DNA of 64,000 nt, taken from Betaproteobacteria bacterium HGW-Betaproteobacteria-16 (GTDB lineage: Bacteria; Pseudomonadota; Gammaproteobacteria; Burkholderiales; Burkholderiaceae_C). The stretch lies in assembly GCA_002840835.1 (NCBI GenBank), contig PHCQ01000018.1:1-64000 (forward strand), in the 5' to 3' direction. Below the pieces are notes generated by a model that was not told the origin of the DNA, ran no database searches, and saw nothing but the letters and a program-made list of their open reading frames with translations. Below, piece after piece: positions 1-64,000 of the stretch (positions within the stretch are counted from its first letter, which is position 1; each line of letters opens with the position of its first letter). The position numbers and the translations under genes were made by a program.

Positions 1-1
1 T

Positions 2-86
2 TGGTGCCGACGGCGAGACTCGAACTCGCACAGCTTTCGCCACTACCCCCTCAAGATAGCGTGTCTACCAATTTCACCACGTCGGC
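2..86 (-). tRNA. tRNA-Leu (anticodon GAG)
   Basis: Read on the minus strand this folds as a class II tRNA. The acceptor arm begins GCCGACG at base 86 and closes with CGUCGGC followed by an encoded CCA at 4-2. The anticodon loop UUGAGGG sits on the stem CUAUC/GGUAG, giving GAG, a leucine anticodon. There is a long variable arm typical of tRNA-Leu and a T-loop GUUCGAGUC. It follows secG in the same orientation, an order common in betaproteobacteria, where nuoA usually comes next. Confidence 0.96.
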
Positions 87-235
87 TGGGTCTGCATTGC
101 CGGCGCACGAGGAAAGGTGTGCGCCTTGCTGACAACTCATAGAGTTTACCCTGAAACGCCCCCTCTTTTTGGGAGGCCCCGGGCTTTTTAACTCGATGGC
201 TGCGCCGCTTGCAGCGTGACCGCAAGGGCTGTGAT

Positions 236-258
236 GGACCTCACATCACGCGAGGTCC
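236..258. other. Perfect 7-bp stem-loop between secG and tRNA-Leu
   Basis: GGACCTC and GAGGTCC flank a nine-base loop, just downstream of the secG stop on the minus strand. No T-tract follows, so it is not a classical intrinsic terminator. It could be an RNA processing or stability hairpin between the mRNA and the tRNA. Confidence 0.35.
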
Positions 259-276
259 GTACCTTGAAGGCCCTGC

Positions 277-690
277 TTACTTGCCCGGGATCTGTGCCGC
301 ACCCGCATCGGGAGCAGCGGCTGGACTGGCAGGGGCTGCCGGAGCGGGAACGTCGCTCGCAGGAGGCGCATCACCCACGCCTGGAATTTGCTGCGACGGC
401 ACCACGACGCCTTCGAGCACACTGCCCGAACTTGCTGGTGCCTCGCGCAGATTGCCGAAGTACGCCAAGCCCAGGGTACAGATCAGGAACACGGCAGCCA
501 GCACGCCCGTGGAACGTGACAGGAAGTTGGCACCACCCGACGCACCAAAGAGGCTGGCCGATCCCGCACCACCGCCACCGAAGGCGGCACCGGCATCAGC
601 GCCCTTGCCATGCTGCATCAGGATCAATCCGATCATGACCAGCGCAGACAAGATCTGCACCGTCAAGAGAATGGTCAACACTACGTTCAT
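277..690 (-). CDS. secG: Preprotein translocase subunit SecG
   Basis: A 137-residue small membrane subunit of the SecYEG protein-export channel. Two hydrophobic segments are visible, at about residues 3-25 (LTILLTVQILSALVMIG) and 60-79 (STGVLAAVFLICTLGLAYFG), joined by the Gly-rich loop with LMQHGKGADAGAAFGGG that is diagnostic of SecG. The tail from about residue 82 is rich in Ala and Pro, longer than in E. coli SecG and typical of betaproteobacteria. The start was placed at MNVVLTILL because the upstream in-frame extension is not hydrophobic and lies in the tpiA-secG gap. It is the last protein gene of the pnp-qor-tpiA-secG series. Confidence 0.95.
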   Translation of the reverse strand: MNVVLTILLTVQILSALVMIGLILMQHGKGADAGAAFGGGGAGSASLFGASGGANFLSRSTGVLAAVFLICTLGLAYFGNLREAPASSGSVLEGVVVPSQQIPGVGDAPPASDVPAPAAPASPAAAPDAGAAQIPGK

Positions 691-742
691 CTTCAACTCC
701 AGAAACTGTGCGCCACCAACGGAAGCGCAGGGGATAAGGGCT

Positions 743-1489
743 TCAGCGGGCGGCCGCTGCAATACTCAAAAAATCGGGCGCCTTGAGAGAAGCACCACCA
801 ATCAGACCGCCATCAATGTCGGCTTGAGTCAGCAGACTCGCGGCGTTGGAGGCGTTCATACTGCCTCCGTACAAAATGCGCACCCGCTCGGGATGCTCGG
901 TCGCAGCAGCCAACTGGGCGCGCAACACTGCGTGCACATGCTGCGCCTGATCAGGTGACGCAGTCTTGCCGGTGCCAATGGCCCAGACGGGTTCGTAGGC
1001 GACCACGATTTCGCTGGTGCAATGTGCGACCGTGTGGATGACCGCAGCCAGCTGGCGCTTGACCACGGCCTCGGTTTGATCGGCCTCCCGCTCAGCCAGC
1101 GTCTCACCCACGCAGACGATGGGCGTGATGCCCGCAGCCAGCGCCCGCTGGGCCTTGGTGGCGACCAGCGCATCGGTCTCGCCGTGGTACTGGCGACGCT
1201 CCGAGTGACCGACGATGGCGTAGCGGCAGCCAAAATCCTGCAGCATGGCGGCGCTCACCTCGCCGGTGTAGGCCCCCTGCTCATGCGCGGAAACATCCTG
1301 CGCGCCCAGTGCGAGCTTTGCACCCTTGAGAAGCTGCTGCAGCTGGGCAAGATAAGGCGCCGGCACACACAGTGCCAGATCGGCCACGGGCTCATCCGTG
1401 CCCAAACCGCTGATCAGGGCATTCACCAGCGCTTCGTTCGCGGCCAGTGAGCCATTCATCTTCCAGTTGCCTGCAATGAGTTTTTTCAT
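743..1489 (-). CDS. tpiA: Triosephosphate isomerase
   Basis: A 248-residue cytoplasmic glycolytic enzyme interconverting dihydroxyacetone phosphate and glyceraldehyde-3-phosphate. Catalytic residues are all present: Asn8 and Lys10 in GNWKMNG, His95 in IVGHSERR, Glu166 in [15 protein letters not shown] (flexible loop 6), and the phosphate-binding ILYGGS near the C-terminus. Length is normal for the family. It lies 31 bp downstream of the quinone oxidoreductase gene and 52 bp upstream of secG, all on the minus strand, so co-transcription is likely. Confidence 0.97.
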
Positions 1490-1520
1490 TTGGAATGCTC
1501 CGCAGCAAAGTCACGTCCAC

Positions 1521-2525
1521 TCAGGACCATGACAGCACCAGTTTGCCGATGTGGCGATTCGACTCCATCAGTTCGTGGGCGGCTGCCGCCTGTTCTGCTG
1601 GAAACACCTGGTGAATCACCGGCTTGATCGCGCCACTGGACAGCAACGGCCACACCCGCTCGCGCAGCGAGCGGGCAATGGCGCCCTTGAAGGCCACAGG
1701 ACGTGGACGCAAGGTAGAGCCAGTGATTGTCAGACGACGCCGCAGCACCATGCCCGCATTGATCTCGGCCTTGACGCCACCCTGCACCGCGATGATCACC
1801 AGGCGCCCGTCTTCGGCCAGGCAATCGATCTCGCGCGCCACATAGGCACCCGCCACCATGTCCAGCACCACATTGACGCCCTGCCCATCGGTGAGATCGG
1901 CCACAGCGCGCACGAAGTCCTGCGTCTTGTAGTTGATGGCGTGATCGGCGCCGAGCGCCAGGCAGGCCGCGCATTTTTCATCGCTGCCGGCGGTGACAAT
2001 CACGCGCGCGCCCAGCGCCTTGGCCATCTGGATGGCCGTGACACCAATGCCGCTGGTGCCACCTTGAATCAACAGCGTTTCGCCAGGCTGAAGTCGGGCA
2101 CGATCAAACACGTTGCTCCAGACCGTGAAGAACGTCTCGGGCAACGACGCTGCTGCGATGTCGTCCAGCCCGACCGGGACAGGCAAGCATTGCTCAACCG
2201 GCGCCACGCAATAGGCCGCATAACCGCCACCAGCCACCAGCGCACATACCCGGTCACCCACCTTGAACCCGGCCGAAGCCATCGCGGCCTCGTCGCCGGA
2301 CTCGATCACGCCGGCCACTTCCAGCCCCGGGATATCGGAGGCGCCTGGTGGCACCGGGTAGTTGCCGGTGCGTTGCAGCACGTCAGGGCGGTTCACGCCC
2401 GACGCACTCACGCGGATCAGCACTTCACCCACCCCAGGCGCCGGCATGGGCCGCTCGGCCATGCGCAACACCTCGGGTGCACCGAATGCACTGATCTCGA
2501 CGGCTTTCATGGCAGACATTGTCAT
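1521..2525 (-). CDS. NAD(P)H quinone oxidoreductase, zinc-independent MDR family (Qor-like)
   Basis: A 334-residue medium-chain dehydrogenase/reductase of the PIG3/Qor type. It has an N-terminal GroES-like fold (GASDIPGLEVAGVIE) and a C-terminal Rossmann fold with the nucleotide loop IQGGTSGIGVTAIQMAKALG near the middle. The catalytic-zinc cysteine/histidine set of alcohol dehydrogenases is not evident, consistent with an NADPH quinone reductase. The start lies only 3 bp after the pnp stop, so translational coupling to pnp is likely. The substrate cannot be told from sequence. Confidence 0.88.
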   Translation of the reverse strand: MTMSAMKAVEISAFGAPEVLRMAERPMPAPGVGEVLIRVSASGVNRPDVLQRTGNYPVPPGASDIPGLEVAGVIESGDEAAMASAGFKVGDRVCALVAGGGYAAYCVAPVEQCLPVPVGLDDIAAASLPETFFTVWSNVFDRARLQPGETLLIQGGTSGIGVTAIQMAKALGARVIVTAGSDEKCAACLALGADHAINYKTQDFVRAVADLTDGQGVNVVLDMVAGAYVAREIDCLAEDGRLVIIAVQGGVKAEINAGMVLRRRLTITGSTLRPRPVAFKGAIARSLRERVWPLLSSGAIKPVIHQVFPAEQAAAAHELMESNRHIGKLVLSWS

Positions 2526-2528
2526 GAA

Positions 2529-4658
2529 TCAGGACTGAGGCTGCTGCTGCGGGGCCTCGCCCACATTGCGCTCGGCCAGCGCCTTCATCGACAGCTTCAC
2601 GCGACCTTTTTCGTCGGTCTCCAGCACCTTGACGCGGACGATCTGGCCCTCGGTCAGATAGTCGGTCACCTTTTCCACGCGCTCGTGGGCGATCTGGCTG
2701 ATGTGCAGCAGGCCGTCCTTGCCGGGCAGCAGGTTGATCAGGGCACCGAAGTCCAGGATCTTCGTGACCGGGCCTTCGTAGACCTTGCCGATTTCCACTT
2801 CTGCGGTGATCTGCTCGATACGGCGCTTGGCTTCGTCGGCCTTGGCGCTGTCTGCGGATGCGATGGTGATGGTGCCGTCTTCGTCGATGTTGATCTGGCA
2901 GCCGGTCTCTTCGGTCAGTGCGCGAATGACGGCGCCGCCCTTGCCGATCACGTCACGGATCTTCTCGGGGTTGATCTTCATGGTGAAGAGCTTGGGCGCG
3001 AAGCTGCTCACTTCGGTCTTGGCTTCGCCCATGGCTTCCTGCATCTTGCCCAGGATGTGCATGCGGGCTTCCTTGGCCTGGGCCAGTGCGACCTGCATGA
3101 TTTCCTTGGTGATGCCCTGGATCTTGATGTCCATCTGCAGTGCCGAAATGCCATTGGTGGTACCAGCGACCTTGAAGTCCATGTCACCCAGATGATCTTC
3201 GTCGCCCAGGATGTCGGTCAGCACGGCAAAGCGGTTGCCATCCTTGATCAGACCCATGGCGATACCGGCCACGTGTGCCTTCATGGGCACGCCAGCGTCC
3301 ATGAGTGCCAGGCAGCCGCCACACACCGAAGCCATGGAAGACGAGCCGTTGGACTCGGTGATTTCGGAGACCACACGCATGGTGTAGGGAAAGTCTTCCT
3401 TGCTGGGCAGTGCGGCGATCAGCGCGCGCTTGGCCAGGCGGCCGTGGCCGATCTCGCGGCGCTTGGGCGTGCCGAAGCGGCCGGCTTCGCCGGTGGCGAA
3501 GGGAGGCATGTTGTAGTGCAACATGAAATTGTCCTGGAAGTCGCCAGCCAGTGCGTCGATGCGCTGCGCGTCCCGGTCGGTGCCCAGCGTGGCCACCACC
3601 AGTGCCTGGGTTTCACCACGCGTGAACAGCGCCGAGCCGTGGGTGCGGGGCAGTACGCCGTTGCGGATTTCGATCGCGCGCACGGTGCGGGTGTCGCGGC
3701 CGTCAATGCGGGGTTCGCCAGCCAGAATCTGGCCACGCACGATCTTGGCTTCGATCTCGAACAGAAGGGATTCGATGGCCACGCTGTCAAAGGCCACGCC
3801 TTCGGCCTTCAGGGCAGCGAACACGTCGGCATAAGCCGCGCGGCAAGCCTGGGTGCGGGCCTGCTTGTTGCGGATCTGGTAAGCGGCTTCGAGCTTGGCC
3901 TTGGCCAGTTCGTCGATCTTGGCGATCAGCGGCTCGTCCTTGGCAGGCGGCTGCCAGTCCCACGCCGGTTTGCCGGCGTCACGCACCAGTTCGTTGATGG
4001 CGGCAATGGCAATGTTGCCTTGTTCGTGGCCAAACACCACGGCGCCCAACATGATTTCTTCAGACAACTGGTCGGCTTCGGATTCCACCATCAGCACGGC
4101 GGCTTCGGTACCGGCGACCACCAGGTCGAGCTTGCTGTCTTTCAACTGGGTCTGGCCCGGGTTGAGCACGTATTCGCCATTCACATAGCCCACGCGGGCG
4201 GCGCCAATGGGGCCATTGAACGGGATGCCGCTGACAGACAGCGCGGCGGAGGTGGCGATCATCGCGGCGATGTCGGCCTGCACTTCGGGGTTGAGGCTCA
4301 CCACATGCACGATCACCTGGACTTCGTTGTAGAAGCCTTCAGGGAACAGCGGGCGAATGGGGCGGTCGATCAGGCGGCAGGTCAGCGTTTCGAGTTCGCT
4401 GGGGCGGCCTTCGCGCTTGAAGAAGCTGCCGGGGATTTTGCCAGCGGCGTACGACTTTTCGGTGTAATCCACCGTCAACGGGAAAAAGTCCTGGCCGGCC
4501 TTGGCTTCGGTCTTGGCAACCACGGTGGCGAGCACCACGGTGTCGTCGATGTTGACCAGCACGGCGCCGGTGGCCTGGCGCGCGATTTCGCCGGTTTCCA
4601 TGGTGACCTTGTGCGGGCCCCACTGGAAGCTCTTCGTGACTTTGTTGAACATGGTCAT
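2529..4658 (-). CDS. pnp: Polyribonucleotide nucleotidyltransferase (PNPase)
   Basis: A 709-residue 3'-5' phosphorolytic exoribonuclease and degradosome component. Two RNase PH-like domains occupy about residues 10-140 and 325-460; the second carries [12 protein letters not shown] and the [16 protein letters not shown] segment. A KH domain ([17 protein letters not shown]) and an S1 domain ([16 protein letters not shown]) close the protein, which is the full standard architecture. The ATG at 4658 has an AGGAGA ribosome site 5-6 bases upstream; a second ATG two codons inside is possible. It follows rpsO as in most proteobacteria, and a perfect hairpin lies directly upstream of the ribosome site. 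Confidence 0.98.
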
Positions 4659-4676
4659 GGTTATCTCCTGGATTGG

Positions 4677-4696
4677 TTTCCGTCACCAGACGGAAA
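4677..4696 (-). promoter_or_regulatory. Stem-loop in the pnp 5' leader
   Basis: A perfect 8-bp stem (TTTCCGTC/GACGGAAA) with a four-base loop ends about 8 bases upstream of the pnp ribosome binding site. In E. coli, PNPase represses its own mRNA through an RNase III-cleaved hairpin in this position. Similar autoregulation here is an inference; the hairpin itself is seen directly. Confidence 0.5.
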
Positions 4697-4859
4697 GCGA
4701 CACGTGCAGATGGACTGCACAAAACCCGGAAACCTCAATCCAGAACACGATGCCATTCCAGAAGGGCTGGATGGGCACTTGAAGGCACACAACCCCTTTG
4801 GAATGACACAGCTTCGCTCTGCAATCGCTGCTCCGGAATCAAAAAAAGCGGTCAACAAG

Positions 4860-4897
4860 CAAAAAACGCCCGAGCCAGCGAACCAACTCAGGCGTTT
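4860..4897 (-). terminator. Intrinsic terminator downstream of rpsO
   Basis: On the minus strand AACGCCTGAG pairs with CTCGGGCGTT (one G-U pair) around a short loop and is followed by a run of T, 23 bp after the rpsO stop. It probably terminates or attenuates rpsO transcripts ahead of pnp. Confidence 0.8.
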
Positions 4898-4919
4898 TGC
4901 GTGTCAAACCGGGTTCAAG

Positions 4920-5186
4920 TTACTTGCGCAGACCCAGTTTCGCGATCAGCGCAAGGTAACGCTGTGCGTCTTTGGACTTGAGGTAGTCCAGCAGCTTGCG
5001 ACGACGGCTCACCATGCGCAGCAGACCACGGCGACCGTGGTGGTCCTTGGCGTGGGTCTTGAAGTGGGGGGTGAGCTCGTTGATGCGTGCGGTCAGGATG
5101 GCGACCTGCACTTCTGGGCTGCCGGTGTCGTTGGCGGCACGGGCGTTTTCCGCAATGACAGCGGCTTTGACGGATTGTTCGATCAT
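4920..5186 (-). CDS. rpsO: 30S ribosomal protein S15
   Basis: An 88-residue primary 16S rRNA-binding protein of the small subunit platform. The family signature is complete: [15 protein letters not shown] near residue 21, [16 protein letters not shown] around 41-56 and the basic [12 protein letters not shown]. Length matches E. coli S15 (89). The start [10 protein letters not shown] was chosen because the in-frame extension upstream resembles nothing and the conserved family begins here. A promoter lies about 130 bp upstream and a terminator follows. Confidence 0.98.
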
Positions 5187-5662
5187 TGAATTTCCTGCTT
5201 TCGGTACGTGCGTCCCATCGCAGCAGGCAGGTACAACGGAACAGGTCCGAAACCGGCCGCCGCAACGGGCGTGAATTGCCACCCGCACAGCCATGCCGGG
5301 CCAGTAGCAACTGCGCATTATAGCGCGAAGGCGTCGCTTTGCCACCTCCTGCCTGGAGCGTCCCGCGCAGGCGCCTGTGGCGGGGCAAGACTTTTCGTGG
5401 CAGCTGGCGTCTGTCAAATTCATCCACGACGAGACGGCAGCGAGAGTGCCCAGGCCCGTGAAGGCGCAATCCGTCGCACCCATGCAGAGGGCGATGTCCC
5501 CGCCCTGCTTGCCCGAGATAGCCCCAGGCCTGGTACTGGTATCCGAGCGGGGGAACGAAAAATTGCCCCGCGGCGTGCTTCTGGCATCGACGGTGCCCGT
5601 CCGCAAACAGTCCGGGCTGGCATAGCTGAGGAAGGCCCGGCTGTAAAGAGGGAGTGGTGGAG
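5187..5662. other. Intergenic region with rpsO promoter; no gene recognised
   Basis: About 476 bases between rpsO and the methyltransferase gene. Short open frames on both strands resemble no family I know. Apart from the promoter near 5317-5345 nothing was identified. Confidence 0.5.
5317..5345 (-). promoter_or_regulatory. Sigma-70-type promoter of rpsO
   Basis: On the minus strand there is a perfect -10 hexamer TATAAT (5322-5317) with GTGGCA (4 of 6 matches to TTGACA) 17 bp upstream. It is the best match between rpsO and its upstream neighbour and lies about 130 bp before the rpsO start. Confidence 0.65.
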
Positions 5663-6370
5663 TCAGGCCAGCGGCTTGCGGGCGACGATGAAGACGCGGG
5701 GGTCCTTGCCTTTCGTGCCATGGCGCTCGACCGCCTCGACGTGCAAACCCTGACGGACCAGCGCAGCCTGCAGATGCGCTGCGTCAAAGCAGAGCACCTG
5801 AGGCGCCTTGCCGATGGCGCGCATGATCGGCAGGAGCACGCGAGGCACCAGCGGATTCATCTCGTTGAGGCAAGCGGTCTTGGAGATGAGCAGGCCGCCG
5901 GGCCGCAACGCCTGCACGGCTGCGCTGATGGCACGGTCTAGGTCGTCGGCCAGATGCAGGAGGTTGAAGGCCAGCACCGCGTCCCAGGTGCCCCGGCCGA
6001 AGACTGGCGTGTCGGCGTCGGCCACCGCAAAGCTCAATTGCGGGAAGGGCCGGACCGCGACCTTCTCGCGGGCGATGGCGATCATCTCGGCCGACACGTC
6101 CGTGGCCAGCAGGCGACGGGTGTGCGGCGCCAGCCGCAGCGCGGTGCTGCCGGTGCCGCAACCGATTTCCAGCACATCCAGGTCGGTCGACAGCAGATCC
6201 TTCACCCGCTGCAAGGTGGCCTCGTAACCTGCCGGATCGGCAATCGGGTCGGAAGCGTACTTGCGCGCGATGCGGTCCCAGAAACGCGCTTTGCGGGCCA
6301 GGGCGGTGCTGGCGGGCGAAAGGGCGGGAGACTTGGCAGAGGCTGCGGCTGCGGACAACGGATGGGGCAT
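5663..6370 (-). CDS. Class I SAM-dependent methyltransferase
   Basis: A 235-residue protein with a Rossmann-type methyltransferase core. Motif I is [15 protein letters not shown] (about residues 65-77), an acidic residue follows at LLATDVS (Asp91), motif IV is [16 protein letters not shown] (about 129-144) and a post-motif [12 protein letters not shown] follows. The pattern resembles ubiquinone/menaquinone or small-molecule methyltransferases, but the substrate is not readable. The start at [10 protein letters not shown] was chosen over an upstream ATG because the extension is not conserved-looking; the N-terminal 25 residues are low complexity. It is divergent from a LysR gene 107 bp away, which may regulate it. 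Confidence 0.85.
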
Positions 6371-6477
6371 GGCGGATGGGATGAACAGGTGACAACTGAA
6401 AACAGCAGACGCCATGCTATCCATGCACAGGCTTGCAGGGAACTGCGGTAAATTGCAGCCCACATATACGTTTTTGC

Positions 6478-7350
6478 ATGAATCACATCGACTGGAACCA
6501 GCTCAGGGCCTTTCTGGAAACCGCTCAAACCGGCTCGCTGTCGGCTGCGGCCCGCAAGCTTGGCCTGACACAGCCCACCCTGAGCCGGCAGGTGGCGGCC
6601 ATCGAGCAACGCCTGGGTGTGACCCTGTTCGAGCGGGTGGGGAAAACCATGGCGCTTACCACCACCGGGCTCGATCTGCTGGAACACGCGCGTGCGATGG
6701 GCGCGGCCGCCGACGCCTTGGGCCTGGTGGCCAGTGGTCGTTCACAAGCGGTGGGCGGCGTGGTGTCGGTGTCGGCCAGCGACGCTGTCGCTGCCTTCCT
6801 GTTGCCGCCCCTGGTGCGGCGCCTGAGGGAGCAGGAGCCGGGCATCGCCATCGAGGTGATTGCGTCCAACGCGCTGAGCGACCTGTTGCGTCGCGAGGCA
6901 GACATTGCGATCCGCCACGTGAAACCTGAGCAGCCCGAACTCATTGCGCGACTGGTGCGCGAAGCGACTGCCAGCTTCTATGCGGCAGAAGACTGGGTGC
7001 GCACCCACGGCCACCCGCGCACCGCCGCCGAGGCAGCCACCCTGCCCTTCGTCGGCGCCGACCGAACCGGCCAGTACCTGGGGTATTTGCAGGCGCATGG
7101 CCTGCCCGTGACCGAGGCCAGTTTCAGCAGCTACGCCGAACACTCGGTGGCCCACTGGGCACTGGTGCAGCAGGGTCTGGGCATCGGAGCCATGATGGAT
7201 GACATCGCCCGCAGCACGCCCGACATCGTGCAAGTGCTCAACGAGGTGCCACCGGTTCGTTTCCCGATCTGGCTGGTCAGCCACCGAGAACTGCGCACAG
7301 CGCGAAGGATTCGGGTGGTCTTCGAGGCGCTGGCGGAGGGGTTGAGGTAG
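6478..7350 (+). CDS. LysR-family transcriptional regulator
   Basis: A 290-residue DNA-binding regulator. The N-terminal winged helix-turn-helix is intact (LRAFLETAQTGSLSAAARKLGLTQPTLSRQVAAIEQRLG, about residues 8-45), followed by a periplasmic-binding-protein-like effector domain. The start MNHIDWNQL puts the helix-turn-helix at the usual distance from the N-terminus. It is divergent from the methyltransferase gene and convergent with the aminotransferase gene 7 bp away. By the usual LysR layout the methyltransferase is the first candidate target. Confidence 0.92.
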   Translation: MNHIDWNQLRAFLETAQTGSLSAAARKLGLTQPTLSRQVAAIEQRLGVTLFERVGKTMALTTTGLDLLEHARAMGAAADALGLVASGRSQAVGGVVSVSASDAVAAFLLPPLVRRLREQEPGIAIEVIASNALSDLLRREADIAIRHVKPEQPELIARLVREATASFYAAEDWVRTHGHPRTAAEAATLPFVGADRTGQYLGYLQAHGLPVTEASFSSYAEHSVAHWALVQQGLGIGAMMDDIARSTPDIVQVLNEVPPVRFPIWLVSHRELRTARRIRVVFEALAEGLR

Positions 7351-7357
7351 GGCCCGT

Positions 7358-8578
7358 TCAGGCCTTGCCCAGCCAGCCTGCCAGCCTCTGCACACCCGCC
7401 TCCAGCCGCCCCAGGTCGCGACTGGCAAAACACCAGCGCAGCCAGCCGCTTGCTTCCGGGCCACATGCGCTGCCTGGCGCCAGACCCAGCCCTGCTTCAC
7501 GCACCAGCCGCTTGGCCACGTTCAGGCAGTCGGGCTGCCCGTCGATGCTGAAGAAGGCGTACATGCCCCCTTTGGGTTGTGCCAGCCTGACGCCGGGTAC
7601 GGCTTGCAGCAGGGGCACCAACGTGTCGCGGCAGGCCTTCAGATGGGCCACCAGTGCGGGTGTCACCTCATCGCCGCGCTGCATGGCCGCCACCGCGGCG
7701 CGCTGCACGAAGACCGGCGCGCAGGACGTGTTGAATTCGATGAGTTTGGCGACTTCCCGGGTGAGCGTGGCAGGCAACACCAGCCAGCCCAGGCGCCAGC
7801 CGGTCATGAGAAAGCTCTTTGAGAAACTGTGTGCCACGATGAGGCGATCCTCTGGCTCGGCCACATCGAGAAAACTGCTGGCCGCACCATTGCCGGTATC
7901 GCCCGCGTAGTAAAGCCGCTCGTAAACCTCGTCGGCCACGATCCAGGTTCCGGTGCGGCGGCAATGCGCCAGGATGGTGGCTTGTTCGTTGCGGGTGAGC
8001 GTCCAGCCAGTGGGATTGTTCGGCGCGTTCAGGATGAGCATGCGTGTGGCCGGCGTGATGCCGGCGAGCAAGGCATCGACATCCAGCACCCAGGCACCCG
8101 CGTCAGCCCCTTGTGCAACCACTCGCAAGGGCACGGTTTTCACGTTCGCGCCCATGATCCGGGGCTGAGCCACCAGGTTGGGCCACACCGGTGTCACCAC
8201 CACCACTTCGTCACCCGCGTCAACCAGCATCTGGCTGGCCAGCATGAGTCCGTTGACCCCGCCAGAGGTCACTGCCAGTCGCTCAAACCAGTGGTCTGTG
8301 CCGCGCCCGGGATGCAGGCCTTCGGTGTAGGTGGCGATCGCCGCCCGGAGTTCGGCCAGGCCCAGGTTGTGGGCATAGAAAGTCTCGCCGGCATGGAGGG
8401 ACGCGATGGCTGCGTCGCGGATGAAATCAGGCGTGACTTCATCGCTCTCGCCAAACCAGAACTTGAGCACGCCTTCACGCCCCAGCCCTTCATTGGCCAC
8501 TTCGCGGATGCGCGATTCGGCCAGTTGACTCACCACATCCCGCATCAAAACACTCCTGCCCGTCGCGGGCTTGTTCAA
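7358..8578 (-). CDS. PLP-dependent class I/II aminotransferase
   Basis: A 406-residue fold-type I aminotransferase of the aspartate aminotransferase superfamily. The PLP Schiff-base lysine is Lys254 in SFSKSFLMTGWRLGW; Asn187 in NAPNNPTGW, Asp216 in IVADEVYERLYY and Arg262 are the other standard active-site residues. The sequence is in the MalY/AlaC-like subgroup, but substrate cannot be assigned. The start at 8578 is the longest; MRDVVSQLA (residue 12) is an alternative. It is convergent with the LysR gene and may be co-transcribed with the binding-protein gene upstream (15-bp gap). Confidence 0.88.
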   Translation of the reverse strand: MNKPATGRSVLMRDVVSQLAESRIREVANEGLGREGVLKFWFGESDEVTPDFIRDAAIASLHAGETFYAHNLGLAELRAAIATYTEGLHPGRGTDHWFERLAVTSGGVNGLMLASQMLVDAGDEVVVVTPVWPNLVAQPRIMGANVKTVPLRVVAQGADAGAWVLDVDALLAGITPATRMLILNAPNNPTGWTLTRNEQATILAHCRRTGTWIVADEVYERLYYAGDTGNGAASSFLDVAEPEDRLIVAHSFSKSFLMTGWRLGWLVLPATLTREVAKLIEFNTSCAPVFVQRAAVAAMQRGDEVTPALVAHLKACRDTLVPLLQAVPGVRLAQPKGGMYAFFSIDGQPDCLNVAKRLVREAGLGLAPGSACGPEASGWLRWCFASRDLGRLEAGVQRLAGWLGKA

Positions 8579-8593
8579 TTGCCGATTCCAGAT

Positions 8594-9886
8594 TCAAGGC
8601 CGCTGCATGTTACAGCGGTGTGGCTGCTCGGCCTGCTGGGGGGTGAGCTGACGGATCACGCGAAAACCGTAGCCGGAGCCTTCCACATCGAACTGGGTGC
8701 CGGGTGTGCCCTGCCGGTCCATGACCGCCACGGCCAGCGGCTGCTGGAACTGGTGGTCGGCTGCGCGCATGCGTGCGGTCTGGCCGGCCATCGTGACTTC
8801 GGCTTTTTCCAGTTGCGCGGCAATGGCTGCTGCGTTGATGGAACCGTCCTTGGCGGCAGCACGTTCGATGGCTTGCGCCAGGGACTCGATCATGAGCTGC
8901 ATGCGCATGTGCACATAGTCGTCGGCCGGGTTGGGGAAACGCTGGCGGAAGGACGCGTAGAAAGCCTGCGATTCGGGGGTGGGCACATTGGGGAACCAGT
9001 CGGCCACGGCGATCACCTTGCCGATACCGGCATCTCCCATGGCAGCCGGCGCACCCAGCGCATTGCCATAGAAGGTGTAGAAGGTGCCGTCAAAGCCCAC
9101 TTCGCGGGCCGCCTTCACCAGCAGGGTGAGGTCGTTGCCCCAGTTGCCGGTGAGCACCGCCTGTGCGCCGCTGGCCTTGATCTTGCTGGCATAGGGCAGG
9201 AAGTCCTTGATCCGCGCCATCGGGTGCAGTTCGTCCCCCACGATCTTCACGTCGGGTCGTTTGGTCGCCAGTTGGTTGCGCGCTTCGCGCAACACGGCCT
9301 GGCCAAAGCTGTAGTCCTGCCCGATGAGGTAGATGCTTTTCACCCCTTTGTCTTCGCTCAGCACGCTCATGAGAGCGGTCATGCGCATGTCGGCATGGGC
9401 GTCGAACCGGAAGTGCCAGTAGCTGCATTTTTCGTTGGTGAGCACGGGGTCCACCGCCGAATAGTTGAGGAACAGCACCTGTTTGGCGGTTTCGCGTTCG
9501 TTGTGTTTTCCGATGGCGTCGATCAGCCCGGACGCAGCCGCCGAGCTGTTGCCCTGGGTCACGATGGTGATGTCGCGATCAATCGCCGAACGCAGCGCGG
9601 AGAGTGCTTCCTCGGTCTGGCCCTTGCTGTCAAAACGGTCGATCACCAGTGGACGATTGCCACCGGGCAGCTTCACGCCGCCGCGTGCGTTGACCCGCTC
9701 GGTGGCCCAGACCAGGTTGCGGTAGACGGCTTCACCCGTGTTCGCGAATGGCCCTGAAAGGCCTTCGATCATGCCGATGCGGATGGGTGCGGCGGCAGGT
9801 GCAGGGGTTTGAGCCATCACGGCAGCGGCGGTGAGGCTCAGCCCGAAGGCAAGAAAAAAACGGCGGGTTGCGATGGATAGCTGCAT
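8594..9886 (-). CDS. Branched-chain amino acid-type ABC transporter substrate-binding protein (LivJ-like)
   Basis: A 430-residue type I periplasmic binding protein. It has a signal peptide (MQLSIATRRFFLAFGLSLTA, cleavage probably after VMAQ) and the family pattern IRIGMIEGLSGPFANTGEAV, then GVKSIYLIGQDYSFGQAVLREA and VLTGNWGNDLTLLVKAAREVG. The start MQLSIATRR was chosen because it begins the signal peptide; a longer open frame upstream does not. No permease or ATPase genes are adjacent, so its partners must be encoded elsewhere. A second member of the family is the next gene upstream, 273 bp away. Confidence 0.88.
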   Translation of the reverse strand: MQLSIATRRFFLAFGLSLTAAAVMAQTPAPAAAPIRIGMIEGLSGPFANTGEAVYRNLVWATERVNARGGVKLPGGNRPLVIDRFDSKGQTEEALSALRSAIDRDITIVTQGNSSAAASGLIDAIGKHNERETAKQVLFLNYSAVDPVLTNEKCSYWHFRFDAHADMRMTALMSVLSEDKGVKSIYLIGQDYSFGQAVLREARNQLATKRPDVKIVGDELHPMARIKDFLPYASKIKASGAQAVLTGNWGNDLTLLVKAAREVGFDGTFYTFYGNALGAPAAMGDAGIGKVIAVADWFPNVPTPESQAFYASFRQRFPNPADDYVHMRMQLMIESLAQAIERAAAKDGSINAAAIAAQLEKAEVTMAGQTARMRAADHQFQQPLAVAVMDRQGTPGTQFDVEGSGYGFRVIRQLTPQQAEQPHRCNMQRP

Positions 9887-9954
9887 GAAAAGTGAGACCG
9901 GTCTGTGAATGTTCGCGCCCCACCCGCTGGGTGGCACACCCCTGGTTTTCCAAG

Positions 9955-9972
9955 GTGTCGCATTGGCGACAC
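9955..9972. promoter_or_regulatory. Perfect 7-bp inverted repeat upstream of the LivJ-like gene
   Basis: GTGTCGC-ATTG-GCGACAC lies about 70 bp upstream of the binding-protein start. It could be an operator for a dimeric repressor or an mRNA leader hairpin. No regulator can be assigned. Confidence 0.35.
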
Positions 9973-10159
9973 GGGCGCGTAGTGTAGTGCGTTGCGCACA
10001 GCGCCGGGCAGATGCAGCTATGGCTGACCCGCCAGCACTGGCCACCCTGCAATCATCCCAGACCGGCATACCCTGATCTCTCAGGGGTGTCGCGAACAGG
10101 GCAGAGACCCACATTGCAAGCCAGCGGCCCGCAGTTCACCCCGCCTCGTCAATGGTCGA

Positions 10160-11320
10160 TCACCAGTTGGATGAGCGGCTCTTCAGCTTCCATTCGTCGC
10201 CACGCAGTTGGTAGATGCCGACGGCACCAAAGGTCTGTTCGCCCTTGGCATCCCACCGCATGGTTCCGGTCACAGGCGCATAGCCTTCCAGACTGCGCAA
10301 CGACGTGAGCACTTTCTTGCGGTCCGCCGATTTGGCCGCCCGAATGGCGCCAGTGAGCACATAGGTGCTGTCGTAGCTGTAGTGGGCGCCGTAAGCGACG
10401 GGCTGCTTGAAACGTTCCTGGTAGCTGGCCACAAATTTCGGGCCAGCGCCAAATTCGGAGGCGTTCAGTACCGGCGAAGTGGCGGAGATCTGGCTGATCA
10501 GACCGGCTGCCTTGGTCATGGCCGTGGTCTTGATCGTGTCACCGCCCACCAGATGCACATCGGCGTGCCCCACCTTGACCAGGGCCTCCAGCAGCGCGAT
10601 GGCCTGGAAGTCATTGAGCATGGACACCACCACATTGGTCTTGTCGGCCTTGAGCTGTGCGGCCAGTTCGTCGAATGCCACGGTGGTGCCGTCAAAAGAC
10701 TGGCGCACGGTGACTTCCTTGTTCAGCTCTTTCAGTCGTTTGGCTGCGCCTTCAGCCAGGCCTTTGCCATAGGTGGTGCCTTCGTCGAGCACGGCGTAGC
10801 GGGTGGCGCCGGCCAGGCCGGCCGCGTAGGCCCCCATGGCCCTGGCTTGCAGGTTGTCGTTGGCGACCATGCGCAGCGTGGTGTCGAAGCCCAGTTCGGT
10901 GTAGCGGGGATTGGTGGAGATCGCGATCTGGGCCACGTTGGCGGCCGCGTAGACGGGTGCGGCTTCGATGCTCACGCCAGAGTTCAGGTTGGCGATCACG
11001 GCGACCACGCCCGCATCCACCAGTTGCTGGGCGACTGCCTTGCCGGTGGCCGGGTCGGCTTTGTCGTCCAGCGACACCACTTCGAGCGTCACGGGTTTGC
11101 CATCGACCTTGAAGCCTTGCTTGTTGAGCTCTTCCACCGCCAGCGTGACCCCGTTCAGCAGGTCCTGACCCAGCTCGCCCAGCGAACCACTCAGCGGCTG
11201 GGCGACGCCGATCTTGATGGTGTCGGGAACCTCCGAGCAACCGGCGAGCAGCCCCGTGGCGACCAAGGCAGAGGCCAGCAGGCTGTGGGAAAAGTGGCGG
11301 CGGTTCATGGCAGCTTTCAT
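10160..11320 (-). CDS. LivJ-like ABC transporter substrate-binding lipoprotein
   Basis: A 386-residue type I periplasmic binding protein. The N-terminus has a lipobox, ATGLLAGC, so Cys28 is probably lipidated. Family motifs follow: IKIGVAQPLSGSLGELGQDLLNG, TGKAVAQQLVDAGVVAVIANLNSG, RYAVLDEGTTYGKGLAEGAAKRL and YSYDSTYVLTGAIRAAKSAD. It is a paralogue of the gene downstream but diverged, so this is not a recent tandem copy. Neither gene has transporter partners nearby. The ligand is unknown; an amino acid is the family default. Confidence 0.88.
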   Translation of the reverse strand: MKAAMNRRHFSHSLLASALVATGLLAGCSEVPDTIKIGVAQPLSGSLGELGQDLLNGVTLAVEELNKQGFKVDGKPVTLEVVSLDDKADPATGKAVAQQLVDAGVVAVIANLNSGVSIEAAPVYAAANVAQIAISTNPRYTELGFDTTLRMVANDNLQARAMGAYAAGLAGATRYAVLDEGTTYGKGLAEGAAKRLKELNKEVTVRQSFDGTTVAFDELAAQLKADKTNVVVSMLNDFQAIALLEALVKVGHADVHLVGGDTIKTTAMTKAAGLISQISATSPVLNASEFGAGPKFVASYQERFKQPVAYGAHYSYDSTYVLTGAIRAAKSADRKKVLTSLRSLEGYAPVTGTMRWDAKGEQTFGAVGIYQLRGDEWKLKSRSSNW

Positions 11321-11596
11321 CGGGGTTCCTGAAATTGATGGGGATCATGAACGCCCGCCTCACCATCGGGTGGGGAGAGCGTTCGCAGGTTCAAGGCGAT
11401 GCTGAACAAGCCCACGAGTGGCGGCCACAAGAGACTGGTTCAGTCCTGCCTTAACGGCCTGCGCAGCTTAAAGGCGAGGACGGGTGCACCGCCGTGCGGT
11501 TTTTCACCGGATGGGCGTGATTAGTGCAATTAATGGTTCAGTAGCGCGACCACAGGCGACGGCGCGCTCCACCCCGCGTCGAGACAAGGAGGAGAT

Positions 11597-12685
11597 TCAG
11601 CGGCCCGACAGCTCGGCCAGGCCCCAGCGCGGCTTGACGTCAAAAGCGTAGGCTTGGTCGGCAGACTTGGTGTCGCTCAAACCCGCCTGCCACCGCATGC
11701 CGGCCGCCAGGGCAATCATGGCGCCGTTGTCGGTGCACAGGTGCAGTTCGGGATAGTGCACACGCACCCCGCGCTGACGGCAGGCGGCATCGAGTTGCTC
11801 GCGCAAACGGGTGTTGGCGCCAACCCCACCCGCCACCACCAGTCGCTTCAGGCCAGTGGCATCGATCGCCGACAGGGATTTTTTCACCAGCACATCGACG
11901 ATGGCCGCCTGTGCGCTGGCGGCCACGTCGGCACGTTGCTGGTGAGTCAAAGGGTCGGCCAGATGGGTGGTGGCGGGGCCATCGGGGTGCGCCTGCGCCA
12001 GCCGCTTTACCTGGGTAAGCACCGCAGTTTTCAGACCGGCAAACGAAAAATCGAGATCGCCACTGTGCAGCAAGGGCCGGGGAAAACGGAACACCGCATC
12101 GCCCCCTTCCTGGGCCAGCCTGGCCAGCGCCGGTCCACCGGGATAGCCCAGCCCCAGCAGCTTGGCCGACTTGTCAAAGGCTTCGCCGGCCGCGTCGTCG
12201 ATGGTCTCGCCCAGCAGCTCGTAGCGCCCCACCCCGTCCACGCGCATGAGCTGGGTGTGTCCGCCGGACACCAGCAGCGCCACAAACGGGAATTCGGGCG
12301 GGTCGGCGCTGAGAAAGGGCGACAACAGATGCCCTTCCAGGTGGTGCACCCCCAGAACAGGCTTGCCCAGCGCGAAGCCGAGCGCACAGGCCACGCCAGA
12401 GCCCACCAGCAGCGCGCCGGCCAGGCCGGGGCCACGGGTGTGGGCCACGGCGTCCACGTCCTTCAAGCTGAGGCCGGCCTGGGCGAGCACGGCGTCGGTC
12501 AGGGGCAGCACGCGCCGGATGTGGTCGCGGCTGGCCAGTTCGGGCACCACGCCGCCATAGGCCTGGTGCATCTCGATCTGGCTGTGCAGCGCATGTCCCA
12601 GCAAGCGGGGCGTGGCGGTGCCGCTGGCATCGACCAGAGCCACGCCGGTTTCATCACAGGAAGATTCGATGCCCAGAATTCGCAT
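11597..12685 (-). CDS. tsaD: tRNA N6-threonylcarbamoyladenosine transferase TsaD
   Basis: A 362-residue member of the Kae1/TsaD ASKHA family, which transfers the threonylcarbamoyl group to A37 of ANN-decoding tRNAs with TsaB/TsaE. Visible motifs: [19 protein letters not shown] at the start, metal-binding His pair in [20 protein letters not shown], and CTDNGAMIA near the C-terminus. The start is set at [10 protein letters not shown], the universal N-terminus; a much longer open frame upstream runs antisense through the next gene and is not coding. It is divergent from the NIT-ANTAR gene (96-bp gap). Confidence 0.97.
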
Positions 12686-12781
12686 GGCGGGAGTGTACGG
12701 GGCGGCACAATCACGTACCGGGCGTGCGGCATGTTTGTTGCTGCAGGATTTCCATCCCACTCCCACACAACGCCTTTCCAA

Positions 12782-14053
12782 ATGAAATCGGGCCTCCACT
12801 TCCTGGTCGCAGCCAAGCGCTGCGAAATAGACGAGCTGCAGCAGCTCGCGCGCACCAGTGCGCTCGTGAACGTGACCGGGCGACTGGTGCACGGCTTGCA
12901 GCGGGAGCGGGGACTGTCCAATCTGGTGCTGGGCTCGCAGGGGTCGCGTTTCACCGAGGCCCGGGCGCAACAGATTGCCGAGTGCCAGCAGATCGAGACC
13001 GAGTTGCGCGCCTGCCTGGACTGCATGGACACCAGCGCCACGCCCACCGGCAACGGAGCGCGCCTGTACAGCCGCATCGCCTATGTGCTGCACGGACTGG
13101 ACGCCCTGCCCGGTCTGCGTCAGCGTGTCGAATCGCTGAGCTGGACTTCCCGCCAGGCCACCGACGCCTATGCGCGCCTGGTCACCGGCCTGCTGGCCGT
13201 GGTGTTCGAGGCGGCTGACAGCGCCACCGACCCGGAGGTATCGCGACTGCTGGTGGCCTTGTTCAACTTCATGCAGGGCAAGGAGTTTGCAGGGCAGGAA
13301 CGCGCCGTGGGATCTGCGCTCTTCGCCACCGGCCGCGCAGAGGCCGGCGAGCAGCAACGCCTGTTGCATCTGATTGAGTCACAGGAACGCTGCCTGCAGG
13401 TGTTTGTGGAGTTCGCCAGTGCCGAGGTGGAAACCCTGTGGAGGCAGGGCCAGGAAAGCGCCACCCTGGCCGAACTGGAGCGATTGCGCCGCATCCTGTG
13501 CACCGCCAGCCATGGCACCGCCCTCGACGCCGGCATGAGCCAGACCTGGTTCGACTGCTGCAGCCGGCGCATGGACAGCATGAAAGCGGTGGAGGAACGG
13601 GTGGCCGGCGACTTGCTGCAGGTCTGTCAGGAGAAGGTGGCCGCCGCCAACGCCGATCTCGCGGCCTACAACGCGTTGAATGCGGCGCCGCCGTCAGATA
13701 CCAATGGCATGTCGTTCTTCGAAGACGCGGCACCCACCCCCGGCAACCCCGGGCTGGGCATGGCGGCGCAGGGATTTGGTCTGCACCTGGAACGCTCCAT
13801 TCTCGAGCTGGTCCAGGAACAGGCGCACAGGCTGCAGACCATGGGCGACGAACTGGACACGGTGCGCGCCAGCTTGAACGAGCGCAAGTTGATTGAACGC
13901 GCCAAGGGCCTGCTGATGGCGCACCGGCACCTGAGCGAAGAAGAAGCCCACAAAACCATGCGCCAGATGGCCATGAACCAGAACCGCCGGCTCATCGAAG
14001 TGGCCGAAGCGGTGCTGGCAATGGCCGAGGTGCTGCCCGAACGCCGTCCCTGA
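12782..14053 (+). CDS. nasR: NasR-like nitrate/nitrite-responsive antiterminator (NIT sensor plus ANTAR)
   Basis: A 423-residue cytoplasmic protein. The N-terminal two thirds (about residues 20-290) is helical and matches a NIT nitrate/nitrite-sensing domain ([37 protein letters not shown]). The C-terminus (about 360-415) is an ANTAR RNA-binding domain: [20 protein letters not shown], then [23 protein letters not shown] plus ANTAR is the architecture of Klebsiella NasR, which binds hexaloop hairpins in the nasF leader and prevents termination when nitrate or nitrite is present. It sits directly upstream of an ABC operon whose leader carries such hairpins, so that leader is the obvious target. 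There is no obvious membrane segment. Confidence 0.92.
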
Positions 14054-14082
14054 AGCCAGGACGCAGCCGCCGATGCTGCAGT

Positions 14083-14127
14083 GCACAAATTGAGTGCCCG
14101 CACGCGCCGCGCGCACCAGACTGACGC
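14083..14127. promoter_or_regulatory. Two NtrC-like enhancer sites upstream of ABC operon 1
   Basis: Bases 14083-14097 read GCAC-N7-GTGC exactly, the core of the NtrC consensus. Bases 14113-14127 are GCACCA-N3-TGACGC, with one perfect and one weak half-site. The two are 30 bp apart, about three helical turns. The same pair at the same spacing occurs before operon 2. The sites are seen; binding by NtrC is inferred. Confidence 0.65.
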
Positions 14128-14227
14128 TGGCCACACACCCCAGCAAAGACAGCATTGCCACGCCCGGCTTCCCGTTTTTCCCTTGTAAATCAATCGGTTC
14201 ATCTGCGTTCGGGGCGCAGCGTCGTCG

Positions 14228-14244
14228 CTGGCACGCTCCCTGCT
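14228..14244 (+). promoter_or_regulatory. Sigma-54 promoter of ABC operon 1
   Basis: CTGGCACG-N4-CTGCT matches the -24/-12 consensus (YTGGCACG-N4-TTGCW) at every position of the -24 element and at GC of the -12 element, with the required 12-bp GG-to-GC distance. Predicted start is near 14255, a few bases before the first leader hairpin. Confidence 0.85.
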
Positions 14245-14259
14245 TTTAGCCAAGCAATG

Positions 14260-14319
14260 GGGTCGGAGCCAATGGCGGTTCGGACCCTGGTCTTTCCAGA
14301 CACTGGACAACGGCGTCCA
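14260..14319 (+). promoter_or_regulatory. ANTAR-type double hexaloop RNA leader, operon 1
   Basis: Hairpin P1 (14260-14287) has a 10-bp stem with one mismatch and the hexaloop AAUGGC. Hairpin P2 (14304-14319) is UGGAC/GUCCA with hexaloop AACGGC. Both loops have A at position 1 and G at position 4, the residues ANTAR proteins require. P2 shares bases with the 5' arm of the terminator that follows, so P2 and the terminator cannot form together. The protein most likely to stabilise P1-P2 is the NIT-ANTAR product encoded just upstream. Confidence 0.85.
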
Positions 14320-14362
14320 TCGCGTTCCGGCTTCGGCCGGCAATGCGATGGGCGCCGTTTTT
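14309..14362 (+). terminator. Regulated intrinsic terminator in the operon 1 leader
   Basis: A 14-bp arm beginning ACGGCGTCCATCGC (14310) pairs with GCGATGGGCGCCGT, has an inner CCGGC-TTCG-GCCGG stem, and ends in a run of five T. It lies 62 bp before the first gene of the operon, so it is an attenuator and not an end-of-operon terminator. Confidence 0.9.
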
Positions 14363-14424
14363 GTTTGGGCCGTGCATTTCTTTTTTCCCTCGTCTCCCGC
14401 TTTCACTTTTCACAGGAGTTGATC

Positions 14425-15738
14425 ATGAAGACACCATCGAATGCCATGTCCCCATCGCGCCGCGCGGTCATCCAGAAAGCATCGGCGCTGGGTGCCGCCG
14501 CCTTGGCAGGGGGCCTCTTGACGGGCCGTGCCCAGGCCCAGGCCACCGGCACGCCAGAGACGCGCGCAGCCAAGCTGGGCTTCATCGCGCTGACGGATGC
14601 CGCGCCGCTGTTCGTGGCCGATGAGAAAGGCTTCTTCAAGAAACACGGCATGACCGAGGTGGAGGTGCTCAAACAATCCTCATGGGGCACCACGCGCGAC
14701 AACCTGGTGCTGGGTTCCGGCAAGGGGGGCATCGACGGCGGCCACATCCTCACGCCCATGCCCTACCTCATCAGCACGGGCGCTGTCACAGCCAACAACA
14801 TCCCGGTGCCGATGAACATCCTGGCGCGGCTGAATCTGGGCGGTCAGTGCATTTCGGTAGGTGCTGAATACCTGGATCTCAAGGTCGGCGCCGACACCAA
14901 GGCATTCGGCAAGGCCCTGTTGGCCAAGCGCACGAAGACGGGCAAGGCGGTCAACGCTGCAATGACCTTCCCCGGCGGCACGCATGACATGTGGATCCGC
15001 TACTGGATGGCCGCGGGTGGCGTGGACCCGAACAAGGACATCACCACCATCGTGGTGCCACCGGCACAGATGGTGGCCAACATGAAGGTGGGCAGCATGG
15101 ACACCTTCTGCGTGTGCGAGCCCTGGAACCGGCAGCTCATCAACCAGAAGATCGGGTACACGGCGGTCACCACCAGCGAGCTCTGGATGAACCACCCCGA
15201 AAAGGCTTTTGCCATGCGCGCCGACTACGTGCAGGCCAACCCCATCGCCACCAAGGCGCTTCTCAAGGCCGTGATGGAAGCCCAGATGTGGTGCGAGGAC
15301 CCGGCCAACCGGGCCGAGGTGGCCGAGATCTGCTCGCGCCGCCGCTGGATCAATGCACCAGTGGCCGATGTGATCGACCGCGTCAAGGGCGACTTCGACT
15401 ACGGCACCGGCCGTGTCGAAATGAACAGCAAGTACCAGATGCGCTTCTGGAAGGACCACGCCAGCTACCCGTTCCAGAGCCACGACCTGTGGTTCCTGAC
15501 CGAGAACATCCGCTGGGGTTACCTGCCGCCGAACCTGGACACCAAAGCCCTGATCGCCAAGGTGAACCGCGAAGACCTTTGGCGCGCCGCGGCCAAGGAA
15601 CTCGGCGTGGCTGCCAAGGACATCCCCACCTCCACCTCGCGCGGTGTGGAGACCTTCTTCGACGGCAAGGTGTTCGATCCGGCCGACCCGAAGAAGTACC
15701 TGGACAGCCTGGGCATCAAGTACATCAAGAGTGCCTGA
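14425..15738 (+). CDS. nrtA: Nitrate ABC transporter substrate-binding protein, system 1 (NrtA/CmpA family)
   Basis: A 437-residue periplasmic binding protein of the NrtA/CmpA family. The N-terminus has a twin-arginine signal (SRRAVIQK followed by a hydrophobic Ala/Gly stretch and an RAQAQA cleavage region). Family hallmarks include KLGFIALTDAAPLFVADEKG, GIDGGHILTPMPYLIS, THDMWIRYWMAAGGVDP and DTFCVCEPWNRQLI. The start MKTPSNAMSP follows a GGAG ribosome site. It is the first gene after the attenuator and heads a three-gene operon with a permease and an ATPase. Nitrate as ligand follows from context; NrtA relatives can also bind bicarbonate or nitrite. Confidence 0.9.
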   Translation: MKTPSNAMSPSRRAVIQKASALGAAALAGGLLTGRAQAQATGTPETRAAKLGFIALTDAAPLFVADEKGFFKKHGMTEVEVLKQSSWGTTRDNLVLGSGKGGIDGGHILTPMPYLISTGAVTANNIPVPMNILARLNLGGQCISVGAEYLDLKVGADTKAFGKALLAKRTKTGKAVNAAMTFPGGTHDMWIRYWMAAGGVDPNKDITTIVVPPAQMVANMKVGSMDTFCVCEPWNRQLINQKIGYTAVTTSELWMNHPEKAFAMRADYVQANPIATKALLKAVMEAQMWCEDPANRAEVAEICSRRRWINAPVADVIDRVKGDFDYGTGRVEMNSKYQMRFWKDHASYPFQSHDLWFLTENIRWGYLPPNLDTKALIAKVNREDLWRAAAKELGVAAKDIPTSTSRGVETFFDGKVFDPADPKKYLDSLGIKYIKSA

Positions 15739-15799
15739 GCCATTGAGTGCCTGACCCCTCACATCCGCAGCGTCACCTTTCCGATCAGGAGCCATCTGC

Positions 15800-16663
15800 A
15801 TGAACACCACCGAAACCATCGAGCCCATCCGGCTGGCCACGCCGGCGGCGCCTTCGGCGCTGCCTGGCTGGCTGAAGTCCGCCACCCGCGTCTTCGTCAA
15901 CCATGTGCTGCCGCCCCTGGTGGTCACCGGTTTGCTCGTCCTGATCTGGGAGATGCTGGGCTCGCGGCCGGGCGCGGCACTGCCCGCACCCAGCCGTGTG
16001 ATCGAAGACACTTGGGAGCTGATCCTGCACCCGTTCTACGACAACGGTGGCAACGACGTCGGTGTGGCCTGGCAGTTGCTGGCCAGTCTCAAGCGTGTGG
16101 CCTACGGCTATTCATTGGCAGTGGTGGCGGGTGTGAGCCTGGGCGTGCTGGTGGGGCAATCCACCTGGGCGCTGCGCGGGCTGGATCCGCTGTTCCAGGT
16201 GCTGCGCACCGTGCCGCCCCTGGCCTGGTTGCCGATCTCGCTGGCCGGGTTCCAGGATGGCCAGCCCTCGGCCATCTTCGTGATCTTCATCACCTCGATC
16301 TGGCCGATCATCATCAACACGTCCATCGGCATCCGCAACATCCCGGAGGACTACCGCAACGTGGCCCGCGTGATCCGGCTCAACGGCATCGAGTACTTCG
16401 TCAAGATCATGCTGCCCGCTGCCGCGCCCTTCATCTTCTCTGGCCTGCGCATCGGCGTGGGTCTGTCGTGGCTGGCCATCATCGCGGCCGAGATGCTGAT
16501 CGGCGGCGTCGGCATCGGCTTCTTCATCTGGGACGCATGGAACTCCTCGCGCATCAGCGACATCATCCTGGCGCTTGTTTACGTCGGCCTGATCGGCTTC
16601 TTCCTCGATCGCGTGGTCGCCTGGATCGGTCGCGCCGTCACCCGAGGCACTTCTGCCAGTTAA
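15800..16663 (+). CDS. nrtB: Nitrate ABC transporter permease, system 1 (NrtB-type)
   Basis: A 287-residue inner-membrane permease of the NrtB/SsuC/TauC family. Several hydrophobic segments are visible from residue 32 (VLPPLVVTGLLVLIWEMLG), plus the EAA-like coupling loop (NVARVIRLNGIEYFVKIMLPAAAPFIFSGLRIG) that contacts the ATPase. TVPPLAWLPISLAGFQ is a family signature. It lies 61 bp after the binding protein and 10 bp before the ATPase gene, so the transporter is complete. Confidence 0.92.
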   Translation: MNTTETIEPIRLATPAAPSALPGWLKSATRVFVNHVLPPLVVTGLLVLIWEMLGSRPGAALPAPSRVIEDTWELILHPFYDNGGNDVGVAWQLLASLKRVAYGYSLAVVAGVSLGVLVGQSTWALRGLDPLFQVLRTVPPLAWLPISLAGFQDGQPSAIFVIFITSIWPIIINTSIGIRNIPEDYRNVARVIRLNGIEYFVKIMLPAAAPFIFSGLRIGVGLSWLAIIAAEMLIGGVGIGFFIWDAWNSSRISDIILALVYVGLIGFFLDRVVAWIGRAVTRGTSAS

Positions 16664-16673
16664 GGAGCACACC

Positions 16674-17525
16674 ATGAGCAGCGCCTACCTCACCCTCTCT
16701 CAGGTCGACATGACCTTCACCGGCAACAACGGTGTCATCAACCCGGTGCTCAAGGGCATCGACCTCCATGTTCAACGCGGCGAATTCATCTCCTTGATCG
16801 GCCACTCGGGCTGTGGCAAATCCACCGTGCTCAACATCGTGGCCGGCCTGCTCACAGCCACGGCGGGTGGCGTGATCGTCGACGGGCGGGAAGTCAACGC
16901 GCCCGGCCCCGACCGGGCGGTGGTGTTCCAGAACCATTCGCTGCTGCCCTGGCTCACGGTCTACCAGAACGTGGAGATCGCGGTGGCCAAGATCTTCGCC
17001 GACAGCAAGACGGCGGCCGAGCGCAAGGACTGGATCCTGCACAACCTGAACATGGTGAACATGTCGCACGCGCTGCACCGCCTGCCCTCCGAAATTTCGG
17101 GCGGCATGAAGCAGCGCGTGGGCATCGCCCGTGCGCTGGCCATGGAGCCCAAGGTACTGTTGCTGGACGAGCCCTTCGGCGCACTCGATGCGCTCACCCG
17201 CGCCCACCTGCAGGACGAGGTGATCCGCATCCAGGGCGAGCTGGGCAACACCGTCATGATGATCACGCACGACGTGGACGAAGCCGTGCTGCTGTCTGAC
17301 CGCGTGGTGATGATGACCAACGGCCCTGCCGCCACCATCGGCCAGATTCTCGACATCCCGCTGCCGCGACCCCGCGATCGCATCGCACTGGCAGAGAACC
17401 CCGCCTACAACCACTGCCGGCAGGAAATCCTGAGCTTCCTGTACGAGAAGCAGCGCAAGATCGAATCGATCGTGAGCGCTCGCCAGCCTCAGGGTGTAGC
17501 GGCTCTCCTGGCCATGAAAGCTTGA
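16674..17525 (+). CDS. nrtC: Nitrate ABC transporter ATP-binding protein, system 1 (NrtD/SsuB-type)
   Basis: A 283-residue ABC ATPase. Walker A is [10 protein letters not shown]-loop VFQNHSLLPW, signature [15 protein letters not shown], Walker [17 protein letters not shown] and the switch histidine ITHDVDEAV; all are canonical. It would form a symmetric homodimer, in contrast with the fused, asymmetric ATPase of system 2. It ends operon 1; the promoter and attenuator of operon 2 follow directly, with no end-of-operon terminator visible between the two. Confidence 0.92.
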   Translation: MSSAYLTLSQVDMTFTGNNGVINPVLKGIDLHVQRGEFISLIGHSGCGKSTVLNIVAGLLTATAGGVIVDGREVNAPGPDRAVVFQNHSLLPWLTVYQNVEIAVAKIFADSKTAAERKDWILHNLNMVNMSHALHRLPSEISGGMKQRVGIARALAMEPKVLLLDEPFGALDALTRAHLQDEVIRIQGELGNTVMMITHDVDEAVLLSDRVVMMTNGPAATIGQILDIPLPRPRDRIALAENPAYNHCRQEILSFLYEKQRKIESIVSARQPQGVAALLAMKA

Positions 17526-17578
17526 GGGCGTGTTCACGATCCAAAAGGCTGCCTGTCACGCAAACACTGTGCTGCGCC

Positions 17579-17623
17579 GCACAAATTGAGTGCCCGCCAA
17601 AAACGGGCGCACCAGTTTGACGC
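17579..17623. promoter_or_regulatory. Two NtrC-like enhancer sites upstream of ABC operon 2
   Basis: GCAC-N7-GTGC at 17579-17593 is identical in sequence to the operon 1 site. GCACCA-N3-TGACGC at 17609-17623 differs from its counterpart only in the three spacer bases. The 30-bp spacing and the roughly 100-bp distance to the sigma-54 promoter match operon 1. Confidence 0.65.
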
Positions 17624-17721
17624 CAGGCCACCCGGGCACCCTGTCCGGCCAATCGTCACCTGCACTTTGATTTTCTTTTTGAAATCAACAAGATAGCAAA
17701 GCATCCGCGGCAGCCTCAAGA

Positions 17722-17738
17722 CTGGCACGGTCCCTGCT
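17722..17738 (+). promoter_or_regulatory. Sigma-54 promoter of ABC operon 2
   Basis: CTGGCACG-N4-CTGCT, the same match as at operon 1, with GG and GC 12 bp apart. Predicted start near 17749, about five bases before the first leader hairpin. Confidence 0.85.
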
Positions 17739-17753
17739 TAATTCAAACCAACA

Positions 17754-17812
17754 GGTGCTGAGCCAATGACGGCTCGGCACCCGGTCTTTCCAGAGACAGG
17801 ACAACGGCGTCC
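17754..17812 (+). promoter_or_regulatory. ANTAR-type double hexaloop RNA leader, operon 2
   Basis: P1 (17754-17781) is an 11-bp stem with hexaloop AAUGAC. Compared with operon 1 the stem bases differ but pairing is kept, which supports selection on the RNA fold. P2 (17799-17812) is GGAC/GUCC with hexaloop AACGGC. Both loops keep A1 and G4, and P2 again overlaps the terminator 5' arm. Confidence 0.85.
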
Positions 17813-17855
17813 ATTTCCAGCTGATCCCGATCAGCCAGGAGATGGACGCCGTTTT
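17803..17855 (+). terminator. Regulated intrinsic terminator in the operon 2 leader
   Basis: AACGGCGTCCAT pairs with ATGGACGCCGTT (12 bp), continued by TCC/GGA and an inner GCTGAT/ATCAGC stem, then a short T-run. It lies 42 bp upstream of the binding-protein start and is mutually exclusive with hairpin P2. Confidence 0.88.
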
Positions 17856-17897
17856 GCTTTCCGAATCCGTTTTTTGATCATCAGCAAGGAGTTACCC

Positions 17898-19268
17898 ATG
17901 GCCTCTTCGTCGCACAAGCTCAACCGCCGCCGCTTCACCACCGGCGCCCTGGCCCTGGCTGGCACATCGGCACTGACCCTGCCGGCCCTGGCCCAGAAAG
18001 CGGCACGGCCAGAGAAGGAGTCGCTGAAGTTCGGCTTCATCAAACTGACCGATTGCGCCCCGCTCGTGGTGGCCTACGAAAAGGGCTACTTCGAAGACGA
18101 AGGCCTGAACGTGACGCTGGAAGCCCAGGCCAACTGGAAGGTGCTGCTCGACCGCGTGATCGATGGTCAACTCGATGGCGCGCACATGCTGGCCGGTCAG
18201 CCGCTGGGCGCCACGATCGGTTTCGGCACCAAGGCCGACATCGTGACCGCGTTCAGCATGGACCTCAACGGCAACGCCATCACGGTGTCCAACGCGGTCT
18301 GGGCCGAGATGAAACAGCATCTGCCCATGAAGGACGGCAAGGTGGTGCACCCGATCAAGGCCGATGCACTGAAGAAGGTCGTGGACGCCTGGAAGAAGGA
18401 AGGCAAGGCCTTCAAGATGGGCATGGTCTTTCCGGTCTCAACGCACAACTACGAACTGCGCTACTGGCTCGCCGCAGGTGGTCTGAACCCGGGCTACTAC
18501 ACCGCGAGCGACATCAGCGGCACCAGCAAGGCCGACGTGCTGCTCTCCGTCACACCTCCACCGCAGATGCCTGCCACCATGGAGTCGGGCACGATCCACG
18601 GCTATTGCGTGGGTGAGCCCTGGAACCAGCAGGCGGTGTTCAAAGGCGTGGGCGTGCCCGTGATCACCGACGACGAGATCTGGAAGAACAACCCAGAGAA
18701 GGTCTTTGGCGTGACCAGCGCCTGGGCCAAGGCCAACCCCAACACCCACATCGCCGTGGTCAAGGCGCTGATCCGCGCCGGCCAGTGGCTCGACGCCTCC
18801 ATGGCCAACCGCATCGAGGCCGTGAAGATGCTGTCCAAGTCGCAGTACGTGGGCGCTGACGAAGCCGTGATCGCCAACAGCATGACCGGCACCTTCGAAT
18901 ACGAGAAGGGCGACAAGCGACCCTCGCCAGACTTCAACGTCTTCTTCCGCAACTTCGCCACCTACCCCTTCTACAGCGACGCCATCTGGTACCTCACGCA
19001 GATGCGCCGCTGGGGCCAGATCACGGAAACCAAGCCGGACAGCTGGTACCTGGAAACGGCGAAAAAGGTCTACCTGCCCGAGGTGTACATGCAGGCCGCC
19101 AACGCGCTGATCGCCGAAGGCAAGATCAAGCCCACCGACGTGCCCAAGACCGACGGCTTCAAGGGTGTGCAGACGGGGTTCATCGACGGCGTGGCCTACG
19201 ACGGCCGCAAGCCGAACGACTACCTCACCAAGTTCAAGATCGGCCTGAAAGCCGCTGACAAGGTCTGA
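17898..19268 (+). CDS. nrtA: Nitrate ABC transporter substrate-binding protein, system 2 (NrtA/CmpA family)
   Basis: A 456-residue binding protein. It begins with a twin-arginine signal ([20 protein letters not shown], cleavage near ALAQK) and shows the family motifs [60 protein letters not shown] and [18 protein letters not shown]. The start has a good AAGGAG site. It is clearly diverged from the system 1 protein, so the two systems are not a recent duplication and may differ in affinity or ligand. The permease follows 2 bp later. Confidence 0.9.
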
Positions 19269-19270
19269 CC

Positions 19271-20245
19271 ATGCAACTCGCGAACAAACTCCTTGGCGGC
19301 GGCATGGCCGCCCTGCGCGACCCGCGCGAAATGGGTCGCGCCTTCATGATGTCGGTCGGCGTTCCCGTGATGGCCTTCGCACTCTTTCTGGCGCTGTGGT
19401 CCGTCGCGGCCTCGCGCATCCAGACCAGCCTGGGTGCCGTGCCAGGCCCGGTGCAGGTGGCCGTGCAGGCCAAGGCATTGATCGAGGAGCACTTCTCCGA
19501 ACGCGAGCGCGAGGCGGCCTTCTACGAGCGCCAGATCAAGCGCAACAAGGAGCGCCTGGCCGAGGACCCGACCTACGAGCCCCGCAACTTCCAGTGGACC
19601 GGCAAGCGCACCTACATCGACCAGATCATCACCAGCCTCTACACCGTGTTCGTGGGCTTTCTGCTCGCCACGGTGGTGGCGGTGCCGCTGGGCATCCTGG
19701 CTGGCACCTCCAAGATCGTGCAGGCCGCCATCAACCCCATGGTGCAGATCTTCCGCCCGGTCTCGCCCCTGGCCTGGCTGCCCATCGTGACGCTGATCGT
19801 CAGTGCGGTCTACGTGACCACGGGCGAGCCGATGTTCCAGAAGTCGTTCCTGATCTCGGCCATCACGGTCACGCTGTGCTCGCTGTGGACCACGCTGATC
19901 AACACCGCCATCGGCGTGACCTCGGTCGACAAAGACCTCGTGAACGTCGGCAAGGTGTTGCAGCTGCCGCTGTCCACCCGGGTGCGCAAGATCGTGCTGC
20001 CGTCTGCCCTGCCCTTCATCTTCACCGGCATGCGCCTGTCGCTGGGCGTGGGCTGGATGGTGCTGATCGCCGCAGAGATGCTGGCGCAGAACCCCGGACT
20101 GGGCAAGTTCGTCTGGGACGAGTTCCAGAACGGCAGCTCCGACTCCCTGAGCCGGATCATGGTGGCCGTGTTCACGATCGGCATCATCGGCTTCGGCCTC
20201 GACCGCCTGATGCAGTTGCTGCAGAACCTGGCCGCGCACCGCTGA
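19271..20245 (+). CDS. nrtB: Nitrate ABC transporter permease, system 2 (NrtB-type)
   Basis: A 324-residue permease with the same core as system 1, including PVSPLAWLPIVTLIVSAVYV and the coupling loop VGKVLQLPLSTRVRKIVLPSALPFIFTGMRLS. It is longer because of a charged stretch after the first membrane segment (about residues 66-100, rich in Glu, Arg and Lys, e.g. EEHFSEREREAAFYERQIKR) that system 1 lacks. Start ATG is 2 bp after the binding-protein stop, implying coupling. Confidence 0.9.
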   Translation: MQLANKLLGGGMAALRDPREMGRAFMMSVGVPVMAFALFLALWSVAASRIQTSLGAVPGPVQVAVQAKALIEEHFSEREREAAFYERQIKRNKERLAEDPTYEPRNFQWTGKRTYIDQIITSLYTVFVGFLLATVVAVPLGILAGTSKIVQAAINPMVQIFRPVSPLAWLPIVTLIVSAVYVTTGEPMFQKSFLISAITVTLCSLWTTLINTAIGVTSVDKDLVNVGKVLQLPLSTRVRKIVLPSALPFIFTGMRLSLGVGWMVLIAAEMLAQNPGLGKFVWDEFQNGSSDSLSRIMVAVFTIGIIGFGLDRLMQLLQNLAAHR

Positions 20246-20264
20246 CCCCTCAGGAGCCTGAAGC

Positions 20265-22127
20265 ATGAACCTCGCCCTGAAAACCCAGGACACCTTCAGC
20301 CCGATGGTGCAAACAGCACATCCGGCACGGACGGTGCCGTCGGCGGCTGGCCCGGCGCTGGTCGCCGTGCCTGCCCCCGCTGCGCTCGAACTGCGCAACG
20401 TCAGCAAGTCGTACGGGCATGGCAGCGCGCGCACCGAAGTCCTGAAGAACCTCAACCTGCGCGTCGAGCCCGGTGAGTTCGTGGCCATCGTCGGCTTCTC
20501 CGGCAGCGGCAAGACCACGCTCATCAGCCTGCTGGCGGGCCTGATCGCCGCCGATCAGGGAGCCGTGCTCAAAGGCGGCGCACCCATCACCGGGCCCGGA
20601 CCGGACCGCGGCATCGTGTTCCAGAACTACTCGCTCATGCCCTGGCTGAGCGTGCGCGACAACGTGGCCCTGGCAGTGGACCGCGTGTTCGCCAGCGAAA
20701 GCACCGAACAGCGCGCCGAGCGCGTGCGCCGCTACGTGTCCATGGTCGGCCTCACGCCCGCCATCGACAAGAAACCCGCCCAGCTCTCCGGCGGCATGCG
20801 CCAGCGCGTCTCGGTGGCGCGCGCCCTGGCCACCGACCCCGACGTGCTGTTGCTTGATGAACCGTTGTCCGCCCTGGATGCGCTCACACGGGCCAACCTG
20901 CAGGACGAGATCGTGCGGATCTGGAGCGAAGACCGCAAGACGGTGGTGCTGATCACCAACGACGTGGACGAGGCCCTGATGGTGGGGGACCGCATCATCC
21001 CGCTGGACGTGGGCCCCGGAGCCACCCTGGGTCCGTCGTTCACGGTGGACATTCCCCGGCCCCGTGACCGCCGCGCCATGAACCACGATGTGCGCTTCCA
21101 GCAACTGCGCGGCGAAATCACCCAATACCTGATCGCACTCTCTCACAGGACCGCAGCGCAACAGCGCGGCCAGGTGATCGCGCTGCCCACACTCGTGCCA
21201 CGCGGCAGCAAGGTGCGTGAGATAGGCCCCACGCTGGCCAGCCGCATGGGCATGCGGCACGCCGCGCTGACCGAGCGCATCGAGGGCGACTTGCGGCAGA
21301 CCGTTGTGGCGCAGCCCGGAACGCCCAGCGACGCGCGCCCTGCCGATGACCGCTTCGTCGAGTTCTCGCAACTGGTCAAGGTCTACCCAACACCCAAAGG
21401 GCCGCAGACCGTGGTGGACGGCTTCGACCTGAAGATCCGCAAGGGCGAGTTCATCTCGGTGATCGGGCACTCGGGCTGCGGCAAGTCCACCGTGTTGTCG
21501 ATGATGGCCGGGCTGACCGACATCACCGAAGGCGTGATCGTGCTCGATGGCCGCGAGGTGGCCGACGCCGGCCCGGACCGTGGCCTGGTGTTCCAGGCCC
21601 CCAGCCTGGTGCCATGGCTCAGTGCGTTCGACAACGTGATGCTGGGCGTGGCCCGCGTGTTCCCGCACGCCACCGAAGCCGAGCGCCGCGACACCGTGGG
21701 CTACTACCTCAACCGCGTCGGCCTGGGCTCGGCCATGAACAAGCACGCCAGCGAACTCTCCAGCGGGATGAAGCAGCGCGTGGGCATTGCCCGCGCCTTT
21801 GCGCTCAACCCCAAGATGCTGCTGCTGGACGAACCCTTCGGCATGCTGGATTCGCTCACCCGCTGGGATCTGCAGGAGGTGCTGATGGAAGTGTGGTCGC
21901 GCAGCCAGGTCACGGCCATGATGGTCACGCACGACGTAGACGAAGCCATTTTGCTGGCCGACCGCGTGGTGATGATGACCAACGGGCCGCGCGCCAGGAT
22001 CGGCAAGGTGATGGACGTGACCCTGCCCCGCCCGAGAACCCGCGAGGCGCTGCTGGCGCACCCGCGCTACTACGAACTGCGAGAGGAACTGATCGGCTTC
22101 CTCGAAGACTGCGGCAGTCAGCATTAG
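20265..22127 (+). CDS. Fused tandem ABC ATPase, system 2 (two NBDs in one chain)
   Basis: A 620-residue protein with two complete nucleotide-binding domains joined by a linker (about residues 300-365). NBD1: Walker [10 protein letters not shown] (77-85), signature LSGGM (174-178), Walker [12 protein letters not shown], but the switch histidine is Asn232 (ITNDVDEAL). NBD2: Walker [10 protein letters not shown] (401-409), signature LSSGM (498-502), Walker [12 protein letters not shown], switch His556 intact. In a head-to-tail dimer, the NBD1 nucleotide site uses the NBD2 signature, so both deviations fall in the same composite site, leaving one canonical and one altered site. Cyanobacterial NrtC/NrtD are separate chains, so a fused form is notable. 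Confidence 0.92.
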
Positions 22128-22170
22128 AGAGGCTTCTGAGCCCGGGCTTCACCCGCGCACCCACCCACAA

Positions 22171-22206
22171 AGGGGCATGTTTTCGGGCATGCCCCATTTT
22201 TTCGCT
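22171..22206 (+). terminator. Intrinsic terminator after ABC operon 2
   Basis: GGGGCATG pairs with CATGCCCC around an eight-base loop, followed by ATTTTTT. It lies 44 bp after the fused ATPase gene and separates operon 2 from narK. Confidence 0.9.
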
Positions 22207-22445
22207 CTGCCCCGCCCGGTCTTCACCGTCTTGGTGCGAAAGGCTGCATTCAGCCAGCGGACAACGCCCACTAATCGGGCATGGATTTTGCTGAGTTCAA
22301 GCAAGGCTGACGAAGGCCTTTTCAGTTGCTGCCGACGGTCGACTCCGGCCACCAGGCGCACCCATGCACGACACCCCGCCATCCGGCCCGGGCGCGGCAG
22401 CATGCGGTCAAATCCTCTCCCACACTCTCTCAAAAGGTTCACGCC
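22207..22445. other. narK upstream region
   Basis: The only near match to sigma-54 (TTGGTGCG...CTGCA near 22231) has a 13-bp instead of 12-bp spacing, and no A1/G4 hexaloop pair or terminator was found. A sigma-70 promoter was not identified with confidence. Confidence 0.4.
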
Positions 22446-23660
22446 ATGGCGGGTTTCCGTTCGTTCCTGAAAGCTGGCCACAGCCCGACGCTGCTGGCTT
22501 CCTTCATCTACTTCACCTATTGCTGTGGCGTGTGGGTCACCAACGGTGCCATGGCGCCGTTCATCCAGGAGTCGCTGCAGCTCAGCCCGGCCCAACTGGG
22601 CGTGATGCTGTCGGTACCCATTTTTGCGGGTGCCCTGATGCGGTTTCCACTGGGTGTGCTGGCCCAGTACATCGGCCGCAAGAACGCCACACTGGTGGAA
22701 ATGGGCGGCATTGCGCTGGCCCTGCTGTACGGCTTCTTCTATGTCGAGACCTTCAACCACCTCATCGCCATGGGCGTACTGCTGGGGATCGCGGGCGCGA
22801 GCTTTGGCGTGGCACTGTCGCTGGGTTCGGGCTCGTTTCCGGCCCGCTACAAGGGCTTGGCGATGGGGCTGGTGGGGGCGGGCAATGTGGGCACTTCCAT
22901 CTCGGCCTTGCTGGCGCCACAGCTGGCCCAGGCTTATGGCTGGAAAGCGGTGTACGGCATGGCCGCCGTGGGGCTGATGCTGCCGGTGCTGGTGATGATC
23001 TTCATCGCCAAGGAGCCAGACGATGTGGACAAACATTCGAGCTTTCGCGACCACATCGCCTGTCTGTTCGAAAAAGACGGCTGGGCCTTCAGCCTCATCT
23101 ATGCAATCACTTTCGGTGGCTTCATTGGACTCACCACCTTCCTGCCCAGCTACTACTACGACCAGTTCGGCGTGAGCAAGGTGCAGGCCGGCCAGCTGAC
23201 CATGCTTGCGGCCTTCATGGGTGCAGCGTTGCGCATCTTCGGCGGCTGGATCTCCGACCACTGGGGCGGCATCAACACCCTGACGGCAGTGCTGGTGATC
23301 ATCAGCGCCTCCCTCATGGCCTGCGGCCTGGCCGGCGGTTCGCTGGTCCTCACCACCTTGCTGCTCATGCTGTGCTTCGCCGCACTGGGGGCCGGCAACG
23401 GCGCGTTGTTCCAGCTGGTGCCGCTGCGCTGGCCCACCACCACAGCCGTGGCCGGCTCCATGATCGGCGAAGTGGGCGCCCTGGGCGGCGGCCTCGTGCC
23501 CAACGCCATGGGCCTGGCCAAACAATACGCGGGCACCTATTTCTGGGGCTTTGCGCTGTTCTCTGTCCTGTCGCTGCTGGTGTTGCTGATGATGCGGTCG
23601 ATGCAACTCCGCTGGACAAGAACCTGGGCAGAAAAAGGCGGGCGCGCGCGCAGCGCGTGA
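22446..23660 (+). CDS. narK: Nitrate/nitrite MFS transporter (NarK/NasA type)
   Basis: A 404-residue major facilitator with about 12 hydrophobic segments. Nitrate-porter hallmarks include the first-helix region SFIYFTYCCGVWVTNGAMA and the Gly-rich signature GIAGASFGVALSLGSG in the first half and LGAGNGALFQLVPLRW in the second. The start MAGFRSFLK follows an AAGG site. It offers a secondary nitrate (or nitrate/nitrite exchange) route beside the two ABC systems. The last codons (GGRARSA and stop) lie inside a palindromic repeat unit that continues past the gene, so the C-terminus appears to have been set by repeat sequence. Confidence 0.92.
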   Translation: MAGFRSFLKAGHSPTLLASFIYFTYCCGVWVTNGAMAPFIQESLQLSPAQLGVMLSVPIFAGALMRFPLGVLAQYIGRKNATLVEMGGIALALLYGFFYVETFNHLIAMGVLLGIAGASFGVALSLGSGSFPARYKGLAMGLVGAGNVGTSISALLAPQLAQAYGWKAVYGMAAVGLMLPVLVMIFIAKEPDDVDKHSSFRDHIACLFEKDGWAFSLIYAITFGGFIGLTTFLPSYYYDQFGVSKVQAGQLTMLAAFMGAALRIFGGWISDHWGGINTLTAVLVIISASLMACGLAGGSLVLTTLLLMLCFAALGAGNGALFQLVPLRWPTTTAVAGSMIGEVGALGGGLVPNAMGLAKQYAGTYFWGFALFSVLSLLVLLMMRSMQLRWTRTWAEKGGRARSA

Positions 23661-23820
23661 TCTGCGCAGCAGATGAGGTGCGCAGCACCTTCCCGACTTT
23701 TCAGCGCAGCTAAAAGGGCGGCCGCGCACGAAGTGCGTGATCTGCGAAGCAAATAGGCGCCACAGCACCTGGCCAAACTTTCAGCGGAGCTAGAAAGGCG
23801 GGCGCGCGCGCAGCGCGTAG
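23634..23820. repeat. Array of small palindromes in three degenerate ~80-bp units
   Basis: Unit 1 (23634-23713), unit 2 (23714-23792) and a partial unit 3 (23793-23820) are tandem. Unit 1 is a chain of short stems each closed by a GCA triplet: ATCTGC-GCA-GCAGAT, AGGTGC-GCA-GCACCT and CTTTTCAGC-GCA-GCTAAAAG, after a GC-rich CGCGC-GCA-GCGCG. Unit 2 keeps the pattern with GAA/GGA loops and mismatches. The first 25 bases of units 1 and 3 are identical. It overlaps the 3' end of narK. Confidence 0.8.
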
Positions 23821-23865
23821 CTCAGCCCAGCCTGGCAAGACCCCACGCTTCCCAGGTCGTGCACT

Positions 23866-24495
23866 TCAGTTGACTGTCTCCGTCGAAACTCGCATGGCCA
23901 CCGCTTCGACTTCGGACGGTTCAAAGCCCAATCGATGCCCCAGGGCAGGCTCCGCAACGACGCCGTGCTGCATGGGCCCGGGCAACGCGCGAAGGCGTCT
24001 GCGGGTCTTGACCTTCGCCGGTACGCCCACGGCGATCGAGTTGGACGGGACACTGCGCGTCACCACGGAATTGGCACCTATGGCCACGTTGTCCCCAATG
24101 GTGATGCGCCCCAGCACCTTGGCGCCAGCGCCAATGTCCACGTTGTTTCCAAAGGTGGGGGCGCAAGGATCATCGACGCGGGCCAGGCCCACCACCACGC
24201 CCGTTCGAATGCGGCAGTTGTCGCCGAACCTGGTGTACCCACTGATCACGATGCCGCCAAAGTGATCAATGACAAAGTTCTTGCCAATAGTGACTTCACA
24301 AGGCAGTTCAATGCCGGTGAGCACCTGCACCAACTTGAAGTTCAGCTTGTAAACGAGAGAAAAGGGCTTGCGAAGCAGCGCCGGACGGATGCCGTAGCGC
24401 CACCGCCCGAAGCGGTACACCACCATGACCCAGAAGCCTTGGGAGCCCCAGTTGCGGCCATGCGAGTGGAAGTCGGCGCGGATGTTGTCAAACAT
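23866..24495 (-). CDS. Left-handed beta-helix acyltransferase (serine acetyltransferase-like)
   Basis: A 209-residue hexapeptide-repeat transferase. Imperfect hexapeptide repeats run from about residue 65 (CEVTIGKNFVIDHFGGIVI) to 155 (VAIGANSVVTRSVPSNSIAVG), and the catalytic-type His is in IDHFGG. It is shorter than CysE and lacks the CysE N-terminal helical domain, resembling polysaccharide- or capsule-associated acetyltransferases; the acceptor is unknown. The start MFDNIRADFHSHG was chosen because it aligns with the conserved family beginning. It lies between narK and the kinase gene, on the opposite strand from narK, and looks like an unrelated insertion in the nitrate island. Confidence 0.82.
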   Translation of the reverse strand: MFDNIRADFHSHGRNWGSQGFWVMVVYRFGRWRYGIRPALLRKPFSLVYKLNFKLVQVLTGIELPCEVTIGKNFVIDHFGGIVISGYTRFGDNCRIRTGVVVGLARVDDPCAPTFGNNVDIGAGAKVLGRITIGDNVAIGANSVVTRSVPSNSIAVGVPAKVKTRRRLRALPGPMQHGVVAEPALGHRLGFEPSEVEAVAMRVSTETVN

Positions 24496-24868
24496 GATGG
24501 ACAAAGATGGTGGAACGCACATCAGATCACAGATCCCTCAAGGCGTCCCGCACACCTTGTCGCAGAAAGAAACATCGCTATCTATTTCTTATCGGCGTGC
24601 GGTCGCGATGTCGACGTTCGTACCCGACTGAACGACCCCGTTTTTCCGGGTCAAGATGACGGCAGGCCGTCGAACAGTCACACACGATCTCAGCCAACAA
24701 CCGGCTCGCGAGGCATTGCCGCGACAGAAACGACATCACGACACGAAGATTCTCCGGTCCGGATGAGCAATGCTCTGTGCGCCAGCGCACACGGCAATGG
24801 TTGCCAGCCGCAAACCAGGGCCCGCTCACATCGGTCATCTCATGCGCAACTGGGTCGACGCGGTCGGG
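24496..24868. other. Intergenic region, no gene recognised
   Basis: About 370 bases between the acyltransferase gene and the kinase/phosphatase gene stop. Only short unconvincing open frames are present and no clear promoter, terminator or repeat was found. Confidence 0.5.
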
Positions 24869-26638
24869 TCAGGCTTTCGGCAGAAACAGCAACCACATCA
24901 CGAGCAGCGCGTTGAACAGCACGCTGACGCCCAGCAACAGCTTCCAGAGCGCGGTCGGATCGCGATGAAGCAGGGCCGAGGCTGGCGGCACCGTGAGCGG
25001 GCGGGATGCACCGCGCTCGAGTGCCAGCAAAAATTCTTCAGCGGTTTCAAAACGCAGCGCCTTGTCGCGTGCCACCGCCTTCTGCACCACGTGGTCGAGC
25101 CAGATCGGCACTTCGGGGTTGTGGCGGCTGGGGGGCGTGGGGTCGCGGTAGTAGCGGCCCACCTGGTAGGGCAGCACTTCGCCGTAGGGCAGCTTGCCCG
25201 TCAGCAACTGGTAGAGCGTGACGCCCAGCGCAAACAGGTCGCTTTGCGTGTCTGGCGGCTCGGGTTCCGCATCGCCCGCACCGATGGCGTTGGCACGGAC
25301 ATGGTGACCCCACTGCTCGGGATTGACAAAACTGGGCGTGCCGGCGTGCAGACGGCGCATGCTGGCAGGTTCACGCCCGCTCAATGCCACGCCGAGATCC
25401 AGCACGCGAATCACGCCGTCGTCACCCAGATGCAGGTTGGCGGGTTTGATGTCGCGGTGAATCACGCCTTGCCGGTGCAACAAGCCCAGCACACGCAGCG
25501 TTTGCATGGCGGCACTGACCGCGTGCACCGGGCCGAACCGGTGTTGCCGATCAAGCTGCTGCTGCAGGGTTTCGCCACTGTGCCAGTCGTACAACAGATA
25601 GCAGGCGGTCGCGGTCTGCCGGTTGGGCAAGGGGTGGTGCACAGCGACGAGGTGATCGGCCGCGCGCGAGGACATCATGCGCTTGGCCAGCCAGGCCTCG
25701 TGAGCCAGCATCGCGCGCTCGTCGGGGTCGTGTGCCCGAGCGGGGTGCAGGGTCTTCAATGCATAGAGTGTCTGGCTGTGCGGATCGCGCACTTGGTAGA
25801 GCAGATTGATACCGTTGTCCGCCACCAACGCGGTGACTGTGAAACCATCGATGACTTCGCCCACCTTGAGCTTGTGCGGCACGGGCAGGCGCTGTGCCGC
25901 GCGATCGACGTCCTGCAGATTGGGCCCCTGGAGGTCAAGCACCCGCACCACCATGGCGGTCACGTTGTCGGTGCTGCCGGCGGCCAGCGCTGCCGCCACC
26001 AGGCGTTCAGCAGCGGGCTGCGCGCCTTCGGTCTGGCCAGCCGCAGCCGTGCACTCGCTCAGCCGTGACACGGGCAACACACCGTGCACGCCATCGGTGA
26101 GCATGACGAAAACGTCGCCCACCTCCAGTTCGCCCTGCAGGTAGTCGACCACCAAGTGGTCTTCAAGACCCACGGCACGCAGCAGCTGATGGCGGAGGTC
26201 GGGGTGATCGACGACATGGTCGTGCGTGATCAACTGGAACTGTCCGTCGCGCAACAGGTAGCAGCGTGCATCGCCCACATGAGCCACGGTGTACGACTGC
26301 CCGCGAAGCACCAGTGCCGTGAGCGTGGTCAGGCCCAGCGCCGGATGGCGGCGCCGGTTCACCCCGGCCAGCCAGGCGTTCTGGGCCGCAATGATGCGGT
26401 CCAGCGCCACCGTGGTGTCCCAGGTTTCGGGCGTGTCGTGGTAGCTGCGCACCAGACTGGTCACCGTGGTCTGCGCCGCCTCGCCCCCCATGCCCCCAGT
26501 GCTCACGCCATCGGCAATCGCAACGATGGAACCCATGTCTTCCTGCCCCGCAGGTGGCAGCATGGCGGCGCAGAAGTCTTCGTTCCTGTCCTTGCGGCCA
26601 GCTTGGCAGACAAACCCGATATCCAGTTGAAAAGCCAT
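24869..26638 (-). CDS. Bifunctional PP2C-type phosphatase / serine-threonine protein kinase with C-terminal membrane anchor
   Basis: A 589-residue fusion. Residues about 1-240 are a PP2C phosphatase: GRKDRNEDFCAA, AIADGVSTGGMGGEAA, VAHVGDARCYLL, VMLTDGVHGVL and GSTDNVTAMVV supply the metal-binding aspartates. Residues about 270-545 are a Hanks-type kinase with the ATP lysine in YALKTL, catalytic HRDIKPANLHL (near 393) and LDLGVAL; the glycine-rich loop is degenerate (VADNGINLLY). A single hydrophobic helix (LLLGVSVLFNALLVMWLLFL) ends the protein, so the enzyme domains face the cytoplasm. Its ATG overlaps the stop of the upstream ANTAR gene by one base, so the two are translationally coupled. 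A role in nitrate control is inferred from position. Confidence 0.9.
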   Translation of the reverse strand: MAFQLDIGFVCQAGRKDRNEDFCAAMLPPAGQEDMGSIVAIADGVSTGGMGGEAAQTTVTSLVRSYHDTPETWDTTVALDRIIAAQNAWLAGVNRRRHPALGLTTLTALVLRGQSYTVAHVGDARCYLLRDGQFQLITHDHVVDHPDLRHQLLRAVGLEDHLVVDYLQGELEVGDVFVMLTDGVHGVLPVSRLSECTAAAGQTEGAQPAAERLVAAALAAGSTDNVTAMVVRVLDLQGPNLQDVDRAAQRLPVPHKLKVGEVIDGFTVTALVADNGINLLYQVRDPHSQTLYALKTLHPARAHDPDERAMLAHEAWLAKRMMSSRAADHLVAVHHPLPNRQTATACYLLYDWHSGETLQQQLDRQHRFGPVHAVSAAMQTLRVLGLLHRQGVIHRDIKPANLHLGDDGVIRVLDLGVALSGREPASMRRLHAGTPSFVNPEQWGHHVRANAIGAGDAEPEPPDTQSDLFALGVTLYQLLTGKLPYGEVLPYQVGRYYRDPTPPSRHNPEVPIWLDHVVQKAVARDKALRFETAEEFLLALERGASRPLTVPPASALLHRDPTALWKLLLGVSVLFNALLVMWLLFLPKA

Positions 26639-27933
26639 CAGCCCATCAGCATCTGCATGCTGCGCTCGTACTGCCCCGACAAAGTTTCAAAATCGTCCAG
26701 CAGGCTCTCGCTTGCAGCCGCCAAGCCTTCCAGCCGCAGCAAGCGATCGCGACCGGCCGGTCGGCGCACGTGGTCGGCACCCGTCAGCACCTGCTGCCAG
26801 CCTTCTGCGGCCGATTCCAGCGTGCGGCGAATGTCGGGTGTGGAAAGGGGCAAGCCGTTCAAGTAGGTCAGTCCCTGTTCAAACGCCTGGCGCGCGGCTT
26901 CCATTTCAGCCTGGTGCTGCAACTGCGGGTCACCACTTTCCAGCACACCCAGCAACGAGGCCTTGGCAAAGCGTTGCGACAACATGCGCTGGCGCCCGGC
27001 CATGTTGAGCATGCGCAGCGGCGCCACGCTGCCGGCGCCCTCCAGGCTGGTGGTCAGGCGTTCGGCGTCCTGCAGCAGGCGTTCGGCCAGCGCATTGAGC
27101 GGTGCCAGCTGATCGGGCGCCGGTGCGGCCTTGAGCGCTTTCTTCAGCGCTTTCCAGTCCGTGACCACGTCGGCGAGCAGGTCGCCGCAGGTGGGTTGAG
27201 AAAGGTTCTTGCCCAGCAGCGCCAGGTTGGCGTCGATGCGCTGGGCCGAGTCGGTCTGCAGTGCCAGGTGCTGCGTGACCTGCACGCCCGCCAGCCGCAA
27301 CAGCCAGTGTTTGACCAGCCGCTGCGAGAGCATGCGCAGCTGACCGGCACGGTTCACACCTTCAGCAAAGTGGGCCGACTGGATGATGTGCTGCGCCACC
27401 TGGCCCAGGCGCTGGTTGCTGTGCATCGATGCGGTGCGCAGGATGTGGAAAGCGTCGTTGTCGGAGACCTGGCGCGCACTCATGAGAATGCCCTTGGCAC
27501 GCTCCACGGCCTTGCGCTCCTCGAACCGGGTCGATACATCGCGCAACTCATCCAGCAGCGCCTGCTCGCGAGCAAAGCGCGCCTGGGCCAACTGCATCAA
27601 GGGGCGCAGACGCTGTGCGCCGTAGCCATTGATCACATAGGCGTGCATGCCCGATTCGGTGGCGCGCACGATGTGATCGGCGTCGCCGTCTTGCGTGAAC
27701 ACCAGCACCGGCCGCGGCGAAACCTCTGCCAGGGATTGCGTGGCCTTGAACAGCGCGTCGCCCACCGTGCTGGTGTGCACCACCACCAGATTTGGTGCAT
27801 GACGCACCGCGCTTTGCACCAGCAAGCTGCAGTCGTCCAGTACCGCCACCACCTGGCCACCGGCCGTCTCCAGGTCGCTCACAAGGCCCTGGCAAGACGT
27901 CGCGTCACTCAACAAAACCACCGAAACACTCAT
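26638..27933 (-). CDS. NasT-like ANTAR protein with pseudo-receiver and two PilJ/NarX-like sensor segments
   Basis: A 431-residue cytoplasmic protein. Residues about 2-120 form a response-regulator-like fold in which the phospho-acceptor position is His53 (NLVVVHTST) instead of Asp, so phosphorylation is unlikely. The ANTAR domain spans about 132-190 (FEERKAVERAKGILMSARQV, MHSNQRLGQVAQHII). The C-terminal half contains the motifs NRAGQLRMLSQRLVK (194-208) and NMAGRQRMLSQRFAK (310-324), the pattern of PilJ and of the NarX/NarQ nitrate-binding helix. NasT normally relies on a separate sensor, NasS; here sensor segments appear fused on. The start MSVSVVLL is preferred; an ATG three codons earlier is possible. 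Coupled to the kinase/phosphatase gene, divergent from nirB. Confidence 0.88.
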   Translation of the reverse strand: MSVSVVLLSDATSCQGLVSDLETAGGQVVAVLDDCSLLVQSAVRHAPNLVVVHTSTVGDALFKATQSLAEVSPRPVLVFTQDGDADHIVRATESGMHAYVINGYGAQRLRPLMQLAQARFAREQALLDELRDVSTRFEERKAVERAKGILMSARQVSDNDAFHILRTASMHSNQRLGQVAQHIIQSAHFAEGVNRAGQLRMLSQRLVKHWLLRLAGVQVTQHLALQTDSAQRIDANLALLGKNLSQPTCGDLLADVVTDWKALKKALKAAPAPDQLAPLNALAERLLQDAERLTTSLEGAGSVAPLRMLNMAGRQRMLSQRFAKASLLGVLESGDPQLQHQAEMEAARQAFEQGLTYLNGLPLSTPDIRRTLESAAEGWQQVLTGADHVRRPAGRDRLLRLEGLAAASESLLDDFETLSGQYERSMQMLMG

Positions 27934-28031
27934 ATGAATCAATCACTTGTCAATGGCTCGCGTCCAGGTGCGACACAGAGCTAGGAGTGCAAGCATGCCT
28001 GAAACCGGCGGGTTCGCTCAATGGAAAAAGG

Positions 28032-28048
28032 TTGGCATGTCTATTGCT
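28032..28048 (+). promoter_or_regulatory. Sigma-54 promoter of nirB-nirD-nasA
   Basis: TTGGCATG-N4-TTGCT: one mismatch in the -24 element, a perfect -12 element and 12-bp GG-to-GC spacing. Predicted start near 28059, where the first leader hairpin begins. No convincing NtrC pair was found upstream. Confidence 0.78.
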
Positions 28049-28058
28049 TGATGCACGA

Positions 28059-28172
28059 CGGGCGCAACGAAGCGTCCGCCCCGACCCAGCGTCGAGGGTT
28101 CCGCGCACAACGCCGTGCGTAGCCAGTCCAGACGGCAACGAAGTCCTGTCTGGTGCCGACTGTTCTGTCGGC
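28059..28172 (+). promoter_or_regulatory. nirB leader with three A1/G4 hexaloop hairpins
   Basis: Hairpin 1 (28059-28078): CGGGCGC/GCGUCCG, loop AACGAA. Hairpin 2 (28104-28119): CGCAC/GUGCG, loop AACGCC. Hairpin 3 (28128-28153): CCAGAC/GUCUGG outer stem, GGC/GUC inner stem, loop AACGAA. All three loops have A1 and G4. A fourth stem GCCGAC/GUCGGC (28155-28172) follows, but without a U-tract, so any terminator here is unconventional. Binding by one of the two ANTAR proteins of this island is inferred. Confidence 0.68.
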
Positions 28173-28273
28173 CCGATCGTATCCCTACCCAATTTCCTTT
28201 TCAGGCCTGCCTGCATTTGCGTGCGCGTGCGTGGCCTGATCCCCAAAGCAGTTTCATGAATGGAGTTCCCGCG

Positions 28274-30763
28274 ATGAAAAAAGCAAAACTGGTGATGGTC
28301 GGCAACGGCATGGCCGGTGTGCGAACGCTTGAGGAGCTGCTCAGAATAGCCCCGGACCTCTACGACATCACGGTCTTCGGTGCCGAGCCGCATCCCAACT
28401 ACAACCGCATCCTGCTCTCACCTGTGCTGGCGGGCGAACAGACCCTGGACGAGATCGTGCTCAACGACTGGTCCTGGTACACCGACAACGGCGTCACCCT
28501 GCATGCCGGGTTCAAGGTCAACGAAGTGGATCGCATCAAACGGGTGGTGCACGCCGTGGGCCCCAACGGCGAGCAGGTCTCGGCCGAGTACGACCGCCTG
28601 ATCATGGCCACCGGCTCGAACCCCTTCATCCTGCCCATTCCCGGCAAGGACCTGAAGGGTGTGCTGGCCTACCGCGACATCGCCGACACGCAAGCCATGA
28701 TCGACGCGGCCGCCACCTACAAGCATGCGGTGGTGATTGGTGGCGGCCTGCTGGGCCTGGAAGCCGCCAACGGCCTGATGAAGCGCGGCATGACGGTGAG
28801 CGTGGTGCACGTGGCGCCCTGGCTGATGGAACGCCAACTGGACGACGTGGCCGGCAAGATGCTGCAGGCCTCGCTGGAAGAGCGCGGCATGAAGTTTCTG
28901 ATTGGCGCCCAGACGCAGGAACTGGTGGGGGGCGAAGATGGACGTGTCAAGGCCATCCGCTTCAAGGACGGCAGCGAACTGCCAGCCGACCTGTTGGTGA
29001 TGGCCGTGGGCATCCGCCCCAACACCGCGCTGGCCGAAAGCATGCGCCTGCATGTGAACAAGGGCATCGTGGTGAGCGACACCATGCAGACCGTGACCGA
29101 CCCCCGCATCTACGCGGTGGGCGAATGCGCGGCGCACCGCGGCATTGCCTATGGCCTGGTGGCGCCGCTGTTCGAACAGGGCAAGGTACTGGCCACGCAC
29201 CTGGCCGAATTCGGCATTGGCCGCTACACCGGCTCGCTCACCTCCACCAAGCTCAAGGTCACCGGCATCGACCTCTTCAGTGCCGGCGAGTTCATGGGCG
29301 GCGAAGGAACCGAAGAGATCGTGATGAGCGATCCCTTTGGCGGCGTCTACAAGAAGCTGGTCATCAAGGACGATAAATTGGTGGGAGCCTGCCTGTATGG
29401 CGATACCGTGGACGGTAGCTGGTACTTCAAGCTGCTGCGCGAAGGCCGCGCACTCAGCGACATCCGCGACAAGCTGATGTTCGGCGAAAGCAACATCGGC
29501 GACGTGGGTCACCAGGGCCACAACAAGGCTGCCGCCATGGCCGACACCGACGAGGTCTGCGGCTGCAACGGTGTGACCAAGGGCAGCATCTGCAAGGCCA
29601 TCAAGGACAAAGGCCTGTTCACGCTGGAAGAGGTGCGCAAGCACACCAAGGCCAGCGCGTCGTGCGGCTCGTGCACCGGCCTGGTGGAACAGATCCTGAT
29701 GTTCACCGCCGGTGGCGACTACTCCGCCACGCCCAAGTTGAAGGCCATGTGCGGCTGCACCGACCACGGCCACGCCGCTGTGCGTGAAGCCATCCGCACG
29801 CCGCTACCCGATGGCAGCAAGCTGCTCACCACGGCCCAGGTGTTCGCCCATCTGAACTGGAAAACCCCCAACGGCTGCGCAAGCTGCCGCCCGGCCGTCA
29901 ACTACTACCTGATCAGCACTTGGCCCAAGGAAGCGAAGGACGACCCACAGAGCCGCTACATCAACGAGCGCGCCCACGCCAACATCCAGAAGGACGGCAC
30001 CTACAGCGTGATCCCGCGCATGTGGGGCGGCGAGACCACGGCCGACGAACTGCGCCGCATCGCCGACGCGGTGGACAAGTACAAGATCCCCACAGTCAAG
30101 GTCACGGGTGGCCAGCGCATCGACCTGCTGGGCGTGAAGAAGGAAGACCTGGTGAATGTGTGGAAGGACATCGGCATGCCCAGTGGCCACGCCTACGCCA
30201 AGGCCCTGCGCACGGTGAAGACCTGCGTGGGCAGCGAGTGGTGCCGCATGGGCACACAGGACAGTACCCAGATGGGCAAGGACCTGGAGCGCGCGATGTG
30301 GCGCATGTATGCGCCGCACAAGGTGAAGTTCGCGGTGAGCGGCTGCCCGCGCAACTGCGCCGAAGCCGGCATCAAGGACGTGGGCATCATCGGTGTGGAC
30401 AGCGGCTGGGAGATGTATGTGGGCGGCAACGGTGGCATCAAGACCGAGGTGGCGCACTTCTTCGCGAAGCTGAAAACGGCCGAAGAAGTCATGGAATACA
30501 CCGGCGCCTTCATGCAGCTCTACCGCCTGGAAGGCTGGTACCTGGAGCGCACGGTGCACTACATCAACCGTGTGGGCCTGGACTACGTGAAGAAGAAGAT
30601 TCTGGACGACGCCGAGGGCCGCAAGGCGCTGTGGGAGCAGCTGCAGTTCGCGCTCGACGGTGAACCCGACCCCTGGTTCGAATTCGCCAAGGCGGCCGTG
30701 GACACGCGCCAGTTCATCCCCATTCAACCAGTGGCAATGGCCACCGAAGGGAGTGTTGCATGA
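28274..30763 (+). CDS. nirB: Assimilatory nitrite reductase [NAD(P)H], large subunit
   Basis: An 829-residue cytoplasmic enzyme reducing nitrite to ammonium by six electrons. N-terminal FAD and NAD domains (MVGNGMAGVRTLEELL; AVVIGGGLLGLEAANGL), a BFD-like [2Fe-2S] domain (CGCNGVTKGSICKAI ... SCGSCTGL), a ferredoxin-like repeat and a C-terminal siroheme/[4Fe-4S] domain. The siroheme cluster cysteines are Cys651, Cys657, Cys691 and Cys695 (CVGSEWC, CPRNC). The start MKKAKLVMV was chosen for its GGAG site; an ATG six codons upstream has none. It overlaps nirD by 4 bp and lies behind a sigma-54 promoter and a hexaloop leader. Confidence 0.97.
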   Translation: MKKAKLVMVGNGMAGVRTLEELLRIAPDLYDITVFGAEPHPNYNRILLSPVLAGEQTLDEIVLNDWSWYTDNGVTLHAGFKVNEVDRIKRVVHAVGPNGEQVSAEYDRLIMATGSNPFILPIPGKDLKGVLAYRDIADTQAMIDAAATYKHAVVIGGGLLGLEAANGLMKRGMTVSVVHVAPWLMERQLDDVAGKMLQASLEERGMKFLIGAQTQELVGGEDGRVKAIRFKDGSELPADLLVMAVGIRPNTALAESMRLHVNKGIVVSDTMQTVTDPRIYAVGECAAHRGIAYGLVAPLFEQGKVLATHLAEFGIGRYTGSLTSTKLKVTGIDLFSAGEFMGGEGTEEIVMSDPFGGVYKKLVIKDDKLVGACLYGDTVDGSWYFKLLREGRALSDIRDKLMFGESNIGDVGHQGHNKAAAMADTDEVCGCNGVTKGSICKAIKDKGLFTLEEVRKHTKASASCGSCTGLVEQILMFTAGGDYSATPKLKAMCGCTDHGHAAVREAIRTPLPDGSKLLTTAQVFAHLNWKTPNGCASCRPAVNYYLISTWPKEAKDDPQSRYINERAHANIQKDGTYSVIPRMWGGETTADELRRIADAVDKYKIPTVKVTGGQRIDLLGVKKEDLVNVWKDIGMPSGHAYAKALRTVKTCVGSEWCRMGTQDSTQMGKDLERAMWRMYAPHKVKFAVSGCPRNCAEAGIKDVGIIGVDSGWEMYVGGNGGIKTEVAHFFAKLKTAEEVMEYTGAFMQLYRLEGWYLERTVHYINRVGLDYVKKKILDDAEGRKALWEQLQFALDGEPDPWFEFAKAAVDTRQFIPIQPVAMATEGSVA

Positions 30764-31149
30764 CCGCCCGCGACTGGACCCTTGTCTGCCACGTGCAAGA
30801 CATCCCCGTGCTCGGCTCGCGCCGCGTGACCCGCGAACAGGGGCTGGACGTGGCCGTGTTCCGCAACGACCGCGACGAAGTGTTTGCCCTGCTGGACCGT
30901 TGCCCGCACAAGGGCGGCCCGCTCAGCCAGGGTATCGTGTTCGGCACCAGCGTGGCCTGCCCGCTGCACAACTGGACCATCGGCCTGTGCGACGGACAGG
31001 CAGCGGCACCCGACGAAGGCTGCACGCCGAAGTTTGCGGTCAAAGTGGAAGATGGCCAGGTGTTCCTGGACGCGAACGAGCTGCAAAGCCAGGCCACGGA
31101 CCTCACCCGACCCATCGCCGGCCCCGCTCGGCGCGCTACCTGCGCATGA
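30760..31149 (+). CDS. nirD: Nitrite reductase small subunit, Rieske-type
   Basis: A 129-residue small subunit of NAD(P)H nitrite reductase. It has full Rieske [2Fe-2S] ligand motifs, CPHKGGPLSQG and CPLHNWTIG, unlike E. coli NirD, which has lost the cysteine/histidine ligands. A functional cluster is therefore likely. It overlaps nirB by ATGA at its start and nasA by ATGA at its end, so the three genes are translationally coupled. Confidence 0.93.
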   Translation: MTARDWTLVCHVQDIPVLGSRRVTREQGLDVAVFRNDRDEVFALLDRCPHKGGPLSQGIVFGTSVACPLHNWTIGLCDGQAAAPDEGCTPKFAVKVEDGQVFLDANELQSQATDLTRPIAGPARRATCA

Positions 31150-33956
31150 ACATGAGCACGTCCATCACCCGCTCCACCTGCCCCTACTGCGGCGTGGGCT
31201 GCGGCGTGCTCATCGAAAGCCAAGGCAATCAGATCACCGGTGTGCAAGGCGACCCGGACCACCCGGCCAACTTCGGCAAGCTGTGCAGCAAGGGCCAGAC
31301 GCTGCACTTCACTGCTTCACCCGCTGTGACGGCGCAGACGCGCCTGCTGCACCCCATGATCCGCACCGCTCGCGGCGGGCCCGCACAGCGCACCGACTGG
31401 GACAGCGCCCTGAACCTGGCCACCGAGCGCTTTGACCGCACCATCCGCGAACACGGCCCCGACTCGGTGGGTTTCTACATCAGCGGCCAGTTGCTCACCG
31501 AGGACTACTACGTCTTCAACAAGCTCGCCAAAGGCCTGATCGGCACCAACAACGTCGACACCAATTCCCGCCTGTGCATGAGCAGCGCGGTGGCGGGCTA
31601 CAAGCTCACGCTGGGTGCGGACGCACCACCCGCCTGCTACGACGACGTGAACCACGCCGGGTGCCTGTTCATCGTCGGCAGCAACGCCGCCTTTGCCCAC
31701 CCGGTGCTGTTCCGCCGCATTGAAGAAGCACGGCAGCGCAACCCCCGCATGAAGGTCATCGTGGCCGACCCGCGCCGCACCGACACCGCCGAACTCGCCG
31801 ATCTGTTCCTGCCGATCCAGCCCGGCAGCGACGTGATGCTGTTCCACGGCCTGCTGCACATCATGCTGTGGGAAGGCTGGACGGATCCCGCCTACATCGC
31901 CGCCCACACCAGCGGGTTTGACGAACTCAAATCCCTGGTGCGCGACTGCACGCCCGACCGCGTGGCCGATGTGTGTGGCATCCGCAAGGAAGACCTGTTC
32001 ACCGCCGCCAAATGGTTCGCCGGCCTGGACGACAAGAATTCCACCGCCCGCAAGCCCACGCTCAGCCTGTACTGCCAGGGCCTGAACCAGAGCAGCAGCG
32101 GCACCGCGAAAAACGCCACCCTGATCAACCTGCATCTGGCCACCGGCCAGATCGGCAAGCCCGGCGCAGGCCCGTTCAGCCTCACCGGCCAGCCCAACGC
32201 CATGGGTGGCCGCGAAGTGGGTGGCCTGGCCAACCTCATGAGCGCCCACCGTGACCTGGACAACCCCGCGCACCGCGCCGAAATGGCAGGGTTCTGGGGT
32301 GTGCCCTTGGTGCCCGACAAGCCGGGCAAGACGGCGGTCGAGATGTTCCAGGCCGTCGCCGATGGCGAAATCAAGGCCCTTTGGATCGCGTGCACCAACC
32401 CGGCGCAGTCCATGCCTGACCAAGCCACCGTGCGCCGCGCGCTGGAGCGCGCCGAGTTCGTGGTGGTTCAGGAGGCCTTTGCCACCGCCACCACCTGCGA
32501 CTTCGCCGACCTGCTGCTGCCCGCCACCACCTGGGGCGAAAAAGAAGGCACGGTCACCAACAGCGAGCGCCGCATCAGCCGCGCGCGCGCTGCTGTGCCC
32601 GCGCCAGGCGAGGCCCGGCACGACTGGCAGATCGTGGTGGACCTTGCGCAGCGGATCGAAACCATGCTGCGGCCCGGCCAGCCCACCCTCTTCCCCTACG
32701 ACAACCCCGAATCCATCTGGCTCGAACACCGCGAGTCCACCCGCGGCCGCGACCTCGACATCACCGGCCTGAGCTACGACATGCTGGAGCGACAGGGCCC
32801 GCAGCAATGGCCGCTGCCCGACGGCGCTGAACACGGCAAGGCCCGGCTGTACGAAGACGGCATCTTCCCCACAGCAGACGGCAAGGCCCGCTTCGCCGCC
32901 CTGCCTTGGAAACCCGTGGCCGAGCCGCGTGAGTCGCGCTTCCCCTTCTCACTGACCACCGGGCGCCTGCGCGACCAGTGGCACGGCATGACCCGCACCG
33001 GCACGCTTGGCCGTCTGTTTGGCCACGTGTCCGAACCCGTGGTGCAACTGCACCCGCAAGACATGGAGCGCCGTGGCCTGAAAGACGGCGATCTGGTGCA
33101 CGTGACCAGCAAGCGCGGCTCCATCGTGTTGCCGCTGCAGGGGTCAGCCAGCATCGGCCTTTCGCAGGCCTTCATTGCCATGCACTGGGGCCCCGAATAC
33201 CTGAGCGGGCGCAGCAGCAGCGGAGGCGTGCTGGTCGGGGTGAACGCGCTCACCACGTCGGCCTACTGCCCCACGTCCAAGCAGCCTGAACTCAAGCACG
33301 CGGCGGTCAAGGTGCTGAAGGCCGAGTTGCCGTGGTCGCTGTTGGCCATGGCCTGGCTGCCAGACGATCAGGCGCTGGCCGTGCAGGCAGCGCTGCGCGC
33401 CCTGATGCCCACCTTCGAGTTCGCCACCTGTGTGCCGTTCGGACGCGACCGCACCGGCGTGCTGTTTCGCGCGGCAGCCCACGACGCCCCAGATGCCGCC
33501 GTGGTGGAACAAGTCGAGGCCTTGCTGGGTCTCAAGACAGCAGACGCCTTGCGCTACGTCGACCGCCGCCTTGGCCAGCGCCGCACCGCCCGGCTGGTGC
33601 GCACCGGCGATGCCACCAGGCTGGAAGCCTTTGTGCTGGCAGGCGATACCCGGGCAGAAGCCTGGATCCGGCCCCTGCTGCAAGACGAACTGCCAGCCGA
33701 GGCTTACGGCAGGTTGCTGCTGATGCCTGGCGCCAAGGCGCCCGTGGCCGTGGTGGCGCGAGGCAGGCAGGTCTGCACCTGTTTCAACGTGAATGAAGAC
33801 GACATCACCACCCAACTGACCACCTGTGGAGGCACCGAGAGTGAGCGCCTTGCCACGCTGCAGGGCCGTCTGCGCTGCGGCACCAACTGCGGCTCCTGCA
33901 TTCCGGAGCTGCGTCGCCTGGTGCGCGCCACGCCGCAAATCCTCCGTGTGGCTTGA
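31146..33956 (+). CDS. nasA: Assimilatory nitrate reductase, molybdopterin subunit with C-terminal [2Fe-2S] domain
   Basis: A 936-residue molybdopterin oxidoreductase reducing nitrate to nitrite in the cytoplasm; no signal peptide. The [4Fe-4S] ligands are Cys12, Cys15, Cys19 and Cys47 (CPYCGVGC ... LCSKG). The Mo-bis-MGD domains follow (FYISGQLLTEDYYVFNKLAK, SRLCMSSAVAGYK, LSLYCQGLNQSSSGTAKNA) and a molybdopterin dinucleotide-binding domain (LTTGRLRDQWHGMTRTG). A BFD-like [2Fe-2S] domain is added at the end (CTCFNVNEDD near 875, then CGTNCGSC), as in Klebsiella-type NasA. The start ATG overlaps the nirD stop. No separate flavoprotein NasC gene is adjacent. Confidence 0.95.
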   Translation: MNMSTSITRSTCPYCGVGCGVLIESQGNQITGVQGDPDHPANFGKLCSKGQTLHFTASPAVTAQTRLLHPMIRTARGGPAQRTDWDSALNLATERFDRTIREHGPDSVGFYISGQLLTEDYYVFNKLAKGLIGTNNVDTNSRLCMSSAVAGYKLTLGADAPPACYDDVNHAGCLFIVGSNAAFAHPVLFRRIEEARQRNPRMKVIVADPRRTDTAELADLFLPIQPGSDVMLFHGLLHIMLWEGWTDPAYIAAHTSGFDELKSLVRDCTPDRVADVCGIRKEDLFTAAKWFAGLDDKNSTARKPTLSLYCQGLNQSSSGTAKNATLINLHLATGQIGKPGAGPFSLTGQPNAMGGREVGGLANLMSAHRDLDNPAHRAEMAGFWGVPLVPDKPGKTAVEMFQAVADGEIKALWIACTNPAQSMPDQATVRRALERAEFVVVQEAFATATTCDFADLLLPATTWGEKEGTVTNSERRISRARAAVPAPGEARHDWQIVVDLAQRIETMLRPGQPTLFPYDNPESIWLEHRESTRGRDLDITGLSYDMLERQGPQQWPLPDGAEHGKARLYEDGIFPTADGKARFAALPWKPVAEPRESRFPFSLTTGRLRDQWHGMTRTGTLGRLFGHVSEPVVQLHPQDMERRGLKDGDLVHVTSKRGSIVLPLQGSASIGLSQAFIAMHWGPEYLSGRSSSGGVLVGVNALTTSAYCPTSKQPELKHAAVKVLKAELPWSLLAMAWLPDDQALAVQAALRALMPTFEFATCVPFGRDRTGVLFRAAAHDAPDAAVVEQVEALLGLKTADALRYVDRRLGQRRTARLVRTGDATRLEAFVLAGDTRAEAWIRPLLQDELPAEAYGRLLLMPGAKAPVAVVARGRQVCTCFNVNEDDITTQLTTCGGTESERLATLQGRLRCGTNCGSCIPELRRLVRATPQILRVA

Positions 33957-34016
33957 GGTCGGCAGTCAATCAGCATATAACCCAAAGTCATCTGAACTCC
34001 CCGACAATCGCGCGCC

Positions 34017-34949
34017 ATGGGCATCAGTCAATACATCAAGGAAATCGGTCGCGGCAAGGACGGCGCGCGCGCGCTCACACGCGAACAGGCCGCCGACCTG
34101 ATGGGCCAGGTCCTCGATGGCACAGTGACCGACCTGGAGGTGGGCGGCTTCTGCCTGGCCATGCGCATCAAGGGCGAAACGCCTGAAGAAATGGCGGGCT
34201 TTCTGGACGCCGCACACCAGCGCCTGAATCGCCTGCCCGACAACGGCCTGACCACCGTGGTGCTGCCCAGCTACAACGGTGCGCGCAAGCTGCCGGTGCT
34301 CACCCCCCTGCTGGCCCTGCTGCTGGCCCAGCGCGGCGCTGCGGTGCTGGTGCACGGCACGGCCACCGAAGACAAACGTGTGAGCAGCGCCAGCGTGTTC
34401 GACGCACTGGGCGTCACCCCGGTCACCGTCCCTTTGGAATTGGGTGCTGGCCAACTCGCCTTCATGCCCACCGAGGCGTTGAGCCCCGGCCTCAAGCGCC
34501 TGCTCGACGTGCGCCGCGCCGTGGGCCTGCGCAATCCGGCCCACAGCCTGGTCAAGCTCATGAACCCCTGCCAGGGCAAGGCCTTCATTGTGGGCAGCTA
34601 CACGCACCCCGAATACGCCACCTCCATGGCGGCCACCTTCGCCCTCACCGGCACGCACGCCATGCTGCTGCGCGGCACCGAGGGTGAGCCGGTGGCCGAT
34701 GCACGCCGCACACCGCAGATGGAGGCCTTCCGCAATGGCGAGCGCCACCTGTTGCAAGCCGCCCAAAGCGGCACCCTGGCCACCGTGCCTGATCTGCCCC
34801 GCGAAGTGGACGCCCCAACCACCGCGAGCTACATCCGCGCCGTGATGAGCGGCGAGCGCACCGTGCCTCTGTCCATCGCCCTGCAGCTGGAACACATCTT
34901 GCAAGAACTGCACCACCATGAAGCCACAGACCATGCCATCGCCCTCTGA
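34017..34949 (+). CDS. ybiB: YbiB-family protein (anthranilate phosphoribosyltransferase-like, DNA-binding)
   Basis: A 310-residue member of the glycosyl transferase family 3/TrpD2 group. It has the TrpD-like N-terminal helical domain (LTREQAADLMGQVLDG, VGGFCLAMRIKGETPEEMAGFL) and core (LTPLLALLLAQRGAAVLVHG). The canonical GTGGD substrate loop of TrpD is not seen, in line with E. coli YbiB, which binds nucleic acid and lacks the enzyme activity. It lies 60 bp after nasA and overlaps the downstream methyltransferase gene by 32 bp, so it is likely to be expressed with the nitrate genes. Confidence 0.88.
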   Translation: MGISQYIKEIGRGKDGARALTREQAADLMGQVLDGTVTDLEVGGFCLAMRIKGETPEEMAGFLDAAHQRLNRLPDNGLTTVVLPSYNGARKLPVLTPLLALLLAQRGAAVLVHGTATEDKRVSSASVFDALGVTPVTVPLELGAGQLAFMPTEALSPGLKRLLDVRRAVGLRNPAHSLVKLMNPCQGKAFIVGSYTHPEYATSMAATFALTGTHAMLLRGTEGEPVADARRTPQMEAFRNGERHLLQAAQSGTLATVPDLPREVDAPTTASYIRAVMSGERTVPLSIALQLEHILQELHHHEATDHAIAL

Positions 34950-35718
34950 CTATTTGCCCGGCTCCGTGGCGCTCGTGGGTGCTGGCCCAGGCGATCCGGA
35001 ACTGCTCACCATCAAGGCAGCCAAGGCCATCGCGGCGGCCACCGTGCTGCTGGTCGACGATCTGGTCAGCGATGGCGTGCTGGCCCATGCCTCACCCACG
35101 GCGCGCATCGTGCACGTGGGCAAACGCGGCGGCTGCAAGAGCACGCCACAGGCCTTCATTGAAAAGCTCATGATCATGGCCGCACGCGAGGGTGAGGTGG
35201 TGGTGCGGCTCAAGGGAGGCGACCCGTTCATCTTCGGCCGCGGCGGCGAAGAGGTGGAACACCTGCGCGATGCGGGCATTGAGGTGAAGGTGATCAACGG
35301 CATCACATCCGGTCTGGCTGGGTTGACGTCGCTCGGTGTACCACTCACCCACCGTGAACACGCCCATGGTGTGGTCTTCGTGACCGGCCATGCCAAGCCG
35401 GGCGATGCTGGCACCGACTGGAAAGCCCTGGCCGCCACCGCGCGCGACGCCAGGCTCACGCTGGTGATCTACATGGGTGTTTCAAGCGCCGCGCAAATCC
35501 AGGCCGATCTCCTGACCGGCCTGCCCGCCAGCACGCCGCTGGCCATCATCCAGCACGCCACCCTGCCCCACCAGCGCCACGCGGTGACCACACTGGGCGA
35601 GCTGCGCACCACCATCGACCACGAGCAACTGGGCAGCCCAGCCGTGATCGTGGTGGGGGATGTGGTCAATGGTGTGGCCGCCGTGGCCGTTCCCCATCAG
35701 CTTCACCGCGCGGCCTGA
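34918..35718 (+). CDS. cobA: Uroporphyrinogen-III C-methyltransferase (siroheme branch)
   Basis: A 266-residue SUMT that makes precorrin-2, the precursor of siroheme, which NirB needs. Family motifs: VGAGPGDPELLTIKAAKAI, HVGKRGGCKS, VVRLKGGDPFIFGRGGEE and GVPLTHREHAHG. There is no CysG-type N-terminal dehydrogenase/chelatase domain, so this is the stand-alone form. The start overlaps ybiB by 32 bp; a second ATG five codons later is an alternative. Its place at the end of the nirBD-nasA series fits a cofactor-supply role. Confidence 0.94.
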   Translation: MKPQTMPSPSDYLPGSVALVGAGPGDPELLTIKAAKAIAAATVLLVDDLVSDGVLAHASPTARIVHVGKRGGCKSTPQAFIEKLMIMAAREGEVVVRLKGGDPFIFGRGGEEVEHLRDAGIEVKVINGITSGLAGLTSLGVPLTHREHAHGVVFVTGHAKPGDAGTDWKALAATARDARLTLVIYMGVSSAAQIQADLLTGLPASTPLAIIQHATLPHQRHAVTTLGELRTTIDHEQLGSPAVIVVGDVVNGVAAVAVPHQLHRAA

Positions 35719-35742
35719 AGCGCAAGCGTCGCCTGAATTGGC

Positions 35743-35930
35743 TCACCCCCGCCGCGCTTCGCGCGACCCCCTTCCAGGGGGCGATACCAGTGGCCCGGCG
35801 AAGCCGGTTCCACGGTATCTCTGGATGGAGTCATCACGCGCCGGAAAGGCTTGGGTCCACCTCCGCCGCGCTTCGCACGCCCCCTTGCACGGCCCCAGCC
35901 GCCCGTTACACTGCGCGCTGAAAAGGGCCG
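35743..35930. repeat. Dispersed intergenic palindromic repeat, copy 1 (two partial units)
   Basis: Begins CACCCCCGCCGCGCTTCGCGC and contains the palindromes CCCCCTTCCAGGGGG and CCGGCGAAGCCGG, then ACGGTATCTCTGGATGGAGTC. A truncated second unit starts near 35862. Close relatives occur at 39727, 43866, 50780 and 61181, and a related element at 40562. Confidence 0.8.
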
Positions 35931-35968
35931 AGGGGGTCGCGCCTGCAACACATTTCTGAGAGTTCGCC

Positions 35969-37096
35969 ATGATCGAAAAACTGATCGACCTGACGCGCAG
36001 TCATGGTGCCCTCCAGCCCGGGCGCGGCATGGTCACTGGCGTGATTGCGCTGACGCTCGCCATCCTGTGCTTCCTGGGTGTGCTGGCCTTTCACTTCCCC
36101 CAGTACCTCACCACGCCCGAACTGCGCCGCAGCTATGACGTGAACCTGATGCGTCAACTGCTGTTCTGGTCGCTGGTGCTGGCCGGCGCGCTCAGCCTGG
36201 TGAATCTGGTGTTCCGGCGCGCGCCCTGGCTGGCCGGCACGGCGTTCGCCCTGGTGCTGCTCTCCGCGCTGCTCGGTGGACATCAGGTGGAAGTGGACCC
36301 CAACTTCCCCGACCACACGCCCTACATCGGCCTGGACTGGTTCATCCTCGACCTGCTGGGTTCGGCCCTGATCTTCATCTTCATTGAAAAGCTGTTCGCC
36401 CTTCGCAAGGACCAGCCGGTGTTCCGGCCTGAATGGCAGACCGACTTCCAGCACTTCATCGTCAACCACATGGTGATCGGTTTCATGCTGCTGGCCACCA
36501 ACCTGCTGGTGCACAAGCTGTTCGGCTGGGCGGCCGATGACGGCATCCGGGGCTGGTTTGGTGCATTGCCGCTCTGGGTGGGCCTGCCCCTGATCGTGCT
36601 GGTGGCCGATCTGGTGCAGTACTGGACCCACCGCGCCTACCACGAGGTGCCTGTGCTATGGCGCCTGCATGCCGTGCACCACAGCGCCAAACACATGGAC
36701 TGGATGGCCGGTTCGCGCCAGCACCTGATCGAAATCCTCATCACCCGCACCCTGGTGCTGGCGCCCATCTTCCTGCTGGGTTTTTCCAAGGAAGTGATCG
36801 ACGCCTACATCATCATCGTGGGCTTCCAGGCCGTGTTCAACCACGCCAATGTGAGCGTGCGCCTGGGTCCGCTGCGCTACCTCATCGTCACGCCCAACTT
36901 CCATCACTGGCACCACAGCCAGGACCAGGAGGCGCTCGACAAGAACTACGCCGCGCACTACGCCTTTCTGGACCACCTGTTTGGCACGGCAGTGAAAAGC
37001 GAAAAAGCCTGGCCCGAGCAATACGGCGTGCTCGGCGACTACGTGCCCGACGGCTTCTGGAAGCAGATGAAATTTCCGTTCACCTGGAAGGGCTGA
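35969..37096 (+). CDS. Sterol desaturase / fatty acid hydroxylase family protein
   Basis: A 375-residue integral membrane di-iron protein. The His clusters of the superfamily are present: HRAYHE (about residue 220), HAVHHSAKHMDW (about 233) and HHWHHSQDQE (about 312). Six or so hydrophobic segments precede and surround them (e.g. GVIALTLAILCFLGVLAF, LFWSLVLAGALSLVNLVF). The substrate is unknown; members hydroxylate or desaturate lipids. The start MIEKLIDLT is the first ATG after the repeat. It is convergent with a LysR gene 6 bp away. Confidence 0.87.
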   Translation: MIEKLIDLTRSHGALQPGRGMVTGVIALTLAILCFLGVLAFHFPQYLTTPELRRSYDVNLMRQLLFWSLVLAGALSLVNLVFRRAPWLAGTAFALVLLSALLGGHQVEVDPNFPDHTPYIGLDWFILDLLGSALIFIFIEKLFALRKDQPVFRPEWQTDFQHFIVNHMVIGFMLLATNLLVHKLFGWAADDGIRGWFGALPLWVGLPLIVLVADLVQYWTHRAYHEVPVLWRLHAVHHSAKHMDWMAGSRQHLIEILITRTLVLAPIFLLGFSKEVIDAYIIIVGFQAVFNHANVSVRLGPLRYLIVTPNFHHWHHSQDQEALDKNYAAHYAFLDHLFGTAVKSEKAWPEQYGVLGDYVPDGFWKQMKFPFTWKG

Positions 37097-37102
37097 GCCA
37101 CG

Positions 37103-38065
37103 TCATGCCCGCGCAGTGGGCGCCATGCCTTGAAGCCAGGGATCCCGGTCTGACCCGCCAAACTGCTCCATCAGGAAATCGACAAACAAACGCGTTCTGG
37201 CCGGCAGATGCTGTCGAGCTGGCACCGCTGCAAACAGCCGCAGCACGGTTCCTCGCCAATCTGGCAGCACGTGCAACAGGCGCCCTTGCCGAATGGCTTG
37301 CTCGGCGGCAAAGCTGGGCAGTCCGACCACACCCGCACCGGCCAGCGCCAAGGCCAGCGTCATGTCGATGTGGTGGGTGGCAAAGGACGCCGAACGCACC
37401 GGCACATTGACCATCGCAGATTCTGTCAGGGAAGCGTTTGGCACACGCCGGTAAAGGGTGATCTCCTTGCGCTGACCCGCCACCGCTGGTGCCACACCCG
37501 TGTGATGCACCAGGTCCTCCGGGGTTTCTGGCGTTCCGCACCGGCCCAGATAGTCCGGGCTTGCGCAGAGCATGAAGGTGGACCAGGCCAAGGGCCTCGC
37601 CACGAACTCGCCCTGCAGCGTCTGCGAACCCAATGAGAGCACCGACACATCGAACGCGCTGTCCGCGCTGTCCAGCGGGCCGGGCAACGACAGTTCCACC
37701 GCAATGCGGGGATAACGTGCCGAGAACGCAGGCAACACCGGCGCCAGCTGGTGAACGGCAAATGCCGGTGGGCACAACACCCGCAAGTTCCCCGCAGGTT
37801 CACGCACCGCCGCACCGGCCAGCGCATCGTTGGCGTCCAGTTGTGCCAGCACTTCGCGCGCACCCATCAGATAGGTCTCGCCCACCTCTGTCAGTGCCAG
37901 GCGGCGGGTGGTCCGGTTGAGCAGGCGTGCGCCCAGATGGGCTTCGAGTTCAGCCACGCAGCGCGTGACCACCGCAGGCGCAAGGTCAAGCGTGCGCGCG
38001 GCACCGGCAAAACTGCCCTGTGCCACCACCTGGCTGAACACCCTCAAACAGCGAAGCTGATCCAT
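37103..38065 (-). CDS. LysR-family transcriptional regulator
   Basis: A 320-residue regulator with an N-terminal helix-turn-helix (LRVFSQVVAQGSFAGAARTLDLAPAVVTRCVAELEAHLG) and an effector-binding C-terminus. It belongs to the CrgA/AaeR-like subgroup by its opening MDQLRCLRVF. The start was placed at MDQLRCL, the usual family beginning. It is divergent from a hypothetical gene (112-bp gap), which is its nearest possible target. Confidence 0.9.
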   Translation of the reverse strand: MDQLRCLRVFSQVVAQGSFAGAARTLDLAPAVVTRCVAELEAHLGARLLNRTTRRLALTEVGETYLMGAREVLAQLDANDALAGAAVREPAGNLRVLCPPAFAVHQLAPVLPAFSARYPRIAVELSLPGPLDSADSAFDVSVLSLGSQTLQGEFVARPLAWSTFMLCASPDYLGRCGTPETPEDLVHHTGVAPAVAGQRKEITLYRRVPNASLTESAMVNVPVRSASFATHHIDMTLALALAGAGVVGLPSFAAEQAIRQGRLLHVLPDWRGTVLRLFAAVPARQHLPARTRLFVDFLMEQFGGSDRDPWLQGMAPTARA

Positions 38066-38177
38066 GGCAGGATTATTCCATTGAGAGGAATAGATCATGC
38101 ATTCTCAGGCTATTTTCAGTCACAAATGGCCAGATTAAGCTCTAAGGCAACCAGATTGTTCATATTTCAGATTCAAT

Positions 38178-38996
38178 ATGCCAGCCATCTTCACCCGCCG
38201 AACCGCCACCAGGGCCTTGACCACACTTTCGCTCGCGATGCCCTGGCGGGTCTGGCCGAAGGCGCCTGAAGCAGCACACGGACTGCCGGCGTCGGCGTCA
38301 GCCCGACTGAACGCACTTCAGGCCAATCCCGACCTGGCCGGCGATCGCGTTTACCGGGCGGATGTGCATTCACAAGAAGCACCCGATGCACCACCGCTGT
38401 TCGTCTACGCGCGCCACGTCAAATCCGTCGGGTCTGATCGGGTGGCGTCCCACCTGACTTACCTTCCCAGCGGCGAGCTGATCATCGAAGAGCGTGTCAC
38501 CAGTTCGGTCGGCCATGTCTTTCAGCGCCTGGACGTGGCCAACCGGCAAACCGGCCTGGCCGGCTCGGTGGAGCTGGACGCGGATCAACGCCAGCTCCAC
38601 TTCGAACGGACGGACTCGGCGCAGCACAAGAGCGAGCGCGTGACCGCGCCGGTGGTCGCCGGCCCCAATCTGCATGGCCACATCCTGCAGCACTGGGGCA
38701 CCTTGAACAAGGGCGAGCGACTGCCCGTTCGCATGGTGGTGCTGTCGCGCATGGAGACGCTGGGATTCGACATTCACAAGATCGCATCCAACGGGCGCAC
38801 CTCCACGATCCAGATCACTCCCAACCACTTCCTGTTGCGCCTGGTGGTCTCACCTTTGCGTGTCGTCTTCGACAACTCAACCGGTCGCGTGGTGCGCTAC
38901 GAGGGCCGCGTGCCACCGATGAGGGCTGCCGGGCAGAAGCTGGTTGACCTGGACGCTGCAGTGGACTACCACTGGGACACAGACCGCTACCGGTGA
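38178..38996 (+). CDS. Hypothetical protein
   Basis: A 272-residue protein I do not recognise. The N-terminus has paired arginines and a moderately hydrophobic stretch (RRTATRALTTLSLAMPWRV), which could be a weak export signal. The rest is soluble, with alternating strand-like segments and no cysteines, so a beta-rich periplasmic fold is possible. The next gene may start at a GTG overlapping this stop (GTGA), suggesting the pair is co-expressed. Confidence 0.7.
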   Translation: MPAIFTRRTATRALTTLSLAMPWRVWPKAPEAAHGLPASASARLNALQANPDLAGDRVYRADVHSQEAPDAPPLFVYARHVKSVGSDRVASHLTYLPSGELIIEERVTSSVGHVFQRLDVANRQTGLAGSVELDADQRQLHFERTDSAQHKSERVTAPVVAGPNLHGHILQHWGTLNKGERLPVRMVVLSRMETLGFDIHKIASNGRTSTIQITPNHFLLRLVVSPLRVVFDNSTGRVVRYEGRVPPMRAAGQKLVDLDAAVDYHWDTDRYR

Positions 38997-39040
38997 CCAC
39001 ACCATGCATGCTTTGGCGCGGAGATTGCTTGATTCCGGCC

Positions 39041-39724
39041 ATGACTTCCCTCGCCACCCTCCCCCGTCTCACTTCGCACCAGGACACTCCCCACCACATC
39101 GCGAACCTGTCGCTGGTAAACATCGCCGCGCGCCAGCGAATGCTCTCGCAACGCATGATCCTGCAGACCGTGATGGCTACCAATGATGATGCAGAGTGGT
39201 TGCGCGCGGCCCAAAGCAGCCTGCGCATCTTCACCGAAAGTCAGCATCACCTGAGGGCCACCATCGAACAGCTCGAACCCGCCAGTGCCCGCAAGATCAC
39301 CGAAGCCTACGAAGGCTCCAATGGCGTGGGGCCCACGGTGAACACATTCATGCATCTCATGCGCAGCGCACTTGATCAGATCGAGTCGGGCAGCCCGCGT
39401 TCGGCGGACACCACAGCCGAGCTGGTCGGTCACACCGATCGCATCCTGACCGCGCTCAACACCGCCACGACGGCTTTCGACGAAGTCGGCCAGGCCCGCT
39501 CCGACACGATGATGAAGGAACTGGCTGGCATCGTTGAAGACATTCAGGGCGTGGCCAAGGAGGCCAAGGTGGTGAGCTTCAACGCCCAGGTCATGGCCGC
39601 GCGCGCCGGGCAGCATGGACGCGAATTTGCGGTGGTGGCCAATGTGCTGTCCGACATCACCGGCGAGATCGACCGCCTCACCCGCAAGGCGGCCGTGCTG
39701 GCCGAACGCAGCAGATCAAAGTGA
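39041..39724 (+). CDS. Small soluble PilJ-like / MCP signalling-hairpin protein
   Basis: A 227-residue protein with two recognisable parts. Near the N-terminus, NIAARQRMLSQRMILQ (27-42) is the PilJ/NarX-type helix motif. Near the C-terminus, AKVVSFNAQVMAARAGQHGR followed by FAVVANVLSDI is the hairpin tip of methyl-accepting chemotaxis proteins. There are no membrane segments and no long coiled-coil arms, so it is much shorter than a true chemoreceptor. A GTG at 38993 would give a 16-residue extension coupled to the upstream gene; the ATG at 39041 is preferred. Signal and partner are unknown. Confidence 0.78.
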   Translation: MTSLATLPRLTSHQDTPHHIANLSLVNIAARQRMLSQRMILQTVMATNDDAEWLRAAQSSLRIFTESQHHLRATIEQLEPASARKITEAYEGSNGVGPTVNTFMHLMRSALDQIESGSPRSADTTAELVGHTDRILTALNTATTAFDEVGQARSDTMMKELAGIVEDIQGVAKEAKVVSFNAQVMAARAGQHGREFAVVANVLSDITGEIDRLTRKAAVLAERSRSK

Positions 39725-39726
39725 AA

Positions 39727-39856
39727 CACCCCCGCGCCGCGCGTCGCGCGTCACCCCCTCAAGGGGGCGATACCAGTCGTCCGGCAGAGCCGGCCCGACG
39801 GTATCTCTGAACTGAGTCACTTCGCGCCGGAAGGGCTGGGGTCCACCCCAGCCATG
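39727..39856. repeat. Dispersed intergenic palindromic repeat, copy 2
   Basis: Carries the same order of elements as copy 1: CCCCCTCAAGGGGGCGATACCAG, CCGGCAGAGCCGG, ACGGTATCTCTGAACTGAGTC and CGCGCCGGAAGGGCTGGGGTCC. It fills the gap between the PilJ-MCP gene and the flavoprotein gene. Confidence 0.82.
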
Positions 39857-39878
39857 CTGTGCGCCTACACTGCGCGCC

Positions 39879-41171
39879 ATGCAAGATTTCGACGTCATCG
39901 TCATCGGCGCGGGTGCAGCCGGTCTGTTCTGCGCCGGCGTTGCGGGCCAGCGCGGCCTGCGCGTGCTGGTGCTCGACCACAGCGACAAGGTGGCCGAAAA
40001 GGTGCGCATTTCCGGGGGTGGGCGCGCCAACTTCACCAACCGCGACATCGACGTGCGCCAACCGCACAAGCATTTTCTGAGCGAGAACCCGAATTTCTGC
40101 CGCTCCGCCCTGTCGCGCTACACGCCGGCCGACTTCATCGAACTGGTGCAGAAGCACGGCATCGGTTTCCATGAAAAGCACAAGGGTCAGCTCTTCTGCG
40201 ACCGATCGGCAGAAGACCTGATCCAGATGCTGCTGCGCGAATGCGAAGCCGGTGGCGTGCAGCGCTGGCAGCCCTGCGCTGTCAAAGCCGTGCGCGCCAG
40301 CAGCGAAGCCAGCTACGAGATCGACACCGATCGCGGCACCGTGGCCAGCCGCGCCCTCGTGATCGCCACCGGTGGGCTGTCCATCCCCAAGATTGGCGCC
40401 ACCGACTTTGGCTACCGGCTGGCCAGGCAGTTTGGCTTGCGGCTTGTGGAGCCCCGCCCCGGTCTGGTGCCGCTCACCTTTGACGGCGATGGCTGGGCCC
40501 CGTATGCCAATCTGGCTGGGCTGGCCCTGCCTGTGCTGATAGACACGGGTGGCCATGTCAGCCCCCACGCTCCGCCGCTGCGCGGGTCGCTGCCCCCCGA
40601 GGGGGCGCCTTCTGCCTTGGGGCGGCCCGGCGGCAAAAGGAAGAACCTCGTCACTTTCCACGAAGACCTGCTGTTCACCCACCGAGGTCTTTCCGGGCCT
40701 GCCATCCTGCAGATCTCCAGCTACTGGCGCGACGGCACACCCATCCGTCTGAACCTGGCACCCGACGTGAACCTGACCGAAGCCCTGGCGCGCGCCAAGG
40801 CCACATCGCGCAAACTGCTTGCGAATGAGCTGGCCAGTGTCGTGCCCAGCCGGCTGGCTGACGCGTGGGTGCAACAGGACGCCGACTGGCAGCGTCCGGT
40901 GGCCGAGGCCACAGACAAGGCGCTGACCCGCCTGGCCGAACGCCTGTCGCGCTGGGAAATCACCCCCACCGGCAGTGAAGGCTACAAAAAGGCCGAAGTC
41001 ACACTCGGTGGCGTGGACACGCGCGATCTGTCGTCACAGACCATGGAGTCGAAACAACCCGGCCTGTATTTCATTGGCGAGGTGGTGGATGTGACCGGTT
41101 GGCTGGGCGGCTACAACTTCCAGTGGGCCTGGTCCAGCGCGCATGCGTGTGCATGTGCCATCCCCTTGTAG
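39879..41171 (+). CDS. BaiN/HI0933-family FAD-dependent oxidoreductase with repeat-derived insertion
   Basis: A 430-residue flavoprotein of the YhiN/BaiN family. FAD-binding GAGAAGLFCAG near the N-terminus, ISGGGRANFTNRD, ATGGLSIPKIGATDFGY and the C-terminal GEVVDVTGWLGGYNFQWAWSSA are family hallmarks. Residues about 229-253 (PHAPPLRGSLPPEGAPSALG and following) are an in-frame Pro/Gly/Arg-rich stretch encoded by a copy of the intergenic palindromic repeat. It interrupts the region just before LVTFHEDLLFTHRGLSGP, which in relatives follows directly. The reading frame is kept. Physiological reaction unknown. Confidence 0.88.
   Translation: MQDFDVIVIGAGAAGLFCAGVAGQRGLRVLVLDHSDKVAEKVRISGGGRANFTNRDIDVRQPHKHFLSENPNFCRSALSRYTPADFIELVQKHGIGFHEKHKGQLFCDRSAEDLIQMLLRECEAGGVQRWQPCAVKAVRASSEASYEIDTDRGTVASRALVIATGGLSIPKIGATDFGYRLARQFGLRLVEPRPGLVPLTFDGDGWAPYANLAGLALPVLIDTGGHVSPHAPPLRGSLPPEGAPSALGRPGGKRKNLVTFHEDLLFTHRGLSGPAILQISSYWRDGTPIRLNLAPDVNLTEALARAKATSRKLLANELASVVPSRLADAWVQQDADWQRPVAEATDKALTRLAERLSRWEITPTGSEGYKKAEVTLGGVDTRDLSSQTMESKQPGLYFIGEVVDVTGWLGGYNFQWAWSSAHACACAIPL
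40562..40635. repeat. Repeat element inside a coding sequence
   Basis: CTCCGCCGCTGCGCGGGTC, CTGCCCCCCGAGGGGGCG and GGGGCGGCCCGGCGG resemble the opening of the dispersed repeat family (compare 43968-44020). Here it lies within the BaiN-type gene and contributes about 25 codons without breaking the frame. Confidence 0.75.
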
Positions 41172-41206
41172 CGCCTCATTTGCCCGACTCTCAACGATCC
41201 AACCCC

Positions 41207-41234
41207 TTGCCGGCGGCTGGCGAAGGGCTATAAT
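41207..41234 (+). promoter_or_regulatory. Sigma-70 promoter of rpsU
   Basis: TTGCCG (4 of 6 to the -35 consensus) and a perfect TATAAT at 41229-41234, spaced 16 bp. It gives a leader of about 120 bases before rpsU. Confidence 0.7.
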
Positions 41235-41255
41235 CCAAGGCTTTGCTGGCAAATA

Positions 41256-41291
41256 CCCGTCTGCCAATACTAGTTAACGACGGGACTTTTT
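41256..41291 (+). terminator. Terminator-like hairpin in the rpsU leader (possible attenuator)
   Basis: CCCGTC and GACGGG flank a 17-base loop and are followed by ACTTTTT, between the promoter and the rpsU start. The stem is short, so termination would be partial. Confidence 0.4.
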
Positions 41292-41360
41292 GCGGAAACG
41301 ACGCCCGGGCCCGATCTTCCCGGTCATCCTCTTTCCGCGCAATCTGGATCACTTTCGCCA

Positions 41361-41573
41361 ATGACGACCATCCGTGTAAAAGACAACGAACCCTTCGACG
41401 TCGCCCTGCGCCGCTTCAAGCGCACCATCGAAAAACTCGGCCTGCTGACCGACCTCCGCGCCCGCGAGTTCTACGAAAAGCCCACCGCCGAGCGCAAGCG
41501 CAAGAAAGCAGCCGCCGTCAAGCGCCACTACAAGCGTGTGCGCTCGATGCAGTTGCCGAAGAAGCTGTACTGA
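41361..41573 (+). CDS. rpsU: 30S ribosomal protein S21
   Basis: A 70-residue basic protein of the small subunit, needed for initiation on Shine-Dalgarno mRNAs. The family pattern is complete: [40 protein letters not shown] and the basic tail. It has its own promoter and a strong terminator 12 bp downstream. In many bacteria rpsU is followed by yqeY; here a yqeY homologue lies 2.5 kb away with lysR/lysA between. Confidence 0.97.
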
Positions 41574-41585
41574 TCATTGGTCAGA

Positions 41586-41624
41586 CCAAAAAAACCCGCT
41601 CGGGACGCCGCAGCGGGTTTTTTT
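41586..41624. terminator. Bidirectional intrinsic terminator between rpsU and lysR
   Basis: AAAAAAACCCGCT pairs with AGCGGGTTTTTTT around an 11-base loop. A/T tracts on both sides allow it to serve rpsU (plus) and lysR (minus), whose genes converge here. Confidence 0.92.
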
Positions 41625-41649
41625 GTATCTGCGGCCGGCCAAAGTCGCC

Positions 41650-42561
41650 TCAAGTCAGGCGCAAACGCTGAACCAGCGCCTGCGCCGCCTCGCGCAAAGC
41701 CGCTTCGAAATCGCTGCGCAACGGATGCGCGTCACGCCAGCGAGGCGTCATCACCGCCACCTGAAAGGGAATGGCGACGCTGAGAGGGCGCACCACCAGC
41801 CCATCACCAGCCATGGCCAGCGCCGTCAGGGGATTGACGATGCCCAGGCCCAGCCTCTCACGCACCAGCGCACAGACCGACACCGCACTCGCTGTTTCCA
41901 GACGCAGTTCGCGCTGCACGCCCTCGCCTTCGAAAAGAGCGTCGATCTGCAGCCGGTAAGGGTCGGACGGCGACAGGCTGATGAAGGGCTGGTTTTCAAA
42001 ATCAGCCGGTGTCAACCGCGCGCGGGCGCACAACGGGTGTGCCGCAGGCAGCACCGCCACCTCGTCAGCCACCAGCAACGACTGCCAATCGCAGGCGCTG
42101 GGCGGTTCCCTGCGTTCGCTCAGGCCCAGATCAAAGCGCTGCTCGGACAATGCCGCCTCCAGTTGCGGCGAATCCATGGGTGCGAGGCTGACCGCCGCTT
42201 CGGCCTGCCGGCCCACAAACCGACGGATCGCATCCGGCAGCAGGGCGTGGGCCAGTGCGGGAAGACAGGCCACCTGCAGCCGGCCATGCGCGTAGGAGCG
42301 CAGCGCCACGGCGGTGGCCGCGATACGGTCCAACCCCACGTACGACAAGCGCACTTCTTCCATCAACGCCAGCGCGCGCGCCGTGGGCTGCAGCCTGCCC
42401 TTGCGACGGTCGAACAGCACCAGGCCCAGCACCTGCTCCAGGCGCGCGATCTCGCGGCTCACCGTGGGCTGTGAGGTGTGCAGCAGTTCAGCGGCGCGCG
42501 TGACGTGTCCTGCCTGCATGACGGCACGAAACACTTCGATCTGGCGGTGAGTCAAATCCAT
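41650..42561 (-). CDS. lysR: LysR, activator of lysA
   Basis: A 303-residue LysR-type regulator with helix-turn-helix RAVMQAGHVTRAAELLHTSQPTVSREIARLEQVLG. It is divergent from lysA with 70 bp between starts, the arrangement of E. coli lysR-lysA, in which LysR activates diaminopimelate decarboxylase. The N-terminus MDLTHRQIEVFRAVM matches this subgroup. The start was set there because the upstream extension lies in the lysA 5' region. Confidence 0.88.
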   Translation of the reverse strand: MDLTHRQIEVFRAVMQAGHVTRAAELLHTSQPTVSREIARLEQVLGLVLFDRRKGRLQPTARALALMEEVRLSYVGLDRIAATAVALRSYAHGRLQVACLPALAHALLPDAIRRFVGRQAEAAVSLAPMDSPQLEAALSEQRFDLGLSERREPPSACDWQSLLVADEVAVLPAAHPLCARARLTPADFENQPFISLSPSDPYRLQIDALFEGEGVQRELRLETASAVSVCALVRERLGLGIVNPLTALAMAGDGLVVRPLSVAIPFQVAVMTPRWRDAHPLRSDFEAALREAAQALVQRLRLT

Positions 42562-42574
42562 ATCAAAAATGAAT

Positions 42575-42595
42575 ATGCAACTGAAAACAAAGCAT
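42575..42595. promoter_or_regulatory. Candidate LysR binding site in the lysR-lysA intergenic region
   Basis: ATGC-N13-GCAT in an AT-rich 70-bp gap. A second imperfect dyad (TTTTGCAA/TTGAAAA) lies at 42595-42616. A LysR operator is expected here; the exact T-N11-A core is not clear. Confidence 0.4.
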
Positions 42596-42631
42596 TTTGC
42601 AACATGACATTGAAAAGGCATCATCTGGCGC

Positions 42632-43882
42632 ATGAATCCATTCGATCCCGCCACCCTCACCCGCCTTGCCCTTGAGCACGGCACGCCCCTGTGGGTCTAC
42701 GACGCCGCGACCATCCGCCAGCGCATTGCCGACCTCCGGTCCTTCGATTCCATCCGTTTTGCACAGAAGGCCAACGCCAACACCCATCTGCTGCAGCTCA
42801 TGCGCGAACAAGGCGTGGTGGTGGACGCGGTCTCGCGCGGTGAAATCGAGCGCGCGCTGGCCGCTGGCTACACGGCCGCTCCTGAAGCCTGCGGCGCCAG
42901 CGGCATTGTTTTCACCGCCGACCTCTTCGATCACGACACACTTGACACCGTGGTGCACCACCACATACCGGTGAACGCAGGCTCCACCGACATGCTGGAC
43001 CAGCTGGGTGCGCGCTCGCCCGGCCACCGCGTGTGGCTGCGCATCAACCCTGGCTTTGGCCACGGCCACAGCAACAAGACCAACACCGGCGGCGAACACA
43101 GCAAACACGGTATCTGGCACACCGAACTGCCGCAAGCCCTGGCTGCCATCCAGCGCCACGGGTTGCACCTGGTGGGGCTGCACATGCACATCGGCTCTGG
43201 CGTGGACTACAGCCACCTGCAGCAGGTGTGCGCGGCCATGGTGACGCTGGTGAAAGACAGTGGTTGCACCCTGGAAGCCATCTCGGCCGGAGGCGGCCTG
43301 TCCATTCCTTATCGCGAAGGCGAAGCGCGCATCGACACCAACCATTACTTCAGCCTGTGGGACGCCGCCCGGCGCGAGATCGCGGCTCACCTGAAGCGCG
43401 ATGTGCACCTGGAGATCGAACCCGGCCGGTACCTGGTGGCCGAATCCGGTGTGCTGCTCGCCGAAGTGCGTGCCACCAAATGGCAAGGCGACCAGCATTT
43501 CACCCTGGTGGATGCCGGCTTCTCCGACCTGATGCGCCCGGCCATGTACGGTGCCTTTCACGGCATGAGCCTGCTGGCACCGGACGCCGCGCAGCGGCCC
43601 TTGCGGCACACCGTGGTGGCAGGACCGTTGTGCGAATCGGGCGACGTGTTCACGCAGGAAGAAGGCGGCGTGGTGCTGACGCGCGAACTGCCCGAAGCCC
43701 GCGTGGGCGACCTGCTGGTGCTGCACGATGCCGGTGCATATGGCGCCTCCATGTCCAGCAACTACAACAGCCGACCACTTGCTGCCGAGGTGCTGGTGGA
43801 CGGCCCGGATGCGCGGCTGATCCGGCGGCGCCAGCGGGTGGAGGAATTGCTGGAACTTGAAAACACCCCCCTGCGCCGCTGA
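42632..43882 (+). CDS. lysA: Diaminopimelate decarboxylase
   Basis: A 416-residue PLP enzyme of the alanine racemase-like fold that converts meso-diaminopimelate to L-lysine. The PLP lysine is in RFAQKANAN (about residue 46), the phosphate-binding region is SAGGGLSIPYREGE (about 222-235), and GPLCESGDVF carries the catalytic cysteine. C-terminal residues include AYGASMSSNYNSRPL. Length is normal. It is divergent from lysR. A palindromic repeat begins at its last codons. Confidence 0.95.
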   Translation: MNPFDPATLTRLALEHGTPLWVYDAATIRQRIADLRSFDSIRFAQKANANTHLLQLMREQGVVVDAVSRGEIERALAAGYTAAPEACGASGIVFTADLFDHDTLDTVVHHHIPVNAGSTDMLDQLGARSPGHRVWLRINPGFGHGHSNKTNTGGEHSKHGIWHTELPQALAAIQRHGLHLVGLHMHIGSGVDYSHLQQVCAAMVTLVKDSGCTLEAISAGGGLSIPYREGEARIDTNHYFSLWDAARREIAAHLKRDVHLEIEPGRYLVAESGVLLAEVRATKWQGDQHFTLVDAGFSDLMRPAMYGAFHGMSLLAPDAAQRPLRHTVVAGPLCESGDVFTQEEGGVVLTRELPEARVGDLLVLHDAGAYGASMSSNYNSRPLAAEVLVDGPDARLIRRRQRVEELLELENTPLRR

Positions 43883-44062
43883 CGCGGCTTCCCCCCTCTC
43901 TGGCGCGCCTTCGGCGCTTGGAGGGGGGACACACCCTGAGGCCCGCTGTACTTGGGCCCCCCCTGCGCCGCTGCGCGGCTTCCCCCGTAGGGGGACGCAC
44001 CCAGAGGCCCGGCAAAGCCGGCTCCTCGGGAGCCCTGGATAGGGTCCTCGCTTGCGGACGCC
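43866..44062. repeat. Dispersed intergenic palindromic repeat, copy 3 (two units)
   Basis: Two tandem units. The first runs from CTGCGCCGCTGACGCGGCTTC at the lysA stop through CCCCTCTCTGGCGCGCCTTC. The second, from 43968, is CTGCGCCGCTGCGCGGCTTC with CCCCCGTAGGGGG and CCGGCAAAGCCGG, ending in AGCCCTGGATAGGGTCC. The last few codons of lysA lie in the first unit. Confidence 0.78.
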
Positions 44063-44110
44063 CTTGCGCGACAATGGGCGGTTCTTTTGAACATCCAACG
44101 GATTTGCACC

Positions 44111-44572
44111 ATGAGTCTCAAAGCACACATCACCGAAGACATGAAGAACGCCATGCGCGCCAAGGACACGGAGCGTCTGGGGGCCATCCGCATGTTGACC
44201 GCTGCCATGAAGCAGAAGGAAGTGGACGAGCGGGTGGAGCTGGACGATGCGATGGTGGTGGCCATCGTGGACAAGCTGGTGAAGCAGCGCAAGGACTCCA
44301 TCGCCGCGTTTGAACAGGCGGACCGTCAGGACCTGGCCGACAAGGAGAAGGCCGAGATGGCGGTACTGCAGGCCTACCTGCCGGCTCGCCTGTCTGCCGA
44401 GGAGGTCGCGACTGAAGTGCGAGCGATTGTCTCCGCGCTGGACGCTGAACTGGGGCGCCCTGCCGGCCCAGCCGACATGGGCAAGCTCATGGCCGCCGCG
44501 AAAGCCAGTCTGGCCGGCAAGGCCGACATGGGGCAGGTGTCAACCGCTGTCAAGGCCGCACTGGCCCGCTGA
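44111..44572 (+). CDS. GatB/YqeY domain protein
   Basis: A 153-residue YqeY-family protein, related to the C-terminal tRNA-contacting domain of GatB. Family sequence is clear: KAHITEDMKNAMRAKDTERL, IRMLTAAMKQKEVDER and the C-terminal MGKLMAAAKASLAGKADMGQ. No molecular function is established for stand-alone members. The start MSLKAHITED was preferred over an ATG eight codons upstream as the conserved beginning. Confidence 0.9.
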   Translation: MSLKAHITEDMKNAMRAKDTERLGAIRMLTAAMKQKEVDERVELDDAMVVAIVDKLVKQRKDSIAAFEQADRQDLADKEKAEMAVLQAYLPARLSAEEVATEVRAIVSALDAELGRPAGPADMGKLMAAAKASLAGKADMGQVSTAVKAALAR

Positions 44573-44700
44573 TCCTGGGCAGATCGGAGGTCAGCCCACC
44601 TCGAAAGGCGCCCCCGCTCAGCCCACGAGGCGTACCCCTAGTCAGACCTCCTGGGGGTCGAAACATTTGCACACACTAAAATGCCTCGAAACCAGGATCC

Positions 44701-45336
44701 ATGGGAACGAGGATGAAGTTTCGAATCAAGCACTTTCTGGCCTGCGTATGGCCAGCAGCCCTTCTCGGCCTGAGTGCCATGCCCGCCACTGTGTCGGCAC
44801 AGACCACCACCTACGCCTGCAAGACCCAGAGCGGCATGGCCTACCGGTCGTCCAGGCCGTGCCCGAGACTCGAACCACCCGGCATGGTGTACTACGGCCC
44901 CACCGAAAAACCCCGACGCGACACACCCCGGCCACCACCCAAGATGGACCGGGCGGGTGAAGAGATCGGCTACATGAGCGCGAAGTGCGCGTCCATGCAG
45001 GATGGCATCCGCACCGGACCGGCGCGGGGCCTGAGCCGAGAAACGCTGCAAGAAGCCAGGAACACGTTCAACAGGGAGTGCGGAGACGAACGCCGAAAAG
45101 CCTCCCGACAGGTCTCGAAGGACAAGCGCGAACGGGAGAAGGAAGCCGAGCGTGAACAGGAGCTCGCTCAACAGCGCAAGCAGGAGTCCAGCGCGGCTGA
45201 AGCGCGCTACCGCAATCAGTGCGCAGAAATGCGCATCTCGATCCGCAATCGCAAAAAACGAGCCAATCCCACCGAAGGTGAGCTGCGCGATCTGGCACTG
45301 TTTGAATCGCGATTTGCAGAGCGCTGCGGAGAGTAA
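44701..45336 (+). CDS. Hypothetical secreted protein, DUF4124-like N-terminus
   Basis: A 211-residue protein with a signal peptide (KHFLACVWPAALLGLSAMPA, cleavage near VSAQ). After it, TYACKTQSGMAYRSSRPCP resembles the short Cys-containing motif of DUF4124-type proteins. A charged coiled-coil-like stretch (KDKREREKEAEREQELAQQR) occupies about residues 135-165, and two cysteines near the C-terminus may form a disulphide. No function can be given. The start uses an AGGA site; an ATG four codons later is an alternative. Confidence 0.72.
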   Translation: MGTRMKFRIKHFLACVWPAALLGLSAMPATVSAQTTTYACKTQSGMAYRSSRPCPRLEPPGMVYYGPTEKPRRDTPRPPPKMDRAGEEIGYMSAKCASMQDGIRTGPARGLSRETLQEARNTFNRECGDERRKASRQVSKDKREREKEAEREQELAQQRKQESSAAEARYRNQCAEMRISIRNRKKRANPTEGELRDLALFESRFAERCGE

Positions 45337-45449
45337 GGACCAGCCTGCAGCGCTTCGCGCTACCCCCAGGCGCACACCTTCGGACCGGCAAATCCCCGAG
45401 GCGGCTTTCCAAATTCGTTTCGGGTCAGAAACCCTGGTAGGCGATCCGC

Positions 45450-46334
45450 TCAGAGAATGAGAGCGGTTCCCACCACGGCCAGCGCCGCGCCCAGCCAGGC
45501 ACCCACGGCTGGCCGACGCCGGTACACCAGCCAGAGCAGCGGCAGGATCATGATCGGCGTGACCGACGAGAGCACGGCCACCAGACCGGCCTGGCCGTGC
45601 CGCATGGCCTCCAGAATCAGCGTCATACCCAAAGCCATGGCGACCGCTGCACTCATGAAGATGAGCCCGGCATCGTTCCAGCGCAAAGCCGCCCGGGCTT
45701 TGGCGGCCTGCCAGCCCAGCGCGAGCAACACGGCGTGGGCCGCCAGGGCCATGCTCATGCGCACCGCGCTGGCCGCCACCGCGTCGATGCCGGTGGTCAT
45801 CAAGGGCTTGAGCATCAAGGTGGCCACCGACTGGCACAGTGCCGCCAGCAGGCCCAGCCCCACGCCCACCGCCAGCGGGCCACGCGTCTGCTCCCAGCCG
45901 TGCAACTCGTCACTGCGCTTGCCCCAGACGATGGCCATCATCACACCCCCGATCAACAGACCGCTGCCCAGCAGCGCCCAGCCCCAGATCACTTCGCTCA
46001 GAAATGCCCAGGCCAGCACAGCAGAGAAAAGCGCATGGGTGGCAAACAGCACGCCCGATCGTCGAGGACCTAGCCGGTTCATGCAGGCGAACAAAGCCGT
46101 GTCGCCGATGAAAATACCGATCAGTCCGGAGAGGGCCAGCAGGGCCATGGCCGACGCATCCAGACTGCGCCAGCCACCGCCCAAGAGTGCCAGCGACCAC
46201 AGCAGCAAACTCGCAAACAACATGCGCCAGCGGCTGAATGCAAAAGCGCCCAGGCGCTGCGCAGGCAGCGCAGAGAACAGACTCGACACCGCCCAGCAGG
46301 CTGCCGCCAGCAAGGCCAGGGCTTCAGGGCGCAT
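45450..46334 (-). CDS. EamA/DMT-superfamily transporter
   Basis: A 294-residue inner-membrane protein with about ten hydrophobic helices arranged as two EamA repeats (LLAAACWAVSSLFSALPA; then VGLGLLAALCQSVATLMLKPL). The final repeat ends PLLWLVYRRRPAVGAWLGAA. Members export metabolites or amino acids; the substrate is unknown. It is downstream of and in line with pmbA (68-bp gap). Confidence 0.88.
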   Translation of the reverse strand: MRPEALALLAAACWAVSSLFSALPAQRLGAFAFSRWRMLFASLLLWSLALLGGGWRSLDASAMALLALSGLIGIFIGDTALFACMNRLGPRRSGVLFATHALFSAVLAWAFLSEVIWGWALLGSGLLIGGVMMAIVWGKRSDELHGWEQTRGPLAVGVGLGLLAALCQSVATLMLKPLMTTGIDAVAASAVRMSMALAAHAVLLALGWQAAKARAALRWNDAGLIFMSAAVAMALGMTLILEAMRHGQAGLVAVLSSVTPIMILPLLWLVYRRRPAVGAWLGAALAVVGTALIL

Positions 46335-46402
46335 AAGAACACCTGGGGTTGATAGGGGTCCACCGGCCGGCGCAGTGAACTGCGCACTGGCTGGACGTCA
46401 GA

Positions 46403-47848
46403 TCAGCTCCCTGCTACCTTCATGCGGTTGATCAGCATCGATCCCACGGTTTTTGCGCCGTAGTTGTAGGCATCGCTGCCCACAGCCTCAATGCCCAGCA
46501 ACATGTCCTTGAGATTGCCGGCAATGGTGATTTCCTGCACTGGGTAAGCGATTTCGCCGTTCTCCACCCAGTAACCCGATGCACCCCGGGAGTAGTCACC
46601 CGTCACGTAGTTGACGCCCTGCCCCATCAGCTCGGTCACGAACAGGCCGCGTCCCAGCTTCTTGAGCATCGCGCGCAGGTCGTCGCCCGGTTGGGTCAGG
46701 CGACTGGTCAGGGTGAGGTTATGCGAACCGCCGGCGTTGCCCGTGGTGCGCATGCCCAGTTTGCGGGCGGAATACGTGGAGAGGAAATAGCCCTGCACCT
46801 TGCCGGCGCTGAGCACCTTGCGGCGCGCGGTGCGCACGCCTTCATCGTCAAACGGCGCGCTACCCTTGCCGTTGATCAAATGGGGCTCCTCGACGATGTC
46901 GATATGCTTGGCCAGCACGCGCTTGCCCAGGCTCTCGTTGAGGAAGGTGGTCTTGCGGTACAGCGCGCCGCCGCTGGTGGCTTGTACATATGCACCCAGC
47001 AGGCCGGCCGCCAAGGGCGATTCAAACAGCACCGGGCATTCGGTGGTCGCAATCTTTCGGCCGTTCAGGCGCGCCAATGTGCGTTCGGCAGCGTAGCGCC
47101 CCACGGCCTCGGGAGTGGCCAGGTCTTGCGGTGCGCGCTGCGAGCTGTACCAGTAGTCGCGCTGCATGTTGGCTCCCTTGCCCGCGATGGGCGCCACCGA
47201 CAGGCTGTGCCGCGAACTGGCGTAACCACCACTGAAGATGCCGGGCTTGCCGCGCTCACCACCCCGCATGTGAGCCGTAAAGAAGTGCGACTGCTGGGCA
47301 GACACACCCGCGCCTTCGCTGTTGTTGATCTTGCGGCTGGTGGCAAACGCCGCGGCCTCGCAGGCCAGGGCAATATGCATGGCCTGTTCCGACGTGATGG
47401 CCCAGGGATGGAACAGGTCCAGATCGTTGTAGGTGTCGGCCACATCTTCCGGGTCGGGCAGACCGGCCACCGGGTCTTCGGCGGTGAAGCGGGCGATGTC
47501 ATAGGCGGCCTGCACCGTCTGGCGCACAGCGGCTGGAGAGAAATCAGACGTGGAAGCGTTGCCGCGCTTGCGGCCCAGGTACACCGTGACGCCGAGCGAC
47601 TTGTCGCGGTTGCGCTCCACGTTCTCCAGTTCACCCTTGCGCACCGACACGCTCAGGCCTGCGCCTTCGGAGACCTCGGCGGCTGCGTCGGCAGCACCCA
47701 GTTGCTTCGCATGCGAGAGGGCCATGTCCACCAGTTCTTCGAACTGGCTGCGGGCATACTGGAAACCGGCCAGCGGTTCGCGCGATGAAGCGGGAGCGGC
47801 GGCGGGGGTGGAAGGGGCTTGAACCAGGGGTGATGGGGCTTTTTTCAT
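46403..47848 (-). CDS. pmbA: Metalloprotease-associated protein PmbA/TldE
   Basis: A 481-residue TldE subunit of the TldD/TldE protease, which matures microcins and degrades CcdA in E. coli. Family sequence is visible: ADAAAEVSEGAGLSVSVRKG, VTVYLGRKRGNASTSDFS, LFVTELMGQGVNYVTGDYSRG and YPVQEITIAGNLKDMLLGIE. As expected for TldE, the HExxxH zinc motif of TldD is absent, so activity needs TldD from elsewhere. The first 25 residues are a Pro/Ala-rich extension. It is divergent from darP. Confidence 0.93.
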   Translation of the reverse strand: MKKAPSPLVQAPSTPAAAPASSREPLAGFQYARSQFEELVDMALSHAKQLGAADAAAEVSEGAGLSVSVRKGELENVERNRDKSLGVTVYLGRKRGNASTSDFSPAAVRQTVQAAYDIARFTAEDPVAGLPDPEDVADTYNDLDLFHPWAITSEQAMHIALACEAAAFATSRKINNSEGAGVSAQQSHFFTAHMRGGERGKPGIFSGGYASSRHSLSVAPIAGKGANMQRDYWYSSQRAPQDLATPEAVGRYAAERTLARLNGRKIATTECPVLFESPLAAGLLGAYVQATSGGALYRKTTFLNESLGKRVLAKHIDIVEEPHLINGKGSAPFDDEGVRTARRKVLSAGKVQGYFLSTYSARKLGMRTTGNAGGSHNLTLTSRLTQPGDDLRAMLKKLGRGLFVTELMGQGVNYVTGDYSRGASGYWVENGEIAYPVQEITIAGNLKDMLLGIEAVGSDAYNYGAKTVGSMLINRMKVAGS

Positions 47849-47919
47849 GTCGACGGCTATGATACTTGCCGCCCCCCTTGGCCGCTGCGCGTCCTGCGCA
47901 AGCCCACTTTGAGAGATCC

Positions 47920-48585
47920 ATGTCCCGCAAACCCACCAAAGGCTATTACGTCCGTGGCCAGTTCGTCGCCGAGGGCAGCGAGCTCGACCTGGAGCTCAAG
48001 CGCGAGCTCAAGGGTTCGACCGACATGAGCAAGACCGACATGAAGAAGCACAGCGACCACCTGCAGTCGCTGGGCGAAAGCCTGCTCACCCTGGGTGCGC
48101 CCGCCCTGGCCCGCTTGAGCGAAACGCTGGATCTGTCCGAGAAGCTGACCGATGCCGTCGTTGAAGCCAAGCGCATCACCAACTTCGAAGGTCGGCGCCG
48201 GCAGATGCAATACATCGGCAAGCTCATGCGCCGGCTCGACGAAGATGCCATCGCGGCCATTGAGGCGGCGATCGAAGAACAGCGAAAGCCCTCGGCCAGC
48301 GCCACGCTGGCTCTGCACCAGGCCGAACAATGGCGCGACCAGCTGATCGCAGACGACGACGCCCTCACCCGCTGGCTGAGCAGCGTCCCGGATGCAGATG
48401 TGCAAAACCTGCGCGCACTCATTCGCCAGGCCCGCAAAGACGCACAGACCAACGCGGCGCAGGAGCGCCCCGGCGAAGCCGTGCGCCATGGCAAGGCCTA
48501 CAGAGAAATTTTCCAGATCGTGCGCACTGCCCTGAACAAGGACAGTGACGAAGAAGCGATCGATCCCGACGCCGAGCAGCCCTGA
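47920..48585 (+). CDS. darP: Ribosome biogenesis factor DarP (YjgA)
   Basis: A 221-residue YjgA/DarP protein that associates with late 50S precursors. Sequence features are SKTDMKKHSDHLQSLGESLL, EAKRITNFEGRRRQMQYIGK and LRALIRQARKDAQTN; the fold is all-helical and basic. The start MSRKPTKGYYVRG was preferred to an upstream ATG whose extension lies in GC-rich repeat-like sequence. It is divergent from pmbA, as in many proteobacteria, and 5 bp upstream of mog. Confidence 0.92.
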   Translation: MSRKPTKGYYVRGQFVAEGSELDLELKRELKGSTDMSKTDMKKHSDHLQSLGESLLTLGAPALARLSETLDLSEKLTDAVVEAKRITNFEGRRRQMQYIGKLMRRLDEDAIAAIEAAIEEQRKPSASATLALHQAEQWRDQLIADDDALTRWLSSVPDADVQNLRALIRQARKDAQTNAAQERPGEAVRHGKAYREIFQIVRTALNKDSDEEAIDPDAEQP

Positions 48586-48590
48586 ACACC

Positions 48591-49196
48591 ATGACCGAAG
48601 CAGCCCAGACACCCGATCCCGTTCGCATCGGCATCGTCTCCATCAGCGACCGCGCCAGCTCCGGCGTCTACCAGGACCAGGGTCTGCCCGCCCTGCAGGA
48701 CTGGCTGACCCGCGCCCTGAAAAACCCCATCACCTTCGATGCGCGCCTGATCCCGGACGAGGCCGACACCATCAGCGCCACCCTGATCGAACTGGTGGAT
48801 GCAGGTTGTTCGCTGGTGCTGACCACCGGCGGCACCGGCCCCGCCCTGCGCGACGTGACACCGGAAGCCACCCTGGCCGTGGCACACAAGACGATGCCCG
48901 GATTCGGCGAACAGATGCGCCAGATCAGCCTGGCCTTTGTGCCCACGGCCATCCTGTCTCGCCAGGTGGCGGTGATCCGTGGGCAGAGCCTGATCATCAA
49001 CCTGCCCGGTCAACCCAAGGCCATCGCAGAGACCCTCGAAGGCCTCAAAAACCCCGACGGCACCCAGAAAATCAACGGCATCTTTGCGGCCGTGCCGTAT
49101 TGCATCGACCTCATCGGCGGCCCCTACCTGGAGACCAACGACGAGGTGTGCAAGGGATTCAGACCCAAGAGCGCGGTGCGGCCTCCGCGCGGCTGA
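48591..49196 (+). CDS. mog: Molybdopterin adenylyltransferase
   Basis: A 201-residue MogA-type enzyme that adenylates molybdopterin before molybdenum insertion. The motifs IGIVSISDRASSGVYQDQGL, LVLTTGGTGPALRDVTPEAT and SLIINLPGQPKAIAETL are characteristic; the TGGTG and PG motifs form the active site. It can supply molybdenum cofactor to NasA and other molybdoenzymes. Likely an operon with darP (5-bp gap). Confidence 0.94.
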   Translation: MTEAAQTPDPVRIGIVSISDRASSGVYQDQGLPALQDWLTRALKNPITFDARLIPDEADTISATLIELVDAGCSLVLTTGGTGPALRDVTPEATLAVAHKTMPGFGEQMRQISLAFVPTAILSRQVAVIRGQSLIINLPGQPKAIAETLEGLKNPDGTQKINGIFAAVPYCIDLIGGPYLETNDEVCKGFRPKSAVRPPRG

Positions 49197-49279
49197 CCAC
49201 CCCAGTCGTCTGGCTCGCAAAACCTGTCATGACATCCAGAAATCCATAAAGCAACAGGTCTGAGGGGGAATCGTTCCGT

Positions 49280-50278
49280 ATGCCGATTTACCGATGTAAC
49301 CGATGTGGCCACGTGGCCGAAGCTGCCACCGCTGGCACGCAGGTGCCTTGCCAAAGCTGCGGCACACCCGCGACGGTCTTCGACACGGTGTTCTATGTGC
49401 AAAAGCTGCTGGAACGCTACACCGCAGCGATGAGGGAGATCAAGGCGCTCAAGGCTGTCGACGAAACCTCCGCGACCGAGCAACTGACTGAGGCAGCGCA
49501 GGAGACCACATCACCCCCTCTGCACGAAGTGGACCTGCTCAACACCAGCTTTTTGGCCACAGCGGCACAACACGCCCCCATCGAGCAATGGCTGAGGTCC
49601 CGACAGATCGAGGCGCAATTTGACCACGCCAATGTCGACACCACAGGCTACTTTGACGACGCCGCACGCATGCTGGGCGACCGGTTCGACCTGTTTGGCG
49701 AACTGATTGATCGCGTCTCCTACGCCTACAGGAAAAGCCACACCACCGTGAACCTGGATCTGAACAGTCTGAGCCAGAAAGACATCCAGACCCTCAGCAC
49801 GGCCTGCAGACAACTGCACAGTCAGACACTTTTTGCCCGCTACCACTACCAGAAGCCTGAAAAGGTGGTGCGCCTGACGCTGCAAAGCGCGCCCAATGTG
49901 AGACAGTTTTTTGATGGTGGCTGGCTCGAGTGGTACGCCCTCATCGAACTGCTGCAGGTGTTTCAGGCGCGCAAGCTGGCGTTTTCATGCGCACGAGGGG
50001 TCAAGGTGGTGTTTGCCAACGAAGATCTGCACGAGCTCGACGTGGTGGCCCTGCCCTCGGGTCAGCCCCCCATCTGCATTGAATGCAAGTCTGGTGAATT
50101 CAGGCGCGAGATCGACAAATACCAGCGCCTGCGCAAGCGGCTGGGTATTGAGCGCAGCCGATTCATCGTTTGCGCTTCCGACATCACACCCGAACAGGCA
50201 TCGAGTTTCACAGCCATGTACGACCTGACATTTGTCAATTTGTCGTCGCTGGGCGCCCATCTGGCGACATTGAACTGA
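49280..50278 (+). CDS. Zinc-ribbon protein with C-terminal PD-(D/E)XK nuclease-like domain
   Basis: A 332-residue protein of no family I can name with certainty. The N-terminus has a zinc ribbon, YRCNRCGHV ... PCQSCGTPA (Cys pairs about 20 residues apart). The C-terminal third resembles the nuclease part of DUF1887/Card1-type proteins: GGWLEWYALIELLQ, then a candidate metal-binding core ELDVVALPSGQPPICIECKS (Asp about residue 254, Glu and Lys in ECK). The middle is helical and unrecognised. Nearest neighbours are mog and slyD and give no hint. A DNA or RNA nuclease, possibly in stress or defence, is an inference from the fold only. Confidence 0.68.
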   Translation: MPIYRCNRCGHVAEAATAGTQVPCQSCGTPATVFDTVFYVQKLLERYTAAMREIKALKAVDETSATEQLTEAAQETTSPPLHEVDLLNTSFLATAAQHAPIEQWLRSRQIEAQFDHANVDTTGYFDDAARMLGDRFDLFGELIDRVSYAYRKSHTTVNLDLNSLSQKDIQTLSTACRQLHSQTLFARYHYQKPEKVVRLTLQSAPNVRQFFDGGWLEWYALIELLQVFQARKLAFSCARGVKVVFANEDLHELDVVALPSGQPPICIECKSGEFRREIDKYQRLRKRLGIERSRFIVCASDITPEQASSFTAMYDLTFVNLSSLGAHLATLN

Positions 50279-50300
50279 ACAACCCACCCGCAGAGGCATC

Positions 50301-50777
50301 ATGAAAATCACCAAAGACACCATCGTCACCATCACCTTCAAGGCCACCAACGCCCAAGGCAAACTGCTTGAAGACGGCAAGGAGCCGCGCGCTTACCTGC
50401 ACGGTGGTTACAACAACACCCTGCCCGGCATTGAAAAGGCGCTGGAGGGCCAGGAAAAAGGCTTTCAGAGCACGCTGGTCTTGCAGCCCGAAGACGCCTT
50501 CGGCGTGCGCGACGAAAGCCTGGAGACCACCATTGCCAAGCGCGACTTCCCGCCCGGCGTGAAGGTGGGCGGACAGCTGGAAGGCACGGACGACCAGGGT
50601 CGTCAACAGGTGTTCAACGTGAAGAAGATCAAGGGCGACACCGTGTACCTGGATGGCAACCACCCGCTGGCCGGCGAGGTGCTGCACTTCGCGGTGAAAG
50701 TGGTGGATGTGCAGCCGGCCAGTGCCGAAGAGATTGCGCATGGGCATGCGCATGGCGCGCACGGGCATCACCATTAG
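50301..50777 (+). CDS. slyD: FKBP-type peptidyl-prolyl isomerase, SlyD family
   Basis: A 158-residue cytoplasmic prolyl isomerase and chaperone. FKBP half-domains flank an insert-in-flap (KDTIVTITFKATNAQGKLLE; AYLHGGYNNTLPGIEKALEG; then LDGNHPLAGEVLHFAVKVVD). The GNHPLAG segment is the SlyD signature. The tail HGHAHGAHGHHH is a short His-rich metal-binding end, simpler than the long Cys/His tail of E. coli SlyD. Nickel binding is plausible but inferred. Confidence 0.92.
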   Translation: MKITKDTIVTITFKATNAQGKLLEDGKEPRAYLHGGYNNTLPGIEKALEGQEKGFQSTLVLQPEDAFGVRDESLETTIAKRDFPPGVKVGGQLEGTDDQGRQQVFNVKKIKGDTVYLDGNHPLAGEVLHFAVKVVDVQPASAEEIAHGHAHGAHGHHH

Positions 50778-50779
50778 TC

Positions 50780-50984
50780 TCTCCCCCCCGCGCAGGTTCG
50801 GAATCACCCCAAGGGGGCGGCATCTGCGCCCCGGCAAAGCCGATTCCGCGATGCCACTTAGCTGGATCCCCCCTCCGGCGCGACGTGACTTGATCCAGAG
50901 ATGCCGTGGAACCGGCTTCGCCGGGCCACAGGCATCGCCCCCTTGAGGGGGTGACGCCGGAGGCGGCGCGGGGGTGGGCCCTAT
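50780..50984. repeat. Dispersed intergenic palindromic repeat, copy 4 (inverted pair)
   Basis: A unit on the plus strand (CCCCAAGGGGGCGGCATCTGC, GGCAAAGCCG) is followed by one in the opposite orientation, ending GGCATCGCCCCCTTGAGGGGG and CGGCGCGGGGGTG. The arms can pair. It separates slyD from the convergent cysE gene and reaches the cysE stop. Confidence 0.78.
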
Positions 50985-51754
50985 TTCCCTATGAGTTGAT
51001 TGAGTTTTTCAGCCTCAAAACACTCTTCGCGCGCCGCATCTTTCGGCACACAGTCGCCGTCGTCACGCGTCTTCGAAAGCTTCTCGATCGCGCACCACAG
51101 CAACGCGATCTGGTGCTCCTGGCTGGCGGTGCTGTCGATCAGGCCACGCATGGCCTGAGACAGCGGGTCGTCCTCCTGCGTGATGCCGTAGGCCTGAAAC
51201 TTCGGAGCGGCCTCAGTCACGTCGGCGCTTTCACCGGTCTTGCTGGGGATGATGCGCGCTGGAATGCCCACCGCCGTGGCGCCAGCGGGCACGGGTTTGA
51301 TGACCACGGCGTTGCTGCCGATCTTGGCCCCGTCGCCCACTTCGAAACCGCCCAGCACCTTTGCACCGGCGCTCACCACCACGTCCTTTCCCAGCGTGGG
51401 GTGGCGCTTGGTGCCTTTGTAGAGCGAGGTGCCGCCCAGGGTCACGCCCTGGTAGATGGTGCAGCCATCGCCAATCTCGGCGGTTTCGCCCACCACCACG
51501 CCCATGGCATGGTCGAAGAACACGCGTTCACCCACTTTCGCACCCGGATGAATCTCGATGCCCGTGAGCCAGCGCGCGAGGTGTGAAATGAAACGGCCCA
51601 GCCACTTGAAGCCGTTCGTCCAGCACCAGTGCGCCGGCCGGTGCAGCCACACGGCATGCAGCCCGGGGTAACAGGTGACCACCTCCCAGACGGTTCGCGC
51701 CGCGGGGTCGCGGTCGAGCACACACTGGATGTCGGAGCGGATTCGGGCAAACAT
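50981..51754 (-). CDS. cysE: Serine O-acetyltransferase
   Basis: A 257-residue enzyme making O-acetylserine for cysteine synthesis. N-terminal helices ([20 protein letters not shown]) precede a left-handed beta-helix: [40 protein letters not shown] and [20 protein letters not shown], with the catalytic Asp-His in FFDHAMG. The tail of about 80 residues after the helix is longer than usual. The start MFARIRSDI is the family beginning. It is probably co-transcribed with trmJ (10-bp gap). Confidence 0.94.
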
Positions 51755-51764
51755 GGGGGGCAGT

Positions 51765-52517
51765 CTAGCGCTTCGCCAGAGCAGCGGCTTTGAGCATCGC
51801 CTTGGCAACACCGCGAAGAATGTGGATTTCTTCGGGCGTGGGCGCAGCGCGATTAAAAAGCTGATTGAGGCGGGGCATGAGCTTCTTGGGCGCTGCCGGG
51901 TCCAGAAAGTCGATGGCGACCAGCGCCTGCTCCAGGTGCTGCAACATGCCTGCGAGGGATTGCGCATCGGCGGCCGGTCGCTCAGGGGTGGTGGGCGGCA
52001 GATCACAGCCCCCCAGCGCCTGGCGCCAGTCGTAGGCAATCAGCTGCACCGCAGCCGCCAGATTGAGCGAACCGAAGTTGGGCGCTGTGGGAATGCTCAG
52101 ACAGGCGTGGCAGCGGTACACGTCTTCATTGCGCATGCCAAAGCGTTCAGAGCCGAACAGAAACGCCACGCCTTCTGGCCGTGGCACCACCGTGCGATCT
52201 GCGCCTGCACCCAGTAGCGATTCAAAGTGCGCACGGGGTGTGCGGGTGGGCGGGCCAAAGTCGCGTGGCGTCATGGCGGTGGCGCACAGGTGGCTGATGC
52301 CGTCGAGCGCTTCGTCCAGAGTATCCACCACACGGGTCTTGTCCAGCACATCGTTGGCGCCACTGGCACGCTGGATGGTTTCTTCCCGCCGCAGCACGTT
52401 GGCCCAGCGAGGTGCCACCAGCACCAGATCGTCAAAGCCCATGACCTTGAGCGCACGGGCGGCACCGCCCACATTGCCGGCGTGGCTGGTCTGGATCAGG
52501 ATGAAACGCGTGCGCAT
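51765..52517 (-). CDS. trmJ: tRNA (cytidine/uridine-2'-O)-methyltransferase TrmJ
   Basis: A 250-residue SPOUT methyltransferase acting at position 32 of tRNAs. SPOUT/TrmJ motifs: [40 protein letters not shown] and [20 protein letters not shown], which form the knotted SAM site. The C-terminal helical extension is typical of TrmJ. The start [12 protein letters not shown] is the family beginning. It is divergent from suhB (157-bp gap), an arrangement common in proteobacteria. Confidence 0.94.
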
Positions 52518-52674
52518 GTGAAAGGTGTCGCAGGTCAAAGGCAACAATGCCGCCCAAGATGGGCAGGTACCGGTAAAATCGCGCCTATTGTCGCCGCCCC
52601 GCATCGTCGGGGCGTTTCCGTTTCGTTCTTGCACCCTGCTGCGGGCCTGCCTGGCCTGCCAAGGAACACAATTC

Positions 52675-53616
52675 ATGTCGTCCACACTCCACCCCATGCT
52701 CAACGTGGCCATCAAGGCCGCACGCCTTGCCGGCACCATCATCAACCGCGCAGCACTTGACGTGGAATCGGTCCGCGTTTCGGTCAAACAGACCAACGAT
52801 TTCGTGACCGAAGTCGATCAGGCGGCCGAAGCCGCCATCATCGACACCCTGCTCACGGCCTACCCGGACCATGCCATTTGGGCCGAAGAGTCCGGCAGGC
52901 GAGAAGGACGACATGGCGGCGCAGACCACGTCTGGATCATCGACCCGCTGGACGGCACCACCAATTTCATTCACGGCTTTCCGGTTTACTGCGTGAGCAT
53001 TGCGCTCATGGTAGGCAACAAGCTGGAACAGGCCGTGGTCTATGACCCTTCCCGCAACGACCTCTTCTGTGCCACGCGTGGCCGTGGCGCCTACATGAAC
53101 GACCGCCGCGTGCGCGTGGCCAAGCGCACCGGTTTGCGCGAATGCCTGCTCTCCACCGGCTTTCCTTTCCGCCCTGGTGATGCTTTCCAGACCTACATGC
53201 AGATGCTGGGCGATGTGATGCCTCGTTGCGCGGGCGTGCGTCGGCCGGGATCTGCCGCGCTGGATCTGGCTTATGTGGCAGCCGGCTTCACCGATGGCTT
53301 CTTCGAAATGGGTCTGTCGCCCTGGGACGTGGCCGCTGGCGCGTTGCTGGTGACCGAGGCGGGTGGTCTGGTGGGCAACTTCACGGGTGAATCCGACTTC
53401 CTGGAACAGAAGGAATGTCTGGCGGCGAACCCGAAGATTTATGGGCAACTGGTGGGCGTCACAGGCAAGTACAGCAAGTTCGCGAGTGCGGGGGACAAGG
53501 CGGCTGTGCGGCAGGCGAGAGGGTCGATCTCGGTGGCTGCGCCGGAGGCTGCTGTTGCTCCTGCGGATGGCGCGAGTGCGGACGCTGCAAAACCTGACGA
53601 ATCTGCACCTTTCTAA
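52675..53616 (+). CDS. suhB: Inositol-1-monophosphatase SuhB
   Basis: A 313-residue Mg-dependent phosphatase, also a component of rRNA transcription antitermination complexes in E. coli. Metal-binding motifs are present: WAEESG (Glu71-Glu72), [16 protein letters not shown] (Asp90, Asp93) and [17 protein letters not shown]. The last 45 residues are an Ala/Asp-rich extension not seen in E. coli SuhB. The start [10 protein letters not shown] is the family beginning. Confidence 0.95.
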
Positions 53617-53689
53617 GCTCCTGACCCTCTTCGGGTTGTAGGAGTTAGGGTCTCAGCGGGTACTCTGCGAGGCGCTTGTGCGTTGTCGT

Positions 53690-54226
53690 TGTGTTATTTC
53701 TTTCGTGGCGTGCCGGGAGTTGCGCCCGGCGGCGCACCTACTTTCTTTGTGTCGACAAAGAAAGTAGGCAAAGAAAACGACCCCTGCCGCGCGAGACCCT
53801 CCGCTGCGCTACGGGTACCCTGCGGTGCTCGCCCTGGGCGGGGTCTGCGCAAACTCGCCTTCGGCTCAGACATGCGCAGCCCTTTTTCCGCCCAGGCCTG
53901 CGCTCCTCGGCTCGCGCAGAAGGGGTTTTCTCCGGCTGGCTGTTTCGTTTGCATGAGGGGAAGTCCGATCCCGATCCCGTGTTCGGGCCCCTTCTGCCGG
54001 TGCCGAGGAGCGCAGCAGCGGGCGGAAAAGGGCCGTGCATGTTTGAGCGAAGCGAGTTTGCACGGACCCCGCCCGCTGCGAGCACCGCAGGTTGCCCCGA
54101 AGCGCAGCGTAGGGGTCACCGGCAGCAGGGTCGCCTTTCTTTGGGTTACCTTTCTTTGGCGACGCAAAGAAAGGTAACTCGCCCGCCGGGGCGAGACCCG
54201 GCACGCCGCGAAAGCAATAGCCAAAC
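53690..54226. repeat. Large imperfect inverted repeat with nested hairpins
   Basis: Left arm (53690-53925) and right arm (53988-54226) are imperfect reverse complements around a spacer of about 60 bases. Near each outer end is a further near-perfect hairpin: CCTACTTTCTTTGT/ACAAAGAAAGTAGG (53737-53768) and TTACCTTTCTTTG/CAAAGAAAGGTAA (54146-54177). Open frames run through it on both strands but encode only Arg/Pro/Gly-rich, repeat-like sequence. No transposase is inside. Similar elements with ACCTTTCTTTGSSGACG cores occur in Burkholderiales and Xanthomonadaceae, from memory. Confidence 0.85.
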
Positions 54227-54258
54227 TCCAAAAGCCCACACCACCCGAAGAGCAAAAA

Positions 54259-57200
54259 TCAAGGATGCGGCAACCGGAACCAGAAAGTCGTCCCCTGCCC
54301 AGGCGCAGAATCCGCCCAGATCCGCCCCCCATGCCGCTCCAGGATGCGCGCCACAATCGCCAGCCCCACACCGGTACCCGGCACATCGCTGCCCGCATGC
54401 AGTCGCTGAAACAGACCAAAGAGCTTGTCGGCATGAGCCATGTCAAATCCCATGCCGTTGTCACGCACAAAGTAGGCGCGCTGGGCTGAGCTGTAGCCCA
54501 CCTTGAGCTCTGGCATGGCCTGATGCCGTGAGTATTTCAGGCCGTTGTCCATCAGGTTGAACAGCACCTGCCGCAACAACGTGGCGTCCCCCATCGCTTC
54601 GGGCACGGCTTCCAGTTCGATGCGTGCGTGCTCGTATTGGGGTGCCAGCACTTCGGCCACAGACTGCGCCAGCAGGTGCAGATCGACCGGCACGGCCGCC
54701 AGGTCCACGCGCACCACCCGCAGCAGTTCGAGCATGTCGGTGATCATCTGCCCCATATTGCGGGAGGACCGTGTGATGCGCCCGAACATGTCGCGCGCCA
54801 GCGGGCTCAGACGGTCGCCCTCTTCTTCGGCAATGAGCGAGGCAAAACCGTTGACCGAGCGCAAGGGCGCGCGCAGGTCGTGCGCAATGGAATAAGAAAT
54901 CGCCTCCATGTCGCGCATCGAGCGTTCCAGTTCGGCCGTGCGTTCCGAAACACGCAGCTCCAGGCTGGCATTGAGCGCCCGAACCTGTTCCTGTGCCGCC
55001 ACCCGCGCACTGATGTCCACATGGGTGCCTGACATGAACAGAGGGCGACCGTTCTCATCTCGCTCGTGGACCCGTCCCCGGTCGTTGATCCAGATCCAGT
55101 GCCCCGCCTTGTGACGCATGCGCAGGTCGCATTCGTAGAACTCCAGTTCGCCCGACAAATGCCGCTCCAGCACATGTTCGGCAAAAGGAAGGTCGAGCGG
55201 ATGCACAAGCCGGCGCCAGGTGTCGAACGTGGTCGGCAACAGTTCTTCCACCGTGTACCCCAGCATCGTGGCCCAGTGCTCGTTGATGGTGGTCTCCGAG
55301 GTCACCAGGTTGGTTTCCCACACGCCAGGGCGCGTGGCCTCCAGCACCCAGGTGAGCCGCTGGCGCTCGTGGGCCAGGGCCTCCTGGGCCTGTACATACG
55401 AGGTCACGTCCGTGTAGGTGCGCACCATGCCCCCGTCTGGCAATCTACGGGTACTGACTTCCAGCATCTTGCCGTCGCGGGTGCGGCGCAGGTAGGTATC
55501 TGGCGCCAGGGATCGGGGCTCCTTGGCCACAAAGGGCCGCACCGCCGGGTCCATGAGCGACAGGCTCTCGCCAAAGTCGCCCCGGTCGATCTGGAACTGG
55601 CCAATGCGTTCGAACGTCGGGTTTTCTGCGAAAAGCCACTCAGGCAGATCCAGCAGTTCGAGCATGCGCTGGTTGTAGAACCGGAAGTGCCCCTGCCCGT
55701 CGACCATCGCGAGCCCCTGGCTCACGCTGTCCAGCGTGACCTGCAAGGCACTGCTCTTTTCCGCCAGCAAATAGCTCGTGTCTTCAAGCTGCTGCAAGGT
55801 CTGCTGTCGCTCGGCATGGTCGCGCTGGGCCAAGACCAGTTGGCGCACCGCGCCCAGCAAGGGCTGCAGGAATTCGATGTCGGCCTCGCTGTAACCGCCC
55901 GGCTGATTCGCCAGGCCCACCATCGCAACCAGGCGATCACCCAGCAGCAGCGGAACGCCCAGAAAAGACTGCATTTCCGGGTGGCCAACGGGCAAGCCTC
56001 CCGCTCGCGCGTCGGTGCTCGGATCGTTCGCGATCACCGGCTCGCAGGTGACCATGCCATGTCCAAACAGCGTCTTGAGATTGCGGAACTCCATGCCACC
56101 CGACAGCTGCTGTTCATGCAGGCGGCGGGACGCTTCGTCCCAGGCAATGTTCGTCAGGGCATGCGTCTTGAGATAAGGATCACCCTGCTCGTCGTACAGC
56201 ACCTCTCCCACAAAGCCGTACGCGCTGCCCGTCACCGTCAGAAAGGCGTCGAGCAAACCCTCAAAAGCCCTTCGCTTGTCGTCGGTTTCAATGAACCTGG
56301 CCTGTGCCATGCGCACGGTTTCCAGCATCCTGTTCTGCCGGTCCACTTTTTGTGCGGCCAAGCGCGCGTCGGTGACGTCGGTGGTGAACCCATGCCAGAC
56401 GATGGTGCCGTCGTCCTCACGTTGCGGGGCTGCCTCCACCCTGTGCCAACGCAGGCCACGCCGGGGCAAGAGCACCCGGTAGGTGTGTCGCCAGATGGTC
56501 AGGTCGCGGGCCGATCTGGTCAGCGCGGCGATCACATCGGCACGGTCGTCCGCATGCACCCTGCCAAAAAGCACGCGGGCGTCCTTCTGAAGCTCTGCGG
56601 GATCCAGTTCCAGCAGCTCGTGCGAAGCATCGTTCACATAGGTGATCGCACTGGTGCCATCTGGACGCAGACGCGCCTGGTACATGATGCCAGGCACTCT
56701 GGCCGCGATGTTCTGCAGCAGCTGCAGTTGCTGGGCCAGTTGCTGCGTGGCCTCTCGTTCGGCGGTGACGTCCTGTATCACACCGAAGTCGGTTCGCGGA
56801 TTGCCTGCCACGGTCGTCTGGCCAATGCGGGTGCGAAACCAGCGTTGCTGCCCGTCCGGTCGAGTCCAGCGGAAATCCACCACACGACCATCAAGTGCCT
56901 TGCGGGCCTCCAGCCAGGCAGGCAAGTCATCAGGATGGATACCGCCGCGACCCACCACGCGTGAAAGCACCTCCTGAGGTTCGATGCCTGTGATGTCGAA
57001 CAGGCCTTGCGACCAGATCACATCCCGCTCGTTGTCTGTGTTGGTCCAGTGTCCCACCAGCGCCAGCTTCTCAATGGCGGCGTGCAGCTCCACCCGCTGC
57101 TGCAATGCCACGTTTGCGTCGCTGAGCGCCTGATCGGCCTGCGACCTGGCCGCTTCGGCTTCAACTTCACGGGTGGCTTCAATGAAATACGCCAGCACCA

Positions 57201-57633
57201 GCGGTTCTGGTTTTGCATCCAGCAAAGTGGTGCGCAGGCGGACGTGGTGCTTTGCACCGTCGCACAGCCTGAGGGTCTGCACATCTTCGCTGAGGCGGCC
57301 TTCTTCCAGATAGCGCTGACGTTCATCGGCATCGGCCCAGTGCCCCAGCTCAATCGTGGTGCGACCCAGGGCGGTCTCACGGGTCAGTCCGGTGAGCGCC
57401 AGCCAGGCGTCGTTCACCGCCAGCAGACAGCCATCTCGCTGGCGCGAGACCGACGCGGGCAGAGGAGATGCCTGAAAAAAGGCCTCGAATGGCAGGTTCA
57501 GCTCATGCTGGCTCCCCAGGGGCAACAGGCCGTTTCCTTCTGTCGGCCTCGCGGGCATTGGTTTCTCAGGTTCCGCATTGACCATGCTGGCTGGGTCCGC
57601 TGTGTGGGGTGAACGGTGTCGGCTGGGTGACAT
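54259..57633 (-). CDS. Multi-PAS/GAF sensor histidine kinase
   Basis: A 1124-residue cytoplasmic hybrid of sensory domains and a kinase; no membrane segment is visible. PAS-type domains occur at about residues 45-165, 190-300 and 315-420, a GAF domain at about 440-600 (SGGMEFRNLKTLFGHGMVTC, SFLGVPLLLGDRLVAMVGLA), and two more PAS domains at about 640-880. The HisKA phospho-acceptor is His918 in SIAHDLRAPLRSVNGFASLI, and the ATPase domain shows NLMDNGLKYS, VRDNGMGFDM and GTGVGLAIVARI. No receiver domain or response regulator gene is adjacent. The start MSPSRHRSP was chosen; MVNAEPEK downstream is possible. Divergent from mutS. Confidence 0.9.
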   Translation of the reverse strand: MSPSRHRSPHTADPASMVNAEPEKPMPARPTEGNGLLPLGSQHELNLPFEAFFQASPLPASVSRQRDGCLLAVNDAWLALTGLTRETALGRTTIELGHWADADERQRYLEEGRLSEDVQTLRLCDGAKHHVRLRTTLLDAKPEPLVLAYFIEATREVEAEAARSQADQALSDANVALQQRVELHAAIEKLALVGHWTNTDNERDVIWSQGLFDITGIEPQEVLSRVVGRGGIHPDDLPAWLEARKALDGRVVDFRWTRPDGQQRWFRTRIGQTTVAGNPRTDFGVIQDVTAEREATQQLAQQLQLLQNIAARVPGIMYQARLRPDGTSAITYVNDASHELLELDPAELQKDARVLFGRVHADDRADVIAALTRSARDLTIWRHTYRVLLPRRGLRWHRVEAAPQREDDGTIVWHGFTTDVTDARLAAQKVDRQNRMLETVRMAQARFIETDDKRRAFEGLLDAFLTVTGSAYGFVGEVLYDEQGDPYLKTHALTNIAWDEASRRLHEQQLSGGMEFRNLKTLFGHGMVTCEPVIANDPSTDARAGGLPVGHPEMQSFLGVPLLLGDRLVAMVGLANQPGGYSEADIEFLQPLLGAVRQLVLAQRDHAERQQTLQQLEDTSYLLAEKSSALQVTLDSVSQGLAMVDGQGHFRFYNQRMLELLDLPEWLFAENPTFERIGQFQIDRGDFGESLSLMDPAVRPFVAKEPRSLAPDTYLRRTRDGKMLEVSTRRLPDGGMVRTYTDVTSYVQAQEALAHERQRLTWVLEATRPGVWETNLVTSETTINEHWATMLGYTVEELLPTTFDTWRRLVHPLDLPFAEHVLERHLSGELEFYECDLRMRHKAGHWIWINDRGRVHERDENGRPLFMSGTHVDISARVAAQEQVRALNASLELRVSERTAELERSMRDMEAISYSIAHDLRAPLRSVNGFASLIAEEEGDRLSPLARDMFGRITRSSRNMGQMITDMLELLRVVRVDLAAVPVDLHLLAQSVAEVLAPQYEHARIELEAVPEAMGDATLLRQVLFNLMDNGLKYSRHQAMPELKVGYSSAQRAYFVRDNGMGFDMAHADKLFGLFQRLHAGSDVPGTGVGLAIVARILERHGGRIWADSAPGQGTTFWFRLPHP

Positions 57634-57717
57634 TCTGACCAAATTGTGCCGGACTGGTTGCGGCAATTCTCACGAACTTGAACTGCTACAGTCGCTGGCT
57701 GACCCGCAACCTCCCTG

Positions 57718-60357
57718 ATGAGCCCTGTCTTGAACGCCCCGCTAGACAAACACACGCCCATGATGCAGCAGTACCTGGCCATCAAGGCCGAGTACCCGCA
57801 CACGCTGGTGTTCTACCGCATGGGCGATTTCTATGAACTCTTTTTTGGCGACGCCGAAAAGGCCGCGCGCCTGCTCGACATCACCCTGACCCAGCGCGGT
57901 CAGTCGGCTGGAGAGCCGGTCGTGATGGCCGGCGTGCCCTTCCATTCGGTCGACACCTACCTCGCCCGCCTGATCAAGCTGGGCGAATCGGTGGCCATCT
58001 GCGAGCAGGTGGGCGACGTGGCCACCGCCAAAGGCCCGGTCGAACGCAAGGTGGTGCGTGTGGTCACCCCTGGCACGCTGACCGATTCGGGTCTCCTGTC
58101 AGACAAGAGCGAGGCGCTGCTGATGGCGGTGCACCCCGGCGCCCGCACCGGCTTTGGCCTGGCCTGGCTGTCGGTCACGCAAGGCATTGTTTTTCTGGCG
58201 CAATGTGCCAGCGATGAACTGGCCGACTGGCTGGGTCGGATCGGCCCGGGCGAGCTGCTCTACAGCGCCGAGGTGAGCGCCGCTACGGAGAAGACGCTGC
58301 AGACGCTTGCTGCAACGCAGCAACCGGGTGGCCAGCGCACCGTGGTGGTGGTGCGCCCGGCCTGGGCATTTGATGCCGCGCTGGGCGAACGCAAGCTGCT
58401 GGAGCAGTTGCAGGCCGCCAGCCTCGCTGCCTGGGACGCCCAGGCCCTGCCCGACGCCCACGCCGCAGCCGCCGCCCTGCTGAACTACGCAGAGCACACA
58501 CAAGGTCGGGCGCTCACCCATGTGCGCACGCTGCGTGTGGCCCGCAGCGACGAGCTCATCGACCTGCCGGCCAACACCCGGCGCAACCTGGAACTCACCC
58601 ACAATCTGCGTGGTGAAACCAGCCCCACCCTGTTTTCACTGCTGGACGTGTGTTGCACCGGCATGGGCAGCCGCACCCTGCGCAACTGGATGCTGGAACC
58701 CCGGCGCGAGCGCCAGCAGGCCACGGAGCGTCTGGCCGCGATTGAAGCCCTGCGTGGCGGTCTGTGGCAAAGCCTGCGCCAGACACTCAAGGGCGCCAGC
58801 GATGTGGAGCGCATCACCGCGCGCACCGCACTGCGACAGGTGCGTCCCCGCGAACTCACCGGCCTGACCCAGACGCTGGGACGTGCCTTGCAGGTGGCGT
58901 CCACGCTGCAGGCAGGGCTTCAGAGCCCGACGCCCCTGTTGCAACGCATCCACAGCGAACTCACGCCACCGCCCGGCTGCACCGAACTGCTGCAGGCCGC
59001 GCTGCTGGCCGAACCCGCCGCACTGGTGCGTGACGGCGGCGTGATTGCCGACGGATTTGACGCCGACCTGGACGAACTGCGCGGCATCCAGAACAACTGC
59101 GACGGTTTTCTGATCGACCTGGAAACCCGCGAGCGCGCACGCACCGGCATCGCCAACCTGCGCGTGCAGTTCAACAAGGTGCACGGCTTCTATATCGAGG
59201 TCACACAAGGCCAGATCGACAAGGTGCCCGACGACTACCGCCGGCGCCAGACGCTCAAGAACGCCGAGCGCTTCATCACGCCCGAACTCAAGGCCTTCGA
59301 AGACAAGGCCCTCAGCGCCCAGGAACGCGCCCTGGCACGCGAAAAATGGCTGTACGAGCAGTTGCTGGACCAGTTGCAGACCTGGGTTGACCCCCTCACC
59401 CGTCTGGCGCGGGCGCTGGCCGAGCTGGACGCGCTGTGTGCACTCACCGAGCGTTCGCTCACCCTGAACTGGACCGCACCGCAATTTGTCGCCGAGCCCT
59501 GCATCGAAATTCGCGGTGGTCGCCACCCCGTGGTGGAAGCCCGCCTCAACGAAACCAGCGGCGGCAGCTTCATCGCCAACGACACGGTGCTGGGACCCAA
59601 GCAGCGCATGCAGGTCATCACCGGCCCCAACATGGGCGGCAAGAGCACCTACATGCGCCAGGTGGCGGTGATCGTGCTGCTGGCCAGCATGGGCAGCCAT
59701 GTGCCCGCGCAGAGCTTCCGCCTCGGCCCGATCGACGCCATCCACACGCGCATCGGCGCGGCCGACGATCTGGCCAACGCCCAGTCCACCTTCATGGTGG
59801 AGATGACGGAAGCGGCACAGATCCTGCATGCCGCCACGCCACAGAGCCTGGTGCTGATGGACGAGATTGGCCGGGGCACGTCCACCTTTGACGGCCTGGC
59901 CCTCGCCAGTGGCATCGCCGCCCACCTGCACGACAAGGCCAAAGCCTTCACCCTATTTGCCACCCACTATTTCGAATTGACCGAATTTCCCGCCACCCAC
60001 CACGCCGCCGTGAACGTGCATGTGAGTGCGGTCGAAGGTGGCGGCAAAGGCAACATCGTGTTCCTGCACCAGATCGAACCCGGACCCGCCAGCCGCAGCT
60101 ACGGCATCCAGGTGGCGCGCCTGGCCGGCGTGCCGGGTGCGGTGGTGCAACACGCCCGCCATGCCCTGGCGGCCCTTGAGGGCCAAAGCGAAAAGAGCCG
60201 CCTGCAGGTCGACCTTTTTGCGGTAGCGCCTGTCGAAGAGGCGCCAGAGCCGCATCCACTGGCTTCGGCCCTGCAAGACATCGACCCCGACGCCCTCTCG
60301 CCCCGCGAGGCGCTGGAACAGCTCTACCACCTCAAAAAGATCGCCACCCAGCCATGA
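57718..60357 (+). CDS. mutS: DNA mismatch repair protein MutS
   Basis: An 879-residue mismatch-recognition ATPase. The mismatch-contacting Phe-X-Glu is in [12 protein letters not shown] near residue 37; connector, lever and clamp domains follow. The ATPase has Walker [14 protein letters not shown] (about residue 634), [16 protein letters not shown] and FATHYFEL. The C-terminus ends in [12 protein letters not shown], typical of MutS1. It overlaps the Anbu gene by 4 bp (ATGA). Confidence 0.98.
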
Positions 60358-61181
60358 CCTACTGCGTCGCCGTCAAACTCAACGCCGGGCTGGTCTTCCT
60401 GTCCGACTCGCGCACCAATGCCGGTCTGGACCAGATCAGCACCTTCCGGAAAATGATCGTCTACGAAAAGCCGGGCGAGCGCTTCATGTGCCTGCTGTCG
60501 GCCGGCAACCTGAGCATCGCGCAGTCGGTGCGTGAAATCCTGCAGGTGGAGCAACTCCGCGACCCGGACAGCGGCGAACCGATCACGATCTGGAATGCGC
60601 GCAGCATGTTCGATGCCGCGCGCGTGCTGGGCTCGGCAGTGCGCCGCGTGTTCGAGCGGGACGGTGAATCGCTCAAGCACGCTGGCGTGGAATTCAACGT
60701 GTCCATGATCTTCGGCGGCCAGATCCATGGTGAAGGCATGCGCCTTTTCCAGGTCTATTCGGCGGGCAACTTCATTGAAGCAACGACTGAGACGCCGTTT
60801 TTCCAGATCGGCGAGTCCAAGTACGGCAAGCCCGTGCTGGACCGCGTGATCCACGCCGACACGCCGCTCAACGAAGCCGCCAAATGCGTGCTGGTGTCGA
60901 TGGACTCCACGCTCAAGTCCAACCTGTCGGTCGGCTTGCCGCTGGATCTGGCGGTGTACGAGGTCGACCAGTTGCAGTCCGACAAGATCACCTGCATCGA
61001 TGACCAGAATCCGTACTTCCGCATGCTGCACGACACCTGGGGTCAGAAGCTGCGCGAGGTGTTCGACAGCATCGAACACCCAACCTGGGATGGCAGCCAC
61101 ACCGAGGTGCCCTTGCTGTGCAGTGGGCCGCGCAGCCAGCCATTGAGGAAGATTGGGAACGCGCGCGAGAAATTGATATGA
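60354..61181 (+). CDS. Anbu-type bacterial proteasome homologue
   Basis: A 275-residue Ntn-hydrolase of the Anbu family, an HslV/proteasome beta relative. It begins [20 protein letters not shown], so Thr2 would be the nucleophile after removal of Met; the following Asp in LSDSRTNAG and a Lys near 35 (FRKMIVYEK) are in the expected positions. No propeptide is present. Anbu is usually found with an alpha-E protein, an ATP-grasp protein and a transglutaminase; here it is instead coupled to mutS by a 4-bp overlap and no partners are nearby. Substrate unknown. Confidence 0.88.
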
Positions 61182-61275
61182 CCCCCTCGCCGCCTTCGGC
61201 GTCACCCCCTGCCAGGGGGCGACACCAGCCGTCTGGCGAAGCCAGCCCGGCGGTGTTGCTGGACAAAGTCACCTC
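61181..61275. repeat. Dispersed intergenic palindromic repeat, copy 5
   Basis: ACCCCCTCGCCGCCTTCGGC, CCCCCTGCCAGGGGGCGACACCAG, CTGGCGAAGCCAG and CGGCGGTGTTGCTGGACAAAGTC follow the order of copies 1 and 2 with substitutions. It fills the gap between the Anbu gene and the hydrolase gene. Confidence 0.78.
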
Positions 61276-61290
61276 TCTCATTCAATCCCT

Positions 61291-62133
61291 GTGTCCCTGA
61301 TCGTCTTTTCTCACGCCAACAGCTTCCCTGCCAGCACCTACGCCGTGCTGTTTCGCAGCCTGCGGGCGCGCGGTTTTGCCGTGCGCGCAGTCGACAAGTT
61401 CGGGCACGATCCGGCCTACCCTGTCACCAGCAATTGGCCCCATCTGGTGCAGCAACTGGCCGACTTTGCCGCGCCTGAGATCGAGCAGCATGGCGACGGT
61501 GCCTGGCTGGTGGGGCATTCGCTGGGTGGGTTCCTGAGCCTGATGTGCGCAGCCCGCCACCCCCGCCTGGGCGGGCATCCGGTCAAAGGCGTGGTGCTGA
61601 TCGACTCACCGGTGCTGGGTGGCTGGCGGGCCCGCACGCTGGAGGTCATCAAGCGCACGCAACTGGTGGGCTCGATCTCCCCCGGCAAGGTCAGCCGCAA
61701 GCGGCGCGCCCACTGGCCCGATGTGCAAAGTGCCTTTGAACACTTTGCCCACAAGAAGGCCTTTGCCAGGTGGGAGCCCCAGGTGCTGCGCGATTACATC
61801 GACCACGGCACGCGGAACGTCGACACGCCGCAAGGCGCGCAAAGAACGCTCGATTTCGAACGCGATGTCGAAACCGCGATCTACAACACCCTGCCCCACA
61901 ACCTGGACCGCCTGCTGCGCCGCCACCCGCTCCAATGCCCTGTGGCCTTTGTTGGCGGCACCGAATCCCTGGAAATGAAGCAGGTGGGCATGACCATGAC
62001 GCGCAAGCTGGTGGGCAATCAACACCCCGACCGCCTGATCATGGTTGAAGGCAGCCACCTGTTCCCCATGGAACGCCCCCAGCAGACGGCGTTGGCGATC
62101 GAACAGGCGATTGGCGGTCTTTCCAAGGGGTAA
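61291..62133 (+). CDS. Alpha/beta-fold hydrolase
   Basis: A 280-residue serine hydrolase. It opens with LIVFSHANSFPASTYAVLF (oxyanion His), the nucleophile elbow is WLVGHSLGGFLSLMC (Ser near 74), and the catalytic His is in VEGSHLFPMERPQQTA near the C-terminus. The start is a GTG directly after repeat copy 5; no better ATG exists in frame. Substrate unknown. Confidence 0.85.
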   Translation: MSLIVFSHANSFPASTYAVLFRSLRARGFAVRAVDKFGHDPAYPVTSNWPHLVQQLADFAAPEIEQHGDGAWLVGHSLGGFLSLMCAARHPRLGGHPVKGVVLIDSPVLGGWRARTLEVIKRTQLVGSISPGKVSRKRRAHWPDVQSAFEHFAHKKAFARWEPQVLRDYIDHGTRNVDTPQGAQRTLDFERDVETAIYNTLPHNLDRLLRRHPLQCPVAFVGGTESLEMKQVGMTMTRKLVGNQHPDRLIMVEGSHLFPMERPQQTALAIEQAIGGLSKG

Positions 62134-62277
62134 ACCACCCTCCGAGGCGACGGGGGCAGCGGTTGGGTGCCCGGGAGAATAAGGCGGAAATGCGAAAAAA
62201 GCCCAGTTTATCAAAGCACCAAAAGGTCTGGCGCCACGGTATAACTGTGTCCCAAAGGACCCGAAGCCGCCCCGCCC

Positions 62278-64000
62278 ATGATGCCCAACGCGCCGCCTGC
62301 CCACCCGCGCCCCACCCTGATGGGCCGGCTGCTGGCATGGCGCCCCCAAACCCATGCGCTCTGGGTGCGCGTCCTGGTCGCTGTGTTTCTCACAGCGCTG
62401 GCGGCCTGGATGCGCATCGCCCTGGCGCCGGCAGAATCGGGCGGGCGGTTCATCACTTTCTCGCTTGCGGTGGTGCTGTGCACCGTGTACGGCGGTTTTT
62501 TTGCCGGCATGGTCAGCACGGTGCTGGGCATGCTGCTGGCCAACTTCTTTCTGGTGAAGCCCTATGGCAGCCTGGCCTTCACAGATCCTGTGGAGGCGAT
62601 CTGGCTGAACGCGTGGCACTTCATCACGCAGTTGGCGGTCATGGGGTCCATCGCGCTGGTGCAACGCCAGCACCGCCGGCTGAAGGATGCGGCTGACCTT
62701 GTGCATCAAGGACACAAGCAGTTGGAAGACACGTTCGAACACAGCGCCACCGGCATGGCGCACAGCCACATCGACGGGCGCTGGATTCGCGTGAACCAGA
62801 CCTATTGCGACCTGATCGGCTACACCCACGACGAAGTCCTGGCCATGACGTTCGAGGACTTCACCCATCCTGACGACATGGGCATCGACCTGGACAACCT
62901 CTCTCGCACGCTGGCCGGTGACATCGACCACTACAGCATCGAGAAACGCTACATCCACAAACAGGGGCACGTGATCTGGGTGTACCTGACGCTGTCCCTG
63001 ATCCGCAAGGCCGATGGCACCCCTGACTACCTGATCGCCGTGGTACAGGATGTGAGCCGGCGCAAGGCATTCGAAGCCGCGCTCGAAACCAGCGAAAAAC
63101 TGCTTCGCCAGGCCCAGACCATTGCGCGCATGACCACCTGGCAGGCCGACCTCACCACCCAGCACTTCCACCTATTGTGGGGCTCCCACCACCTCATGCG
63201 CATTCCGGTGGACAGCATGTCGGCCCGCGAAATGATCGAGGTCACCCACCCAGATGACCGGGAAATGATGATGAAAAAATGGTCGCTCGCGGTGCAGGGA
63301 ATACAGCCCTATGACATCGAGTACCGCGTGGTGGTCGATGGGGACGTGCGCTGGATCTCGGCGCAGGCCGAATTCGAACGCGATGCCCAGGGACGGGCGG
63401 TCCGTGCGCTGGGCGTCAGCTACGACGTCACCGCTCGCAAGCGCGCCGAGCTGGAGGTGCTTCGGCTCAACGCCTCACTGGAGCAGCGCATTCAGGCACG
63501 TACGCAGGCGCTCAAAGGCGCCTACGAGGAACTTGAAAGCTACTCCTACGCCGTGGCGCACGACCTGCGCTCACCGCTGCGCATCATCAACGGCTTTGCC
63601 ATGGCGATCAAGGAAGACAACCCGACGCTGGACCCGGACAGCCAGCAACACCTCGAACGCATCATGGGCGCCAGCAAGAAGATGGGTGAGCTCATCGATG
63701 GTCTGCTTCAGCTTTCCCAGTTCGCCCGGGGCGAGCCCCATCGCACACGCGTCAATCTCAGCACCATCGCTGCGCGGCAGCTCGAAGAACTGGCCAGCCA
63801 TGAACCGCAGCGTCTGGTGACCTGGACCATCGAGCCCGGTTTGACGGCCATGGCTGATGCACCGTTGGTCGATGCCTTGCTGCAGAACCTGCTCAGCAAC
63901 GCCTGGAAATACACGGCGAAGGCGCCCAACGCACACATCCGGATGTACGCGGTGTCGCGCAATGGCCTGCCTCACTTCTGTATCAGCGACAACGGTGCCG
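62278..64000 (+). CDS. Membrane-anchored PAS sensor histidine kinase, cut by the window end
   Basis: 574 residues are visible and the gene continues past 64000. The N-terminus has a DUF4118/KdpD-like membrane domain (RVLVAVFLTALAAWMRIAL; FITFSLAVVLCTVYGGFFAG; TVLGMLLANFFLVKPYGSLA). Two PAS domains follow (about residues 145-265, TGMAHSHIDGRWIRVNQTYC; and about 285-390, FRIEYRVVV-type region). The HisKA phospho-acceptor is His428 in VAHDLRSPLRIINGFA, and the ATPase domain has NLLSNAWKYT and ends at ISDNGA, the G1 box. The kinase part resembles that of the multi-PAS kinase at 54.3-57.6 kb. Confidence 0.88.
   Translation, partial: MMPNAPPAHPRPTLMGRLLAWRPQTHALWVRVLVAVFLTALAAWMRIALAPAESGGRFITFSLAVVLCTVYGGFFAGMVSTVLGMLLANFFLVKPYGSLAFTDPVEAIWLNAWHFITQLAVMGSIALVQRQHRRLKDAADLVHQGHKQLEDTFEHSATGMAHSHIDGRWIRVNQTYCDLIGYTHDEVLAMTFEDFTHPDDMGIDLDNLSRTLAGDIDHYSIEKRYIHKQGHVIWVYLTLSLIRKADGTPDYLIAVVQDVSRRKAFEAALETSEKLLRQAQTIARMTTWQADLTTQHFHLLWGSHHLMRIPVDSMSAREMIEVTHPDDREMMMKKWSLAVQGIQPYDIEYRVVVDGDVRWISAQAEFERDAQGRAVRALGVSYDVTARKRAELEVLRLNASLEQRIQARTQALKGAYEELESYSYAVAHDLRSPLRIINGFAMAIKEDNPTLDPDSQQHLERIMGASKKMGELIDGLLQLSQFARGEPHRTRVNLSTIAARQLEELASHEPQRLVTWTIEPGLTAMADAPLVDALLQNLLSNAWKYTAKAPNAHIRMYAVSRNGLPHFCISDNGA

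Follow-up and report, generated by a model that had tools for sequence, protein, structure and literature searches.

The 64,000-nucleotide stretch of Betaproteobacteria bacterium HGW-Betaproteobacteria-16 analysed here (the window) contains two ABC transporter operons whose leaders, leaders 1 and 2, are very probably ANTAR attenuators of the NasR/nasF type under NtrC/sigma-54 control. This reading draws on sequence parts, conservation, covariation and co-occurrence, from which binding by NtrC and an ANTAR protein and a response to nitrate are predicted. Besides the two leaders counted in the sequence-only reading of the same DNA there is a third, located before nirB; no intrinsic terminator was found in it, and it co-occurs with a different ANTAR protein. 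The transporter leaders are of a known kind, and leader 3 with the second ANTAR protein is the variant part of the locus.

Directly upstream of leader 1 and operon 1 lies a gene (12782-14053, plus strand) for a NasR-like NIT-ANTAR protein, a predicted nitrate/nitrite-sensing antiterminator, with Pfam matches to NIT (195 bits) and ANTAR (70.7 bits) and a match to the NasR structure 4akk (E 3e-50) covering both domains. Operon 1 (14425-17525, plus strand) codes for a binding protein, a nitrate permease and an ATPase, the last two above the NCBIfam cut-offs of TIGR01183 and TIGR01184, respectively. Operon 2 (17898-22127, plus strand) codes for a second binding protein, a permease and a fused double ATPase. 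This ATPase is above the TIGR01184 cut-off, while the permease falls under that of TIGR01183 (155 vs 209 bits), which makes the nitrate assignment less sure than for operon 1. Operon 2 had been taken as a duplicate of operon 1, but the binding proteins are only 32% identical and the permeases 40% over their aligned part. A search of 299 family genomes, not counting that of the window, found close relatives of operon 2 (79-86%) in 7; beside a NIT-ANTAR gene, relatives at 86-87% were found in two of 80 named loci, L038 and L079 (Hydrogenophaga), the L038 record also being among those seven. By these sequence comparisons the genes of the second transporter have diverged from those of the first and are patchy in their distribution, and they are not a copy of it. 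An ATPase search of the host genome returned only the expected large ABC family.

The observation that both operons are preceded by the same parts in identical order and spacing was confirmed by direct reading of the sequence and by pattern search: two NtrC-type sites are followed by a sigma-54 promoter and then by hairpin P1, after which P2 lies within an intrinsic terminator, all on the plus strand. Site 1 (14083-14097 in leader 1, 17579-17593 in leader 2) has the form GCAC-N7-GTGC and is the same 15-mer, GCACAAATTGAGTGC, in both leaders. The imperfect site 2 (GCAC-N7-ACGC, with two mismatches to GTGC in its second half) follows at a distance of exactly 30 bp in each (14113-14127 and 17609-17623), and a pattern match with the -24/-12 element of a sigma-54 promoter is located about 100 bp further on (14229-14244 and 17723-17738). 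The transcript of operon 1 would start near 14255. The sigma-54 pattern TGGCAYRN4YTGCW has three matches in 64 kb against 0.43 expected (at least three in 2 of 100 shuffles), and these are exactly the sites of leaders 1 and 2 and the site before nirB. Judging the NtrC sites by motif count within the window was rejected as uninformative, the GCAC-N7-GTGC count alone being at chance (6 vs 5.06 expected); the motif is nevertheless meaningful because of its position and conservation. Exact GCAC-N7-GTGC is present in 32 of 38 leaders (1% of shuffles), and so are tandem NtrC-type sites with at most two mismatches in total, 20-44 bp apart (32/38 vs 1.6% of shuffles). These 38 leaders (row set A1) were chosen by hairpin score, P2 loop AACGGC and spacing, and the count of P2 loops in A1 is thus given by construction. 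The host genome encodes NtrC, above cut-off, and two RpoN genes.

P1 comprises positions 14260-14287 in leader 1 (loop AATGGC, one G.G mismatch) and 17754-17781 in leader 2 (loop AATGAC, 11 pairs, one of them G-U). P2 carries the loop AACGGC in both leaders (14304-14319, overlapping the terminator, and 17799-17812), and the P1 and P2 hexaloops have A at position 1 and G at position 4 throughout. The terminators extend over 14309-14366, where the stem 14309-14359 is followed by TTTTTGTTT, and over 17803-17860, with the stem 17803-17853 and a T-rich tail; these stems consume the loop and 3' arm of P2. Paired ANNGNN-hexaloop hairpins occur three times in the window against 0.75 expected. Folding z-scores were -6.6 and -10.0 for leaders 1 and 2, with none of 200 shuffles equally stable. 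A simple terminator scan of the window listed neither attenuator. Between P1 and P2 there is also a small spacer hairpin, missing from the parts list of the sequence-only reading: GTCT-TTCC-AGAC at 14290-14301, read from the sequence of leader 1 and absent from its single-sequence MFE fold, and GTCTT-TCCA-GAGAC at 17784-17797, drawn in the MFE fold of leader 2. At least four pairs of it are possible in 35 of the 38 leaders. A further hairpin, P0, upstream of P1 in Variovorax, was considered as a third ANTAR site and rejected, its loop being variable and, by eye, once UUCG.

The proposal that P1 stems differ in sequence yet keep pairing was upheld by comparison of leaders from related genomes. 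In a first leader set, 86.0% of P1 cells were paired against 65.1% after shuffling, 92 cells were changed on both sides against 31, and the covariation score was 0.558, compared with 0.206 for shuffles and 0.053-0.191 when slid; one further measure, the number of pairs showing two-sided change at all, did not stand out (9 of 11, against 8.2 in shuffles, with 198 of 500 shuffles as high). Because the rows of this set were picked partly by hairpin score, the test was repeated on 76 leaders in which P1 and P2 were located by sequence, leader 2 of the window being added by coordinate and not by anchor. There, 82.4% of the P1 outer-stem positions were paired, against 48.9% with shuffled partners (maximum 57.1% in 2000 shuffles). 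The 12 stem pairs of the terminator were formed in all 38 leaders of set A1.

Recent copying of a segment, with the P1 stem match due to descent and not to selection, would offer another explanation of the likeness between leaders 1 and 2. The shared 15-mer of site 1, identical parts of the linker and the grouping of both leaders with Hydrogenophaga leaders are consistent with it, and the leader tree, which carries no support values, places the two as sisters. It is most improbable, however, since near-identical leaders would be expected, whereas the two, at 58% overall identity, are no closer to each other than either is to L035, as is also the case in the tree, and since the P1 stems differ by compensated changes, here as well as across the 76 leaders. 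By the tree, leader 2 is of the type of its own genus and differs from those of the orthologous operons L156 and L158.

At gathering scores Rfam named none of the leaders in the window, just a tRNA. Below them, RF03032 (narK RNA) gave a weak full-length match to leader 2. RF00625 (P11), annotated as an sRNA, also matched both transporter leaders weakly, the alignments covering the whole RF00625 model, with 35.5 bits (E 9.9e-5) and 30.4 bits (E 0.0019). The latter matches could mean that the leaders give rise to a distinct small RNA of the P11 kind, either in place of a role in cis or in addition to it. This is very unlikely, as both scores are far under the gathering score of 70, and the P11 consensus in the cmscan alignment contains a UGGCAC...CUGC element, a CAACGA loop, GGACAAAGGCGUCC and a terminator-like stem, so that P11 itself looks like the product of an attenuated leader; the Rfam "sRNA P11" is possibly an attenuator product, as these features suggest. 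Leader 3 had no Rfam match up to E 1, nor did eight fetched nirB leaders and the second leader of genome G007 up to E 0.5.

P1-P2 was found within 600 nt downstream in 71 of 81 NIT-ANTAR loci. Among 60 genomes of the genus, drawn from a larger group, 46 had both the leader and the ANTAR gene, and the other 14 had neither. The host genome yielded three strong P1-P2 matches, the next having E 2.8 (150 of 5822 first-look candidates scored); since the leaders of the window went into building the models R1, R2 and R3, the matches of these models to them are by construction. Row set A2 comprised 27 of 89 candidate cores chosen similarly to A1, one search spanned 62 sources (61 named loci and the window), and the searches over 40 genomes applied stricter filters, by which weak matches were lost. 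The covariation of P1, the adjoining NasR homologue and the NtrC and RpoN genes argue for ANTAR-type attenuation under sigma-54 and NtrC, as the sequence-only reading had proposed.

The predicted order of events is as follows. Under nitrogen shortage, phosphorylated NtrC would switch on the sigma-54 promoters of both transporter operons, with transcripts starting a few bases 5' of P1. When nitrate is absent, RNA polymerase would halt at the terminator, a stem that incorporates the P2 loop in its 5' arm. When nitrate or nitrite is present, the neighbouring NIT-ANTAR protein would bind P1 and P2 at their A1/G4 hexaloops and keep P2 open, so that the terminator could not form and the operon would be read; the spacer hairpin probably sets a usable distance between P1 and P2. 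The resulting two-input gate, sensing nitrogen limitation and nitrate/nitrite, would follow from the established biology of NtrC and NasR. In its available accounts, the NasR/nasF system of Klebsiella likewise comprises a NIT-ANTAR sensor, two A1/G4 hexaloop hairpins with P2 in the terminator, and an Ntr-controlled nitrate operon (PMC7496416, PMC3369931, PMC5424462). The present locus differs from nasF, as so described, in having two transporter operons and a nirB leader together, a spacer hairpin between P1 and P2, a terminator-free nirB leader and a second ANTAR protein.

Leader 3 spans 28033-28120 on the plus strand and contains the sigma-54 promoter of nirB, located by pattern (28033-28048), P1 (28059-28078, loop AACGAA), a spacer hairpin (28079-28098, CCCCGAC / GTCGAGGG) and P2 (28103-28120, loop AACGCC); it thus has the dual hexaloop hairpins expected of an ANTAR attenuator. 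Genes like nirB and nasA, assigned by Pfam, follow at 28274-33956 on the same strand. The spacer hairpin is present in the MFE fold of 28050-28190 and is not drawn in a longer fold of the window leader; in the longer fold it appears in 10 of 13 nirB leaders, the exceptions being the window, L033 and L045. No intrinsic terminator overlapping or following P2 was found in leader 3, and the same held for 12 of the 13 nirB leaders of its type that were tested, a count that includes leader 3. Leader 3 could be a remnant in which P1 and P2 persist while nirB is controlled by NtrC and sigma-54 alone, as the failure to find such terminators might indicate. This is rather unlikely: P1 and P2 are paired in 98.5% of cells in 17 nirB leaders, against 94.8% for shuffles, in rows picked using P2 sequence patterns, and 12 two-sided changes were counted against 3.8 in shuffles. 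These 17 (row set A3, chosen similarly to A1) are all but one of the 18 nirB leaders located, L066 being omitted as a near copy of L065; in the nirB leader set, L187 and L190 are loci L045 and L036 again.

In loci where nirB follows the gene for the transporter ATPase, the presence of a separate P1-P2 for nirB depends on the gap between them: 11 of 14 loci have one when the gap exceeds 171 bp, and 0 of 21 when it is smaller. In 17 loci where nirB follows an opposite-strand kinase gene, a P1-P2 ahead of it was not found, so nirB located away from transporter genes does not always bear a leader.

The second ANTAR protein (ANTAR-PilJ; 26641-27933, minus strand) consists of a receiver-like domain, ANTAR and two PilJ units, as found by Pfam and by searches with its sequence and structure model, and presumably is a cytosolic sensor. 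Foldseek gave four matches to the model at E <= 0.001, all of them receiver-ANTAR structures; among the 50 matches listed the PilJ part was unmatched except by McpZ (E 2.5e-3), and the PilJ assignment therefore rests on sequence. The N-box [IVL]-[ND]-x-A-G-x-Q-R-M-L-[ST]-Q, described for the nitrate-binding PilJ domain of McpN type in the available text of PMC6381276, is exact at residue 309 and has one mismatch at residue 193. It is exact in 11 of 14 fetched relatives; among 23 ANTAR-PilJ proteins, the window's included, 4 have an exact copy and the other 19 only a one-change copy.

As to which ANTAR protein acts on which leader, we infer that leader 3 is most likely served by the divergent ANTAR-PilJ protein, through a mechanism other than intrinsic-terminator antitermination, involving Rho or translation. 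We tentatively suggest that there may be two parallel nitrate-responsive systems: NIT-ANTAR acting on the terminator leaders of the transporters, and ANTAR-PilJ acting via Rho or translation on the terminator-free, three-hairpin leader of nirB-nasA. The chance is somewhat less than even that NIT-ANTAR alone acts on all three leaders and ANTAR-PilJ has another role. Leader 3 is present in all 15 genus genomes that have the second ANTAR protein and in 3 of 45 without it, which speaks against a single ANTAR protein, although this gene adjoins nirB, so that linkage and gene order alone could explain the co-occurrence. Two of the three exceptions are only 80-82% complete, but the third, G012, is 99% complete and carries the nirB leader with a single ANTAR gene. 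The A1/G4 loops are common to both leader types, save for GACGAA/GACGAG P1 loops in 5 of 17 nirB leaders, whereas other loop letters and the stems differ, the transporter P2 loop being fixed by row selection. Also speaking against a single ANTAR protein, the G4-stacking position is occupied by His in 65 of the 74 NIT-ANTARs matched and by Tyr in the other 9 (7 were not matched), but by Phe in 20 of 20 aligned ANTAR-PilJ rows.

The nasF leader had been regarded as the known, single-operon example, but multi-operon ANTAR regulons are already published, as the available portions of several papers indicate. The eut regulon of E. faecalis has four leaders with dual hexaloops, the second hairpin overlapping the terminator (PMC8934654); EutV is a phosphorylated two-component regulator there, while the NIT-ANTAR protein is a one-component one. 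For the ANTAR regulon of D. acetoxidans, six units are described that together hold at least 13 RNA hits. NasT of Bradyrhizobium acts on nap, nos and nas genes, with the hairpin located before few NasT-affected genes, and in Paracoccus NtrC acts above the ANTAR antiterminator. Several nitrate-related operons under one ANTAR antiterminator, with NtrC as the upper level in Paracoccus, resemble the present arrangement; in these accounts NasT depends on the separate sensor NasS, whereas the scheme proposed here would need none. Many actinobacterial ANTAR-target RNAs are described as having no terminator, as in leader 3, and are thought to act on translation (PMC8164766); according to the text available their hairpins are often placed so as to overlap the start codon or the ribosome site, while in leader 3 about 150 nt separate the end of P2 from the start of nirB. 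Among the papers listed in literature searches, no title or abstract opening concerned the pair of nirB leader and ANTAR-PilJ, which is not proof of its being unpublished. Overall, the earlier interpretation as a whole is partly supported.

With the transporter leaders, for which the covariation evidence is strong, the NasR/nasF scheme is extended to one-component NIT-ANTAR loci in many records of Comamonadaceae. From the nirB pair one could learn of ANTAR control in proteobacteria without an intrinsic terminator, and of a nitrate-binding PilJ sensor wired straight to an RNA-binding domain. If the two parallel systems are real, nitrate uptake and nitrate reduction would be gated by separate nitrate sensors.

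The gene of the NasR-like NIT-ANTAR protein (12782–14053) is followed by leader 1, the 5' RNA leader of a nitrate-transporter operon encoding a binding protein, permease and ATPase (14425–17525), and then by leader 2 and a second such operon (17898–22127). Downstream of an MFS transporter gene (22446–23660), a PP2C/kinase gene and the gene for a second ANTAR protein, ANTAR-PilJ (26641–27933), occupy the minus strand up to leader 3, which precedes nirB-like and nasA-like genes and a tetrapyrrole methylase gene. The protein encoded between the MFS and second ANTAR genes (24869–26638, minus strand) combines PP2C phosphatase and Ser/Thr kinase domains; it is found again close to nirB in Variovorax loci. 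A whole-genome search of the assembly (5.79 Mb, 232 contigs) revealed two ANTAR proteins, both within this locus. NtrC and two RpoN proteins (contigs C125 and C85) are also encoded, all above curated cut-offs.

NIT-ANTAR matches NasR (4akk) over the NIT (residues 8–283) and ANTAR (323–414) parts, with an E-value of 3e-50; its closest named relative is encoded by a Hydrogenophaga sp. metagenome bin (L033, 89% identity). An ANTAR protein is present in 46 of 60 genomes of the genus, and R1, a leader model built with the window's own leaders, matches in the same 46, while the other 14 have neither (Fisher p = 6e-14). Several of these 14 are incomplete; G002 and G077 are 99% complete. The hexaloop hairpins P1 and P2, the predicted targets of ANTAR proteins, occur within 600 nt downstream of the NIT-ANTAR gene in 71 of 81 loci, of which 80 are named and one is the window; two of the remaining ten are cut off by contig ends.

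The sequence-only reading had placed the same NtrC, sigma-54 and ANTAR control parts before both transporter operons, and the coordinates of every named part could be read from the sequence. The sigma-54 pattern matches three times in 64 kb, where 0.43 matches are expected: in each of the two transporter leaders and before nirB. The NtrC-type palindrome alone occurs at chance level within the window. Among 38 related leaders, 32 carry an exact NtrC-type site (1% of shuffles), and paired sites 20–44 bp apart, with no more than two mismatches between them, are likewise present in 32 (1.6% of shuffles). The commonest spacing is 29–30 bp (17 of the 32 leaders with pairs); in leader 2 of the window the script's best pair is another, 21 bp apart, with mismatches equal to those of the 30-bp pair.

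Leaders 1 and 2 fold with P1 and an intrinsic terminator that P2 overlaps (z-scores of -6.6 and -10.0). The proposal that P1 pairing is under selection was borne out by pairing counts in two leader sets. In the first, 38 leaders mostly from Comamonadaceae records, 86% of P1 cells are paired, versus 65% with shuffled partners, and 92 versus 31 are changed on both sides; the P1 score of 0.558 falls to 0.053–0.191 upon sliding by 1–3 columns. In this set, 9 of 11 P1 pairs show at least one two-sided change, which does not exceed the shuffles (8.2). Since the hairpin score had entered into the choice of these rows, the test was repeated on the eight outer positions of 76 leaders picked by P2 sequence and loop-flank anchor only; 82.4% were paired versus 48.9% in shuffles (maximum 57.1% in 2000). 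All 38 leaders form the twelve lower pairs of the terminator with hardly any variation, which thus indicates conservation rather than covariation. Judged by sequence, leaders 1 and 2 are putative attenuators of the NasR/nasF type.

A GTC between P1 and P2 is kept in all 38 leaders, and in 35 of them it could form a spacer hairpin with four or more pairs, its arms being, for example, GTCT/AGAC, GTCA/TGAC or GTCC/GGAC. RNAalifold paired this GTC instead with GAC of the P2 5' arm, which is free in the terminator state, so the spacer GTC may also have a role in switching. Variovorax-type leaders have no spacer hairpin, a P1–P2 loop distance of about 20–24 versus 32–37, and the P2 loop AAAGGC. In Variovorax transporter leaders (e.g., L076, L086 and L110), P1 is preceded by an additional hairpin of AGACC...GGTCT type with a variable loop; in Hydrogenophaga the spacer hairpin lies on the 3' side of P1 instead.

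The control region had also been called duplicated. Two leaders of the same type are present, but operon 2 is not a copy of operon 1: the binding proteins are 32% identical and the permeases 40% over 198 residues. Two full-length transporter-type leaders were found in only two of 46 genomes, the window's and G007, a count based on strict filters and including several drafts. The second leader of G007 sits elsewhere (L191, G007:C1:1506300-1508800), before genes for a formate/nitrite transporter and cyanase (Pfam), and is thus a transporter-type leader placed before other nitrogen genes. After the cyanase gene there is a frame of PP2C-like look, as judged by eye.

Relatives of binding protein 2 at 79–86% identity were found, among the matches listed, in seven of 299 family genomes beyond the window's, all of other genera, and all further matches listed were at most 41% identical; this sample includes few members of the window's genus. 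Operon 2 adjoins the NIT-ANTAR gene in two of the 80 named loci. One is L038, from a Ramlibacter bin, with 86, 84 and 78% identity for the three genes; its length and range mark it as the contig of one of the seven. The other, L079, has a Hydrogenophaga title (87, 82 and 82%). Such a patchy distribution can be explained by either transfer or loss. Directly upstream of the binding protein 2 relatives, P1–P2-type leaders were seen by eye in three of the seven loci and another binding-protein-like frame in the other four. The leader tree, which carries no support values, places leader 2 among Hydrogenophaga leaders and apart from the leaders of L156 and L158. Within the fetched flanks, none of the others among the 80 named loci showed both operons side by side. 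Most simply, an own-type leader would have come to control an operon of a different type.

A search of the whole genome with another leader model, R2, gave three strong matches, at 14262, 17756 and 28057 (E-values of 6e-8 to 2.5e-7; the next 2.8), the last being leader 3, which lies before nirB and has a sigma-54 site to itself. Where nirB follows a transporter ATPase gene (35 loci), P1–P2 is present in none of 21 loci with a gap of up to 171 bp and in 11 of 14 with a longer one. In the other 23 nirB loci, no P1–P2 was found after an opposite-strand kinase gene (17 of 17), and the scanner found none after a same-strand kinase gene (L046 and L079), P2-terminator being visible by eye in L079; after a divergent ANTAR-PilJ gene (four loci including the window), it was detected by the scanner in two and by the nirB-type model R3 in two (L060 and L063). 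Pairing of P1 and P2 reaches 98.5% in 17 nirB leaders, with two-sided change in 5 of 12 pairs versus 2.0 in shuffles.

An intrinsic terminator after P2 was not found in 12 of 13 nirB leaders of the leader 3 type, including the window's; the Variovorax leaders L077, L081 and L097 have one by eye. Leader 3 is not filed under the NasR/nasF type, since the overlapping terminator was not found. It may nevertheless operate together with an ANTAR protein, by analogy with the terminator-free ANTAR RNAs reported to operate in actinobacteria (PMC8164766). In Polaromonas nirB leaders (L064, L065, L094 and L100), inspection by eye suggests that P2 is followed by a short open frame, its stop codon overlapping the start codon of nirB (ATGA), which would make translational coupling possible there.

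Model R3 matches 18 genomes of the genus at 66 bits or more, followed by a gap down to 28.6, and 15 of these are exactly the genomes with a second ANTAR protein adjoining nirB. Besides the window, the other 14 were fetched; each has a protein related to ANTAR-PilJ over 415–431 residues (58–87% identity), encoded divergently from nirB. R3 also matches three genomes without a second ANTAR protein: G008 (82% complete), G061 (80% complete, where no ANTAR protein was found) and G012 (99% complete, with one ANTAR protein). The leader of G061 (L192, contig C141) is clearly of nirB type. The p-value of the co-occurrence (Fisher p = 1.5e-11) overstates independence, given the relatedness of the species and the fact that the second ANTAR gene adjoins nirB.

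ANTAR-PilJ matches EutV and Rv1626 over its receiver-like and ANTAR parts, and its C-terminal part matches the nitrate chemoreceptor McpN (E = 1.9e-5; structure 6GCV, PMC6381276). The published nitrate N-box is present once exactly and once with one change in the window's protein; among 23 ANTAR-PilJ proteins of the named loci, window included, it is exact in four, with a one-change copy in all, and among the 14 fetched relatives it is exact in 11, the other three having a one-change copy only. The structure model (mean pLDDT 80) adds little in the ANTAR part, where pLDDT is low (44–54). EutV Tyr164 is reported to stack on loop base G4 (PMC8934654); at this position, assigned by our reading of the motif and the structure-match alignment of the second ANTAR, NIT-ANTAR proteins have His (65) or Tyr (9) in the 74 matched (7 not matched), and ANTAR-PilJ proteins have Phe in all 20 aligned.

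Rfam RF00625 (Pseudomonas sRNA P11) gives weak full-length matches, below threshold, to both transporter leaders (14217–14356 and 17711–17850), and the Rfam narK RNA a weak one to leader 2. The P11 consensus combines a CAACGA loop and GGACAAAGGCGUCC with elements resembling a sigma-54 site and a terminator stem; judged by these features, the annotated sRNA resembles an ANTAR leader ended at its terminator. Multi-operon ANTAR regulons have been published (PMC3369931; PMC6759348), as has NtrC control above an antiterminator in Paracoccus (PMC5424462); the principle is therefore not new. Overall, the shared control of the two transporter operons is real and ordinary in kind, and what the locus adds is leader 3 together with its likely partner protein, ANTAR-PilJ.
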